44,389 bases of DNA from Nitrospiraceae bacterium. GTDB lineage: Bacteria > Nitrospirota > Thermodesulfovibrionia > UBA6902. The position numbers and the translations under genes are program-made. The notes beneath the pieces are model-generated. The model did no database searches. It was not told the DNA's origin and saw only the letters and a list, made by a program, of their open reading frames with translations. Position 1 is the first letter of the stretch. Each line of letters begins with the position of its first letter. Shown piece by piece: positions 1-44,389 of the stretch. Where the stretch lies: NCBI GenBank assembly GCA_003599425.1, contig QZKC01000019.1, forward strand, positions 1 to 44,389, given 5' to 3'.

Positions 1-110
1 AATGAAAAGACAAAATGCAAACAATTCTGTCGATTATAGAAATCCTGAGACAGGCTTGCCTTTGTGATATCTAAACATCTTAAATATTTTTTAAGATCTG
101 AATACACATG
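1..110 (+). repeat. Interspersed inverted-arm repeat, copy A (right part, cut by window edge)
   Basis: The arm TGTCGATTATAGAAAT starts near position 29 and is followed by a GC-richer AGGCTTGCCTTTGTGA tail and an AAACATCTTAAATAT end. The same order recurs almost base for base at 38110-38205. The left arm lies outside the window, so the window starts inside a copy. Confidence 0.8.
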
Positions 111-257
111 CAAACAGAATGTTTTAGAGATATGGATGCTAAGGTATTGCACAATGTTTCAGAGGCTTCGCCTCAATGTAAGGATGACAGTGTTCTGTTT
201 AAATTGCTCCGCTCCACGGAGCTTGCATTTACTCACCATACTTGCTCCATGTTTATG

Positions 258-330
258 AAAAATGCAGGTTAGAGGTGTCGTATAGAAATTCTTCATCGGC
301 CTTCCCTGTCTTGAATTACTCCGTTGTCTC
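258..330 (-). repeat. Half copy of the interspersed inverted-arm repeat
   Basis: GGTGTCGTATAGAAATTCTTC at 276 onward matches the reversed left arm seen at 32720, 17985 and (other strand) 44260. No partner arm is recognisable upstream, so this looks like a solo or decayed half. Together with copy A it fills most of the 370 nt before the first gene; no gene is seen there. Confidence 0.65.
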
Positions 331-370
331 TCGATTGACATTGAATCTGATAACTTTTAATATAACTGAA

Positions 371-2320
371 ATGGACTTAAGTGAAAAAATGAAGAGCAAC
401 ATTAATTCCCTCCAGGAAGCCGCACAGCAATTTACAGCAAAAGGTGATTATGACAACGCCATAGCCGCATGGAAAAAGATCATCTCTGTCCGCGAGGACG
501 CCAATTTTTACAATACCATCGGTGATCTTTACATCAAAAAAGGTTCACAAAATGAAGCCCTGGAGTTTTTCACGCTCGCTGCGGACAAATTCAAGGCAGA
601 CGGATTTCACCAGAAGGCAATGGCAATTTACAAAAAGCTGCTCAATATCGTACCCTTTGATGTTCATGCGCTCGCCTCATTGGGCGAGCTTCACGCAGAT
701 AAAGGCCTTGTCAGCAATTCCGTGATGTATTATCTTAAAGCTGCGGAGAAACTTTCCATGGACGGGGATATTGATAAGTCTATAGATATTTATGAGAAAA
801 TACTGCTCCTCACTCCTTCAGATATCAGTGTCAAAACAAAAATAGCTGAATTGTGGCTGAGCAGGGGGCTTTCTGTAAAAGCCGCAAATGATTTTGCGGC
901 GATTGCCTCAGGCTATATGGAAAAAGATGACTTTGATAAGGCCGTCGAGTTTTTTTCCAGGGCTATCGGTGTTGACCCGCAGAATGTTGCTTCTTTTATC
1001 GGGCTCGGCAGCCTTGCTGAAAAGAGGGACAACCTTGATCAGGCGCTGGAATTCACCGGCAAGGCATTACTTTTTTCTCAAAACAATAAAGATATACTTA
1101 CGAGATACGTTCAACTCGCAGTTATATCCAAAAATACAGGAGAAGCCAGGAACATCCTGTCACGATTGATCATGTCAGACCCTGCGGATATTTTCTACAA
1201 GAAGCTTCTTGCATATGTTTATATCAGCGAAGGGCAAAGCGAAAAGGCGTGGGAAGAATTATTGCCCGGGATAGATGAACTGCTCCAGGACCAGAGCTGG
1301 GATGAAGCTTATGAGCTAATTGACCAGTTCAGGGAACTGTTCCCTGTCCCGGTAAAGCAGAGGCTTGTCACAATTTACAGGGGAAGAGGTGACAGCGTAT
1401 CACTGGCTGGGGAACTGGATGATCTCGCAAAAATCTATGAAAGCCAGGGATTAAATCAGAATGCCCTTGTGCTGTTTAGGGAATTAGCGGAATTACGTCC
1501 TGACGATGCATCCATAAAAGGTAAAATTGATGAGCTTGAGCTGATGTTAGAGCTGAAAATGCCGCTGCCTCCGGGAGTATCTTTCCATGAAGCTGCTGAA
1601 ATATCCATAGAGGAACCAGAAAAATCAGAAGAAGTTCTTAAATATGATCATCAGGACAAACGGGCTGAAGCGGAGTTCTATGCTAACCAGGGATTGGTGG
1701 ATGAGGCTGTCCGTGTATATGAGGAAATCCTTGCCTCTGAACCTGATAATATGGAGATTCGTGAACGCATAGAATCTCTGCTGTCTGTATGCGGAACAGA
1801 GACTGCAACATTTGAGGCACAGCAGGAAACAGTGGATGCGGTTTTTTCCGGGGACGATCAGGCGTTGCATGAAACTTCGTATGACTCGGAAGCAGGTGAG
1901 GAAGACATCGAATCCCATTATACTGCAGGAATTGAATACAAACAAAAGGGACTTCTGGATGATGCTATTAAAGAATTTCAGATCGTGGCAAAGGATCCAG
2001 GGAAAACGTTGCTATGCACCAAGATGATCGCATTGTGCTACATGGAGAAAGGGGTGTTTTCTCGTGCGATCTCTGAACTGACCGCTCTTCTTGATACAAT
2101 GTCCGATGAGGATGAAAGAGGTCACGATATTAAATATGAACTGGCTGGAGCGTACATGAAGAACAATGATTATGCTAAGGCGCTTGAAATATACTCCGAA
2201 ATCCACAGGATGGTCCCCGATTACAGGGATGTTACGTATAAACTTGATATCCTCAAGGATTTGATAGAGAAGTCCGAAGAAAAGCAGAAGACGAAAAAAA
2301 ACCGGATATCATATATTTAG
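371..2320 (+). CDS. Tetratricopeptide-repeat protein
   Basis: A 649-residue soluble protein built almost wholly of TPR helices. Repeats with the A..G.L..A...Y pattern run from about residue 15 to 450 and again from about 520 to 640, with an acidic linker (about 445-520) between. No signal peptide or membrane segment is visible from this start, so it is probably a cytoplasmic scaffold. The frame is open back to 242, but the upstream codons fall in a repeat element and do not look protein-like; ATG 371 (MDLSEKMKSN) is the first sensible start, although it has no clear Shine-Dalgarno sequence, and ATG 389 is an alternative. The next gene on the same strand is an ExeA-like ATPase 70 nt on. In other bacteria such pairs occur near pilus or secretion genes, but no pilus gene is present here. 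The function is not known. Confidence 0.85.
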   Translation: MDLSEKMKSNINSLQEAAQQFTAKGDYDNAIAAWKKIISVREDANFYNTIGDLYIKKGSQNEALEFFTLAADKFKADGFHQKAMAIYKKLLNIVPFDVHALASLGELHADKGLVSNSVMYYLKAAEKLSMDGDIDKSIDIYEKILLLTPSDISVKTKIAELWLSRGLSVKAANDFAAIASGYMEKDDFDKAVEFFSRAIGVDPQNVASFIGLGSLAEKRDNLDQALEFTGKALLFSQNNKDILTRYVQLAVISKNTGEARNILSRLIMSDPADIFYKKLLAYVYISEGQSEKAWEELLPGIDELLQDQSWDEAYELIDQFRELFPVPVKQRLVTIYRGRGDSVSLAGELDDLAKIYESQGLNQNALVLFRELAELRPDDASIKGKIDELELMLELKMPLPPGVSFHEAAEISIEEPEKSEEVLKYDHQDKRAEAEFYANQGLVDEAVRVYEEILASEPDNMEIRERIESLLSVCGTETATFEAQQETVDAVFSGDDQALHETSYDSEAGEEDIESHYTAGIEYKQKGLLDDAIKEFQIVAKDPGKTLLCTKMIALCYMEKGVFSRAISELTALLDTMSDEDERGHDIKYELAGAYMKNNDYAKALEIYSEIHRMVPDYRDVTYKLDILKDLIEKSEEKQKTKKNRISYI

Positions 2321-2390
2321 CCCTGATTATTCAAATAGGGCGAAGGTTAACCTCTTCGATTATAACGCAGCGATATTTACCCTTTGTATT

Positions 2391-3218
2391 ATGGAGCATC
2401 TGAAATTTTACAGCCTAAAAGAGCAGCCTTTCTCCAATTCAGTAGACAACAGGTATTTCTACAGTAATTCACTGCATGCTGAAGCGATGGTACGGCTTAA
2501 GTATGCGGTGGAAACCATGAAAGGGCTGGCAATCGTAACAGGAGGGGTCGGGACCGGCAAGACAACACTGGCGCGGAGGATTCTCGACGAACTGGACGAG
2601 AACCAGTATGAGGCGGCTCTTCTCGTAGTGCTTCACTCAAGTGTTACAGCAGACTGGCTTGTGAAAAGAATAGCCATGCAGCTTGGTGTTGAAAACGTAG
2701 CTGAAAACAAACTGGATATCCTGGGACAATTATACAGGAGACTGGTTGAAATACATGAGAGCGGATTAAAGGCTGTAGTGCTTATTGACGAAGCGCAGAT
2801 GCTCCAGGGCCGGGAGATCATGGAAGAATTCCGCGGCCTGCTAAATATGGAAGCATCTCAGGGGAAACTCCTTACCTTTATATTATTCGGCCTTCCTGAC
2901 CTCGATGATAATCTCTCTCTTGATGAGCCATTAAAACAGAGGATAGCCATAAAATACAAGTTAAAAGAATTCGACAGGAACCTTACCAATGAATACATCC
3001 GGCACAGGCTCAGAGTAGCAGGCTGTTCAGAGGAAATCTTTTCACCGGATGCGATAACGTCTATCCATATTTATTCAAATGGGAATCCCCGGTTGATCAA
3101 CACGATTTCTGACAATGCCATTTTCGAGGGATATTTAATCAAAAAAAAGCCTGTTGAAAAAGACATTATCGATTCCATAGCTCATAATCTCGATCTTCCT
3201 TGTCAGTCAGAAATGTAA
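2391..3218 (+). CDS. ExeA/GspA-like AAA ATPase
   Basis: A 275-residue P-loop ATPase. It opens with the family-typical EHLKFYSLKEQPFSNS, followed by a Walker A motif GGVGTGKTT (about residues 50-58) and a Walker B VVLIDEAQML (about 128-137). The C-terminal part (IRHRLRVAGC ... NGNPRLINTISDNA) matches the sensor/lid region of ExeA/GspA and of TniB-like ATPases. ExeA binds peptidoglycan and helps assemble type II secretion secretins. This protein lacks the C-terminal transmembrane and peptidoglycan-binding parts of full ExeA (over 500 residues), so it corresponds to the ATPase module only. It follows the TPR gene by 70 nt and is probably co-transcribed with it. The family assignment is secure; the role in secretion or pilus assembly is inferred. 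Confidence 0.85.
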   Translation: MEHLKFYSLKEQPFSNSVDNRYFYSNSLHAEAMVRLKYAVETMKGLAIVTGGVGTGKTTLARRILDELDENQYEAALLVVLHSSVTADWLVKRIAMQLGVENVAENKLDILGQLYRRLVEIHESGLKAVVLIDEAQMLQGREIMEEFRGLLNMEASQGKLLTFILFGLPDLDDNLSLDEPLKQRIAIKYKLKEFDRNLTNEYIRHRLRVAGCSEEIFSPDAITSIHIYSNGNPRLINTISDNAIFEGYLIKKKPVEKDIIDSIAHNLDLPCQSEM

Positions 3219-3380
3219 ATAATGTTTACGCTTTCAGCATCTTCCTACCCAACGTAGTGCCTATTAAAAGAATAGCATTAATCCAGTGCGTTAGGTGATT
3301 GCACAGAAAAATAAATTTGATTTAAGCGGTATCGCTTCTTTGTAATATGGATCACGAGTGTTAAAGTTTTTTTTATAAGT

Positions 3381-3399
3381 GTCGATAACAACTATCGAC
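3381..3399. promoter_or_regulatory. Short perfect palindrome upstream of ftsE
   Basis: GTCGATA-acaac-TATCGAC, 24 nt before the ftsE start. It could be an operator or a small RNA hairpin; nothing in the sequence decides which. The rest of the 204-nt gap 3219-3422 shows no gene. Confidence 0.35.
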
Positions 3400-3422
3400 T
3401 ATGTGAACAAAGGAGTGACCGC

Positions 3423-4085
3423 ATGATACTTTTCTCTGATGTTTCAAAACGATACGATAAAAAGCCTGTCCTTAATTCAATCTCTTTAATTATAAAAAAG
3501 GGGGAACTGCTATTTATAACTGGTCCAAGCGGTGCCGGCAAGACCACCATGCTTAAACTCATCTATTGTTCTGAACGTCCTGACAGCGGCCACATCACGG
3601 TTTCTGACTGGGAAGTAAGCAAGTTAGGGCAAAGTGAGATCCCGGAACTGAGACGGAACATCGGGATAATCTTTCAGGATTTCAAACTGCTTACAAACAG
3701 GACAGTCTTTGATAATGTCGCCCTTGCACTGAGCATACACGGCATGAACCAGGGAAAAATAAGGCATTACGTGAATGAAGCACTTGAAGAGGTAAAACTT
3801 CTTGACAAGGCAAGTCTCTATCCGCAATTTCTCTCAGGTGGAGAGCAGCAGAGGGTTGTCATTGCACGGGCCATGGTGTCAAAACCTGTAGTCCTGCTTG
3901 CTGATGAACCGACCGGAGACCTTGATGTTGAAAATGCAAAGACGATCATGGAGCTTTTCAGCAAGATAAACGGTAAAGGCACGACAGTGCTAATAGCAAC
4001 CCATGATGAAAATCTTTTCCGGAATTCAGGGCACAGGGTCGTTCATATTAATGATCATTATATTGAAAAGGAGTATGTTGGATGA
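3423..4085 (+). CDS. ftsE: Cell-division ATP-binding protein FtsE
   Basis: A 220-residue ABC ATPase with Walker A GPSGAGKTT, Q-loop in IGIIFQDFKLL, signature LSGGEQQRV, Walker B VVLLADEPTGDLD and the H-loop histidine in IATHDEN. FtsE pairs with FtsX at the inner face of the division septum; ATP cycling by the complex drives a periplasmic activator of cell-wall amidases rather than transport. The start at 3423 has a good ribosome site (AAAGGAGTGACCGC). It overlaps ftsX by 4 nt (ATGA), and ftsX is followed at once by an EnvC-like gene, so all partners of the module are in one operon. Length and motifs are normal for the family. Confidence 0.95.
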   Translation: MILFSDVSKRYDKKPVLNSISLIIKKGELLFITGPSGAGKTTMLKLIYCSERPDSGHITVSDWEVSKLGQSEIPELRRNIGIIFQDFKLLTNRTVFDNVALALSIHGMNQGKIRHYVNEALEEVKLLDKASLYPQFLSGGEQQRVVIARAMVSKPVVLLADEPTGDLDVENAKTIMELFSKINGKGTTVLIATHDENLFRNSGHRVVHINDHYIEKEYVG

Positions 4086-5002
4086 AAAAAAACAAAAGCG
4101 CTCCCAAGGGCATGTATATCGAAATCCTCAGATACTCGTTCAAGGCCGCATGCAAAAGCATAGGGCATGACAAGTGGATTAATTTTCTCACCATTCTGTC
4201 GGTCAGCATAGGGCTCACTATCCTTTGTGCTTTTGTCCTGATCAACGCAAATATGAATTCAGCTCTCCAGAAGTGGGCCCAAAGCTTTGGCGTTGTGGTG
4301 TATTTGAGTGAAGACATAAGCAGAGACGCCGAAGGCGCATTAGAAGAACATTTCCTTAAAGATAACGACATTGAGGAAGTCAACTACATATCAAAAGATC
4401 AGGCTGCCGAGGAAATAAAAAAGACACTGGGACAACACGCTGTTATTCTCGATGTATTCAACGAAAGCCCCCTGCCGTCATCTTTTGAACTGAAACTCCG
4501 CAGTAAATTCCTTGATCCTGCCCGGGTCAGGGAAAAGGCAGCACAGATGCAGAAACTGGAAGGCGTTCAGGAAGTGCAGTATGGAGAGAAATGGCTCTCA
4601 TCGCTGAGCACTATCGCAAAGACGCTGAAAATATGTTCAATAGTTTTTGGAACAGCAATATTTATAGCTGTTACATTCATTACCTACAGCACCATAAAGA
4701 TCTTTCTTCACCGGAGAAGGGATGAGATAGAAACACTTAAGCTGTTAGGTGCGTCCAGGAGCTTTATCAGGCTGCCTTTTCTTATCGAAGGGCTTTTTAT
4801 CGGGACATTGGGCGGCGCTCTCAGCTCGCTTGGGATACTGGCAAGCTACTCATTTATCATGTATAAAATGGTCGAATTCCTTCCGGCGATGAAATTCATC
4901 ATGTCATCATTGCCTTCTTCGATATATGTTGTTGTTCCGTTTGGCGGTGCAGTGATGAGCCTGCTGGGAAGTTTTATAGCAATAGGCAAAATAAGGTATT
5001 AA
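4082..5002 (+). CDS. ftsX: Cell-division membrane protein FtsX
   Basis: A 306-residue inner-membrane protein of the FtsX type: a cytoplasmic N-terminal tail, a first membrane helix at about residues 36-58 (INFLTILSVSIGLTILCAFV), a periplasmic domain (about 60-180) that in the family contacts EnvC-type activators, then three membrane helices (about 182-205, 230-252, 278-298). The cytoplasmic RRDEIETLKLLGAS stretch is the conserved FtsX coupling segment. It overlaps ftsE by 4 nt and is followed with no gap by the EnvC-like gene (stop TAA, then ATG). It transmits the FtsE ATPase cycle across the membrane to the activator. Confidence 0.93.
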   Translation: MKKNKSAPKGMYIEILRYSFKAACKSIGHDKWINFLTILSVSIGLTILCAFVLINANMNSALQKWAQSFGVVVYLSEDISRDAEGALEEHFLKDNDIEEVNYISKDQAAEEIKKTLGQHAVILDVFNESPLPSSFELKLRSKFLDPARVREKAAQMQKLEGVQEVQYGEKWLSSLSTIAKTLKICSIVFGTAIFIAVTFITYSTIKIFLHRRRDEIETLKLLGASRSFIRLPFLIEGLFIGTLGGALSSLGILASYSFIMYKMVEFLPAMKFIMSSLPSSIYVVVPFGGAVMSLLGSFIAIGKIRY

Positions 5003-6211
5003 ATGTTCTTCGGGTCTCGTCGCATGGGAAAAAATGTCCATAAAATAATCTGTGCACATCCGATGAAGCTGTCTGCAATTGCGGGTGCCTTCCTGTTTTT
5101 CGCGGGCATTTGCGTAAGTCCGCACTATGCTCAAGCAGAGAAGATAAACAAGCTCCTTGAAATAAAGCAGAAGCTCAAGAAGGCGCTCAACAGCATCAGT
5201 GATTCAAGGGCTGAGGAGAAATCCCTGCGCTCGAATATAGAAAACCTGAATGAAACGATCAGCAGGAAGGAGAAAGAACTGCACAGTTATGACAGAAAAA
5301 TGTCCCGGACGCAGTCAGATATCTCACGACTCTCTCAGGAAATCGACTTGCTCATGGGAAATATGGACGGAAGAAAACAGAATCTGAAGGAATATATCAC
5401 GTTTCTTTATAAGCAGCAGTATGGGAATGACGGCCTTGCTCTTGTATCGGCGATGGACTATCAGGACCTGGCAAGGAAAAGCAAATATATCAATCTCATT
5501 GCCAATTTTGAAGGAAGAGTGATAGAGAAATATGTCAGGGATATCCAGGAAATAAATTCCCGGAGACGGGATATGGAGATGCTTCTTGAAGAACTCGAAG
5601 ATAGCAAACAGGATGCGCAAGACAGGAAAAAGGCCTTGCAGACAGACCTGTCAAAGAAAGATGAGATACTGTCCAGGGTAAGAGATAAACAGGCAGCTTA
5701 CGAAAAGAAGGTCAAGGAACTGGAGGAATCGTCACAGAAACTTGAGGGATTTGTCACAACCGGCGACAGGAAGAAGATCCCGGAAGCAATTCTTGGCAGC
5801 GGGTTCGGGTCATTGAAGGGGCATTTAACATGGCCTGTACATGGGAAGGTGCTTATCCCGTTCGGGCAGCACAAGGATGCAGTGTACAATATATCTACCA
5901 TGAAAAACGGCATGGAAATTGAAGCAGGGACTGAAGATGTGCCGAAGGCAGTGGCAGGAGGCAGGGTTATTTATGCCGGCACATTCGAGGGCTATGGAAC
6001 GCTCATCATTATTGACCACGGCAATGGGTACAACACTGTGTACGGCAATCTGTCCGACGTTCAGCTTAAAAAGGGAGAACTGCTTATTCAGGGAATGGAT
6101 TTGGGGAAAATAACAAACTCGAAATTCTTAAATACGCCGACCCTGTATTTTGAGATCAGATATAACGGAAAGCCACTGGACCCCATGAACTGGCTTGAAA
6201 AAAACGGATAG
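5003..6211 (+). CDS. EnvC-like murein hydrolase activator (degenerate LytM/M23)
   Basis: A 402-residue exported protein. After a possible signal anchor (membrane-like AIAGAFLFFAGICVS, cleavage plausible after AQA at about residue 47) there is a long coiled coil (about 50-255) and a C-terminal LytM/M23 domain (about 275-400). The metal ligands of active M23 peptidases are missing: the HxGxD site reads KNGMEI, the YxHL site reads VYGNLS and the HLHFE site reads TLYFE. EnvC proteins have such inactive LytM domains and switch on cell-wall amidases when FtsEX moves them, so this fits a non-enzymatic activator. ATG 5003 lies one base after the ftsX stop; ATG 5024 and 5063 are alternatives that would still leave the signal segment. 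EnvC-like is preferred over active endopeptidase. Confidence 0.85.
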   Translation: MFFGSRRMGKNVHKIICAHPMKLSAIAGAFLFFAGICVSPHYAQAEKINKLLEIKQKLKKALNSISDSRAEEKSLRSNIENLNETISRKEKELHSYDRKMSRTQSDISRLSQEIDLLMGNMDGRKQNLKEYITFLYKQQYGNDGLALVSAMDYQDLARKSKYINLIANFEGRVIEKYVRDIQEINSRRRDMEMLLEELEDSKQDAQDRKKALQTDLSKKDEILSRVRDKQAAYEKKVKELEESSQKLEGFVTTGDRKKIPEAILGSGFGSLKGHLTWPVHGKVLIPFGQHKDAVYNISTMKNGMEIEAGTEDVPKAVAGGRVIYAGTFEGYGTLIIIDHGNGYNTVYGNLSDVQLKKGELLIQGMDLGKITNSKFLNTPTLYFEIRYNGKPLDPMNWLEKNG

Positions 6212-6224
6212 CCTCTTACAACAT

Positions 6225-6935
6225 CTATCCTCCTGAAGGTATGCGGAAATCGGATTCTCCCGCAGGAGGGTTTTTCAGCAGTTTATCGATCTTTATTCTG
6301 AACCTTAAATCATCTATCGATATGGTCAGTTCCGACGGCTGCCAGAATCCATCATAATCCCGGGGTTCAGCATATACTACGGCAATACTTTTCCCGGATG
6401 TAATAATATCCTGCTTTACCGGCAGGAGCGTTGCGGCATCAAGCCGAATCTCTTTTTGCCCGGACTGAATTATATATACGTCACCATCTCTCCTGAGTGA
6501 GCCGTTATTCATGTTGTCCCACCAGAAGACAGCTCTTGCAAATTCGCTGATCAATCCTGTGAACTTTGAATTGCTTTTGCCTTTCGCATCAAACAATATC
6601 CCGTCCACCATAATGAGGTCGTTCACCAGCATCCCGAACTTGTAAACTCTTATGTGTATACGGCCAGCACCCTGGATGAGCAATGATGCATTAATATGGT
6701 CTATCGTCTGGAGGTTTTTTTCTATTGTTATGTCAGCAACCGCTTTTAATGTCTGGATGTCATCGCTTGCTTTCATGATGATCTCATCAAGGGAGAGTTC
6801 CTTCAGCAGATATTGTGGCGGTGCAGCCACCCTGGGAGCACAACTTATAAAAAATAAAAGAACGGAAACTAAAATAAGGTGAAAGGCGGTGTTAAAAAAA
6901 TAATATTTCAATAGCTTCCTCGACATTCTTGACAC
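6225..6935 (-). CDS. Outer-membrane-type lipoprotein (LolA/LolB-like fold suspected)
   Basis: A 236-residue lipoprotein precursor: hydrophobic signal (AFHLILVSVLLFFI) with a lipobox ending FISC at about residue 32, so the mature protein would start at that cysteine. The mature part is rich in beta-strand pattern (VADITIEKN, HINASLLIQGAGRIHIRVYK, ELTISIDDLRFRIKIDKL), as in LolA/LolB and related DUF4292-type proteins that bind acyl chains in the periplasm. The first 44 nt overlap the 3' end of radA on the same strand, so it is read from the radA transcript. It ends 13 nt from the convergent EnvC-like stop. The lipoprotein nature is clear; the exact role is an inference. Confidence 0.8.
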   Translation of the reverse strand: MSRMSRKLLKYYFFNTAFHLILVSVLLFFISCAPRVAAPPQYLLKELSLDEIIMKASDDIQTLKAVADITIEKNLQTIDHINASLLIQGAGRIHIRVYKFGMLVNDLIMVDGILFDAKGKSNSKFTGLISEFARAVFWWDNMNNGSLRRDGDVYIIQSGQKEIRLDAATLLPVKQDIITSGKSIAVVYAEPRDYDGFWQPSELTISIDDLRFRIKIDKLLKNPPAGESDFRIPSGG

Positions 6936-8232
6936 CGATCATCTCTATATCCTGTCCTGTCCTGCCTCCGGCATTATTAGTGGGGACGATGCCTTTCCTG
7001 AATCCCAGCTTCGCTGCCTCTTTGATCCTTGTATCTGCCTGGCTTATGGCCCTTACCTCTCCTGACAGTCCGACTTCGCCGAATGTGAACGTGCCGGCAT
7101 CTATGACACTGTTTTTAAAAGAGGAGGCTATTGCAGCGATGATGCCCAGATCAATCGCAGGTTCATCTATCCTGAGCCCTCCCACAACATTCACAAAGAT
7201 ATCCATTCCACCCAGATGCATGCCGAGGCGTTTATCAAGGACTGCGATCAGGAGATTGATCCTGTTATAGTCTACGCCGAGGGCTGTACGCCTTGGAACT
7301 CCAAAGTTTGTTGCGCTCACGAGGGCCTGGATCTCAACCAGTAAAGGCCGTGTTCCCTCAAGGCTGACCGTGACGACCGATCCCGGTACGTTCAGAGGCC
7401 TCTCTGATAAAAATAGCTGTGAAGGGTTGTCAACCTCTTTCAGTCCTGACTCCTGCATTTCGAATACCCCAATCTCATTTGTCGAGCCGAACCTGTTTTT
7501 CACAGCGCGGAGTATTCTGAAAGGATGTCCCTTGTCTCCTTCAAAATAGAGGACTGTGTCAACGATATGCTCCAGCACTTTTGGCCCTGCGATGGCGCCC
7601 TCTTTGGTAACATGTCCAATGATGAAAAGAGGAATAGCATATTTTTTTGCGAAGAACATGAGTTTCGTCGAGCACTCTCTTATCTGACCCACCGAACCCG
7701 GGGCAGAAGGGAGGTCCAGTGAAAAAACCGTCTGGATGGAGTCTATCACGATCACCTGCGGATCAATATCCTGCGCGACAGAGATAATACCCTCAAGTGA
7801 GGTTTCCGGAAGGAGGATTATCTTATCAGAGGCTATGTTGAGCCTTTCAGCCCTGATCTTGATCTGCTCAGGAGATTCTTCACCGGAAACATAAAGGACT
7901 TTGCCCAATTTTGCGAGACCACGAAGTGACTGAAGAATAAGTGTGGATTTACCGATGCCGGGGTCTCCGCCTATGAGGACAACTGACCCCATAACTACGC
8001 CGCCGCCCAAAGTCCTGTCGAGTTCCTTTATGTCTGTAGAATGTCGTGCTCCCGTAGATGCAGAGATCTCTGTGAGTATGACGGGTTCAGCGGTCTTCTG
8101 GCGTTTCAGTTTTGTGATGCGTTCTTCTTCAGCAAAACTGTTCCACTCTCCGCAATCAGGGCATTTCCCGAGCCATTTTGGGCTTGCATACCCGCAGCTT
8201 TGACATTGAAAAAGGATCCTGGAACGAGACAT
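6892..8232 (-). CDS. radA: DNA repair protein RadA (Sms)
   Basis: A 446-residue RadA with all family parts in order: an N-terminal zinc ribbon (CQSCGYASPKWLGKCPDCGEW), a RecA-like core with Walker A GGDPGIGKST (about residues 88-97) and Walker B VIVIDSIQT, the RadA-specific KNRFGS motif, and a C-terminal Lon-like domain (about 270-446). RadA is a cytoplasmic branch-migration helicase acting with RecA in recombinational repair. Length is standard. It starts about 100 nt before the tRNA gene on the other strand and overlaps the downstream lipoprotein gene. Confidence 0.96.
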   Translation of the reverse strand: MSRSRILFQCQSCGYASPKWLGKCPDCGEWNSFAEEERITKLKRQKTAEPVILTEISASTGARHSTDIKELDRTLGGGVVMGSVVLIGGDPGIGKSTLILQSLRGLAKLGKVLYVSGEESPEQIKIRAERLNIASDKIILLPETSLEGIISVAQDIDPQVIVIDSIQTVFSLDLPSAPGSVGQIRECSTKLMFFAKKYAIPLFIIGHVTKEGAIAGPKVLEHIVDTVLYFEGDKGHPFRILRAVKNRFGSTNEIGVFEMQESGLKEVDNPSQLFLSERPLNVPGSVVTVSLEGTRPLLVEIQALVSATNFGVPRRTALGVDYNRINLLIAVLDKRLGMHLGGMDIFVNVVGGLRIDEPAIDLGIIAAIASSFKNSVIDAGTFTFGEVGLSGEVRAISQADTRIKEAAKLGFRKGIVPTNNAGGRTGQDIEMIGVKNVEEAIEILFF

Positions 8233-8329
8233 AGGCTATTGTAGCACAGAGGGCGTGCTGTTGACTTTGAAAGCTGAATTCTGTTAATTTTGAATCTTGA
8301 TTTTCCCGCGAATCTGCTTCCTGATCTTC

Positions 8330-8406
8330 GGCGGTGTAGCTCAGTCGGTTAGAGCATACGGCTCATATCCGTAGTGTCGCTGGTTCGAGTCCAGCCACCG
8401 CCACCA
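8330..8406 (+). tRNA. tRNA-Met (anticodon CAT), elongator type
   Basis: A complete cloverleaf: acceptor GGCGGTG pairing with CACCGCC, D-arm GCTCAGTCGGTTAGAGC, anticodon arm TACGG-CTCATAT-CCGTA giving CAT, T-arm CTGGTTCGAGTCCAG, discriminator A and encoded CCA. The fully paired first acceptor base pair argues against the initiator tRNA. A lysidine-modified tRNA-Ile2 also has CAT and cannot be excluded by eye. Confidence 0.93.
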
Positions 8407-8497
8407 ACTACGTGCTCATGTCCTCACATTAATGATATCTCCCGAAAACAGGTAACCCTGATAAATGGCAGCCCCTTCGCTTGCAACTTATTGTCGT

Positions 8498-8524
8498 TTA
8501 AGCTTCAGGCCCAAAAACCGATAA
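8498..8524 (+). promoter_or_regulatory. Sigma-28 (FliA)-like promoter
   Basis: TTAAGCTT, 11 nt, then ACCGATAA, against the known sigma-28 consensus TAAAGTTT-N11-GCCGATAA. It lies about 80 nt before the HEAT-protein start at 8606, which has a strong AAAGGAG ribosome site. It implies control with motility genes; no flagellar gene is in the window. The rest of the 8407-8605 gap shows no gene. Confidence 0.5.
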
Positions 8525-8605
8525 GATAAGTGTTTGATATTTGGGTGTAATTGATCATCCCTGTACAGGGAATGCGGATGACTGATTACAAAAGGAGCAC
8601 AAGAC

Positions 8606-10720
8606 ATGGCTGAAGAAAAAAGCTGTCTTTCATTGGACACAAAGCTGCTCAGCGAGGCGATCATTGAGCTGAATATTTCCCGCCACAATGTCTCTGTCTA
8701 CCCTGAGAACCACCCGATACTCAAGAGGTCCCTGAACCAGGCATTCAGCATCTTTCAAAAGCTGTTTGAACTGAGAGATGAGGTAATGCTTGCTGTGGCA
8801 AAGGACGTCATAGTTGTCGATGGAAGCACCCTCGACAAGAAAAACCCGGTCTTCAGGGATTTTGCTTCATGCCTGGGCAAGAAAAACATTGCGGCTGTTA
8901 CTTTCTATAGAGGCATGACAGAAGTGGAGATGTTTTATTTCCATCAGTTCCTTCAGAAAGATATAGGAAACGTATCTTCAGAATGCATTCAAGAGGTGTT
9001 TGATAGTCAAAAGCTCAAGCACATCAAGGTAAGCCTTATTGATTATTCAGTATTTACACTTTCAGAAAAAGACACGGAGGCTATGGAGGGGCCGTCTCTA
9101 TGCGAACTGTATGTGCATGGTCTCCTTGAAGGCAGACTGTCTGCTGAAGATACGTCTTCCATGGTTCAGAAGATCTCACCCCGTGAGCTTGCTGTTTTTT
9201 TCAACGGCCTGGCGCCGGAGGAAATCGCAGAGGAAAACTACACCAGTGTTATAACTACTTATGTACGGAAGACGTCAGAACGCAGATTTTCCGGTGCTGA
9301 GATGAAGAAGATCATGAAGTTCATAAATAACCTGCGTCCTGAGCTGAAACAACAGTTTCTCTCTTCTACGATCAACACACTCTCAGGTGAGGGGGATTCT
9401 TTAAGGGAGGCACTGTGCGATATGGGTGCTGATGAGGTTGTTGAGCTGCTCAAGCTGATAAACGAGCAGATGGTCAAGATCCCGGAGGCGCTGAAGAACG
9501 TGCTTCAGAAGTTTTCCCAGCTTAACAACTCAGCATATGAAGCTGTATCTTATGGGAATGGAATCATAGAGGACGACATCCTTTTTGCGCCAGAAATTAC
9601 GGGACTTCTCAACAACACTGATTTCAAGTCATTTGTATCTGATTCATACCAAGATGAAATTCAGAGGCTTTTGCAGCAGGATGTTAAAGATTCAAACACG
9701 CAGTGGCTGAGGGCAATTTCTCTGGAGACGGCCCCTGAATTTATCGAGCGCGCCTACTCAGACACAGTCATCAGTATTCTCAGGAGTGAAATAACTGGGA
9801 GCATCGAGGCTGAGGACACGGAATTTCTTCTGCAAGCACTGAAAGAGCAGGCAGCTCACTTTGCTGGAACAGGACAGTACGGACAGATACTGAAGATACT
9901 TGATGTGATGGGATCCGTTTCCGAGGATCTGAAAATACAAGCCAGTGTTGAAATGTCAGATGAATATTTCTATTCTCCGGAATTTCTGAATATCCTTATC
10001 AGTTCATTCAGATTTTTCGGACGGACATCGCGGGAGGAAGTTCGGCTTATATGTGAACGCTATGGAGACAATATGATAAAGCCCCTGATGGACGTGCTGG
10101 CCGATGAAACTTCTCAAACCATAAGACGGTTTATTCTGAGCCTAATAACAGGTTTCGGGGAAGGGGCTGCACATGAGGCATTAGAGAAAGTCCGAGATGA
10201 ACGCTGGTTCATAAAAAGGAACATGCTTTTCATCCTCTTTGAGTGCGGGAACACCGATCAACTGAAAAAGGCCTTTTCGCATTGCAGTCATGAGAATCCG
10301 AAAGTTGCCATAGAGGCTGTAAGATGCCTCCTGAAAGCTAAGGATCAGCGCGGCATCAGTGAGCTGAGGAAACAGATGCGCTCAAGTGACAGGGAAGTAT
10401 GCATGAAGGCAATAACGGTCGCCGGCACGTTCCAGGTCAGAGAGGTTGTCCCTGACCTGATTCATATGCTGAGGAAAAAAGCACTCACAGGAGATGAGTA
10501 TGAGGACAAGATACCTGCTGTACGCGCTCTCGGCCTTATCGGCGACCCGGGTGCCATTGACGAGCTTATGAGCATCCTTGGGGAAAAAACATTTTTTTAC
10601 AGGGCATCACTCGATAAGCTGAAGTCCGAAGTCCGGACCATAATGAAAAACCACTTTCAGGAACGTGCAACTGTACAAGGGAAAAGAAGGGATTGGGCAA
10701 GTAGATGGAATATCCGGTAA
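8606..10720 (+). CDS. HEAT-repeat protein with an N-terminal region shared with the next gene
   Basis: A 704-residue soluble protein. The N-terminal region (about residues 10-120: NISRHNVSVYPENHPILKRS, IVVDGSTLDKKNPVFRDFA, YRGMTEVEMFYFHQFL) has the same pattern as the start of the HD-GYP protein encoded next. A long helical middle follows, and HEAT/PBS-type repeats occupy the last third (about 480-680: AIEAVRCLLKAKDQRGISEL, AVRALGLIGDPGAIDELMSIL). No catalytic motif, signal peptide or membrane helix is seen. It starts with a strong ribosome site behind a sigma-28-like promoter and overlaps the HD-GYP gene by 16 nt, so the two are translationally linked. An adaptor role in cyclic-di-GMP or motility signalling is plausible but not shown. 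Confidence 0.85.
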   Translation: MAEEKSCLSLDTKLLSEAIIELNISRHNVSVYPENHPILKRSLNQAFSIFQKLFELRDEVMLAVAKDVIVVDGSTLDKKNPVFRDFASCLGKKNIAAVTFYRGMTEVEMFYFHQFLQKDIGNVSSECIQEVFDSQKLKHIKVSLIDYSVFTLSEKDTEAMEGPSLCELYVHGLLEGRLSAEDTSSMVQKISPRELAVFFNGLAPEEIAEENYTSVITTYVRKTSERRFSGAEMKKIMKFINNLRPELKQQFLSSTINTLSGEGDSLREALCDMGADEVVELLKLINEQMVKIPEALKNVLQKFSQLNNSAYEAVSYGNGIIEDDILFAPEITGLLNNTDFKSFVSDSYQDEIQRLLQQDVKDSNTQWLRAISLETAPEFIERAYSDTVISILRSEITGSIEAEDTEFLLQALKEQAAHFAGTGQYGQILKILDVMGSVSEDLKIQASVEMSDEYFYSPEFLNILISSFRFFGRTSREEVRLICERYGDNMIKPLMDVLADETSQTIRRFILSLITGFGEGAAHEALEKVRDERWFIKRNMLFILFECGNTDQLKKAFSHCSHENPKVAIEAVRCLLKAKDQRGISELRKQMRSSDREVCMKAITVAGTFQVREVVPDLIHMLRKKALTGDEYEDKIPAVRALGLIGDPGAIDELMSILGEKTFFYRASLDKLKSEVRTIMKNHFQERATVQGKRRDWASRWNIR

Positions 10721-11844
10721 AAACTGAAACAGAAAATAAGGCGGAGGACATAAGTGGTTTTATTACAGCACTTGTTATTGCGATCTCAAATTATTCACTC
10801 TATTCAAAAGAACATGAGTCTTTCGGTGAGTTTGCAGGGAGATGTTTTTCAGCTCTTCAAACGATCATGCAGGAGAAAGTCGAGATAATGATCTTTGAGA
10901 ACGAACTTATAGTAAACAGGGTGCCGGTCAGAAATGGCGGGCTGCATATAAACAATCTGATTGCGCGTATGAGAAAAAAAGGCGTATTGCGTGTCGAGAT
11001 CCTTCAGGGGGTATCACATCATGAGATGACATCTTTTATTATGGATATGGCGCAGACCGGACAGAAACTAAAAGGATATCCCAATATCATGAGCGGTTCG
11101 GTCGACTTTCTGGTTTCGAGTGCTCCTCCCGAGGGTTACGAAAGCAATTCTGTGCCTGCATTCGTTGAAGAGGGTGTAGAGAAGGTCAGGTCAGCATTCG
11201 GCTCAGGATCGGTGTTCAGGCAGGTTGACATCAAGGGACTTGAAGATGTGGTCATGGGTTTTATCTCGGTCTTCAGGAGGGAGGCCAGCATCCTGAAATA
11301 CTTGAGCCCGGTTAAATCATTCAGCGAATATACCTATACCCACGCAACCAATGTTTCACTGCTTTCAGTTCTGCAGGCTGAGTCTCTTGGCATCGGCCAG
11401 GAATTTCTTTATGAGATAGGTTTGGCTGCGCTACTGCATGACGCCGGAAAGCTGTTTGTTCCAAAAGAAATCCTGGAGAAACAGGGGAAACTTGAAAGCC
11501 ATGAATTTGAGGAGATAAAGAAACACCCTCTGTATGGAGCACGCTATCTTGCAAAGATCACAAGCTTGCCGCATATTGTGCCGGTCATAGCATTTGAGCA
11601 TCATATCAAATATGACGGCACAGGCTACCCTTCTCCGGGACGGAATGATAAAAAGCAGCATGTCTACAGCCAGATCGTTGCAATTGCCGATTTCTTTGAC
11701 GCACTCAGGAGTAGAAGACCCTACAGGGAAAGCATGGAGATCGAAGAGATATTCGTGCTGATGAAAAAGTGTAGCGGTACGGATTTTAACCCGTTCCTTA
11801 TTGATAACTTTATCAATCTTATCCATTCATCATTGAATAAGTAA
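10705..11844 (+). CDS. HD-GYP domain protein (probable cyclic-di-GMP phosphodiesterase)
   Basis: A 379-residue protein with an N-terminal region (about 10-135) resembling that of the preceding HEAT protein and a C-terminal HD-GYP domain (about 190-375). The catalytic signatures are present: HDAGK (about residue 247), KKHPLYGARYL, EHHIKYDGTGYP (the GYP triplet is GTGYP) and ADFFDALRSRRPYRE. HD-GYP enzymes hydrolyse cyclic-di-GMP with a bimetal site. There is no membrane segment or receiver domain, so the signal probably enters through the N-terminal region or the HEAT partner. The start overlaps the upstream gene by 16 nt. Confidence 0.9.
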   Translation: MEYPVKTETENKAEDISGFITALVIAISNYSLYSKEHESFGEFAGRCFSALQTIMQEKVEIMIFENELIVNRVPVRNGGLHINNLIARMRKKGVLRVEILQGVSHHEMTSFIMDMAQTGQKLKGYPNIMSGSVDFLVSSAPPEGYESNSVPAFVEEGVEKVRSAFGSGSVFRQVDIKGLEDVVMGFISVFRREASILKYLSPVKSFSEYTYTHATNVSLLSVLQAESLGIGQEFLYEIGLAALLHDAGKLFVPKEILEKQGKLESHEFEEIKKHPLYGARYLAKITSLPHIVPVIAFEHHIKYDGTGYPSPGRNDKKQHVYSQIVAIADFFDALRSRRPYRESMEIEEIFVLMKKCSGTDFNPFLIDNFINLIHSSLNK

Positions 11845-11983
11845 GAAAATCTTTACCACACATAGTTTCAGTTTGCGCCTGATTTCCGGACTGTTGTCCA
11901 CGACAATTTCAGGCATTGCCAAATGAGAAAAATTGTGATAAAAATAAGTCATAAACTTTTGTCCTGATATATTTGGAGGTATT

Positions 11984-13393
11984 ATGAAAATTATTTTCTC
12001 ATTTCTGGCAATTGTGCTGCTTTTCATATCAATTACGTTTGCGTCTGCTAAAGAAGCTGAAGAAATAAAAGAGCCCGCTGAAGCGCAGGAAAAACATGAA
12101 ATATTCAATTTTAATAAAGTAAAGGTTGAGCAGTTTATATCGCCTGAGCTCTGCAGGGACTGCCACTCTGAGATATTTAAACAGTGGGAAGGTTCCATGC
12201 ACAGCAAGGCGTTCGTTGATCCTGTATGGCGTGCGGCTACAAAGCTTTTTAACAAGGATGTAAAAACTGAGGATCAGATCCTTGAGATGAAGGCGTGTGT
12301 GAAATGCCATACGCCGCTGGGCTTCCGCTCCCATTCCATAACTTCGCCTGATGAAGATTATGACAAGCTTGCTGAACTTCCTGCCCAGGGGATTTTCTGC
12401 AACTGGTGCCATAACATAAGCGAAGTAAAAGGTCTCGGGGATGCCCACTATGAGGTGGCGCCCGGAGGCGGTGAAGATGACCCGTCAACAATGCTGGGGC
12501 CTTTTAAAGATTCAGACTCGCCTTATCATCCAACAAAATATTCAGAGCTGCATACGAAATCAGATTTCTGCGGCCTCTGCCATAATGTATCCCATGCCGG
12601 GAATCACATCCCGATCGAGCGTACCTATGATGAGTGGAGGAACAGCCCGTACTATACAGGAAAGCCTGAAACAACGGTCAACTGCCAGGATTGTCATATG
12701 CGACAGCGTCCGGGAGTGCCAGCGACAGGGAAGACCAAGCGGCCTGACAACCCCGGGAAGGCATGTGACATGGGACCGGACAGGCCCCATATCTGGACGC
12801 ATTATTTTGTCGGAGGCAATGCAATTGTCACAAAACTCCTTGGAAGCGAGACTCACGCACAGATGGCTGTAGAGCGGCTTCAGCATGCTGCAGACCTGCA
12901 GATACTGAAGAACATCTCTTACGGGAAAGAAGAACTCTCCCATGTGCGTGTTAAAGTTATTAATTCTGGCGCCGGCCATTATCTTCCTACAGGGCTTACC
13001 GAGGTGAGACAGATGTGGCTTGACGTGAAGATAACCGACGCAAAAGGGAAAGTACTGTTGCGTTCCGGCGAGGTTGACATGAAGGGGAACATCGATAAAA
13101 ATGCAGTTGTTTATCATACAAAGCTCGGCAATGAAAAAGGAGAACCTGAGCTGAACGTCGCGCTCGCTGACAGGATACTCTATGATCACAGAATTCCGCC
13201 GAAAGGGTACATGATTGAAAGTTATGCATTCTATATTCCTGAAGATGCCGTATCTCCATTGAATATTGAAGTGAGCCTGAAATACCGGAGCGCTTCACAG
13301 GAGTTGGCCAGGGTGCTGCTTGGTGAAAATGCCCCGGAGATCCCCGTGATTAACATGGCAAGCGTTACTGAAAAAATCGAGGTTCAGAAGTGA
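11984..13393 (+). CDS. Five-haem cytochrome c, cytochrome c554-like
   Basis: A 469-residue exported protein with a clean signal peptide (IIFSFLAIVLLFISITFASA) and five CxxCH haem-binding motifs: CRDCH (57-61), CVKCH (105-109), CNWCH (139-143), CGLCH (196-200) and CQDCH (234-238). All are in the first half; the second half (about 290-460) is beta-rich with no further haem site. The opening pattern CRDCHSEIFKQWEGSMHSKAF is typical of the cytochrome c554/c-prime group of periplasmic electron carriers and oxidoreductases. SD GGAGG precedes ATG 11984. It overlaps a lipoprotein gene by 4 nt, and the convergent sulfur cluster lies just downstream. The electron donor and substrate are unknown; a link to sulfur or nitrogen redox chemistry is conjecture. 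Confidence 0.9.
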   Translation: MKIIFSFLAIVLLFISITFASAKEAEEIKEPAEAQEKHEIFNFNKVKVEQFISPELCRDCHSEIFKQWEGSMHSKAFVDPVWRAATKLFNKDVKTEDQILEMKACVKCHTPLGFRSHSITSPDEDYDKLAELPAQGIFCNWCHNISEVKGLGDAHYEVAPGGGEDDPSTMLGPFKDSDSPYHPTKYSELHTKSDFCGLCHNVSHAGNHIPIERTYDEWRNSPYYTGKPETTVNCQDCHMRQRPGVPATGKTKRPDNPGKACDMGPDRPHIWTHYFVGGNAIVTKLLGSETHAQMAVERLQHAADLQILKNISYGKEELSHVRVKVINSGAGHYLPTGLTEVRQMWLDVKITDAKGKVLLRSGEVDMKGNIDKNAVVYHTKLGNEKGEPELNVALADRILYDHRIPPKGYMIESYAFYIPEDAVSPLNIEVSLKYRSASQELARVLLGENAPEIPVINMASVTEKIEVQK

Positions 13394-13773
13394 GACAATT
13401 GATAAACCGCACGATAATGCTTCTGGGAATTACCCTGTTTACAGTCAGCGGATGTTCAGCGCCCCCAGATAAAACTGAAGTTGAAGAGACCATAGTAAAG
13501 TATTTTGAGGTTAAGGGGAATAAGGTTGTTGAGCTCAATATCGGCAGTATCAAATCTATAGAGATCAGTGAAAAAACATATATGGGAACGCCCGGCTATA
13601 TGGTTGATATTCCTTTAATAACTCTCCAGCCTGTTGAAAATGTAGGGGATGTATGGAACTACAAAGAAGGCGAAAAGACCACCTTTCAGAATGCGCGGAT
13701 TATGATCCAGCAATCTACGGGGCCGGACAAGAGGTGGATCATTTCATATATCTCAGGGATAAGCGCTCAATAG
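13390..13773 (+). CDS. Small lipoprotein
   Basis: A 127-residue precursor starting at GTG 13390, overlapping the cytochrome stop by 4 nt (GTGA). A signal peptide (TIMLLGITLFTVSGC) ends in a lipobox TVSGC, so the mature protein is a lipid-anchored domain of about 105 residues. No domain is recognised; the mature part looks alpha/beta (EETIVKYFEVKGNKVVELN ... GYMVDIPLITLQPV). Tight coupling to the multihaem cytochrome suggests it anchors or assists that protein. Confidence 0.8.
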   Translation: MRQLINRTIMLLGITLFTVSGCSAPPDKTEVEETIVKYFEVKGNKVVELNIGSIKSIEISEKTYMGTPGYMVDIPLITLQPVENVGDVWNYKEGEKTTFQNARIMIQQSTGPDKRWIISYISGISAQ

Positions 13774-13835
13774 CCTGTTTTATCTCTCAGGATTTTTTTT
13801 GCTGTGGGGTCTGAGGCACCTCAGATCCTGCTATT

Positions 13836-14000
13836 TCACCACATGATGAGTCTGTCATGGGCAGTTATCAGGTCGAGAAGCTCATCGGCAGACCTTTCAT
13901 ACAGGTTTACCACGGTGACGCTGTTTGACAGCCTCTCTGTTTCGATAAGTCTATCCACGGTTGGATCAATATCTCTCTTGATAATGTACAAAACTTTCAT
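13836..14000 (-). CDS. 54-residue TusB/DsrH-like small protein
   Basis: A short reading frame starting MKVLYIIKRDIDPTVDRLIE and ending HDRLIMW. It has a strong AGGAGG ribosome site 4 nt before the ATG. The MxxLYIIKR start and the D.LIxW end resemble small DsrH/TusB-type members of the DsrE sulfurtransferase superfamily, although it is shorter than TusB (about 95 residues) and has no cysteine. It is the last gene of the sulfur cluster on this strand, separated from the DsrE-like gene by a palindromic repeat (14043-14121). Coding is well supported; the family assignment is tentative. Confidence 0.7.
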   Translation of the reverse strand: MKVLYIIKRDIDPTVDRLIETERLSNSVTVVNLYERSADELLDLITAHDRLIMW

Positions 14001-14042
14001 GATAACCTCCTGATCGGGAAATAAGTGAATGCCACATATAAA

Positions 14043-14121
14043 TGTTTATGTTGCGTCATCCCCGCGAAGGCGGGAATCCAGTCTATTCTCTCTGGATTCC
14101 GGGTCAAGCCCGGAATGACAA
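14043..14121. repeat. Palindromic repeat of the cattcCCGCGAAGGCGGGAATcc type
   Basis: Two hairpin units face each other: CCCGCGAAGGCGGG...ATCCAG and CTGGATTCCGGGTCAAGCCCGG. The same unit occurs at 19138-19232 and 31382-31453. It is a common non-coding dispersed repeat. Confidence 0.85.
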
Positions 14122-14153
14122 TAAATGGAATATATAGGACGGCAGCAATAGTT

Positions 14154-14426
14154 TTAATAGGGATCAATGATATCGTATTCCAGCAGTTTCTCAGCCAGGT
14201 CTTCGGTCGAAATGAACTTGAAGCCTTTGTTCTTCTTTGTCGTTGTGTAGATGTCTACTTCTGCAATATTTGCTATCTCCAGATTCTGCTGTGTGTAGGG
14301 GTCGCTGTAGATCTTTCTGTCAAGAACGTACACGTCGACTTTGTCATCCATCATGATGAGGCCGGCAGCCATCCTGAAGGCCTCGCACTGCCTTTCCCGT
14401 GCAAGTACTGCTATTTTTTTTGGCAT
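14154..14426 (-). CDS. DsrE-like protein, paralogue of the gene at 43894
   Basis: A 90-residue soluble protein beginning MPKKIAVLARERQCEAFRMA. It is clearly related over its whole length to the protein at 43894-44166: both have 90 residues, both share the R(M)A.GL..MDD.VDV.VLD.K pattern near residues 18-38 and both end in a Y D hydrophobic-hydrophobic . P Y tail. The fold pattern (strand, EAxRMAxGL helix, VDVYVLDRK strand) matches the DsrE/DsrF superfamily that handles persulfide sulfur. One cysteine (residue 14) is present here but absent from the paralogue. A TTAGGAGGAGAAA ribosome site precedes the ATG. Its exact role is unknown; sulfur relay is inferred from neighbours. Confidence 0.8.
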   Translation of the reverse strand: MPKKIAVLARERQCEAFRMAAGLIMMDDKVDVYVLDRKIYSDPYTQQNLEIANIAEVDIYTTTKKNKGFKFISTEDLAEKLLEYDIIDPY

Positions 14427-14493
14427 TTTCTCCTCCTAATCTTGATTATGTATTGCCTTTGCTCGAACCAGGCTTACTCCAAAAGAATCTGAG

Positions 14494-14796
14494 TTAAAAT
14501 ATAAGCACCTTATCGCATTCGTTGTGCATCAGGGAATTCTGATACTGCGTTGCGTTGGCAATTCCTGATGGAATTTCATTTTCACTGAGATACCTTCCGT
14601 CCGCGCTGAAATTGCAGATGCTCATTTCAACGTTATCCAGTTCCCTGAGGTTGGCGACCCCGCCGTTCTTAACGAGGTAGATACCGTCATCTGTCATGAA
14701 AATGCTGACATGATGCCCTCTTTTCAGTGCGGCTTTGGTGATCTCGATGATCTTGTTCGCATGAGGGGTGGATGTAATTAGAATCCCGAGGTTCAT
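14494..14796 (-). CDS. DsrE-family protein
   Basis: A 100-residue protein with the DsrE/TusD pattern: MNLGILITSTPHANKIIEIT, then ALKRGHHVSIFMTDDGIYLV (strand and ligand loop), then a VEMSICNFSADGRYL segment containing Cys at about residue 61, where TusD-type proteins keep a sulfur-carrying cysteine, and a final CDKVLIF strand. Such proteins form alpha/beta oligomers passing persulfide sulfur to or from TusA. A GGAG site precedes the ATG. It sits 130 nt downstream of the DUF1641 gene in the same orientation. Confidence 0.82.
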   Translation of the reverse strand: MNLGILITSTPHANKIIEITKAALKRGHHVSIFMTDDGIYLVKNGGVANLRELDNVEMSICNFSADGRYLSENEIPSGIANATQYQNSLMHNECDKVLIF

Positions 14797-14827
14797 AGTT
14801 TTTCTCCATGATCCGGCAAAGCCGGAC

Positions 14828-14912
14828 CCAAGTTTATTGCCACTAAGACACTAAGGCGCCAAGATTTAATAAACAATTTTTCACCTTGTGCCTTTGTGGT
14901 TCGTAATTTCAT
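14828..14912. repeat. Dispersed repeat of the CACTAAGACACTAAGGCG type
   Basis: CCACTAAGACACTAAGGCGCCAAG faces CTTGTGCCTTTGTGG after about 25 nt; related text (CACAGAGGCGCAGAGGCACAG) occurs at 34510. It fills most of the 130 nt between two cluster genes. A small hairpin TCCGGCTTTGCCGGA lies at 14811-14825. Confidence 0.6.
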
Positions 14913-14926
14913 TTTGAATTTAACCG

Positions 14927-15544
14927 TTATCTTCCTGAATATCCTTCTATCACACACTTGTGCATGTTCTTTGCGAGTGTGGTCATGAACATCAATCCCA
15001 TCTGGACTTCCGGGTCCCGCATCAGGGAAACAAGGTTTCTGATACTTGGCCTGGGCGGTGTTGTCGCAAACTCCGTAACGGTCTTTGACATGCACCTGGT
15101 CATCCCGCCCATGATATCCTTGATCTGGGGCGATGAAACCTCCTCCACAAATGATGATAGGAGGGCGGCCATCCTCTGGACCATGCTGCCTGAAATGATA
15201 TTTGAAAAGAAGCTGAGCATGTACGAAGCTTCCACAAGGGTTTTCAGGTTGCCTGATTTCTGAAGCTCTTTCAGGGAACGGAGCGCCTCAACCATTGAAG
15301 GGTCTGCAGCCTCTGCGCTTAGTTCCATCAGATTCGACGCCATGGCAGCATTCTTCGCAACCATCGTATCGATAAGGCCGTCTTTGAGAAACGTCATGGC
15401 CTGTACTGCCTGAAGCAGGGTGTCCAGCGCTCCGGCCTCATGTAGTTCAACCAGCCTGTCAAGCATGGTATTCACTGCTTCTGCTGTCTTTTCATTGGAT
15501 AGCTTTTCGGACAAAACGCCGTTCATGGTAGTGACATCGTTCAT
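14927..15544 (-). CDS. DUF1641 protein (SQR-associated)
   Basis: A 205-residue, almost all-helical protein (DRLVELHEAGALDTLLQAVQAM, FLKDGLIDTMV, LKELQKSGNLKTLVEASYML) typical of the DUF1641 family, which is repeatedly found next to sulfide:quinone oxidoreductase-like flavoproteins and formate dehydrogenase genes. ATG 15544 lies one nucleotide past the stop of the flavoprotein gene, so the pair is translationally coupled; an upstream in-frame ATG at 15592 would overlap that gene. No cysteine-rich or catalytic motif is visible. A structural or partner role for the flavoprotein is inferred from the association. Confidence 0.87.
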   Translation of the reverse strand: MNDVTTMNGVLSEKLSNEKTAEAVNTMLDRLVELHEAGALDTLLQAVQAMTFLKDGLIDTMVAKNAAMASNLMELSAEAADPSMVEALRSLKELQKSGNLKTLVEASYMLSFFSNIISGSMVQRMAALLSSFVEEVSSPQIKDIMGGMTRCMSKTVTEFATTPPRPSIRNLVSLMRDPEVQMGLMFMTTLAKNMHKCVIEGYSGR

Positions 15545-15545
15545 G

Positions 15546-16685
15546 TTATAAAACCCCCTTTGCTGACAGCCAATAGAGCCTGTTGTACCCAAGCTTCATC
15601 CAGTGCAGCATCCGCGAAGGCGGCGTTGGCTTCGGCGGGGTCTTGTAGTTGAACCATACATAGGTTGCTTCATCAAACCCTGTTTCCACGAAGCATACTA
15701 CCTTGCCGTCATATTCGCTTGAGGATTCACCTTCGAGTATCTCTGAGGTAAGCCTTTCAGCAACCACGTCTGACTGGAAATGCGCAGTGGAGCCGGCTTT
15801 GCTTATCGGCAGATCCGTGGTATCCCCGACCACATAGACATTGTCATAGCCGGCATTCCTGAGCAGTTTTCTGTCTGTTGTGACCCATCCGTCGCTGCCC
15901 ATTCCCGATTCCTGTATCACTGGCGCTCCCTTATGCGGAGGTATCGCAACAAGGAGGTCATAGCTCAGTTCTGTCCCTTCCATGGTGCGGACCACCTTGT
16001 TCCTGGCGTCGATTTCTTCCATGTTGAAGAGGGTCTCGTATTTGATCCCCTTCTGTTCGAACCGGGGGACTGCCCAGTTCGCCACAGGCTCAAGCGCATG
16101 AAGCCTGTTGATTGGGTAGGTATAGTAAATCTCGGTCTTGTCGAGGATATCCCTTTCTTTCAGGTAATCATGGAGCATGAAGGTAAATTCAAGAGGGGCC
16201 ACGGGACACTTGTGGGGCACTCCTACGGTTACCACGATCCTGCCTCCTTCAAATTTCCTGAGCGCGTCGCGCAGTTTTTTTGCAGCTTCCATCTCATAAA
16301 AATGATGCGCGCCCTCGCGAAAGCCGGGTATCTCTTCCGGCACTACCTTCGACCCTGTTGCTATTACGAGATAGTCGTAATGATGCTCTTTCCCGCTTTT
16401 GGTGATCACCACATTGTTGTCCCTGTCGATCCTAACTGCAGGATCAACAAAAAGGTTGATATGCGGATCAAGCAGTTCCCTCTGTTTCCTCACGATCTCA
16501 TCAGGCCTGATCTTGTCAAAAGCGATATACAGAAAACCCGGCTGATATACATGGTCCGGTTTGTCAGTTATCATGTTGATGACAACCTTGCCATCGATAA
16601 GCTGGCGGTAGAGATTTCTCGCCAGCAGATTTGCGGTAACCGTTCCTCCAGTGCCGCCGCCAACAATTACAATCCGTTTTGTCAT
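15546..16685 (-). CDS. Sulfide:quinone oxidoreductase-like FAD protein
   Basis: A 379-residue flavoprotein with an N-terminal FAD-binding motif VIVGGGTGGT (residues 6-15), a second dinucleotide region (DYLVIATGSK), and a C-terminal FAD contact NVYVVGDTTDLP. The SQR hallmark GVPHKCPVAPLE puts a cysteine at 160, the position of the catalytic Cys160 in characterised SQRs, and a second conserved cysteine lies at 331 (VVCFVE). The third SQR cysteine near residue 128 is absent, so it belongs to an SQR-like branch whose product (polysulfide or persulfide) is not settled. ATG 16685 is chosen over the frame start at 16718 because AAAGGGGGTACT precedes it. It lies between tusA and DUF1641, pointing to sulfide oxidation feeding the sulfur carriers. 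Confidence 0.88.
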   Translation of the reverse strand: MTKRIVIVGGGTGGTVTANLLARNLYRQLIDGKVVINMITDKPDHVYQPGFLYIAFDKIRPDEIVRKQRELLDPHINLFVDPAVRIDRDNNVVITKSGKEHHYDYLVIATGSKVVPEEIPGFREGAHHFYEMEAAKKLRDALRKFEGGRIVVTVGVPHKCPVAPLEFTFMLHDYLKERDILDKTEIYYTYPINRLHALEPVANWAVPRFEQKGIKYETLFNMEEIDARNKVVRTMEGTELSYDLLVAIPPHKGAPVIQESGMGSDGWVTTDRKLLRNAGYDNVYVVGDTTDLPISKAGSTAHFQSDVVAERLTSEILEGESSSEYDGKVVCFVETGFDEATYVWFNYKTPPKPTPPSRMLHWMKLGYNRLYWLSAKGVL

Positions 16686-16741
16686 AGTACCCCCTTTATT
16701 AAAGACTTCCTGCAGCAAGCTGCAGGGAATACGCTTGTTAT

Positions 16742-16981
16742 TTATTTAATTTTTTTCATTACAATGCGCCAGTAACCTTCTTTTTCCTCCATGTCGATGA
16801 ATTCCTGGCCGACTTTCTTTATCCATGCAGGCGCGTCAACAGTCGTGCCCTTTTCACAGGACAGCAGCTCGATTACTGTCCCGACTCCCGCAGATTTTAC
16901 CCCCTTGATCAGCTCCATGAGCGGACCCGGACAGGCTGAACCTCTTGCATCAATAGTCCGGTCAATCTTTAACTCTGACAT
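16742..16981 (-). CDS. tusA: TusA-family sulfur carrier
   Basis: A 79-residue protein with the TusA signature ARGSACPGPLMEL, whose cysteine (residue 17) carries persulfide sulfur in the family, followed by the VIELLSCEKGTTVDAPAWIKK and YWRIVMKK segments of the fold. TusA proteins accept sulfur from a sulfurtransferase and hand it to DsrE-type partners, which are encoded downstream here. A ribosome site (AAGGAGGAAATACA) precedes the ATG, and a sigma-54 promoter lies about 60-75 nt upstream. It is the first gene of the promoter-driven part of the cluster. Confidence 0.92.
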   Translation of the reverse strand: MSELKIDRTIDARGSACPGPLMELIKGVKSAGVGTVIELLSCEKGTTVDAPAWIKKVGQEFIDMEEKEGYWRIVMKKIK

Positions 16982-17042
16982 TGTATTTCCTCCTTTTTTC
17001 AGATGGAATGTTCACAGCGAACAAAAACTTTATTCAGTATTT

Positions 17043-17058
17043 TGCAAAATGAATGCCA
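17043..17058 (-). promoter_or_regulatory. Sigma-54 promoter before tusA
   Basis: On the minus strand: TGGCATTCATTTTGCA, with GG and GC 10 nt apart, against the consensus TGGCAC-N5-TTGCA. Predicted start near 17032, giving a leader of about 50 nt before tusA. It requires an NtrC-type activator; one is encoded at 38761-40122. Confidence 0.7.
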
Positions 17059-17388
17059 TACGGAGCGAGGGTGAGTTATCAAACAAAATCAACAGGATGT
17101 AGAAATGCCAAATTCTTTCAGAAATGATCGGGTCAAGCAATAAATCTTTACCGGCAGCGAAATGAACAGGCTAACATTCTATGAATAAATGCTTTTCATG
17201 GAGTGAAAGAATTATTGCGCCAGAAAGAAATCTTGCACCACTGCGACATGCCAGAAATTTTTCTTGTGCGAATGCTATTGACACACTTCTGATTTCGTGA
17301 TAAAAGTCATTTAGCTTGTTCATGGCAATTTGGTGAGGGGGAGAGGTTGCATGTATCAAAGAATTCATTGTCAGCATGATTGTACTGT
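17059..17388. other. Gap between the hypothetical gene and the tusA promoter
   Basis: About 330 nt with no convincing gene. An open frame at 17171-17500 on the minus strand overlaps the next gene and is not protein-like. Activator sites for the sigma-54 promoter would be expected here, but no clear palindrome was found. Confidence 0.5.
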
Positions 17389-17805
17389 TCATTCTTTGAA
17401 ATAACCGAATGATTCCATTTCGGACAGAACCCACTCGTCCTGTATCAGCTCGTCGCTGTCGATATGCTTTACGCTCCTCGCATATTCTTTCAGGAAGCAA
17501 AAGGCCATCCGCTTTTTAGGGGAGTTCAGTTTTGTCTCCATATTGGTGGCGGTGTCTTTAATGGCCCACCTCACGCCAAGGTTCTTTATGACATCGTCAA
17601 CCTCGCTGCTAACATAAGACTGGACCACCATGGTCAATGAGCCGCCGTCCCCTGTGACCAGTTTCATGGGCTGATGAGGTTCGCTCAGTTTTATTCTGTT
17701 ATCTTTTGCCCAGGCTGTTATATCAGGCACATACTGCAGATTGTGGATAAAATATTCCTTCCCCAGATTTTTCAGTACAGCATCATAGTCCTTAACCGAA
17801 ATCAT
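17389..17805 (-). CDS. Conserved-looking hypothetical protein upstream of the sulfur cluster
   Basis: A 138-residue soluble protein with no recognised domain. It reads as alpha/beta: SVKDYDAVLKNLGKEYFIHN, then strands around KLVTGDGGSLTMVVQSYVSS, then VDDVIKNLGVRWAIKDTATN and a helical C-terminus ending ESFGYFKE. A strong AGGAGG site precedes ATG 17805. It has the same orientation as the tusA-SQR group but is 400 nt away and outside the sigma-54 promoter, so it may be a separate unit. Coding is well supported; the function is unknown. Confidence 0.75.
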   Translation of the reverse strand: MISVKDYDAVLKNLGKEYFIHNLQYVPDITAWAKDNRIKLSEPHQPMKLVTGDGGSLTMVVQSYVSSEVDDVIKNLGVRWAIKDTATNMETKLNSPKKRMAFCFLKEYARSVKHIDSDELIQDEWVLSEMESFGYFKE

Positions 17806-17874
17806 GATCCCCCTCCTCCTGTTGTTAATATCTTCCCCATTAACATCTTTTCCAGCACAAAGGGCAACTCAGCG

Positions 17875-18065
17875 TTGATATTTCTATGACCGACAAAAGA
17901 GATTTTACATTCTTGCTTTTTACGCAATTTTTGTTCTTTGTCCTTTTCTAAACTCATAATTCCTGACTCTTAACTCATTTTTAAAGGTGTCGCATAGAAA
18001 TTCTACGCAGACTACCCTTTGGGACTCTTTTTTTTGTCACGATATGTCTTGTATAAAAACAGAGT
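17875..18065 (-). repeat. Interspersed inverted-arm repeat, copy C (both arms)
   Basis: Reversed copy: ATTTCTATGACCGACAAAAG at 17880 and GGTGTCGCATAGAAATTC at 17986, separated by about 90 nt, ending AACAGAGTTCATCATAC. It fills the gap upstream of the gene at 17805. Confidence 0.8.
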
Positions 18066-18121
18066 TCATCATACTTATCTGTACTAAAGAATACTCCCTC
18101 TCATGTCGATAACACCAGCAT

Positions 18122-18280
18122 ATGGAATACAAGGTCGTCATACAGGAAAATCTGGAGAACGGGGGGATATATATCCATACTTTTTACCTCGACCCGCTTT
18201 ATCTTGATGAAGCAATGAGATTCATGAAAATGGATTTTCATTCTGACTGTGTCTTTATTGTAGAGTATTCCCTGAACTGA
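18122..18280 (+). CDS. 52-residue hypothetical protein
   Basis: A short frame beginning MEYKVVIQENLENGGIYIHT and ending FIVEYSLN. The strand-like start and end around DEAMRFMKMDF give a compact beta-alpha-beta look and normal amino-acid balance, which suggests a real gene. There is no Shine-Dalgarno sequence before the ATG, and it lies between a repeat element and the converging IF-2-like gene. No family is recognised. Confidence 0.45.
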   Translation: MEYKVVIQENLENGGIYIHTFYLDPLYLDEAMRFMKMDFHSDCVFIVEYSLN

Positions 18281-18292
18281 TCCTGCCCTCTG

Positions 18293-19051
18293 TCATTTCC
18301 TCAAAACTCCCCCGACCGGTCTCCATGCGGAAGGGCGTTTGGCTGGTGATGGCTTGAAGCTTTCCACAAGGTCTCCGATTTTTGCGTTGTGGAAGTCACT
18401 TATTTTTATCCCAGCCTTTTGTCCCGCGACTGCCTTTTGAACGGTCTTATCTTCAATATGCATTGATTCGATAGATCCTGTATAGACTGGGCCCGTTGCG
18501 GAGATTACGCGGAAATGCTGACCCACTGCAAGATGTCCGCTCATGACCTCACATCCGATGATTACGCCCTTTCTGCTGCTTTTGAAAAGGGCTATCACTT
18601 TGGCGCTTCCTATAATGTTTTCTTCTGGTGCCGTGCGCGTGATCAAGCTCTCAGCGATGTTTCGGATATCCTCTGTCAAATGATAGATCACCTCATGCAG
18701 GCGTGCTTCGACTGCGTGTTCTTTCAGTTCTCTGTCAACGCCGGGCGGAACGCAGACCTGAAAGCCAACTACGAGCCTGCTGCCTGTCTCTGCGATCAGG
18801 ATGTCAGACTTATGGATGTCACCCACCCCGCTGGAAATGATATGTACGTCTACTTCAGCCGGAGCTGCTTTCAGAATACTTGCGGAAACTGCCTCAACAC
18901 TTCCGGCAGAATCGCATTTAAGGACGATCTCAAGTTTTGGCTTTGAAGACTGTTCAGCAGGGTGATGCTCAATATGCTGGTGAAGCGCCTGCCATGCTTT
19001 GCTCTTTTCAGGAGCTATTGGATAGAAGGATTTTTCATGCCTGTGTGCCAT
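18293..19051 (-). CDS. Free-standing IF-2 C-terminal half (domains III and IV, no GTPase)
   Basis: A 252-residue protein that follows the C-terminal half of bacterial initiation factor IF-2. Residues about 40-135 match domain III (EIVLKCDSAGSVEAV, HIISSGVGDIHKSDILIA, SRLVVGFQVCVPPGV), and about 140-240 match domain IV, the fMet-tRNA-binding beta barrel (NIIGSAKVIALFKSSRKGVIIGC, HFRVISATGPVYTGSIESM, AVAGQKAGIKISDFHNAKIGDLVES). The N-domain and the G-domain with its P-loop are absent, and the protein begins with its own 40-residue His- and Lys-rich tail (MAHRHEKSFYPIAPEKSKAW) rather than a truncation scar. The sequence differs enough from housekeeping IF-2 motifs (for example CDSAGS where IF-2 has DVQGS) to be an old paralogue. 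Only a weak GAGAG site precedes the ATG. Role unknown; ribosome or initiator-tRNA binding is possible. Confidence 0.8.
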   Translation of the reverse strand: MAHRHEKSFYPIAPEKSKAWQALHQHIEHHPAEQSSKPKLEIVLKCDSAGSVEAVSASILKAAPAEVDVHIISSGVGDIHKSDILIAETGSRLVVGFQVCVPPGVDRELKEHAVEARLHEVIYHLTEDIRNIAESLITRTAPEENIIGSAKVIALFKSSRKGVIIGCEVMSGHLAVGQHFRVISATGPVYTGSIESMHIEDKTVQKAVAGQKAGIKISDFHNAKIGDLVESFKPSPAKRPSAWRPVGGVLRK

Positions 19052-19137
19052 CGTTGTCTCTCAAGCAAATGGTATCACTTCTGATGGCTGAGCACAAGCG
19101 CGGATAGATAATGAGAGTGCAAGTAAGAACGAAGGAG

Positions 19138-19232
19138 TGTCATTCCCGCGAAAGCGGGAATCCAGAGAAATATTGTATGGGTTTGATTAATCAACCCCCT
19201 ACTGGATTCCGGGTCAAGCCCGGAATGACAGA
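19138..19232. repeat. Palindromic repeat of the cattcCCGCGAAAGCGGGAATcc type
   Basis: TTCCCGCGAAAGCGGGAATCCAG and CTGGATTCCGGGTCAAGCCCGG flank about 35 nt of AT-rich sequence; same family as 14043-14121. It occupies the middle of the 250-nt gap 19052-19300. Confidence 0.85.
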
Positions 19233-19300
19233 TCGAGTATGCTTTAGGGATTAGGACCAGGTAAAAGTGATGGAGGCATAAAGTGAAATAATGTGAACAA

Positions 19301-19663
19301 TTACGGCATGCTGACGGCTATCTCGTAGCTGCCTACGGACGCCTTGTCTGCCATGCCGCGTTTCCAGAGCAGGTCAATGACTTTTGCTTTTGATGTCTTG
19401 GGGACCATGAGGATCAGCTTTGAACCAAGCCCTGAGAGCGTCTTCCATTCATCCGCCTTTTCAGGGGTGATGCTGCCTTCGGTCTCGACTTCCATGATCG
19501 CGAGGACGAGCCCGTGGTTTTCGAGGATGAGGTCAGGGTAATGGCCCTTGTATTCATTCTTCTTTTCATCCCCTGAATTGGCCTTGACGCTGGTATAGTC
19601 CCGTGAGAGCTTTTCTTTCAGGTAAGAGACCATCCAGTTATGAATCAGTTGTTCGTTCTGCAT
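19301..19663 (-). CDS. PD-(D/E)xK-like small protein
   Basis: A 120-residue protein with a nuclease-like core: YKGHYPDLILENHGLVLAIM then EVETEGSITPEKADEWKTL. The PD, the following E and the strand pattern fit PD-(D/E)xK nuclease folds, but the usual E-x-K reads E-V-E-T, so the lysine is missing and activity is uncertain. Some archaeal and bacterial relatives with an EVET motif are predicted nucleic-acid-binding proteins. It stands alone between the IF-2-like gene and the DUF3187 gene and has no visible partner. Confidence 0.65.
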   Translation of the reverse strand: MQNEQLIHNWMVSYLKEKLSRDYTSVKANSGDEKKNEYKGHYPDLILENHGLVLAIMEVETEGSITPEKADEWKTLSGLGSKLILMVPKTSKAKVIDLLWKRGMADKASVGSYEIAVSMP

Positions 19664-19734
19664 AACTTATTTATTTAACCACAGTGGACACAGAGACAAC
19701 TCTTATTCCCTCTGTTTTTTCGAGGTGCTTCTTT

Positions 19735-20709
19735 TTACAAATTCATTTTGTAGGCCAGGTTCAGAATAAAGTCAGGTGCACCTGACCTGTTAATATCTTC
19801 TGTCAGTGACAGGTCGAAGCTTCTTTTCCCTTTCTGGTATCTTCCCCCGAATGCGAGAAGCCAGGCCTCCCTGTCAACGGCGAGCAGGTCTGTTTCCGGA
19901 TATATGGATGACTGTCCCTGTACCTGCAGGAGCAGGCTGAATCCTCTGCCGAGGTCAGCCTCAATAGCAGCGCCTCCAAATATAAAATCATCAAGCTCTA
20001 TTTTTTCGTGTCCTTTTACATCACCCGGAAAGACCCCGCCGATGTTCCAGTGGGTCATAATGCGGTCTGTGATCTTTTTATCAAGAAGGACAGAAATCAG
20101 CGCATCCACACTTCCGTTGCCGTAACCCTGTTTGGCGTTTCCGACAGGAATTTCAACATCACCTTTTATGCTTATTTCAAAACCGTCTGAAGTGATCAGA
20201 GGTTTTTTCAGGCCCAATCTGATATCGCCGATCCTAATCCCGCTTTTCCCTTTGATAAACAGGGTGCCGTCTTTTCTGTCTTTTATTTCATAAAGGAAAT
20301 CGTTATTCGGCCTGTCGCTCCTGCCGTAATCAGGAAAACCGAATGAGTTGTGATAGTCCTCCAGAAAACCGTCCATGAAACCTCCGCCGATGATCAATAC
20401 CGGAATATCCATGTCGAATTCGACATGGTCTTTTATCATTCTTTTATATCTGAACGCGAGTTCTGTGGCTTCCATATCAAGGGAGATGATCCAGTCAGCA
20501 GAGCGTTGCACCGTGTATGTGCTGGAATGTGAAAGGCTGTATGACATGGAGTTTTCCATAGCAGCTTTTTCGAGATACGGCTGTCCGGCATGAAGGAAGA
20601 TCGGATAAAGGTTTTTGATCTGAAAGGGGCCTTCAAAGGAAAATCCTCCGGTGAGCGGGAAGATGAGAAGCATGAAGACAATTACAAGGACACCTGACAG
20701 AGTTTTCAT
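19735..20709 (-). CDS. DUF3187-like exported, probably outer-membrane, protein
   Basis: A 324-residue protein with a signal peptide (SGVLVIVFMLLIFPLTGGFS) followed by FEGPFQIKNLYPIFL, the GPF..RN..P opening of the DUF3187 family. The rest alternates short amphipathic strands and turns (VEFDMDIPVLIIGGG, LFIKGKSGIRIGDIRLGLKK, SFDLSLTEDIN) and ends in FILNLAYKMNL, consistent with a small beta barrel with an aromatic/hydrophobic C-terminal strand. The ATG overlaps the stop of the phosphoglycerate kinase gene (TAATG), so it is translated from the same message. The cargo or role is unknown. Confidence 0.75.
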   Translation of the reverse strand: MKTLSGVLVIVFMLLIFPLTGGFSFEGPFQIKNLYPIFLHAGQPYLEKAAMENSMSYSLSHSSTYTVQRSADWIISLDMEATELAFRYKRMIKDHVEFDMDIPVLIIGGGFMDGFLEDYHNSFGFPDYGRSDRPNNDFLYEIKDRKDGTLFIKGKSGIRIGDIRLGLKKPLITSDGFEISIKGDVEIPVGNAKQGYGNGSVDALISVLLDKKITDRIMTHWNIGGVFPGDVKGHEKIELDDFIFGGAAIEADLGRGFSLLLQVQGQSSIYPETDLLAVDREAWLLAFGGRYQKGKRSFDLSLTEDINRSGAPDFILNLAYKMNL

Positions 20710-22028
20710 TAGGAACTCTTCCCCAGTTCTTCCTTGTTTTCCATCAAAGCCTGTACCGGTTTTAGTCCATAAGGACTGCCTTTTTCTATGGCAGTCAGGA
20801 CTGTGCCGCCGCCTGTGAAGAAATAATATTTTGAACTGTCGAGGATGGACAGGTAGAGCCCGGGGCAGAGGTTTTTGAATTCCTGGAGGGTATCGCCGCC
20901 CCCGTACATTTTCAGGGCGGTCTTATTCTCATCCAGTGTTTCGTCCAAAGCCTTTGAGCCTTCACAGAAGTGCGGGGTGAATCCCATTACAGCATTCACA
21001 AAAATGGTCCGCGCAGCGTGCACCGCTTCAGACACTTTTTCATCAATGAATGAGCGGGGGTCGATATCGAGGACAAATTTGTACTTGTCGTTCTTTTTAA
21101 AATCTTTTATCGAGATCCTTCTGTGCCGTCCTTCGAGTTTGCCGTCCATGGTCTCTGATTCAACGAGATAGGGAAGTTCGAGGATCTTATTTCTTTCCCT
21201 GTCGATTGCGACAAGGTCTTGCGCGGCACGGATATCTTCTTCAGCGATCCCTTCAATGGATATCCCGTACTTGGCGCAGAGGTAACCATTGTATAACACC
21301 CCGCCCAGTATGAGTTTGTCCGCCTTTTCATAAATTGCGTAGAGCGGGCCGATCTTCGTGTCGTATTTGGACCCTGCAATGACTGCAAGGAACGGCCTTT
21401 CCGGGTTCATGACATTATTCAGGTTCTCTATTTCCTGCTGCATGAGGAAGCCGGCATAGGAAGGGATGAACTTTGTAATATCGTATGTGGAGACATGTGG
21501 CTGCCAGGAGCCAAAGGCGTCATTCACATACACATCGGCAAGCTGTGAAAGCTGCACTGCAAAGTTGTCCCTGAAAAAACCTTCCCCCTCCTCACCGCGG
21601 AACCATCTTGTGTTCGGGAGGTAAATGCCGCCGATCTTTCGATCTCTTAGATCTCTCAATGACCTGAATACCTCATCACATAATCCCGCCATGCCGAGAT
21701 CCGGATCGATCTCACACGTGGGGATGTGGAATTTCGTGTGCAGCTTGCGTTGTAAATATTCAACTATCGGCTCTACAGAATCCCCGGGATTGCAGGTGAT
21801 CTTTCCTGTCTTCTTGTCCTTAGGCCTGCCGATATGTGTCATGAGGACCGGACGTCCTCCCCGGTCAACGATGTAGTAAAGAGTTCCCATTGTCTTGTCT
21901 ATTCTGTAGGGGTCTTTGATAGCGCCTTTTTTGACAACATTGTGATCAAACCTGACAAGGACGACCTTATTGTTAAGGTCAGCTTCCTGGATAAGCGGGA
22001 GTCTTTTATCTAAGCTATTTGAAGACAT
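20709..22028 (-). CDS. pgk: Divergent phosphoglycerate kinase
   Basis: A 439-residue protein of the phosphoglycerate kinase fold: LNNKVVLVRFDHNVV (family RVDFNVP), PVLMTHIGRPKDKKTGK (HLGRP), YVNDAFGSWQPHVST, PFLAVIAGSKYDTKIGPL (GGAKVSDKI), EKADKLILGGVLYN and the C-terminal nucleotide loop YFFTGGGTVLTAIEKG. It would convert 1,3-bisphosphoglycerate and ADP to 3-phosphoglycerate and ATP. Many normally invariant positions are changed and it is longer than usual (about 390-415), so it is a distant branch that may not be the main glycolytic enzyme. ATG 22028 is preferred; the frame extends upstream to 22079 into a hairpin repeat. No other glycolytic gene is adjacent. Confidence 0.85.
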   Translation of the reverse strand: MSSNSLDKRLPLIQEADLNNKVVLVRFDHNVVKKGAIKDPYRIDKTMGTLYYIVDRGGRPVLMTHIGRPKDKKTGKITCNPGDSVEPIVEYLQRKLHTKFHIPTCEIDPDLGMAGLCDEVFRSLRDLRDRKIGGIYLPNTRWFRGEEGEGFFRDNFAVQLSQLADVYVNDAFGSWQPHVSTYDITKFIPSYAGFLMQQEIENLNNVMNPERPFLAVIAGSKYDTKIGPLYAIYEKADKLILGGVLYNGYLCAKYGISIEGIAEEDIRAAQDLVAIDRERNKILELPYLVESETMDGKLEGRHRRISIKDFKKNDKYKFVLDIDPRSFIDEKVSEAVHAARTIFVNAVMGFTPHFCEGSKALDETLDENKTALKMYGGGDTLQEFKNLCPGLYLSILDSSKYYFFTGGGTVLTAIEKGSPYGLKPVQALMENKEELGKSS

Positions 22029-22062
22029 ACGACATTGTAGCAGAAGAAGGATTTTTTGAAAA

Positions 22063-22146
22063 GATAAAAATAGGGACACATCCCATTTTTTATCAATAAT
22101 AGAACATATAACAAACAGAAAAATGGGATGTGTCCCTATTTTTATC
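22063..22146. repeat. Perfect 28-bp inverted repeat (large hairpin)
   Basis: The arm at 22063-22090 (containing TAGGGACACATCCCATTTTT) and its exact complement at 22119-22146 are separated by 28 nt. Such AAAATAGGGACA...TGTCCCTATTTT hairpins are dispersed in many deltaproteobacterial and Nitrospirota genomes. It lies between the divergent pgk and cysC genes and could act as a terminator or a mobile palindrome. Confidence 0.9.
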
Positions 22147-22161
22147 CCTATTTTTATCCTG

Positions 22162-22167
22162 TATAAT
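22162..22167 (+). promoter_or_regulatory. Candidate -10 box (TATAAT) of a leaderless cysC message
   Basis: Perfect TATAAT ending 6 nt before ATG 22174, where the message would then begin at or next to the start codon. No ribosome site exists in front of the ATG. The -35 region falls in the hairpin arm and is weak. Confidence 0.35.
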
Positions 22168-22173
22168 GGTTAC

Positions 22174-22683
22174 ATGCCCTATGTCATATGGATAACAGGC
22201 CTGCCGGGAAGCGGAAAGAGCACGATTGCATCTGCGCTAAAGGAGAGGATTGATGAGGCGGTAATACTCCGTTTGGATGATCTGAGAAAGATCGTCACGC
22301 CTGAGCCGACCTATTCTGATGTTGAAAGAGATCATGTTTACCGCTCACTTGTGTACATGGCGAAGACACTGTACGAACTTGGGCATACTGTCATCATTGA
22401 TGCTACCGGCAATAAGAAATTATGGCGGGAGCTTGCCCGGAGCCTGATCCCTGAATTTTTTGAAATCTATCTTAAATGCCCCCTTGCCGTGTGCAGGGAG
22501 CGTGAAAGGACACGTTTTGATACGCACAGCGCGCCAAAAGGCATTTATGAAAAAGGCAAGACAGGGGCGCCTGTGCCGGGAGTAAATGTTCAGTATGAGG
22601 AACCGGAACATCCGGAACTGATCATTGATACAGAGAAGGAGTCTCCAAAGGAAGCGGCAGAGAAGATAATCCAACTAATTTAA
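22174..22683 (+). CDS. cysC: Adenylylsulfate kinase
   Basis: A 169-residue APS kinase: P-loop GLPGSGKST (about residues 8-16), [24 protein letters not shown], the [19 protein letters not shown] region and the substrate lid ending [20 protein letters not shown]. It phosphorylates adenosine 5'-phosphosulfate to PAPS using ATP. The sequence begins cleanly at MPYVIWITG; an upstream in-frame ATG at 22123 lies in the repeat. No ATP sulfurylase gene is adjacent, so its APS comes from elsewhere or it serves sulfation. The YjbQ gene follows by 10 nt, likely in one operon. Confidence 0.9.
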
Positions 22684-22693
22684 CGGAGGTCCC

Positions 22694-23113
22694 ATGAAAT
22701 CTTATCGTAAAGAGCTTTGGTTCAATATCCCGACACGCCGCGCATTTGTCAATATCACGCGGCAGGTGGATGAATGTCTCAGGGAGAGCGGCATAAAAGA
22801 AGGGTTGATACTCGTAAATGCCATGCACATAACCGCCTCGGTTTTTATTAATGATGATGAATCAGGGCTTCATCTTGATTACGAAGCATGGCTGGAAAAA
22901 CTTGCTCCACATGAACCTGTTTCACAATATCACCACAACAGAACAGGAGAAGATAATGGTGATGCACATTTAAAAAGGCAGATCATGGGCCGGGAGGTCG
23001 TTGTTGCCGTGACAGACGGGAAACTGGATTTTGGCACGTGGGAGCAGATTTTTTACGGAGAGTTCGATGGGCGAAGGAGAAAGCGGGCGCTTGTGAAGAT
23101 CATCGGGGAATAG
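22694..23113 (+). CDS. YjbQ/UPF0047 family protein
   Basis: A 139-residue single-domain protein with the family signatures [15 protein letters not shown] (HTTAS-type) and [19 protein letters not shown], then [19 protein letters not shown], which are the histidine/glutamate-rich active-site segments of the UPF0047 trimer. Members are annotated as secondary thiamine-phosphate synthases because they can give weak thiamine phosphate synthesis; the physiological role is unsettled. A TAACGGAGG ribosome site precedes the ATG, 10 nt after cysC. Confidence 0.9.
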
Positions 23114-23128
23114 ACAGAGGGATAAAAG

Positions 23129-23205
23129 CTGTCAGCTATCAGCAGTCAGCTCATAAATATTTTTTACCAGTCTTTTTTGATAGCTGAAAGCTGATTACTG
23201 ACCGT
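23129..23205. repeat. Dispersed palindrome of the GCTGTCAGCTATCAGCAGTC type
   Basis: AGCTGTCAGCTATCAGCAGTC faces GATAGCTGAAAGCTGATTAC after about 35 nt; the same type is at 30655-30745. Non-coding. Confidence 0.75.
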
Positions 23206-23212
23206 TTTCTTA

Positions 23213-23312
23213 TTTTGTCGATTATAGAAATTTTCGTCAGCCTCACCTTTGTGCCTTTGCTCCTTTGTCCCTGTGTGCCTTCTATTGGAACAGAGTTCGC
23301 TATGCTATAAGT
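23213..23312 (-). repeat. Half copy of the interspersed inverted-arm repeat (copy D)
   Basis: TTGTCGATTATAGAAATTTTC followed by CCTCACCTTTGTGCC...GTGTGCCTTCTATTGGAACAGAGTTCG is the reversed left half as seen complete at 44190-44270. It adjoins the CAGCTATCAG palindrome. Confidence 0.75.
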
Positions 23313-23331
23313 CATTATAATATGGACTAAA

Positions 23332-24390
23332 CTATTCTTTCGTTACCCTCACATCAACAGAGTGAATTCCTTTATCACCATCAGGGAAGGTCCTTGCAAA
23401 AAGAGACCCTGATTCCTGTATCTTTCCTGACTTGTCGGTCCCGCGTACTTTGATCGTATATTTCCCCTCTTTCGAAGGGTTCCAGTCATAGCTCCATAAG
23501 ACCCAGGACCATTTAGATAACGGTTCCTTCATTTGGGCGTCTTTCCAGGTGTCTCCATCGTCAAGTGAGACTTGCACTTTGCTTACCCCAAATCTGCCAG
23601 CAAAGGCGATCCCGCCGATCACATAATTACCAAAAGGGATCTCCTTGCCTGACATCGGCATCAGGATCTGTGATCTTATCGGCATGACCGCCTCATCCGA
23701 CCAGCCTTTTCTTTCCCAGTAGCCTTTGTAATCAAAATTCACGAGTTCTATCTTTGAAAGCCATTTCACGTTCTTCATGCCGTAAATGCCAGGCACGATG
23801 GCGCGCAGGGGGTGACCGTGTTCTTTCGGCAGGGCGGCGCCGTTCATTCTGAATGCAAGAAAGACATCTTCGGAAAGTGACAACTGATAGGGGATGCTGT
23901 CGCTGTAGCCGTCTTCCGCGTAAAAAACAGTCTTGCTGATGCCCGGACGTGGTATGGCCTTTTCGATGATCTTTCTCAGGGTAACGCCATCCCACAGGGC
24001 GTTCCCTATCGCGTCTCCGCCAACAGGATTGCCGATGCACTCAAGGGTCACAAATTCGGTCTTGTCCTTCATTGCTTCGATTTCGCTCAATGAGAGGGTA
24101 TAAGGTTTTTCGACAAGTCCCTCGACGCGCAGCCTGAAGGCTGCGGGGCTGACATCAGGGACTTTCGATGAATATGAGGTAATGTAAAATTCATTGTTCG
24201 GGGTTATCTCTTTTGCAGTAAATCCCATGAAGTTGACAGTACCTTTCATTAGCAGTGCATGTTTTTCTTCTTCTGTTGTTGCATAAGCATACTGGTATAT
24301 ACTGTCAAATACGGATACGCCGAACCCGAGGCCAATGGTCCCAAGCCCTATGCCTTTGAAGAGTTCCCGTCTGCTGATACGATTATTCAT
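23332..24390 (-). CDS. Tat-exported sulfite-oxidase-family molybdoenzyme
   Basis: A 352-residue enzyme starting MNNRISRRELFKGIGLGTIG, a twin-arginine signal (SRRELF) with hydrophobic stretch and likely cleavage after YAYA. The molybdopterin domain contains FVTLECIGNPVGGDAIGNALW, where the cysteine is the expected molybdenum ligand, then HGHPLRAIVPGIYGMKNVKW. A C-terminal Mo-co dimerisation domain (about 245-350: GGIAFAGRFGVSKVQVSLDDG, WSYDWNPSKEGKYTIKVRGTD) completes the sulfite oxidase architecture. There is no haem domain, so electrons leave by a separate carrier. A sulfite or other oxyanion substrate is probable but not provable from sequence. It is divergent from the B12 transport operon with about 60 nt before the latter's promoter. 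ATG 24390 is chosen because it directly precedes the Tat motif. Confidence 0.88.
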   Translation of the reverse strand: MNNRISRRELFKGIGLGTIGLGFGVSVFDSIYQYAYATTEEEKHALLMKGTVNFMGFTAKEITPNNEFYITSYSSKVPDVSPAAFRLRVEGLVEKPYTLSLSEIEAMKDKTEFVTLECIGNPVGGDAIGNALWDGVTLRKIIEKAIPRPGISKTVFYAEDGYSDSIPYQLSLSEDVFLAFRMNGAALPKEHGHPLRAIVPGIYGMKNVKWLSKIELVNFDYKGYWERKGWSDEAVMPIRSQILMPMSGKEIPFGNYVIGGIAFAGRFGVSKVQVSLDDGDTWKDAQMKEPLSKWSWVLWSYDWNPSKEGKYTIKVRGTDKSGKIQESGSLFARTFPDGDKGIHSVDVRVTKE

Positions 24391-24461
24391 TCCTGATATT
24401 TTAAATATCACAGAATGTTAACACTGTCAAATGAGAGCTGATCGCTTACACTTTATTAAGG

Positions 24462-24492
24462 TTGACTAATGCTTAATGAGATAGGTTATAAT
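24462..24492 (+). promoter_or_regulatory. Housekeeping-type promoter of the B12 transport operon
   Basis: TTGACT at 24462 and TATAAT at 24487, spacer 19 nt (longer than ideal). The predicted start near 24500 is just before the cobalamin riboswitch. Confidence 0.6.
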
Positions 24493-24508
24493 TTAATTCA
24501 CATAATGT

Positions 24509-24688
24509 TCAGGCGCCCTCATGGGCTTAAAGGGGAATCCAGTTAAATGCTGGAGCGGACCCGCCGCTGTAATCCCGATTTCCTTTTTCGGAATTCACAG
24601 TCTCTACTCCTGAACGCCACTTGTTACTATTACAGGGAAGGCGCGTAGAGACCGGGAGAGCCAGAAGACCTGCCTGAGCAACGCCTCA
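24509..24688 (+). ncRNA. Cobalamin (B12) riboswitch 1
   Basis: Conserved blocks in order: AAAGGGGAATCCAG, GCGGACCCGCCGCTGTAATC, CGCCACTTGTTACTATTACA, GGGAAGGCGCGTAGAGACC and the B12 box GAGCCAGAAGACCTGCCT at 24658-24675. AGGCG and CGCCT at the two ends close the basal stem. It is followed by a terminator, so it acts on transcription of btuFCD. Confidence 0.93.
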
Positions 24689-24738
24689 CAACAAGCCTTC
24701 GAGGAGAGGGGCTGTGAGGGTAAAGGTCTAACTTTTAT

Positions 24739-24776
24739 CCCCCGGCTTTCAGAATGAAGGCCGGGGTTTTTATTTT
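24739..24776 (+). terminator. Intrinsic terminator of riboswitch 1
   Basis: Stem CCCCGGC / GCCGGGG (24740-24746 with 24760-24766) followed by TTTTTATTTT. Its position between the riboswitch and btuF makes it the likely off-state when B12 is bound. Confidence 0.85.
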
Positions 24777-24852
24777 GGATTTCTATGGGAAAAAAGAGCA
24801 GGACAGCAAAGGAGCAGGATATATCAATAGTATGCATGGAGGACGTTATCCG

Positions 24853-25692
24853 ATGAAGCGATCCATTATACAGGTTCTTGTATGTTTCATTTTCATCCTG
24901 CTGATCGCAGATACTGCCAGCGCTAAATCTCCGGAGCGCATCATCTCGCTTGCTCCGAGCATAACCGAGATACTCTTTGCTGCGGGGCTTGGGGATAAAA
25001 TTGTGGGAGTCACAACATTTTGCGACCATCCTGAAGAAGCCAAGCAAAAGCCAAAGATCGGCGGCATGTCAAATCCCTCTCTCGAAGAGGTCGTATTGCT
25101 GAAGCCAGATATCGTTATCATGACGACAGATGGAAACCCAAAGGAGTTCGAGCAGAAGCTGCATTCATTGGGAATAAGGACCTATGTATTTGAGTCGCTC
25201 ACCATCCCGGAACTCCCTCAGGGACTGAAAAAAATGGGTGAGGCGCTTGAGGAGGATGAACGATTCAACTCCCTTGCCACAAAAATTGATGAGACACTGA
25301 ATGCGGTCAGGTCTCAGGGATCGGCATCGGGCAAAAAAATACTTTTCATTGTCTGGCCGGAGCCTCTGATCGTTGCAGGGAGACAGACCGCTGTTGATGA
25401 TGCCATAGGGCTGCTGGGAGGGATCAATATCGGCGCGATCGGACAGGGACGTTATCCGAAATATTCCATAGAAGAAATATTTCACCGGTCGCCGGATATC
25501 ATTTTCATAGGTAAGGGCATGGTGGAAGAGGGAGATAAAAACATGAGGGAGCTTTCGAAGGGTCTCCTTGAGAGGATAGCACATGTCTCCGCGGTGAAAA
25601 AAGGGAAAGTATTCTTTGTAGGTGATGGGCTCTACCGGCTCGGGCCGAGGGTTGTTGATGGAATACAGGAACTTGCAGGATATCTGAAATGA
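24853..25692 (+). CDS. btuF: B12-type ABC transporter periplasmic binding protein
   Basis: A 279-residue exported protein with signal peptide (SIIQVLVCFIFILLIADTASA) and the class III binding-protein domain: RIISLAPSITEILFAAGLGD, VGVTTFCDHPEEAKQKPKIG, LLKPDIVIMTTDG, then ILFIVWPEPLIVAGRQT and VFFVGDGLYRLGPRVVDGI. It captures corrinoid in the periplasm for BtuCD. ATG 24853 has a GGAGGA site; the frame extends to 24754 but that overlaps the terminator. The gene overlaps btuC by 4 nt. The riboswitch fixes the ligand as a corrinoid rather than a siderophore. Confidence 0.9.
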   Translation: MKRSIIQVLVCFIFILLIADTASAKSPERIISLAPSITEILFAAGLGDKIVGVTTFCDHPEEAKQKPKIGGMSNPSLEEVVLLKPDIVIMTTDGNPKEFEQKLHSLGIRTYVFESLTIPELPQGLKKMGEALEEDERFNSLATKIDETLNAVRSQGSASGKKILFIVWPEPLIVAGRQTAVDDAIGLLGGINIGAIGQGRYPKYSIEEIFHRSPDIIFIGKGMVEEGDKNMRELSKGLLERIAHVSAVKKGKVFFVGDGLYRLGPRVVDGIQELAGYLK

Positions 25693-26651
25693 ACTGGAAA
25701 ATCTTTCTCATAACTGTCACGGCGATTATCATTATTACGGTTGCCTTGTTTGCAGGACCGAGGCTGATAAATCCTTTTGTCATGAACGATACAGAAAAGG
25801 AGATCCTTTTGTCCATCAGACTGCCGAGGGTCATAGTCTCTATCCTCATGGGTGCGGCGCTCGGGGCCTCAGGTGCTGTGCTTCAGGGGATACTCAGAAA
25901 TCCCCTTGCAGACCCATATATCCTTGGCATATCAAGCGGCGCTTCGCTGACGGCGGCGATGGGGATAATTTCGGGAATAACGCTCTTCGGGATCGTTACG
26001 ATTCCGGTGTTCGCGTTTGCCGGCGCATTGTGCACAGGCGTTTTTGTCGGCGCAATGGGCTGGAAACGCGGAGGGTTCTGGCCCGACAGGCTTCTGCTTG
26101 CAGGGGTGGGGCTCGGTTTTCTCTTCTCATCGATACTTATGCTGATCATGAGCATTTCAAGCACTGAGGGGTTACGGCGCGCGATGCTCTGGATATTCGG
26201 CGACCTCTCCCTTGCTGACTGGTCGGTCATACCGTATGGATCCCTGTTCATAGCAGCAGGACTTAGCATTTCCATGCTCCGCGCAAAGTCGCTCAACGCG
26301 CTGATCCTCGGTGATGAGCTTTCGCACAGCCTTGGTTTTTCCCCGCGTAAAGAGAGGTTCATCCTTTTTTTATGTGTCAGCCTCATGACCGCGGCCTCTG
26401 TTTCACTGGGCGGGATGATCGGCTTTATTGGTCTTCTTATCCCTCACATGGCAAGATTCGTGACCGGTTCTGACAACCGGATACTAATCCCCGTGTCCGC
26501 CATCGGCGGCGGAGCTATTTTATGCATTGCTGACCTTATCGGGAAGTCTGTGCTGTCTCCGACCGAATTGCCGGCCGGAATTATCACGGCGATAATCGGC
26601 GCCCCGTACTTTCTCTATCTTCTCAGGAGGAAAGATGTCCTCAGCAACTGA
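25689..26651 (+). CDS. btuC: B12-type ABC transporter permease
   Basis: A 320-residue FecCD-family permease with about nine to ten membrane helices. Family landmarks: [72 protein letters not shown]-type [10 protein letters not shown] and [21 protein letters not shown]. The GFIGLLIPH segment is the coupling region to the ATPase. It overlaps btuF by 4 nt and btuD by 17 nt. Confidence 0.92.
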
Positions 26652-27399
26652 AAACACCATACTCGAATTCAGGGATGTCTGCTTTTCATACGACAATAGC
26701 AGGGTTCTCATTGATCAAATAAACCTATCAGTATCGAACGGAGAATTTATCGGGCTGCTCGGGGCAAACGGTTCAGGGAAATCTACCATTCTCAAGCTTG
26801 CAAGCGGAATTTTGAAACAGGCACGCGGCATCATATATCTCTGGGGAAAGCCGGTGCATTCATACAGGAACAGGGACAGGGCGAAGCTTCTCAGCTATCT
26901 TCCCCAGGTCCTTGATATCAGTATCCCTTTCACTGTGAGAGAGGTCGTCAGCATGGGATTATATCCATACGACATTATGCCGCCATTGAGCACTGATGAA
27001 GCGCTTGAGATGGTAGGTCTTTCGGTAAAGGCAGATTCCGTCATTACAAACCTGAGCGGCGGTGAAAGGAGGAGGGTCTACATTGCCATGACACTTCTGC
27101 AGGGCGCGGGCCTTGTGCTCCTTGACGAGCCCCTTGCTAACCTGGACATCAGATATCAGATGGAACTTCTCAGGCTGTTAAAAGAGCTGCGGGCCAAAAG
27201 GGGAATAACAACGATCATGGCCCTCCATGACATCAATATCGCGCTGCAGTTTGACAGGCTGATGGTCATTAAAGAGGGGAAGATCATCGGGACAGGAACT
27301 TCGGATGAGATCGTACAACAGGACTTGCTGAAAAAGGCATTTGACATTGATATAGAAATAAAGAGAGAAGAAACAGGAGGAGTATACATTAAATATTAA
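26635..27399 (+). CDS. btuD: B12-type ABC transporter ATPase
   Basis: A 254-residue ABC ATPase: Walker A GANGSGKST, Q-loop in LSYLPQV, signature LSGGERRRV, Walker B GLVLLDEPLANLD and the H-loop in MALHDIN. It powers BtuC. ATG 26635 follows AGGAGGAAAG, itself inside the end of btuC. The stop lies only a few bases before the second cobalamin riboswitch. Confidence 0.92.
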   Translation: MSSATENTILEFRDVCFSYDNSRVLIDQINLSVSNGEFIGLLGANGSGKSTILKLASGILKQARGIIYLWGKPVHSYRNRDRAKLLSYLPQVLDISIPFTVREVVSMGLYPYDIMPPLSTDEALEMVGLSVKADSVITNLSGGERRRVYIAMTLLQGAGLVLLDEPLANLDIRYQMELLRLLKELRAKRGITTIMALHDINIALQFDRLMVIKEGKIIGTGTSDEIVQQDLLKKAFDIDIEIKREETGGVYIKY

Positions 27400-27401
27400 C
27401 C

Positions 27402-27566
27402 ATCAGGTATCGCAGGGGAAGCCTGTGAGAATCAGGAACTGCCCCGCAACTGTAATGGGAACGAAAATCCAGAGGCATTCAGCCTTTAAAGCCACTGTAC
27501 CGGCACACCGGAACGGGAAGGCGGGTGAGTAGACAGCCCTCAGTCAGGAGACCCTGAATACCTGAG
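27402..27566 (+). ncRNA. Cobalamin (B12) riboswitch 2
   Basis: Classic blocks: GGTATCGCAGGGGAA, CAGGAACTGCCCCGCAACTGTAATGGG, AAAGCCACTG, CGGGAAGGCGGGTGAGTAGA and B12 box CAGTCAGGAGACCCTGAAT; CAGGTAT (27404-27410) and ATACCTG (27558-27564) close the basal stem. It begins 3 nt after the btuD stop. No U-tract terminator follows; a GAGGAGG ribosome site with a possible CCTC partner at 27616 suggests translational control. Confidence 0.95.
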
Positions 27567-27591
27567 TAAGACTATAGCCCTTCGAGGGAAG

Positions 27592-27623
27592 AGGAGGCAC
27601 CGATGAGAAATAACACCTCATGA
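27592..27623 (+). other. Orphan ribosome site and six-codon frame after riboswitch 2
   Basis: GAGGAGG followed by ATG at 27603 and the frame MRNNTS then stop (27603-27623). This is where the start of a riboswitch-controlled gene would be expected; the repeat element begins here and btuB starts 300 nt later. It may be the relict start of the controlled gene. Confidence 0.5.
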
Positions 27624-27835
27624 TGATTGAAATATGGAACCTTATCACAATGGGTAACACAAAGATAAGGCTGGCGAAGGTTTCTATACGACACCGTTAA
27701 GAACGAGCTATGAGTTTGGAGTTTAGAATTTGAAAAAAATTAAGACAGAACAGCGCAAAGGAAAAATGTAAGAGGCTTTGTGTCGATTATAGAAATCTTG
27801 AGACGGACTTATCTTTGTGAGAAAAAAGTCACTTG
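27610..27835 (+). repeat. Interspersed inverted-arm repeat, copy E (both arms)
   Basis: Left arm ACAAAGATAAGGCTGG...TTTCTATACGACACC (27659-27697) and right arm TGTCGATTATAGAAATC...GGACTTATCTTTGTGAG (27780-27822); the ends ACAAAGATAAG / CTTATCTTTGT are exact complements. It lies between riboswitch 2 and btuB. Confidence 0.85.
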
Positions 27836-27899
27836 CTAAAACAAACCTGTGAACAATTCAATAGAGAAACTGAAACCATTCCTACGGAGGAAAACCGAC

Positions 27900-29894
27900 A
27901 TGTATATAATTTTATTGACACTTTTGTTCATATTCACATCAATACCGATAACCTTTGCGGAAGATCAACCCGTGAAACTTGGGCAGATCGTGGTCACAGC
28001 AACACGATATGGCGAGGAGTTGTCGTCTGTTCCATCGAACATAACAGTTATCTCAGGGGATGACATAACTCGCTCAACGGCCCAGAATATTCCAGATATT
28101 CTGAGGTCTGAGGCCGGGGTCCTTGTCAATGATATAGGAGGTAACCGTCGTAATATGACAGTGGACATCAGGGGATTTGGTGAGACTGCCGGTTCAAATA
28201 CATTGGTGCTTGTCGATGGCAGACGGGTAAACCAGCCTGACCTGAGTGGAACAGACTGGTCGCAGATCCCCCTGGATCGTGTAGCCCGGATCGAGATAAT
28301 ACGCAGCGGCAGGGGGAGTATTCTTTACGGTGACAATGCTGCAGGCGGAGTAATAAATATCATCACAAAGGAAGAGAATAAACTGAAGGCCGGAGGCGCT
28401 CTTGCTGCGGGAAGCTATGATACCTACAAGGGGAATGCCTATTTCTCAAACAGCACAAAGGCCCTTTCCTATTCTTTGAACGGCAGTTATCTTCAGTCTG
28501 ATGGATACAGGGACAACAGTGACACGAATGCAAAAGACCTTGGACTGAATCTCAGTTATTATCCGAATAATACTCTGAGGATTAATTTCAGCAGCGGGTA
28601 TCATAAGGATAATACGGGACTTCCGGGCGGGCTCAAGGACAGTGATTTTACAGCAGGAAAGTCAAGGACAGACACGGTCAACCCGAGGGACTTCGCAGAG
28701 GTCGAGGATTATTATTTCAAGGGAGGACCGGAAGTCTATTTCCTCAATGACAGCCTTGCCAAGATAGACTTTTCATACAGAAGGCGAGCTTCTCTTTCAT
28801 TCTCATCGTTCACCGGAGGGAATTTTACCGGAGATACTGAGATCAGGACAATAGCTGTCTCACCTCAGGCGCTTTTGAAGAACGCTTTCGGGAACGTGAA
28901 AAACACCCTGACCTTTGGAGCAGACATCCAGGATGCGAAAGAGGAGATCGAGAACAACTCATCCTTTTCAGGCATTCAGGCAGTGACACTCGAAAAAGAA
29001 AGCGTCGGCTATTACGTCCATGATGAAGTGCGGATGACTGATGCCTTTGCCATTTCAGGCGGCTACAGGCATGACCGGGCAGATTTTGATTTTCGTAGCA
29101 ATTTGCCTGCTCTCCCCGGTTCACCTGACCACACAGACATGGACGAGGATGTTCTCACAGCCGGACTTAATTATGCGTATTACGGAAAGTCGTATGCATA
29201 TCTGAGCTATTCCCAAAGTTTCAGATACCCTGTGCTTGATGAGCTTTTCAATTTTATCACCAATACGATCGATACTACATTGATGCCGCAGCGGTCTGAG
29301 AATTACGAGATCGGGCTGAGACACTATTTCACCGAAACATTTTACGGCCATGTGAATTTCTTCAGAATAGATACAGACAGAGAGATAGTGTACGATCCGG
29401 GAATAGGGTTCTTCGGTGCCAATAATAATCTCAAGGGTGGTACCCGGAGAGACGGAGTCGAGTTGTCGATCAGTGTGCAGCCGCTGAACTGGCTGCAGGT
29501 GAGCGGGGATTATACCTACACTGATGCGCGGCTAAAGGGCGGAAAGTATGATGGAAGCGCTTTCCCTAATGTCCCCCATAACAGGGCTTCGGTAACAGCA
29601 TCTGCTGATCTTGGAAAAGGCATCAGTGTAGTGCTGAACGGTGTTTTTGTGGGTGAACGGCCGTTTATCAGCGACTTTGACAATGAATTCCGCAATCAGG
29701 AGGATTACACTGTTATCAATGGCAAGATCAAATACAGATGGAAATATCTCACAGCGTATCTTGACGTCAACAATATTTTCGATGAAGAATATTCTGAATT
29801 CGGGACGCTCAGCCTTTTCAGCTTTCCTGTAGAAAAGGCATTTTACCCGTCACCGGGAAGGAATTTCCTCGCAGGGTTGGCGATTGATTTCTGA
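27900..29894 (+). CDS. btuB: TonB-dependent outer-membrane cobalamin receptor
   Basis: A 664-residue receptor: signal peptide (MYIILLTLLFIFTSIPITFA), a TonB box-like VKLGQIVVTATRY directly after it, a plug domain (about 40-150: SVPSNITVISGDDI, LRSEAGVLVNDIGG, RRVNQPDLSGTDWSQIPLDR, RGSILYGDNAAGGVINIITK) and a 22-strand-type barrel ending YPSPGRNFLAGLAIDF with a C-terminal aromatic. Position after a B12 riboswitch and before tonB and cob genes identifies the ligand as a corrinoid. ATG 27900 is chosen for its ACGGAGG site and signal peptide, not the frame start at 27849. It is 330 nt from the riboswitch because of a repeat element. Confidence 0.9.
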   Translation: MYIILLTLLFIFTSIPITFAEDQPVKLGQIVVTATRYGEELSSVPSNITVISGDDITRSTAQNIPDILRSEAGVLVNDIGGNRRNMTVDIRGFGETAGSNTLVLVDGRRVNQPDLSGTDWSQIPLDRVARIEIIRSGRGSILYGDNAAGGVINIITKEENKLKAGGALAAGSYDTYKGNAYFSNSTKALSYSLNGSYLQSDGYRDNSDTNAKDLGLNLSYYPNNTLRINFSSGYHKDNTGLPGGLKDSDFTAGKSRTDTVNPRDFAEVEDYYFKGGPEVYFLNDSLAKIDFSYRRRASLSFSSFTGGNFTGDTEIRTIAVSPQALLKNAFGNVKNTLTFGADIQDAKEEIENNSSFSGIQAVTLEKESVGYYVHDEVRMTDAFAISGGYRHDRADFDFRSNLPALPGSPDHTDMDEDVLTAGLNYAYYGKSYAYLSYSQSFRYPVLDELFNFITNTIDTTLMPQRSENYEIGLRHYFTETFYGHVNFFRIDTDREIVYDPGIGFFGANNNLKGGTRRDGVELSISVQPLNWLQVSGDYTYTDARLKGGKYDGSAFPNVPHNRASVTASADLGKGISVVLNGVFVGERPFISDFDNEFRNQEDYTVINGKIKYRWKYLTAYLDVNNIFDEEYSEFGTLSLFSFPVEKAFYPSPGRNFLAGLAIDF

Positions 29895-29899
29895 ATGGT

Positions 29900-30649
29900 A
29901 TGAGGGACGCAGGCGGCATAGATGACATACGGTCAACGGTGTTTTTATCGTGCATACTGCATGCGTGTTTTTTTGCTGCTGTGGTTGTCAGCTCTTCATA
30001 TATCATGAAGAGCAGAATGATCATGCCTGGCGATAACATCCTGTTTGTTCACCTGAGCGAGGATAAGATCAGTCAGCAGAAAAAAGATGCGATGATCACG
30101 GACAAACATGTGACTGGGAATGCTGTTCCTGCAAAAAAAGAGATTCATACGGCAGGGAAAGCGCAGGAGGACGAAGTTCATCCTGATGCTTCGGCAAAGG
30201 TGACAAAGGGGAACACCGAAAGGGCTGATTCTCTAATTGCCAGCGGCCCGCAGGCCACAGGTCCGACTCAGGATATTGCTGAAACGGGATTGTCACTGGT
30301 TACAGACCCCGAAGGAACCGAAAGGGCCATTGGCGTATCACAGGAAAAAGTTCCCCCTGCAGGAACCGCAGGCGGGGTTCTGTCACCAGATATCCTGATG
30401 CTCATCGGAGGAGCCATAGAAAAAGCAAAGACGTATCCGCCTATTGCAAGAAAACGGGGAATGGAAGGCACCGTGTTTGTGAGTTTCAAAATAGGGAGTG
30501 ACGGGATTCCCCACGACCTTATTGTATTAAAAAGCTCAGGGTTTGAGGTCCTTGACACAGCGACACTTGACGCAATTAAAAGGGCGGCTCCCTATCCGAA
30601 TATTCAGAGCCGCGTCGAGGTGCCGGTAGCGTACAGGTTAAAGGAATGA
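29900..30649 (+). CDS. tonB: TonB-family energy-coupling protein
   Basis: A 249-residue protein with one N-terminal membrane helix (TVFLSCILHACFFAAVVVSSS), a long charged and Ala/Pro/Lys-rich periplasmic linker (about 50-160) and a C-terminal TonB domain (about 165-249: YPPIARKRGMEGTVFVSFKI, LKSSGFEVLDTATLDAIKRA, VEVPVAYRLKE). It transmits inner-membrane proton-motive energy to the TonB box of outer-membrane receptors. It starts 5 nt after btuB, so it probably serves that receptor. exbB and exbD are not in the window. Confidence 0.88.
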   Translation: MRDAGGIDDIRSTVFLSCILHACFFAAVVVSSSYIMKSRMIMPGDNILFVHLSEDKISQQKKDAMITDKHVTGNAVPAKKEIHTAGKAQEDEVHPDASAKVTKGNTERADSLIASGPQATGPTQDIAETGLSLVTDPEGTERAIGVSQEKVPPAGTAGGVLSPDILMLIGGAIEKAKTYPPIARKRGMEGTVFVSFKIGSDGIPHDLIVLKSSGFEVLDTATLDAIKRAAPYPNIQSRVEVPVAYRLKE

Positions 30650-30654
30650 TCACA

Positions 30655-30745
30655 AAACAGCGATCAGCAATCAGCTTTCAGCTATCAGAAAGAACAGGGA
30701 AGAGTATGTATGAGCTGTCCGCTGATAGCTTACAGCTCACCGCTT
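30655..30745. repeat. Dispersed palindrome of the CAGCTATCAG type
   Basis: CAGCGATCAGCAATCAGC and GCTGATAGCTTACAGCTC arms face each other, as at 23129-23205. A terminal fragment of the inverted-arm repeat (TTTGCCTTTGTACCTTGCAT, then TGGAATGGAGTTCATC) follows at 30765-30803. Confidence 0.7.
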
Positions 30746-30803
30746 TATTCAGGAATCCATCGCCAGCTTTGCCTTTGTACCTTGCATTGGAATGGAGTTC
30801 ATC

Positions 30804-31376
30804 ATGAGTGTTCAGATCTTTTTCATCACAGGCGGGGCACGGAGCGGGAAGAGCTCATTTGCCATGAGCGAGGCCGGAAAAGTCAAAGGGCGGAAAGCGT
30901 ACATTGCAACTGCACAGGCGCTTGATGAGGAAATGCACGACCGTATTCTGAGGCACAGGCAGCAAAGGAGTGCGGAGTGGGATACATACGAGGAACCGCT
31001 TCAGGTGACAGATGTTCTTGAAAAGATAATGACTGCACACGATGTGGTACTCCTGGACTGCCTGACACTCTGGTTATCGAATTTAATGATAAGAGAACCG
31101 GATTCAGGGCGCATAAGACCAACAGTAGATGAGTATTTGTCAGAATTTGTAGCCATGCTGCAGCAGTTAAAAGGCTTGTCACACGATACCCGTCATGCGT
31201 CACGGCTTTTCATCGTTTCAAATGAGGTCGGAATGGGGATCGTACCGGAGAATGAACTGGCAAGGAAGTTTCGTGATCATGCCGGGATACTGAATCAGAA
31301 GATCGCAGCTATAGCGGATGAGGTTTATCTGGTAACAGCCGGGATACCGGTGAAAATAAAAGAGCGAAAGCAATAA
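30804..31376 (+). CDS. cobU: Adenosylcobinamide kinase / adenosylcobinamide-phosphate guanylyltransferase
   Basis: A 190-residue CobU/CobP: P-loop [43 protein letters not shown] (with the histidine that takes GMP), [15 protein letters not shown], then [20 protein letters not shown] and [19 protein letters not shown]. It phosphorylates adenosylcobinamide and transfers GMP to give AdoCbi-GDP for CobS. ATG 30804 is preferred; its GGAG ribosome site lies in the end of a repeat element. ATG 30792 is the alternative start. Confidence 0.95.
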
Positions 31377-31381
31377 CCCAA

Positions 31382-31453
31382 TCTGTCATTCCCGACTTGA
31401 TCGGGAATCCAGTTCTTTAAAATTTCTGGATACCCGCTTTCGCGGGTATGACT
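31382..31453. repeat. Palindromic repeat of the cattcCCGACTTGATCGGGAATcc type
   Basis: CATTCCCGACTTGATCGGG...ATCC and GGATACCCGCTTTCGCGGGTA flank a short spacer; related to 14043-14121 and 19138-19232. It fills the gap between cobU and cobT. Confidence 0.85.
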
Positions 31454-31470
31454 ACAACAGAGGAGAATTT

Positions 31471-32538
31471 ATGCAATTAAACGCAATACTATCAAATATT
31501 AATAACGTCAACGGCAAGTTCATCGAACAGGCTCAGAGGCGTCTTGATAACCTGACGAAACCGCAGGGAAGCCTTGGAAGACTTGAGGAATTTGCACGTC
31601 AGCTTGTATCGATCACCGAAAAGCCGATGCCTGCACTCGATAAAAAGGTTGTCTTCACTTTCGCGGGAGACCACGGAGTAGCGGATGAGGGTGTCTCAGC
31701 GTATCCAAAGGTCGTGACGCAGCAGATGGTCCTGAATTTTTTAAGCGGAGGCGCAGGGATCAATGTCCTTGCACGGCATGCCGGTGCAGATGTTGTGGTG
31801 GTGGATATCGGAGTTGATGGTGATTTCGGCAATGCAGGGGAAAGCCGCAACACACCTCTGCAAATAAGGAAGATCGTCAGAGGCACGAAGAACATGAGGC
31901 AGGAACCTGCAATGACACGGGATGAAGCTCTGAGATGTATAGATGTCGGTATTGAGCTGGCACACGAATACGCAAAGAAAGGGTATGCAATGTTCGGGAC
32001 CGGCGATATGGGGATTGCGAATACAACACCTTCAAGCGCGATTGCTTCGGTGCTGACCGGGAAGCCGGTTGAGGAAGTTACGGGCAGGGGAACGGGTATT
32101 AACGATGAAACATGGAAACATAAAGTGCAGGTCATAAAGGACGCGATCTCATTCAACAGGCCTGATCCTTCTGACGCCCTGGATGTCCTTTCAAAGGTCG
32201 GCGGAGCAGAGATAGGCGGCATTGCGGGGCTTATGATCGGAGCAGCTGCAAACAGGGTCCCGGTTATCGTTGATGGTTTTATTTCAACTGCGGGCGCTCT
32301 CATTGCGTATTCAATAGAGCCGAAGACAAAAGACTATATGTTTGCAGCACATATGTCACAGGAGGTCGGACATCGGGCAATGCTTGAGAAGATAGGATTG
32401 AGGCCGGTCCTGGATCTTGACCTCAGGCTCGGAGAAGGCACAGGCGCAGCGCTTGCAATGCTCATCATAGAAGCCGGCCTGAAGATATACAAAGAGATGG
32501 CGACGTTCGGAGAGGCGGGGGTCTCAGAGAAGGCTTAA
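31471..32538 (+). CDS. cobT: Nicotinate-nucleotide:dimethylbenzimidazole phosphoribosyltransferase
   Basis: A 355-residue CobT of normal length with [85 protein letters not shown] and the catalytic-glutamate region [16 protein letters not shown]. It makes alpha-ribazole phosphate, the lower-ligand nucleotide of cobalamin, from a benzimidazole base and nicotinate mononucleotide. An AGAGGAG site precedes the ATG. It sits between cobU and cobS, which use its product. Confidence 0.96.
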
Positions 32539-32565
32539 CTGGATGGATTATGTTATTAATTTTCA

Positions 32566-32805
32566 GACATCTTAAATTTCATTTAGCATCTTTAAATGCT
32601 CAAAGGGCAGCCTGCTACGGGATTTCCATAATCGACAAAAGGCATTTTACATATCTGCTTCAGGGCATTTTCGTATCCTTTACAGGGAAAAACGCTTTTG
32701 CCGATAAAGTTTTTTTTGAAAAGGTGTCGTATGGAAATTCTTCCGCAGACTTCCCTTTGTGCTTGTCACCGTGTGCCTTTTATTTGGATGGAGTTTGATA
32801 TGAAT
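32566..32805 (-). repeat. Interspersed inverted-arm repeat, copy G (both arms)
   Basis: Reversed copy: GGGATTTCCATAATCGACAAAAGG at 32618 and GGTGTCGTATGGAAATTCTTC at 32722, ending TTTGGATGGAGTTTGATATGAA. It occupies almost the whole 284-nt gap between cobT and cobS. Confidence 0.85.
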
Positions 32806-32826
32806 AATCCTGATTCAGAGTTATGA
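32800..32826 (+). other. Eight-codon leader frame coupled to cobS
   Basis: ATG at 32800 behind a GGAG site from the repeat end; frame MNNPDSEL, whose TGA overlaps the cobS ATG (ATGA). cobS lacks a good ribosome site of its own, so this may feed ribosomes to it. Confidence 0.4.
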
Positions 32827-33620
32827 AAAGAATATTGCTTGCATTCCAGTTTTTAACGATCATTCCGTTCGGGAATGCCGGAAAGGTTTCCGAGCGGGAA
32901 ATGGGCGGGGCAACCGCTTTTTTCCCCCTGGTGGGTTTTGTTGAGGGGATGATCTATATACTGCTCGCATCGCTTTTTCTGAAGGCGTTCCCCAGCGATC
33001 TTACCAACGGGCTCCTCATATTTGCCATGATATTTCTCAATGGAGGTCTCCACATGGACGGGCTATCTGACACGTTTGACGCCCTCGCCTCAAGAGGAGA
33101 CAGGGAGAAAAAGCTCGCCATCATGAAGGAAGGCACGGTGGGGCCTACCGGAGTCGTGGCGATAGTGCTCGTCATCTTACTGAAATATCTGCTGCTGAAC
33201 GCGGTCTTTTTCCATTCATCGCTCAGGAGCTTTTTTGTGACGCTCATTCTTGTGCCGGTGCTGTCCCGATGGGCCATGGTCCCGGCGATTTACCATTGCC
33301 GTTCAGTGCGGCAGGACGGACTGGGAAAGGTTTTCATTGAACATACCGGGGTGAAGGAAATGATCTCATCAACTGTCCTCGCGCTCATTCTGTGTGTGGC
33401 AGGAGTGTTCGCGCTTTGCAGCGGGAACAGATGCCAGTTGATGTCCGAATTGCATCTCTTCATCATCCTGCCTCTGTTATATGTGTTCGGTCTTTCATCA
33501 GTATGGTTTTTCAAAAAACATTTCGACGGTATGACCGGAGATTCGTTCGGCACGGTCCATGAAACAGCAACGCTGCTGGTATTAATAATAAGGGTTATAT
33601 GGTCACAACAGTATTTCTGA
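32823..33620 (+). CDS. cobS: Adenosylcobinamide-GDP ribazoletransferase (cobalamin synthase)
   Basis: A 265-residue integral membrane protein with about six to seven helices. Conserved CobS sections: RILLAFQFLTIIPFG, GGATAFFPLVGFVEG, LNGGLHMDGLSDTFDALASR, REKKLAIMKEGTVGPTGVVA and GMTGDSFGTVHE. The aspartates of HMDGLSDTFD bind metal in the family. It joins AdoCbi-GDP and alpha-ribazole (phosphate) at the inner membrane. It overlaps cobC by 22 nt. Confidence 0.95.
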   Translation: MKRILLAFQFLTIIPFGNAGKVSEREMGGATAFFPLVGFVEGMIYILLASLFLKAFPSDLTNGLLIFAMIFLNGGLHMDGLSDTFDALASRGDREKKLAIMKEGTVGPTGVVAIVLVILLKYLLLNAVFFHSSLRSFFVTLILVPVLSRWAMVPAIYHCRSVRQDGLGKVFIEHTGVKEMISSTVLALILCVAGVFALCSGNRCQLMSELHLFIILPLLYVFGLSSVWFFKKHFDGMTGDSFGTVHETATLLVLIIRVIWSQQYF

Positions 33621-34255
33621 TACGGCATGGAGAGACAGAAGGCGCGGAGACGAAGCGCTATAAAGGGCATATTGATGTGCCTCTGTCAGATAATGGCATT
33701 GAACAGATGAAACGACTTGCAGCATTTATTGCAAAACGGGTCAAAGGTCAAGGGTCAGGGGTCAGGGAGAAGGAACATCTTACCCCTTGCCTCTTGCACC
33801 TTGCCGCTATTTATTGCTCCGACCTTTCGCGTGCGGTAAAGAGCGCTGATATCATTGCCGGGCCATTCGGGGTTAAACCGGTCATTGTGCCTGAATTGAA
33901 AGAAAGGAACTTCGGTATGTGGGAAGGCATGACTTTCGATGAAATAAAAGAGAAGTGGCCTGATGCATTCAAATCCTGGGCAGCGAATCCACTGAAGTTC
34001 AGCCCGATGGAGGGTGAAAGCACACTTGAAGCAAGGGACAGGGCAGTACCTGTTTTCCATAAAATACTTAATGGGCATAAAGGGGGATCCATAGCAATTG
34101 TTTCACATGGAGGGATAATAAGGATCATCCTCTGTGAGCTGCTTGGTATCCCACTTGAAAATATTTTCAGGATCGAGCAGGGTTATGGTTGTTTGAACAT
34201 TATCGAGATACATGATACATATCCGGTAGCAAAACTGATCAATTTTACGGTTTAA
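33599..34255 (+). CDS. cobC: Alpha-ribazole phosphatase-like histidine phosphatase
   Basis: A 218-residue histidine phosphatase with the catalytic LIRHGETEG (His at about residue 9), YKGHIDVPLSDNG, IYCSDLSRAVKSADI, ERNFGMWEGMTFDEI and the second catalytic histidine in IAIVSHGGIIRIIL. It removes the 5' phosphate from alpha-ribazole phosphate or adenosylcobalamin phosphate. Between the LAAFIAKR helix and IYCSDLSRA there are about 20 extra residues (VKGQGSGVREKEHLTPCLLH) encoded by a dispersed DNA repeat. The start lies within cobS. Confidence 0.9.
   Translation: MVTTVFLIRHGETEGAETKRYKGHIDVPLSDNGIEQMKRLAAFIAKRVKGQGSGVREKEHLTPCLLHLAAIYCSDLSRAVKSADIIAGPFGVKPVIVPELKERNFGMWEGMTFDEIKEKWPDAFKSWAANPLKFSPMEGESTLEARDRAVPVFHKILNGHKGGSIAIVSHGGIIRIILCELLGIPLENIFRIEQGYGCLNIIEIHDTYPVAKLINFTV
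33739..33804. repeat. Dispersed GGTCAAGGGTCAGGGGTCAG repeat inside cobC
   Basis: GGTCAAAGGTCAAGGGTCAG... faces CCCTTGCCTCTTGCACCTTG. It is purine/pyrimidine biased, unlike the flanking codons, and keeps the reading frame. Confidence 0.75.
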
Positions 34256-34361
34256 AGATGAAAATTGCTCATTAATGCACATGCATTTTCCCTCATCATT
34301 GGTGAGGCACGACGGGAGATACTGAAGGCTCTCGAATCTTCAAGGCAAAGGGGGTGAAAAA
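34256..34361 (+). other. Possibly structured leader of the CbpA-like peptide gene
   Basis: About 105 nt with short nested helices, for example CTCA...TGAG at 34294-34308 and TGAAG...CTTCA at 34323-34342. No known riboswitch consensus was recognised. Confidence 0.25.
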
Positions 34362-34496
34362 TTGAACAAGGCCAAGAAGGCTGAGAAGAAGAAAAAGGCT
34401 GCAATTTCATTTCATATGAAATGCGCGAAGACGGCTAATGGATTGACGCATTTCGTAATGTACGGAGATGTCCCGAAGAAAAAGATGCCTTTGTAA
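34362..34496 (+). CDS. 44-residue CbpA-like modified-peptide precursor
   Basis: A short gene starting at TTG 34362 with an AAGGGGGTG ribosome site 7 nt before it. The product is a lysine-rich leader (MNKAKKAEKKKKAA), a core ISFHMKCAKTANGLTHFVMY with one cysteine (residue 21), and a GDVPKKKMPL tail. It is the only gene between cobC and a radical SAM/SPASM enzyme in a cobalamin operon. From memory, this arrangement is that of the CbpA (precursor) and CbpB (radical SAM) pair named for cobalamin neighbourhoods. Coding is supported by start signal, size, position and composition. The chemical modification and role are unknown. Confidence 0.72.
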   Translation: MNKAKKAEKKKKAAISFHMKCAKTANGLTHFVMYGDVPKKKMPL

Positions 34497-34504
34497 GTGA
34501 AAAT

Positions 34505-34668
34505 CAGTAAGCCACAGAGGCGCAGAGGCACAGAGAAAATATAAACTCTCTCAGTGTCTCAGTGCCTCAGTGGTAAATTTGCAGATATGTCTGTCATTCT
34601 GAGCGAAGCGAAGAATCTTTTATATGAGGCCCGTCACTTCGTTCAAGGTGACAGCCCATGCTGCGACG
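34505..34668. repeat. Two dispersed repeats between the peptide and its radical SAM gene
   Basis: CCACAGAGGCGCAGAGGCAC...CAGTGTCTCAGTGCCTCAGTGG at 34511-34573, then CTGTCATTCTGAGCGAAGC...CACTTCGTTCAAGGTGACAG at 34590-34663, each with facing arms. No gene is seen in the 208 nt. Confidence 0.75.
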
Positions 34669-34704
34669 CCCCATAATTAACCATACAAAAAGGAGAGATG
34701 AAAA

Positions 34705-36036
34705 ATGACCAACAATAACCGCGGACTTTCATTTTCCAATGTTGACGCTGACTGGAAGCTGGCGCTGGACCCTGAAAATATCTTCTGGAGCGTTTTACCG
34801 AGGAGCAATGGCGATTTTATGCTGCCTGATGCTCTTATTGACCTGTATAAAAAAGAGATGAAACACCTTGACACGGAGATGCATAATTTCAGATTCAGGG
34901 AACCCTTGAACTGTGTGTATATAGATCCCACTGACAGGTGCAATGCCAACTGCCCTTATTGCTACATCCCTGCAAAGATACGTCAGCAGGGGACGCAGAT
35001 GACCGCTGAACAGCTCGATACCACGCTTAGCAAGATCGAGGAGCACTTCAGAGGGACAAAGAAAAAACCCGTGATCGTATTTCATGCTGCAGAGCCCCTG
35101 CTTGTAAAGGACATCCTCTTTGGCGCGATCAAAAAGTATCACAAAAAGATGCTCTTTGGCATTCAGACCAATGCCCTGCTGCTTGAAAAGAAAGACACTG
35201 ATTTCATAAAAAAATACCGCGTCAGCATCGGTATATCGCTCGACGCGCCTACAGCATCTGTCAATAATCGTTCGCGTGTATCAAGGGAAGGTGAGGGGAA
35301 TTTCAATAAGGCAGTGCAGGCACTGGACTGGTTTAACGGTTATGAAGGGCTGAATGTCATCTGCACCGTAAATAAATTTAATGTCAATAAACTCTCTGAC
35401 CTTGTTTCCTTCCTTCATAAAAAGAAAGCGCCAATGGTTCTTCTCAATCCCGTACGCCTGACGCAGAAACGGTCGGAACAGGTCAAGCCTGATGATAAAG
35501 TATATGCCAAAAATCTGATAAAGGCCGTTGACACGGCAATGGCCCTCACAAAAAAGACCGGGCGCCAGATCGTGGTCGGCAACTTTGCCAATGTACTGCT
35601 TGCGATCATCTCCCCTACTGCGCGGCGCATGATGTGCGACATCTCTCCCTGCGGCGGCGGAAGGACATTCCTTACGATCACCGCAGATGGTTCCATGGTG
35701 CCGTGTGGAGAATTTATCGGCATGAAGGAGTTCTCCGGAGGGAATATTTTCAGGTCGTCGATCGCAAAGGCTATGGAGTCAAAGCCGTTCAGGGCGATAA
35801 GGTCCAGGATGGTTGAGAACATCAATGAATGCGACACCTGTGATTTCAGGCATATCTGCGGATCACCCTGCCCCGCTGAGATGCATGCCCGAGGCAATAT
35901 TAATAAAAAGGCGGTGTTCTGTGAATTCTACAAAGAGATGATCAGACATGCTTTTAAGATGATAGCTGAGGACAACGTCAAGTATCTGCTGCGCGATGAT
36001 GCGCTTGACCAGATGGTGTATGAGTACAGGTATTAA
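34705..36036 (+). CDS. CbpB-like peptide-modifying radical SAM/SPASM enzyme
   Basis: A 443-residue radical SAM protein. The cluster motif is CNANCPYCY (about residues 77-85), binding the 4Fe-4S cluster that cleaves S-adenosylmethionine. A C-terminal SPASM region follows with MMCDISPCGGGR, GSMVPCGEFIGM, CDTCDFRHICGSPCPAEMHA and VFCEFYKEM, giving the cysteines for auxiliary Fe-S clusters used by peptide-maturing enzymes. A 70-residue N-terminal part may hold the precursor-binding element. It follows the 44-residue peptide gene by about 210 nt and has an AAGGAGAGATG site. From memory it matches the CbpB family found with cobalamin genes. The reaction is unknown. Confidence 0.85.
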   Translation: MTNNNRGLSFSNVDADWKLALDPENIFWSVLPRSNGDFMLPDALIDLYKKEMKHLDTEMHNFRFREPLNCVYIDPTDRCNANCPYCYIPAKIRQQGTQMTAEQLDTTLSKIEEHFRGTKKKPVIVFHAAEPLLVKDILFGAIKKYHKKMLFGIQTNALLLEKKDTDFIKKYRVSIGISLDAPTASVNNRSRVSREGEGNFNKAVQALDWFNGYEGLNVICTVNKFNVNKLSDLVSFLHKKKAPMVLLNPVRLTQKRSEQVKPDDKVYAKNLIKAVDTAMALTKKTGRQIVVGNFANVLLAIISPTARRMMCDISPCGGGRTFLTITADGSMVPCGEFIGMKEFSGGNIFRSSIAKAMESKPFRAIRSRMVENINECDTCDFRHICGSPCPAEMHARGNINKKAVFCEFYKEMIRHAFKMIAEDNVKYLLRDDALDQMVYEYRY

Positions 36037-36062
36037 TCCACAGATTATACAGATGGATACAG

Positions 36063-37184
36063 ATGAAAGAGAAAAGTTCTGATAAAATCAAAGAGATGAT
36101 CTTACTTATAGGGCATGGCAGCCGCGCGCAGGAAAAGGACGGCATTGAGCAGACGGCAAAGCACCTGCACGGGCTTATACATCCGGGATGCAAAAAAGGA
36201 TGTGTGCAAGTTGCATATTTACAGTTCATGAAGCCGTCGATATCCGAGGCTATAGAAGATATGGCAGGGAAAGGTGCGACGGGGATCATTGTTCATCCCT
36301 ATTTTTTAACAGGCGGGACTCATGTCAGAAAAGGCATTCCCGAGGAGATAAAAAAGTCTCGCAAGCGATATCCAGAGGTAGATTTTATTTATACCGAACC
36401 TCTCGGCAGCCACAAAAAATTGGCAGAAGTAGTGCTTGCAAGGATGATGGAAACAGCTCCTGCCAAGCTGCTTCAGATACCTGAACGGGGAACAGGCACG
36501 AGGGAAAATAAAATACACATCATAGGCATTGGCTACAGGCCTCTTGACAACAGGGCGAAGGAGGCGGTTTTATGCTCAGACATAATCCTGGCAACAGACA
36601 GGCTCCGAGATGTTTTCAGACGATATGAAGAGTTTAATATGGTCAGGGACAAGATAAAAATACTAAAAGATATTCATGAGACTGAGAGATATATTCAAGA
36701 TAATTATAGAGACCGTATTATTGCACTTCTTGCTGATGGAGACCCATTGTTCTTCGGTATCGGAGGCAGGATCATGGAGAAGACCGGAAAAGATCCTGTT
36801 TTGGTCTATCCCGACCTTTCGAGTGTTCAGGTGGCGTTTTCGCGCATCAATGAAACATGGAAGGACGCATTTCTGATAAGCCTTCATGGCGGCCCTGATC
36901 CTGCAAAGAGGAGAAAACTTGAATATGAGCTAAACGACATCCCTTCATTATTAGCAAAGCATGACAAGATCGCCATTCTTACAGATAAAGTAAATACTCC
37001 TGAGGTCATAGCAAAGCTCCTTCATGAATCTTCTGCACTTCCGCACTTCCGCACTTCCGCACTTCAGATGTTTGTCTGTGAAAAACTCGGTTATCCTGAA
37101 GAAAAGATTACCAGTGGAACAGCCGAACAGATATCTGAGCTTGCCTTTTCGTACCCGAATGTCGTTATAATCCTGAAAAGATAG
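36063..37184 (+). CDS. CbiX-CbiE fusion: cobaltochelatase plus precorrin C5 methyltransferase domain
   Basis: A 373-residue two-domain protein. Residues about 10-135 are a short CbiX (sirohydrochlorin cobaltochelatase): MILLIGHGSRAQEKDGIEQT with the metal-binding histidine, VQVAYLQFMKPSISEAI and VHPYFLTGGTHVRKGIPEEI with the second histidine. Residues about 150-373 are CbiE, the cobalt-precorrin-7 C5-methyltransferase: IHIIGIGYRPLDNRAKEAV, IIALLADGDPLFFGIGG, PDLSSVQVAFSRINETW, and VCEKLGYPEEKITSGTAEQI. CbiE usually partners CbiT, which is not nearby. Residues about 325-335 are encoded by an 8-bp tandem repeat. Two steps of anaerobic corrin synthesis that are not adjacent are joined in one chain. 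Confidence 0.88.
   Translation: MKEKSSDKIKEMILLIGHGSRAQEKDGIEQTAKHLHGLIHPGCKKGCVQVAYLQFMKPSISEAIEDMAGKGATGIIVHPYFLTGGTHVRKGIPEEIKKSRKRYPEVDFIYTEPLGSHKKLAEVVLARMMETAPAKLLQIPERGTGTRENKIHIIGIGYRPLDNRAKEAVLCSDIILATDRLRDVFRRYEEFNMVRDKIKILKDIHETERYIQDNYRDRIIALLADGDPLFFGIGGRIMEKTGKDPVLVYPDLSSVQVAFSRINETWKDAFLISLHGGPDPAKRRKLEYELNDIPSLLAKHDKIAILTDKVNTPEVIAKLLHESSALPHFRTSALQMFVCEKLGYPEEKITSGTAEQISELAFSYPNVVIILKR
37036..37065 (+). repeat. 8-bp tandem repeat inside the cbiXE gene
   Basis: CACTTCCG three times plus CACTTC. Because 8 is not a multiple of 3, gain or loss of one unit would shift frame about 40 codons before the end. Confidence 0.85.
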
Positions 37185-37197
37185 GACCGCAGGAACA

Positions 37198-37989
37198 ATG
37201 ACGGAAAATGATCTGAAAATATTGAAGGCATGGTTTGCTCATTACACGAGATCGTTCTTTACATCCGATCAGGAAGATCAGAAGAACATCAACCTTAAAA
37301 TAGAGCACACTTACCATGTCTGTGAGAATATTGTGAGGATCGCTAATGGTATTTTGCCTGGCGATAATGAAAGAAGGCTTGCCGAAGCAGTGGCGCTCTT
37401 TCATGATGTAGGGAGGTTCCCGCAGTATGCTCGGTATAAAACATTCAAGGATGCCGTTTCCGTAAATCATGGATCGCTTGGGGCAAAGACATTAATATCT
37501 GAAAGGGTGCTTGAGAATCTCCCCGGCGATGAGCAGCGTCTTATAACAGAAGCCGTAAGATTTCACAGCGCCTTATCGATACCCAAGGCCGTTGATGAAA
37601 GAACGGTGTTCCTCCTTAAAATGATCCGCGATGCTGATAAATTGGATATCTGGCGTGTTTTTGCGGATTTTTATGAGGCGCCGGAAGAAGAACGGGCCTC
37701 AGCAACAGCTCACGGCAAACCCGACACCCCGGGATATTCAAAGGAGATGCTGTCGAATCTTTTTCAGAAGAGGATCGCGCCTTATTCCAGAGTCAGGAAC
37801 CTGAACGATTTCAAGATAATGAATTTATCATGGGCGTATGACCTGCATTTCAGGGAATCATTCAGATTGCTGCTTGAGCGTAATTATGTGGAAAGGATAG
37901 CCTGCAAGCTGCCTCAGACGGACGAGATCGTAGGGGCAGTGAAGGAATTAAAATCCTATATAACGGAAAAGCTCCGGGAAAACAGTTAG
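37198..37989 (+). CDS. HD-domain phosphohydrolase
   Basis: A 263-residue soluble protein with an HD domain: IEHTYHVCENIVRIANGI (first His), ALFHDVGRFPQYARY (HD pair), VRFHSALSIPKAV and MIRDADKLDIWRVF (final Asp), the H...HD...D metal set. Such enzymes remove phosphate from nucleotides or phosphoesters. The last 100 residues contain no further known motif. It starts 13 nt after cbiXE with AGGACCGCAGGAAC before the ATG, so it is likely the last gene of the cobalamin operon; the substrate is unknown. Confidence 0.85.
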   Translation: MTENDLKILKAWFAHYTRSFFTSDQEDQKNINLKIEHTYHVCENIVRIANGILPGDNERRLAEAVALFHDVGRFPQYARYKTFKDAVSVNHGSLGAKTLISERVLENLPGDEQRLITEAVRFHSALSIPKAVDERTVFLLKMIRDADKLDIWRVFADFYEAPEEERASATAHGKPDTPGYSKEMLSNLFQKRIAPYSRVRNLNDFKIMNLSWAYDLHFRESFRLLLERNYVERIACKLPQTDEIVGAVKELKSYITEKLRENS

Positions 37990-37997
37990 CCCACATT

Positions 37998-38212
37998 GTT
38001 TATAGTAAACTCTGTTTCAATGGAAGGCACAGGGGCACAAAGGTGAGGCTGGAGAAGGATTTCTATACGACACCTTTCAAAAAAAGACTTCGAATCTTAT
38101 CTAAAGATTAGGTCTGTAAAATGAAAAGACGCAATGCAAGCAATTCTGTCGATTATAGAAATCCGGAGCCAGGCTTGCATTTGTGAGATTTAAACATCTT
38201 AAATATATGTCA
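37998..38212 (+). repeat. Interspersed inverted-arm repeat, copy H (both arms, nearly full length)
   Basis: Starts TAAACTCTGTTTCAATGGAAG, left arm GGATTTCTATACGACACC at 38058, right arm TGTCGATTATAGAAATCC at 38147, ends AAACATCTTAAATAT. It fills the 240-nt convergent gap. Confidence 0.88.
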
Positions 38213-38230
38213 GATCCATGCTTGCTCTAC

Positions 38231-38764
38231 CTACCGCTGCTGCTTATATATCTCCCGCGCCTTTTTGAATATATCTTGATATGCATCCGTCCTGTAGTCA
38301 GGGAAAGTATAGGGCAGGGTCTGATAACTGTTCCCTGAATACAGGAGCGTTACCTCACCATAAATTCTATCGCGAAGATATATCCTGTGCGAAAAGTCCT
38401 TTGTTGTTGCCAGCACCACTTTTGCGGCATCAAGGTATCCAGGGTCGAGGTTAATCCTCCTGCCGCCGCTCTCATTCAGGAACCGGTTTTCGAGTTCATT
38501 TGTCCTGAGTTTAATCTCTGAAATACGCTCTGGATGTATAAGCTTTTCAAAAAACACGAACTTTCTCTTAAGCCCGCTTCCCATCTCTTTCTCATAGTAA
38601 CTGGTGTGCTCCCATTGCCAGACAGGGCTTTCCATATCCACTGGGCCGTAGAGATTCTGAAGCAGTTCAGCAAGCTGAGCAAGGAGTTCGACATCCTGAG
38701 AGAGCATGCCCACAAAGAGTTTTACAGGCTGGGGATAGAGGTTGATTTTGCCCACAGAGATCAA
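38231..38764 (-). CDS. DUF4416 family protein
   Basis: A 177-residue protein with the family pattern PQPVKLFVGMLSQDVELLAQ, LYGPVDMESPVWQWEHTSYY, FFEKLIHPERISEIKLRTN, RRINLDPGYLDAAKVVLATT and FSHRIYLRDRIYGEVTLLY. No function is established for DUF4416; members occur mainly in Nitrospirota, deltaproteobacteria and relatives. Its start overlaps the stop of the response-regulator gene by 4 nt, so it is the last gene of the kinase operon. Confidence 0.88.
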   Translation of the reverse strand: MISVGKINLYPQPVKLFVGMLSQDVELLAQLAELLQNLYGPVDMESPVWQWEHTSYYEKEMGSGLKRKFVFFEKLIHPERISEIKLRTNELENRFLNESGGRRINLDPGYLDAAKVVLATTKDFSHRIYLRDRIYGEVTLLYSGNSYQTLPYTFPDYRTDAYQDIFKKAREIYKQQR

Positions 38765-40122
38765 TCGCCTTGCAGCAGTTTGTGCCGCTGCATTTTCGTC
38801 CTGAGCTGTTTCCGTGTAATACCAAGAACATCTGCTGCTTTGCTCTGGTTCCAGGATGTCTTGCTGAGCGCTGAAATGATGAGGCGTTTTTCAGTCTCGA
38901 TCAGGTTCATCTGGTCAAAGGGCTTTTTCTCCACCTGCACTATCTGCTGGAGCCGTGAGGGCAGATATGTAAGGTTGATCATGATGTTCGGGCATAAGAT
39001 GTATGACATCTCCGCCACATTCTCGAGTTCGCGGACATTCCCCGGCCAGTCATACTTCATGAAGACGTCTATCACATTATCTTCGAACCCTTTTATGAGC
39101 TTCCCCTCGATCTGATTCAGTTGCTCTATGAAATGATTTGCCAGCAGCAGAATGTCATCTTTTCTTTCCCTGAGAGGGGGCATCTTGATCGTTATTACGT
39201 TCAACCGGTAAAAAAGATCTTCCCGGAACCGTTTTTCCTTTACCTCCAGTTCCAGGTCTTTATTTGTAGCTGCGATGATACGCACGTTGAGCTTTATCCT
39301 GCTGCTGCCCCCCACCCTTAAAATTTCTCTTTCCTGAAGAAACCTGAGCAATTTTTTCTGGAGGCCGATATCAAGCTCTCCGATCTCGTCCAGAAAAACT
39401 GTCCCATTCTGTGCAAGTTCCAGAAGGCCGATCTTTTTTTCATGAGCACCGGTAAAAGAACCCTTTTCATGTCCAAACAGTTCACTCTCCATGATCTCTG
39501 AGGGAATTGCAGCGCAGTCGATTGTGATAAATGGTTTTTCCGCCCTGTTTGAATCATAATGGATTGCCTTGGCAACCAGTTCCTTGCCAGTGCCGCTTTC
39601 TCCGATAATAAGGATATTGGACTGTGTCTTGGAAACCGTACGAATGGTATCGAAGACCTCTTGCATCGCGGTGCTCTTGCCAATAATGTTGGTGAATGTA
39701 TACTTGTGTTTCAGTTCAGATTTGAGAGCGATATTTTCTCTCCTCAGATCATATTTCTCTATCGCTTCTTTCATCACCGTCAGTAATTCATCAGGGTTTA
39801 TGGGTTTTGTAAGATAGTTGAAGGCCCCCTTTTTCATCGCCTCTATGGCGTTTTCTATTGTACCGAAAGCTGTTATCATGATGACGGGGATACTGGGATT
39901 TCTTGATTTTACATATTCGAGCAGGTCTATCCCGGTCTTGCCCGGGAGCTTGAGGTCAGTGATCATCAGGTCATATAAGTTATGGTTGAATTTCTCTATC
40001 GCCTCTTCGGAAGACCGGGCTGTATCGACCTCGTAATTATTTTTTTTCAAGGTCATGGACACAACCTTGAGGATGTTTTTCTCGTCATCCACAACAAGGA
40101 TATTATGTTTTTGCATGTTCAT
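38761..40122 (-). CDS. NtrC-type sigma-54 response regulator
   Basis: A 453-residue activator with three domains: a receiver (residues 5-120; phospho-acceptor D56 in LMITDLKLPG), an AAA+ domain (about 145-380) with Walker A GESGTGKE, the sigma-54-contacting loop GSFTGAHEK (a GAFTGA variant), Walker B TVFLDEIGEL and an R-finger region, and a Fis-type helix-turn-helix at the C-terminus (KAADVLGITRKQLRTKMQRH). It opens sigma-54 promoters after phosphorylation by its kinase, encoded just upstream and overlapping by 20 nt. The nearest sigma-54 promoter is at 43515, before the TusA-like gene. Confidence 0.94.
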   Translation of the reverse strand: MNMQKHNILVVDDEKNILKVVSMTLKKNNYEVDTARSSEEAIEKFNHNLYDLMITDLKLPGKTGIDLLEYVKSRNPSIPVIMITAFGTIENAIEAMKKGAFNYLTKPINPDELLTVMKEAIEKYDLRRENIALKSELKHKYTFTNIIGKSTAMQEVFDTIRTVSKTQSNILIIGESGTGKELVAKAIHYDSNRAEKPFITIDCAAIPSEIMESELFGHEKGSFTGAHEKKIGLLELAQNGTVFLDEIGELDIGLQKKLLRFLQEREILRVGGSSRIKLNVRIIAATNKDLELEVKEKRFREDLFYRLNVITIKMPPLRERKDDILLLANHFIEQLNQIEGKLIKGFEDNVIDVFMKYDWPGNVRELENVAEMSYILCPNIMINLTYLPSRLQQIVQVEKKPFDQMNLIETEKRLIISALSKTSWNQSKAADVLGITRKQLRTKMQRHKLLQGD

Positions 40123-41725
40123 ATAGCATCATTTTTATCGTGAATTTTGTCCCTTTGCCTATGACACTGTCAACCCTGATCTCTCCGCCGTGCTCTTTGA
40201 CTATTCGTTCTACAATTGAAAGGCCGAGGCCTGCCCCCCTTGTTTTTGTACTGTAAAAGGGTTTGAAGATATTCCCGATATCTTCATCCTTTATCCCTTT
40301 CCCGGTATCCTGGATGGCAATATGCAAATGTGAATCAACAGCTTCTGTGGTGATACTTATTGTGTCACCGGCCTGGGATACGTCCATGGCATTTATCAGA
40401 AGGTTAAGAACAGCCTGTTTGATACTTGAAAAATCGCAGGGGATCAGGGGGAGGTTCTCATCCTTAAGCACAATGATCTCGATATTTCTTTCCGTAGCCT
40501 CCTGCCGTATGAGATTAACTGTTGTTTCAATTACGGCGTTTATGTTGCATGGCTTCAGGTTTAAAGGAGGAGGTTTTGAGAAACTTAGAAAACTGTAAGA
40601 TATTTCATTCAGCCTTGTGACCTCTTCTTCAATAATGGTCAGGAACTCTGAAAGTATTTCTCCATGGAAATTATTCTTGAGATAGGTCGTTGCTATCTTT
40701 ATCGCGTTGAGGGGGTTTTTTGTCTCATGTGCGACTGTCGAAGCCATTTCTCCGAGTGCCGACAGCCTTTCCATGTGTGCCTTTTCGGAATTAACCTTTT
40801 CGAGCTGATCCAGGTTGAATTTCAGGTCCTTAAGCATCTGGTTGAAGACCTCCACAAGCTCCTGTATCTCATCACCGCATGACTCTTTGTAAACAACACA
40901 GTTCCTGCAGTCCCCGATCTTTTGGGCAAAGACACCCTGCACCTCTCCGCGGCAGAACGTACCGGCTATGGCCCAGCATCTGGTCCTGCCAAATGAAGGA
41001 CAGTCCTTTTTTTCACAATTCAGTCTTTCCCAGCATTTCACTATACCGGGATTTTCGACTTGCACATCCAGATTCCCTGACTGTACATCGAGCATCCTGT
41101 CCTTGAGCCTCTTGAGAGGTTTTGTCAGATAATTTGATACGATGAAGGCCCCGGCGATACCTGTAAGAAGCATTAAAGCGGTGATCATGTAAATGTATTC
41201 TTTCAGTTTCTCGAGGCTTTCCCCGATAAGCATATCAATAGTGCTGACAGAGAATGCGACAGTTGCAAGTCCCAGCACTTCGCTTCCGATGGAAATGGGA
41301 TGAGAGAATTCCCTCACGGGTTCATTTTCGTATATATATTCCCTTACAAAGTTCTCCCCTTTGGAAAGATGCCGGATCAGCTCGTGGTTTTCATTTTCAG
41401 TTATTCTTGAGCCCAGCAGGCTTCTCTTTGTGTGTGCAACGATTTGCCCTTCCCTGTCTATGATCATCGCATAGGCGCTGGAATTCGCTTCAGATAGAGT
41501 TGCCACAAGCTCGTTGAGCCTCAGAGGGTCAAAAATGAGCAAGGGTTCAGCAGCATCATGTGCAAGGTTCTTTGTCATTGCAATATTGTTCTCAAAGGTG
41601 TTTTGCTTCAGCGCTTCTTTCTGATAATTAATGATAAGAGTTGCGACCCCGAGCATCGAAATGATAATAAGCATTGTTACCGCGATAGAGAATTTAAGTG
41701 CAAGACTGAGGCTATTTGGCTTCAT
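40103..41725 (-). CDS. Membrane histidine kinase with a two-CW domain
   Basis: A 540-residue sensor: membrane helix (about 10-33), periplasmic sensor segment (about 34-175), second helix (about 178-198), HAMP (about 199-225), a cysteine-rich two-CW-type domain (231-283: cysteines at 231, 237, 242, 250, 258, 273, 276, 283, with CWERLNC and RCWAIAGTFC), a HisKA domain with H333 in STVAHETKNPLNAI, and an ATPase domain (NLLINAM, DTGKGIKDEDIGNIF, GAGLGLSIV). The cysteines could bind metal or respond to redox or sulfur species. It overlaps the upstream binding-protein gene and the downstream regulator gene. Confidence 0.93.
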   Translation of the reverse strand: MKPNSLSLALKFSIAVTMLIIISMLGVATLIINYQKEALKQNTFENNIAMTKNLAHDAAEPLLIFDPLRLNELVATLSEANSSAYAMIIDREGQIVAHTKRSLLGSRITENENHELIRHLSKGENFVREYIYENEPVREFSHPISIGSEVLGLATVAFSVSTIDMLIGESLEKLKEYIYMITALMLLTGIAGAFIVSNYLTKPLKRLKDRMLDVQSGNLDVQVENPGIVKCWERLNCEKKDCPSFGRTRCWAIAGTFCRGEVQGVFAQKIGDCRNCVVYKESCGDEIQELVEVFNQMLKDLKFNLDQLEKVNSEKAHMERLSALGEMASTVAHETKNPLNAIKIATTYLKNNFHGEILSEFLTIIEEEVTRLNEISYSFLSFSKPPPLNLKPCNINAVIETTVNLIRQEATERNIEIIVLKDENLPLIPCDFSSIKQAVLNLLINAMDVSQAGDTISITTEAVDSHLHIAIQDTGKGIKDEDIGNIFKPFYSTKTRGAGLGLSIVERIVKEHGGEIRVDSVIGKGTKFTIKMMLYEHAKT

Positions 41726-43364
41726 TACTGTTTATCCATTTTCTTAAAGCGTCAAAATCGCCGTCGTTGGCGGGTTTGAATCCTGTTATATGAGCAGCAG
41801 AAAGGATATCAGGGTCTTTAAGGCTCATAAGAATTTCCTGCACGGCAGCGCTTATTTTGGTGTCAGTATTTCTTGTTACGGCAAAGGGCCAGTTAGAGAT
41901 GTAGGGGGTCACGGCGAGGATATGTATTTTCCCAAGGTCTATCTCTTCTTTAAGGACATTGAGAGCCGATTCCCTCACGAATCCGGCGTCCACATTCTTT
42001 CTGTAGACATTGAGAATGACCTCTTCCTGTCTCTTCCCATCAATGAGGTGCAGGTCTTTGAATACTTCTATGCCGTTCTCGGAGAGAAACAGTTTCTGTG
42101 CGAGGAAACCTCCTGCTGATTTGAAAGACACGACCATCACTCTCTTGCCTTTGAGGTCATCAAGGGTTTTTATACTGCTGTCCCTATGGGTAATAATTAT
42201 TCCTCTGAAAACATCCCCTGATGCTGATTCCTGCTGAACTGTATTAGCAAACGCCTTAAGATAACCTTTGTCCGCAAGCTGTATATAAATATAAGGATTG
42301 GAATATGAAAAGTCGGCCTTGCCCTGACGGATGGTCTCGAAAAAGTCTTCGAAGTCTCTCGGGATGACAAGCTTGAACTCATATCCGGTCTTGCTGCTGA
42401 GATACCGCATGAGAGGGTCGAACCTGTCAAACAGTGTGATCGCAGAATAAAGCGGCAGGATAGCTACCTTTATCGAGTTTCTGCTGTACTCAATGTAGTT
42501 TTTGCCCGTAAGGTTTTTGATCATTACCCGGACAACATCAAAGTCCCTGTCTTCAGCAGGAGAAAATCCGGTAATGTCCTTCATTCCGCTGACAAGTTCA
42601 GGATTCCTGCCGGGCTCTATGGAAATAAGCGCCTGCCTTATAGTGTCCTGAAGGCTTTTCGGAAGGCCGGGATAGGCGCAGACGGAATACTGGGGGATAG
42701 CCTCGGATGTATTGATGATCCTGAGGCCATCATTGATATATTTTTTTGCAACTTTTTCGCTCAGTCCGCCAATGTCATGTTTGCCGGTAAGTACTGACAG
42801 AGCTATTCTGTCTTCGTGTTCAAGGAAGTCAACGATGGTAAAATCTTTCAGATTTATCCCAACCTCCTTGAACATGACAGAAGGGATAAGGGAGGAAGAG
42901 GAGGACCATATATTCCCGAGAGCGACCCTTTTCCCTTTGGCATCAATGATCCTGCTTACCGCCGAATCCTTCCGCGTCACAAGAACGCTCCTGTATGTTG
43001 AAGAACCGGCGCTAATGGTTTTTACCAGCGGCACTATCTTATGTTGCTGCTTTGCCTCACAGTATGCGGAAGGGTCCAGGTACGCAAGATGCGCTTTGCC
43101 GGTTCCAATGGATTCGATGGCCTCCTGATAATTCTGTGCTACCTTCAGGACGACCTTCCGGGACAGTTCCTTTTCAAGGTAGTTTTTCAGGGGGAGAAAT
43201 TTTTCATACATGACAGAAACGTTTTCTACCGGCAGGATAATGAAAACCAGCGGAGAAACAGATTCATCAACAACAGATTTGTTGTCCTGAGAAGAACAGA
43301 CAGCGGGCAGAAAGGCAATAGAGAAGACCTGCAACAAAAGAAAGGTCAATAAGAAACGCCTCAT
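41712..43364 (-). CDS. Tandem PhnD-like periplasmic oxyanion-binding protein
   Basis: A 550-residue exported protein (signal FLLTFLLLQVFSIAFLPAVCS) holding two PhnD/phosphonate-type binding domains in series. The first (about 30-285) has LVFIILPVENVSVMYEKFLPL and GTGKAHLAYLDPSAYCEA; the second (about 295-540) has IKVAILPLYSAITLFDRFDPL, RQGKADFSYSNPYIYIQLA and DLKGKRVMVVSFKSAGGFLA. Similar domains sense phosphonate, phosphite, thiosulfate-like or other oxyanions. It has no permease or ATPase partner; instead it overlaps a sensor-kinase gene, so it is probably a ligand-capturing sensor part. The ligand is unknown. Confidence 0.9.
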   Translation of the reverse strand: MRRFLLTFLLLQVFSIAFLPAVCSSQDNKSVVDESVSPLVFIILPVENVSVMYEKFLPLKNYLEKELSRKVVLKVAQNYQEAIESIGTGKAHLAYLDPSAYCEAKQQHKIVPLVKTISAGSSTYRSVLVTRKDSAVSRIIDAKGKRVALGNIWSSSSSLIPSVMFKEVGINLKDFTIVDFLEHEDRIALSVLTGKHDIGGLSEKVAKKYINDGLRIINTSEAIPQYSVCAYPGLPKSLQDTIRQALISIEPGRNPELVSGMKDITGFSPAEDRDFDVVRVMIKNLTGKNYIEYSRNSIKVAILPLYSAITLFDRFDPLMRYLSSKTGYEFKLVIPRDFEDFFETIRQGKADFSYSNPYIYIQLADKGYLKAFANTVQQESASGDVFRGIIITHRDSSIKTLDDLKGKRVMVVSFKSAGGFLAQKLFLSENGIEVFKDLHLIDGKRQEEVILNVYRKNVDAGFVRESALNVLKEEIDLGKIHILAVTPYISNWPFAVTRNTDTKISAAVQEILMSLKDPDILSAAHITGFKPANDGDFDALRKWINSNEAK

Positions 43365-43444
43365 GATAATTATCTTAACATATCTTTATTTTCTAAAAAA
43401 TTGCCTTCGCTGCTGTGATAAACATCTTTGAATTGAGATGGTTA

Positions 43445-43468
43445 TTTGTCCGTTTTGGGACACAAAAC
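43445..43468. promoter_or_regulatory. Candidate activator site (palindrome) upstream of the sigma-54 promoter
   Basis: TGTCC-N6-GGACA at 43447-43462 inside TTTGTCC...GGACACAAA, about 85 nt before the predicted start, a usual distance for an NtrC-type enhancer. It could equally serve the divergent kinase operon. Confidence 0.45.
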
Positions 43469-43514
43469 AGGATCGGTCAGGATGAATATCCATATTTATT
43501 ACGGAGTATCAAAC

Positions 43515-43530
43515 TGGTATTTTACTTGCA
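43515..43530 (+). promoter_or_regulatory. Sigma-54 promoter before the TusA-like gene
   Basis: TGGTATTTTACTTGCA: GG and GC spaced by 10, with TTGCA at -12. Predicted start near 43541, a leader of about 70 nt. Confidence 0.7.
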
Positions 43531-43613
43531 GGTATTATCACAGGAACAAATGATGTCTGCCGGTTCTTAGCTGGCTATAGAATATTGCCGGGGCAGTCAA
43601 TGGAAGGCGCTGT

Positions 43614-43850
43614 ATGGGCAATGATATGAAAGTTGACAAGACCCTTGATATCAAGGGTCTCTCAGCTCAGAGACTGAAAGAAGTGACGCAGGAAATCCTG
43701 AACATGATGGCAAAAGGCCAGATACTCAGGGTCATAGCTGATAATGCAGAGACTGACATGGCTATTTCCATGGTGTGTGAACACCTGGGATGCAGGCTGC
43801 TTTCGATGGAACAAGACGGTGGGGTTGTTTGTTTAACGATCATGAAATAA
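43614..43850 (+). CDS. TusA-like protein without the sulfur-carrying cysteine
   Basis: A 78-residue protein with the TusA fold pattern: KVDKTLDIKGLSAQRLKEVT, KGQILRVIADNAETDMAISM and GVVCLTIMK. Where TusA has G-x-x-C-P-x-P, this reads GLSAQR, so the catalytic cysteine and prolines are gone; two other cysteines (in MVCEHLGC) lie elsewhere. It cannot act as an ordinary persulfide carrier and may bind a partner or ligand. ATG 43614 follows GGAAGG. It is driven by a sigma-54 promoter and followed by a DsrE-like gene. Confidence 0.82.
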   Translation: MGNDMKVDKTLDIKGLSAQRLKEVTQEILNMMAKGQILRVIADNAETDMAISMVCEHLGCRLLSMEQDGGVVCLTIMK

Positions 43851-43893
43851 AAATTGTCCGGCACCGGGCGAGTCATATCAAAGGAGGAAGGGT

Positions 43894-44166
43894 TTGAAAA
43901 AAAAGATCGCAGTTATTGCAAAAGACAGAAAGGACGAGGCTATAAGGATGGCAGTGGGGCTAAGCCTTATGGATGACAGTGTAGACGTATTTGTGCTTGA
44001 CGGAAAGCTGGAGGATTCTGAAAAGAACAGGCTGAATCTCGAGACCATGGAGCTGACGGATATGAAAATCTATACGAACACCGGGGATAATGAAGGCATG
44101 GAGCAGTTCTCAACTGAGGACATTGCGCAAAGACTCCTCGGTTACGATCTTGTAATACCATACTGA
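43894..44166 (+). CDS. DsrE-like protein, paralogue of the gene at 14154
   Basis: A 90-residue protein starting at TTG 43894 with a strong AAGGAGGAAGG site. It aligns end to end with the 90-residue protein of the sulfur cluster (14154-14426), for example KKIAVIAKDRKDEAIRMAVG against KKIAVLARERQCEAFRMAAG, without gaps in that stretch. It contains no cysteine. It is the second gene behind the sigma-54 promoter, paired with a cysteine-free-motif TusA-like protein, so both members of the pair lack the usual sulfur-carrying residue. Confidence 0.8.
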   Translation: MKKKIAVIAKDRKDEAIRMAVGLSLMDDSVDVFVLDGKLEDSEKNRLNLETMELTDMKIYTNTGDNEGMEQFSTEDIAQRLLGYDLVIPY

Positions 44167-44182
44167 TTATTTAGTCCAGATT

Positions 44183-44389
44183 ATTCATTACGAATTCCGT
44201 TCCAATGGAAGGCACACAGAGACAAAGGCACAGAGGCACAAAGGTGAGGCTGCGGAGGAATTTCTATACGACACATCTTCAAATAAGACTTTATCAGCAA
44301 AATAATTTTCTCTGTGAAAGATACAGGAATACCCTGAAACAAAAATGTAAAATGTCTTTTGTCGGTTAGAGAAATTCCGCAGCAGGCTG
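44183..44389 (+). repeat. Interspersed inverted-arm repeat, copy I (cut by window end)
   Basis: Starts GAATTCCGTTCCAATGGAAG, left arm GGAATTTCTATACGACAC at 44259, right arm TTGTCGGTTAGAGAAATTCC near 44360, running off the end. This is the best view of the left end. Confidence 0.85.

Follow-up and report, generated by a model that had tools for sequence, protein, structure and literature searches.

Most work on peptides modified by radical SAM enzymes has dealt with natural products that are secreted or with peptides from which small redox cofactors are made; PQQ and mycofactocin are both cut from peptides. A peptide and its presumptive enzyme, CbpA and CbpB, are already known as a named pair in NCBIfam, with the models TIGR04164 (cobo_pep) and TIGR04163 (rSAM_cobopep). 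No experimental paper on this pair was found in the literature searched, from which subscription journals were largely absent, and no paper was found on TIGR04163 or TIGR04164; among the literature matches listed none named cbpB, and those to "cbpA" were taken as unrelated, judging from titles and the beginnings of abstracts. Here we describe a locus of this kind within a 44,389-nucleotide contig of a Nitrospiraceae bacterium (the whole of this stretch is called the window). New with respect to the NCBIfam entries are a divergent peptide subtype missed by the peptide model, the spread of the pair to Omnitrophota and archaea, its strict pairing at the genome level, and its occurrence in genomes where corrin-ring genes were not detected.

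Genetic organization of the cbpAB locus

The region of the window around cbpA and cbpB contains the following features:

24754–27399, + strand: BtuF/BtuC/BtuD-like corrinoid ABC importer (annotation)
27381–27572, + strand: cobalamin riboswitch ahead of the btuB...cbpAB...cbiXE run (RF00174, 70.3 bits; gathering threshold 31.5)
27849–29894, + strand: BtuB-like TonB-dependent receptor (annotation)
29900–30649, + strand: TonB (annotation)
30792–31376, + strand: CobU (annotation)
31471–32538, + strand: CobT (annotation)
32823–33620, + strand: CobS (annotation)
33599–34255, + strand: CobC-like alpha-ribazole phosphatase (TIGR03162, 158.7 bits, just below the cut-off of 162.9)
34347–34356, + strand: Shine-Dalgarno-like AAAGGGGGTG of cbpA, read from the sequence
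34362–34496, + strand: cbpA-like precursor peptide gene, 44 amino acids, TTG start, Cys codon at 34422–34424
34437–34469, + strand: most conserved core codons of cbpA (NGLTHFVMYGD), from core-pattern matches and invariant residues
34497–34704, no strand: cbpA–cbpB gap of 208 bp, with inverted repeats at 34525–34568 and 34591–34654
34705–36036, + strand: cbpB, radical SAM/SPASM peptide maturase, 443 amino acids (TIGR04163, Pfam, AF2)
36063–37184, + strand: CbiX–CbiE fusion (sirohydrochlorin chelatase-like plus precorrin/cobalt-precorrin methyltransferase; profile matches)
37198–37989, + strand: HD-domain protein (Pfam), found repeatedly in related operons for B12 (14 loci; cluster 17)

Both genes are codirectional with the B12 genes and lie downstream of the cobalamin riboswitch; the BtuF/BtuC/BtuD-like importer genes have a cobalamin riboswitch of their own (24494–24691). 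A plasmid search with the locus gave no match. The initial annotation had described a TTG-start frame of 44 residues with a single Cys, which is indeed present (the Cys being residue 21 in the ORF reading), and its placement between cobC and cbiXE holds, with the CobC-like gene upstream and CbiX–CbiE downstream. The peptide was also said to lie directly before a SPASM enzyme: the order is right, the immediate adjacency is not, since 208 bp with two inverted repeats separate the genes. Both repeats look repeat-like, and the gap is probably a lineage-specific insertion outside the mechanism. At 82 other loci, the distance from the cbpA stop codon to the first aligned CbpB residue ranged from 3 to 466 nt.

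The enzyme of the window is CbpB, scoring 515.3 bits with TIGR04163 (curated cut-off 375), and it contains Pfam Radical_SAM and SPASM domains. In an alignment of 87 CbpB sequences, from which two shorter ones were excluded, C79, C83 and C86 of the CxxxCxxC motif were invariant, as were C311, C316, C334, C376, C379, C385, C389 and C406 on the SPASM side. The AF2 model of CbpB had a pLDDT of 90.8 and a pTM of 0.90; its first 64 residues formed three strands followed by a 23-residue helix, and Pfam gave no match to a PqqD-like recognition domain. The closest solved structures include those of CteB, anSME, ChlB together with the leader of its precursor, TigE (which we take to be a peptide-acting enzyme) and SuiB together with its precursor; thioether formation by CteB and the precursor-bound state of ChlB and SuiB are given here as worded in the structure titles. 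Judging by these titles, the best solved relatives of CbpB mostly act on peptides.

Co-occurrence, core motif and subtypes of CbpA

Conservation of the short frame upstream of related radical SAM genes had been set beforehand as a test of the proposal, and the frame proved to be conserved. Of 109 CbpB loci, 102 have a cbpA relative on the same strand upstream of the enzyme gene; counting distinct CbpB DNAs, this holds for 82 of 88. The 109 loci comprised an 80-locus set, being the best 80 of 462 relatives and hence leaning to the window's clade, and 29 others; ORFs around them were called with a simple greedy caller, and the peptide HMM was seeded with seven early CbpA sequences. Each of the six distinct misses is simply accounted for: in four of them (L045, L070, L087, L096) the contig ends at most 313 nt upstream, in L082 a run of N lies 254 nt upstream of cbpB, and in L049, whose DNA is the same as that of L022, cbpA lies on another contig of the same genome (G317). 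At the genome level, CbpB scored over the cut-off in 37 of 395 genomes of the window's phylum. A degenerate DNA pattern encoding NGL(S/T)H(F/Y)(V/I)MYGD was present in 31 of the 395, all of them CbpB-positive (31 of 37), and in none of the 358 genomes without CbpB, that is, without a TIGR04163 match at E<=1e-80; a reversed control pattern gave no match in the 395 genomes. Four of the six CbpB-positive genomes without the pattern have a TIGR04164-type peptide. In G311, whose coordinates match locus L099, the core carries one substitution, and in G297 an assembly gap occupies the place where cbpA would sit. Joint decay of both genes in G297 (CbpB residues 124–442, no cbpA in 9 kb) had been considered, and was withdrawn because a run of about 100 N lies directly before the matched part of CbpB. 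One genome, G261, has two cbpA–cbpB pairs. These results indicated that cbpA and cbpB form a conserved pair.

The core of CbpA reads (Y/F)(R/H)xxCxxxxxGL(S/T)H(F/Y), with a Cys-to-Gly spacing of x5/6. Over 82 distinct loci, Gly, Leu, His, the Phe/Tyr and the Arg/His at Cys-3 were present in all 82, and Ser/Thr and Cys in 81. The sole exception to the Cys is L107, in which CbpA has Gly and CbpB retains all conserved Cys; the core Cys may thus be dispensable, or the L107 base may be wrong. Of the core proposed in the initial annotation, G-x-x-H-F is conserved, and F-H-x-K-C proved to be one lineage's version of Y-(R/H)-x-x-C. Conservation covers the C-terminal two thirds of the peptide (its last 30 residues in the group of the window), and about 22 residues are nearly invariant across several phyla and in archaea as well as bacteria. 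In 45 Nitrospirota-type sequences pN/pS was 0.061 over 22 core codons, at synonymous differences near saturation (pS 0.81), and 0.51 over five leader codons, while the invariant Gly and Leu positions use every Gly and Leu codon. The low core ratio together with the full codon use indicated that the cbpA core is under strong purifying selection at the protein, not the RNA, level. The frame is therefore truly protein-coding, and its leader varies while its core is conserved, as in a RiPP precursor. The lysine richness noticed in the window's peptide was dropped as a defining trait, since leader net charge ranged from -4 to +6 over the 82 loci. A folded mini-protein was also discarded: the AF2 prediction for CbpA alone gave a pLDDT of 62 and almost no secondary structure, as expected for a substrate peptide.

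The CbpA/CbpB arrangement named in the initial annotation was correct for the enzyme, and for the peptide in kind. TIGR04164 matched neither the window peptide (E<=1, search of its own genome) nor that of L016, which is close to it, and the window CbpA had no NCBIfam or Pfam match at E<=1. Clade A peptides (L009–L012) scored 46–55 bits with this model (cut-off 35), and five Omnitrophota or archaeal CbpA scored 14–26 bits, below that cut-off. With NCBIfam CbpA the window shares a short single-Cys peptide upstream of the enzyme and a C...GL(S/T/A)H(F/Y) core; the two differ in that clade A has, for example, ISYRRAC...GTGLSHYIL and the window ISFHMKC..TANGLTHFVMYGDVPKKKMPL, and in an extra conserved C-terminal stretch in the window CbpA. 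Clade A CbpB is about 42% identical to that of the window. In a CbpB tree of 38 rows chosen from 87, clade A was separate (branch 0.97) and the window was placed among Nitrospirota. The window peptide is a divergent CbpA lying outside the NCBIfam CbpA model, which does recognise a sister group. CbpA–CbpB loci came from Nitrospirota, Omnitrophota and archaea, with archaeal CbpB in three places of the tree: the ANME-1-type L108/L109/L111, L103 from Hydrothermarchaeum and L117 from SZUA-158. Some placements in this tree are uncertain owing to long branches.

Cobalamin genes around the pair and in its genomes

In the 80-locus set, a B12 or cobalt gene was found within three ORFs of the pair in 71 loci, and immediately adjacent and codirectional in 67. 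The nine loci with no B12 gene within three ORFs include L049 and L113, which are short; three of the four clade A loci show no B12 gene among their neighbours. A cobalamin riboswitch was present upstream of CbpB in five of seven related loci scanned. The commonest order in Nitrospirota is CbiM-c9-CbiQ-CbiO-cbpA-cbpB, often with CbiD next, and a common one in Omnitrophota is CobU/T/S/D/Q-CbiB-cbpAB-CbiA-CbiX-CbiC; four of five ANME-1-type loci have the order cbpAB-CobT. Across the 80 loci, CbiO or a related ATPase was near the pair in 32, CbiQ in 30, and CobT within three ORFs in 12, adjoining cbpB in L108–L110, L112 and L114. Neighbours were clustered by single linkage and each cluster was named by one representative, a procedure that merges CbiO with BtuD-type ATPases, and ring methyltransferases with each other. 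Among the scanned representatives of the 29 larger neighbour clusters there was no peptidase or peptide exporter, though a general protease could still remove the leader, and no partner gene beyond the B12 set recurs in all groups. Non-B12 neighbours were also considered as a clue to function and yielded nothing recurrent (one to four genes per locus, scanned at L086, L099, L101, L103, L115–L118, L120 and L121): they included flagellin, TetR, a metallo-lactamase fold, ABC1, SRP54, NAD synthase and ParB, among others, and three single-case peptidases (M3 at L118, U32 at L101, Lon at L120).

B12 genes were then sought in 61 CbpB genomes, consisting of the 37 phylum genomes and 24 genomes of the 80 loci, picked for diversity and not at random. 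CobS was found in 59, CobT in 58, a CbiM-type importer in 52, CbiH in 43 (E<=1e-40), CbiC in 41 and CbiD in 38. CbiC, CbiD and CbiH were all not found in 17 of the 61, including the window's genome; among these 17, CobS was present in all and CobT in 16, and the PF01891 importer was not found in five (G162, G329, G409, G415, G416). Completeness figures cover five of the 17, with four at least 96% complete (G162, G329, G211, G245) and the window genome at 89.6%. CbiC and CbiD alone were rejected as salvage markers: G261 shows neither, yet has CbiH and other ring methyltransferases, so that a third marker (CbiH) was required and G261 was no longer counted as a salvager. Nor were G030 and G418, which show CbiD but no CbiC, counted as ring-less. 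A link to CobT and the lower ligand, suggested by CobT in 58 of the 61 genomes, was likewise abandoned, since CobT is common in the phylum anyway (316 of 395 genomes; 281 of the 358 without CbpB) and its presence alone says little. A caution comes from the window and G329: both retain CbiX and a CbiE-like gene, for which an organism living by salvage alone should have no use.

The tie to cobalamin proposed in the initial annotation is supported by gene context, riboswitches and the presence of the pair in the 17 genomes where the three ring genes were not found. That these genomes have CobS in the absence of detected CbiC, CbiD and CbiH argues against cobalt insertion and for salvage, assembly or handling: a dedicated cobalt-insertion role for CbpA is unlikely, and the data agree better with a part in salvaging corrinoids, in assembling the nucleotide loop or in handling at a later stage.

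Proposed role of CbpA and comparison with known systems

Based on these results, we infer that CbpB modifies CbpA and that the product handles corrinoids. The steps of this proposal differ in strength. CbpA, made by the ribosome as a precursor, is very probably the substrate of CbpB, a radical SAM/SPASM enzyme that would modify it, and a role of the two in corrinoid metabolism is very likely; that they act after ring formation and cobalt insertion is probable. CbpB would abstract a hydrogen within the C-x5/6-G-L-(S/T)-H-(F/Y) core, after which a crosslink would form there, most likely a Cys thioether, else a link through the His or an aromatic side chain; crosslink chemistry of this type is somewhat favoured. 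The modified peptide would stay inside the cell, where its fixed Cys and His groups could bind corrinoids (cobinamide, intermediates of cobalamin) or pass them along between import, assembly of the nucleotide loop (CobU/T/S) and eventual use. Direct handling of corrinoids, rather than regulation or another role, is proposed tentatively, and we consider the explanation as a whole, a CbpB-modified CbpA acting as a small intracellular corrinoid-handling peptide, to be evenly poised between right and wrong. A further and speculative idea is that the crosslinked peptide serves inside the cell solely to carry corrinoids or to provide an axial ligand, and so would be a "corrinoid chaperone RiPP" common to anaerobic bacteria and archaea.

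Several other explanations were weighed. A cobalt metallochaperone or chelator, with CbpA taking cobalt from the CbiMQO importer to CbiX/CbiK for insertion, was at first favoured from the adjacency of CbiMQO, and the commonest Nitrospirota order, with CbiM-c9-CbiQ-CbiO before the pair and often CbiD after it, agrees with it. So do the many loci adjoining cobalt-import genes (the 32 CbiO-type and 30 CbiQ cases among 80), CbiX directly downstream in the window and beside the pair in G329 despite the lack of CbiC/CbiD/CbiH there, and a core with a near-invariant Cys and an invariant His. It was demoted to a rather improbable option by the 17 ring-less genomes, including the four nearly complete ones, and by the five of these that also lack the PF01891 importer; in addition, most Omnitrophota loci adjoin CobU/T/S/D/Q/CbiB, and four of the five ANME-1-type loci adjoin CobT. 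Position beside CobT, within three ORFs in 12 of 80 loci, and a cofactor-like level of conservation would instead suit a carrier whose modified residues are excised to yield a small cofactor or the lower ligand of a corrinoid. This we regard as slightly less probable still: the scanned neighbours share no peptidase beside the pair, only the three single cases, and in the group of the window the conserved stretch comprises the last 30 residues, not one or two.

The small size of CbpA, its predicted lack of fold and its place in B12 operons, several of them behind riboswitches, could also point to a regulator or sensor: once modified, or once loaded with a corrinoid, CbpA would control a B12 transporter, the CobS/CbiB membrane complex or gene expression. 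We hold this to be unlikely, while giving it more weight than the other alternatives, as the only partners that recur in all groups are B12 genes, a riboswitch already precedes the operon of the window, and some 22 near-invariant residues across phyla and archaea exceed what we would expect of a regulatory peptide. Finally, a short frame with a TTG start at a variable distance (3–466 nt) from cbpB might be an untranslated or RNA-level element, or a leader ORF merely tuning cbpB translation. This explanation is very improbable in view of the core pN/pS at near-saturated pS, the use of all Gly and Leu codons, and the location of cbpA and cbpB on different contigs in G317.

The place of the pair in B12 gene clusters, also in genomes of apparent B12 recyclers, suggests a modified peptide that aids the handling of B12-type cofactors, and the B12 tie, the cross-domain near-invariance and the occurrence with and without ring genes make a housekeeping role likely. 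If the idea of a dedicated carrier is true, a radical-SAM-modified peptide would have a cofactor-handling role kept even by apparent salvagers of B12 precursors. The data extend the reach of the CbpA family, define a core motif that mass spectrometry can target, and give a reason for trying corrinoids ahead of cobalt as the CbpA ligand.

Among solved structures, the SCIFF maturase CteB (PDB 5WGG/5WHY) was the best match to CbpB in both sequence and fold. CbpB has in common with CteB and with ranthi- and sactipeptide maturases the radical SAM and SPASM domains and a Cys-bearing peptide partner; it differs in its low identity (17–19%), in the lack of a PqqD-like domain by Pfam and in the single core Cys of CbpA. 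The anaerobic sulfatase maturase anSME (PDB 4K36) also resembled it closely in fold (TM by target about 0.8), and CbpB shares the 7-Cys SPASM arrangement that characterises it. The sulfatase substrate motif of anSME is C/S-x-P-x-R; CbpA is without this motif, and there is no sulfatase among the annotated neighbours. Like the PQQ and mycofactocin systems, the pair combines a short conserved precursor with a radical SAM/SPASM enzyme in the context of a cofactor, but no shared protease was seen, and in the window's group about 30 residues of the precursor are conserved rather than two.

Variation and assembly effects in cbpAB pairs

The core cysteine is conserved among CbpA precursor peptides, with the exception of one locus (L107), in which it is replaced by glycine:

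L107, 4489-4623: variant CbpA, core Cys to Gly, without the MYGD stretch

The CbpB radical SAM/SPASM enzyme encoded next to this cysteine-less peptide retains its conserved Cys. At locus L129 (genome G297), an N run representing an assembly gap covers the start of cbpB and the position of cbpA, and a truncated cbpB was rejected there, this appearance being due to the N run. Genome G261 contains two cbpAB pairs (L127 and L128) with identical B12 gene order in a single assembly, which may correspond to two strains in one bin.

Repeat-like sequences in the window

Two repeat-like inverted repeats were located in the cbpA-cbpB gap (34497-34704), and the two sequences queried from it have no second copy in the window:

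34525-34568: inverted repeat
34591-34654: inverted repeat

A short ORF lies elsewhere:

14025-14489: short ORF, start region VIPAKAGIQ...FRVKPGMT

This start region is typical of translated intergenic repeats.

Genes recurring beside cbpAB

CbiX and CbiE-like genes adjoin cbpAB in the window and in G329, despite CbiC, CbiD, and CbiH not being found in either genome; both putative salvagers retain the chelatase and the ring methyltransferase:

Window, 36063-37184: CbiX and CbiE-like genes (fused)
L123 (G329), 9763-10158 and 11832-12497: CbiX and CbiE-like genes

A Dph6-like ATP-pyrophosphatase is repeatedly encoded near CbpB, in Omnitrophota B12 operons and in L119 of the sister clade A (L090, L091, L095-L097, L100, L106, L114, and L119). 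Another recurrent neighbor, a protein of about 112 aa, occurs in 31 loci, usually as CbiM-[112 aa]-CbiQ:

L043, 3275-3613: example of the ~112-aa protein, with relatives in other loci

Its representative showed no Pfam (E<=0.01) or NCBIfam (E<=1e-20) match; the cobalt importer may include this protein as a small subunit.
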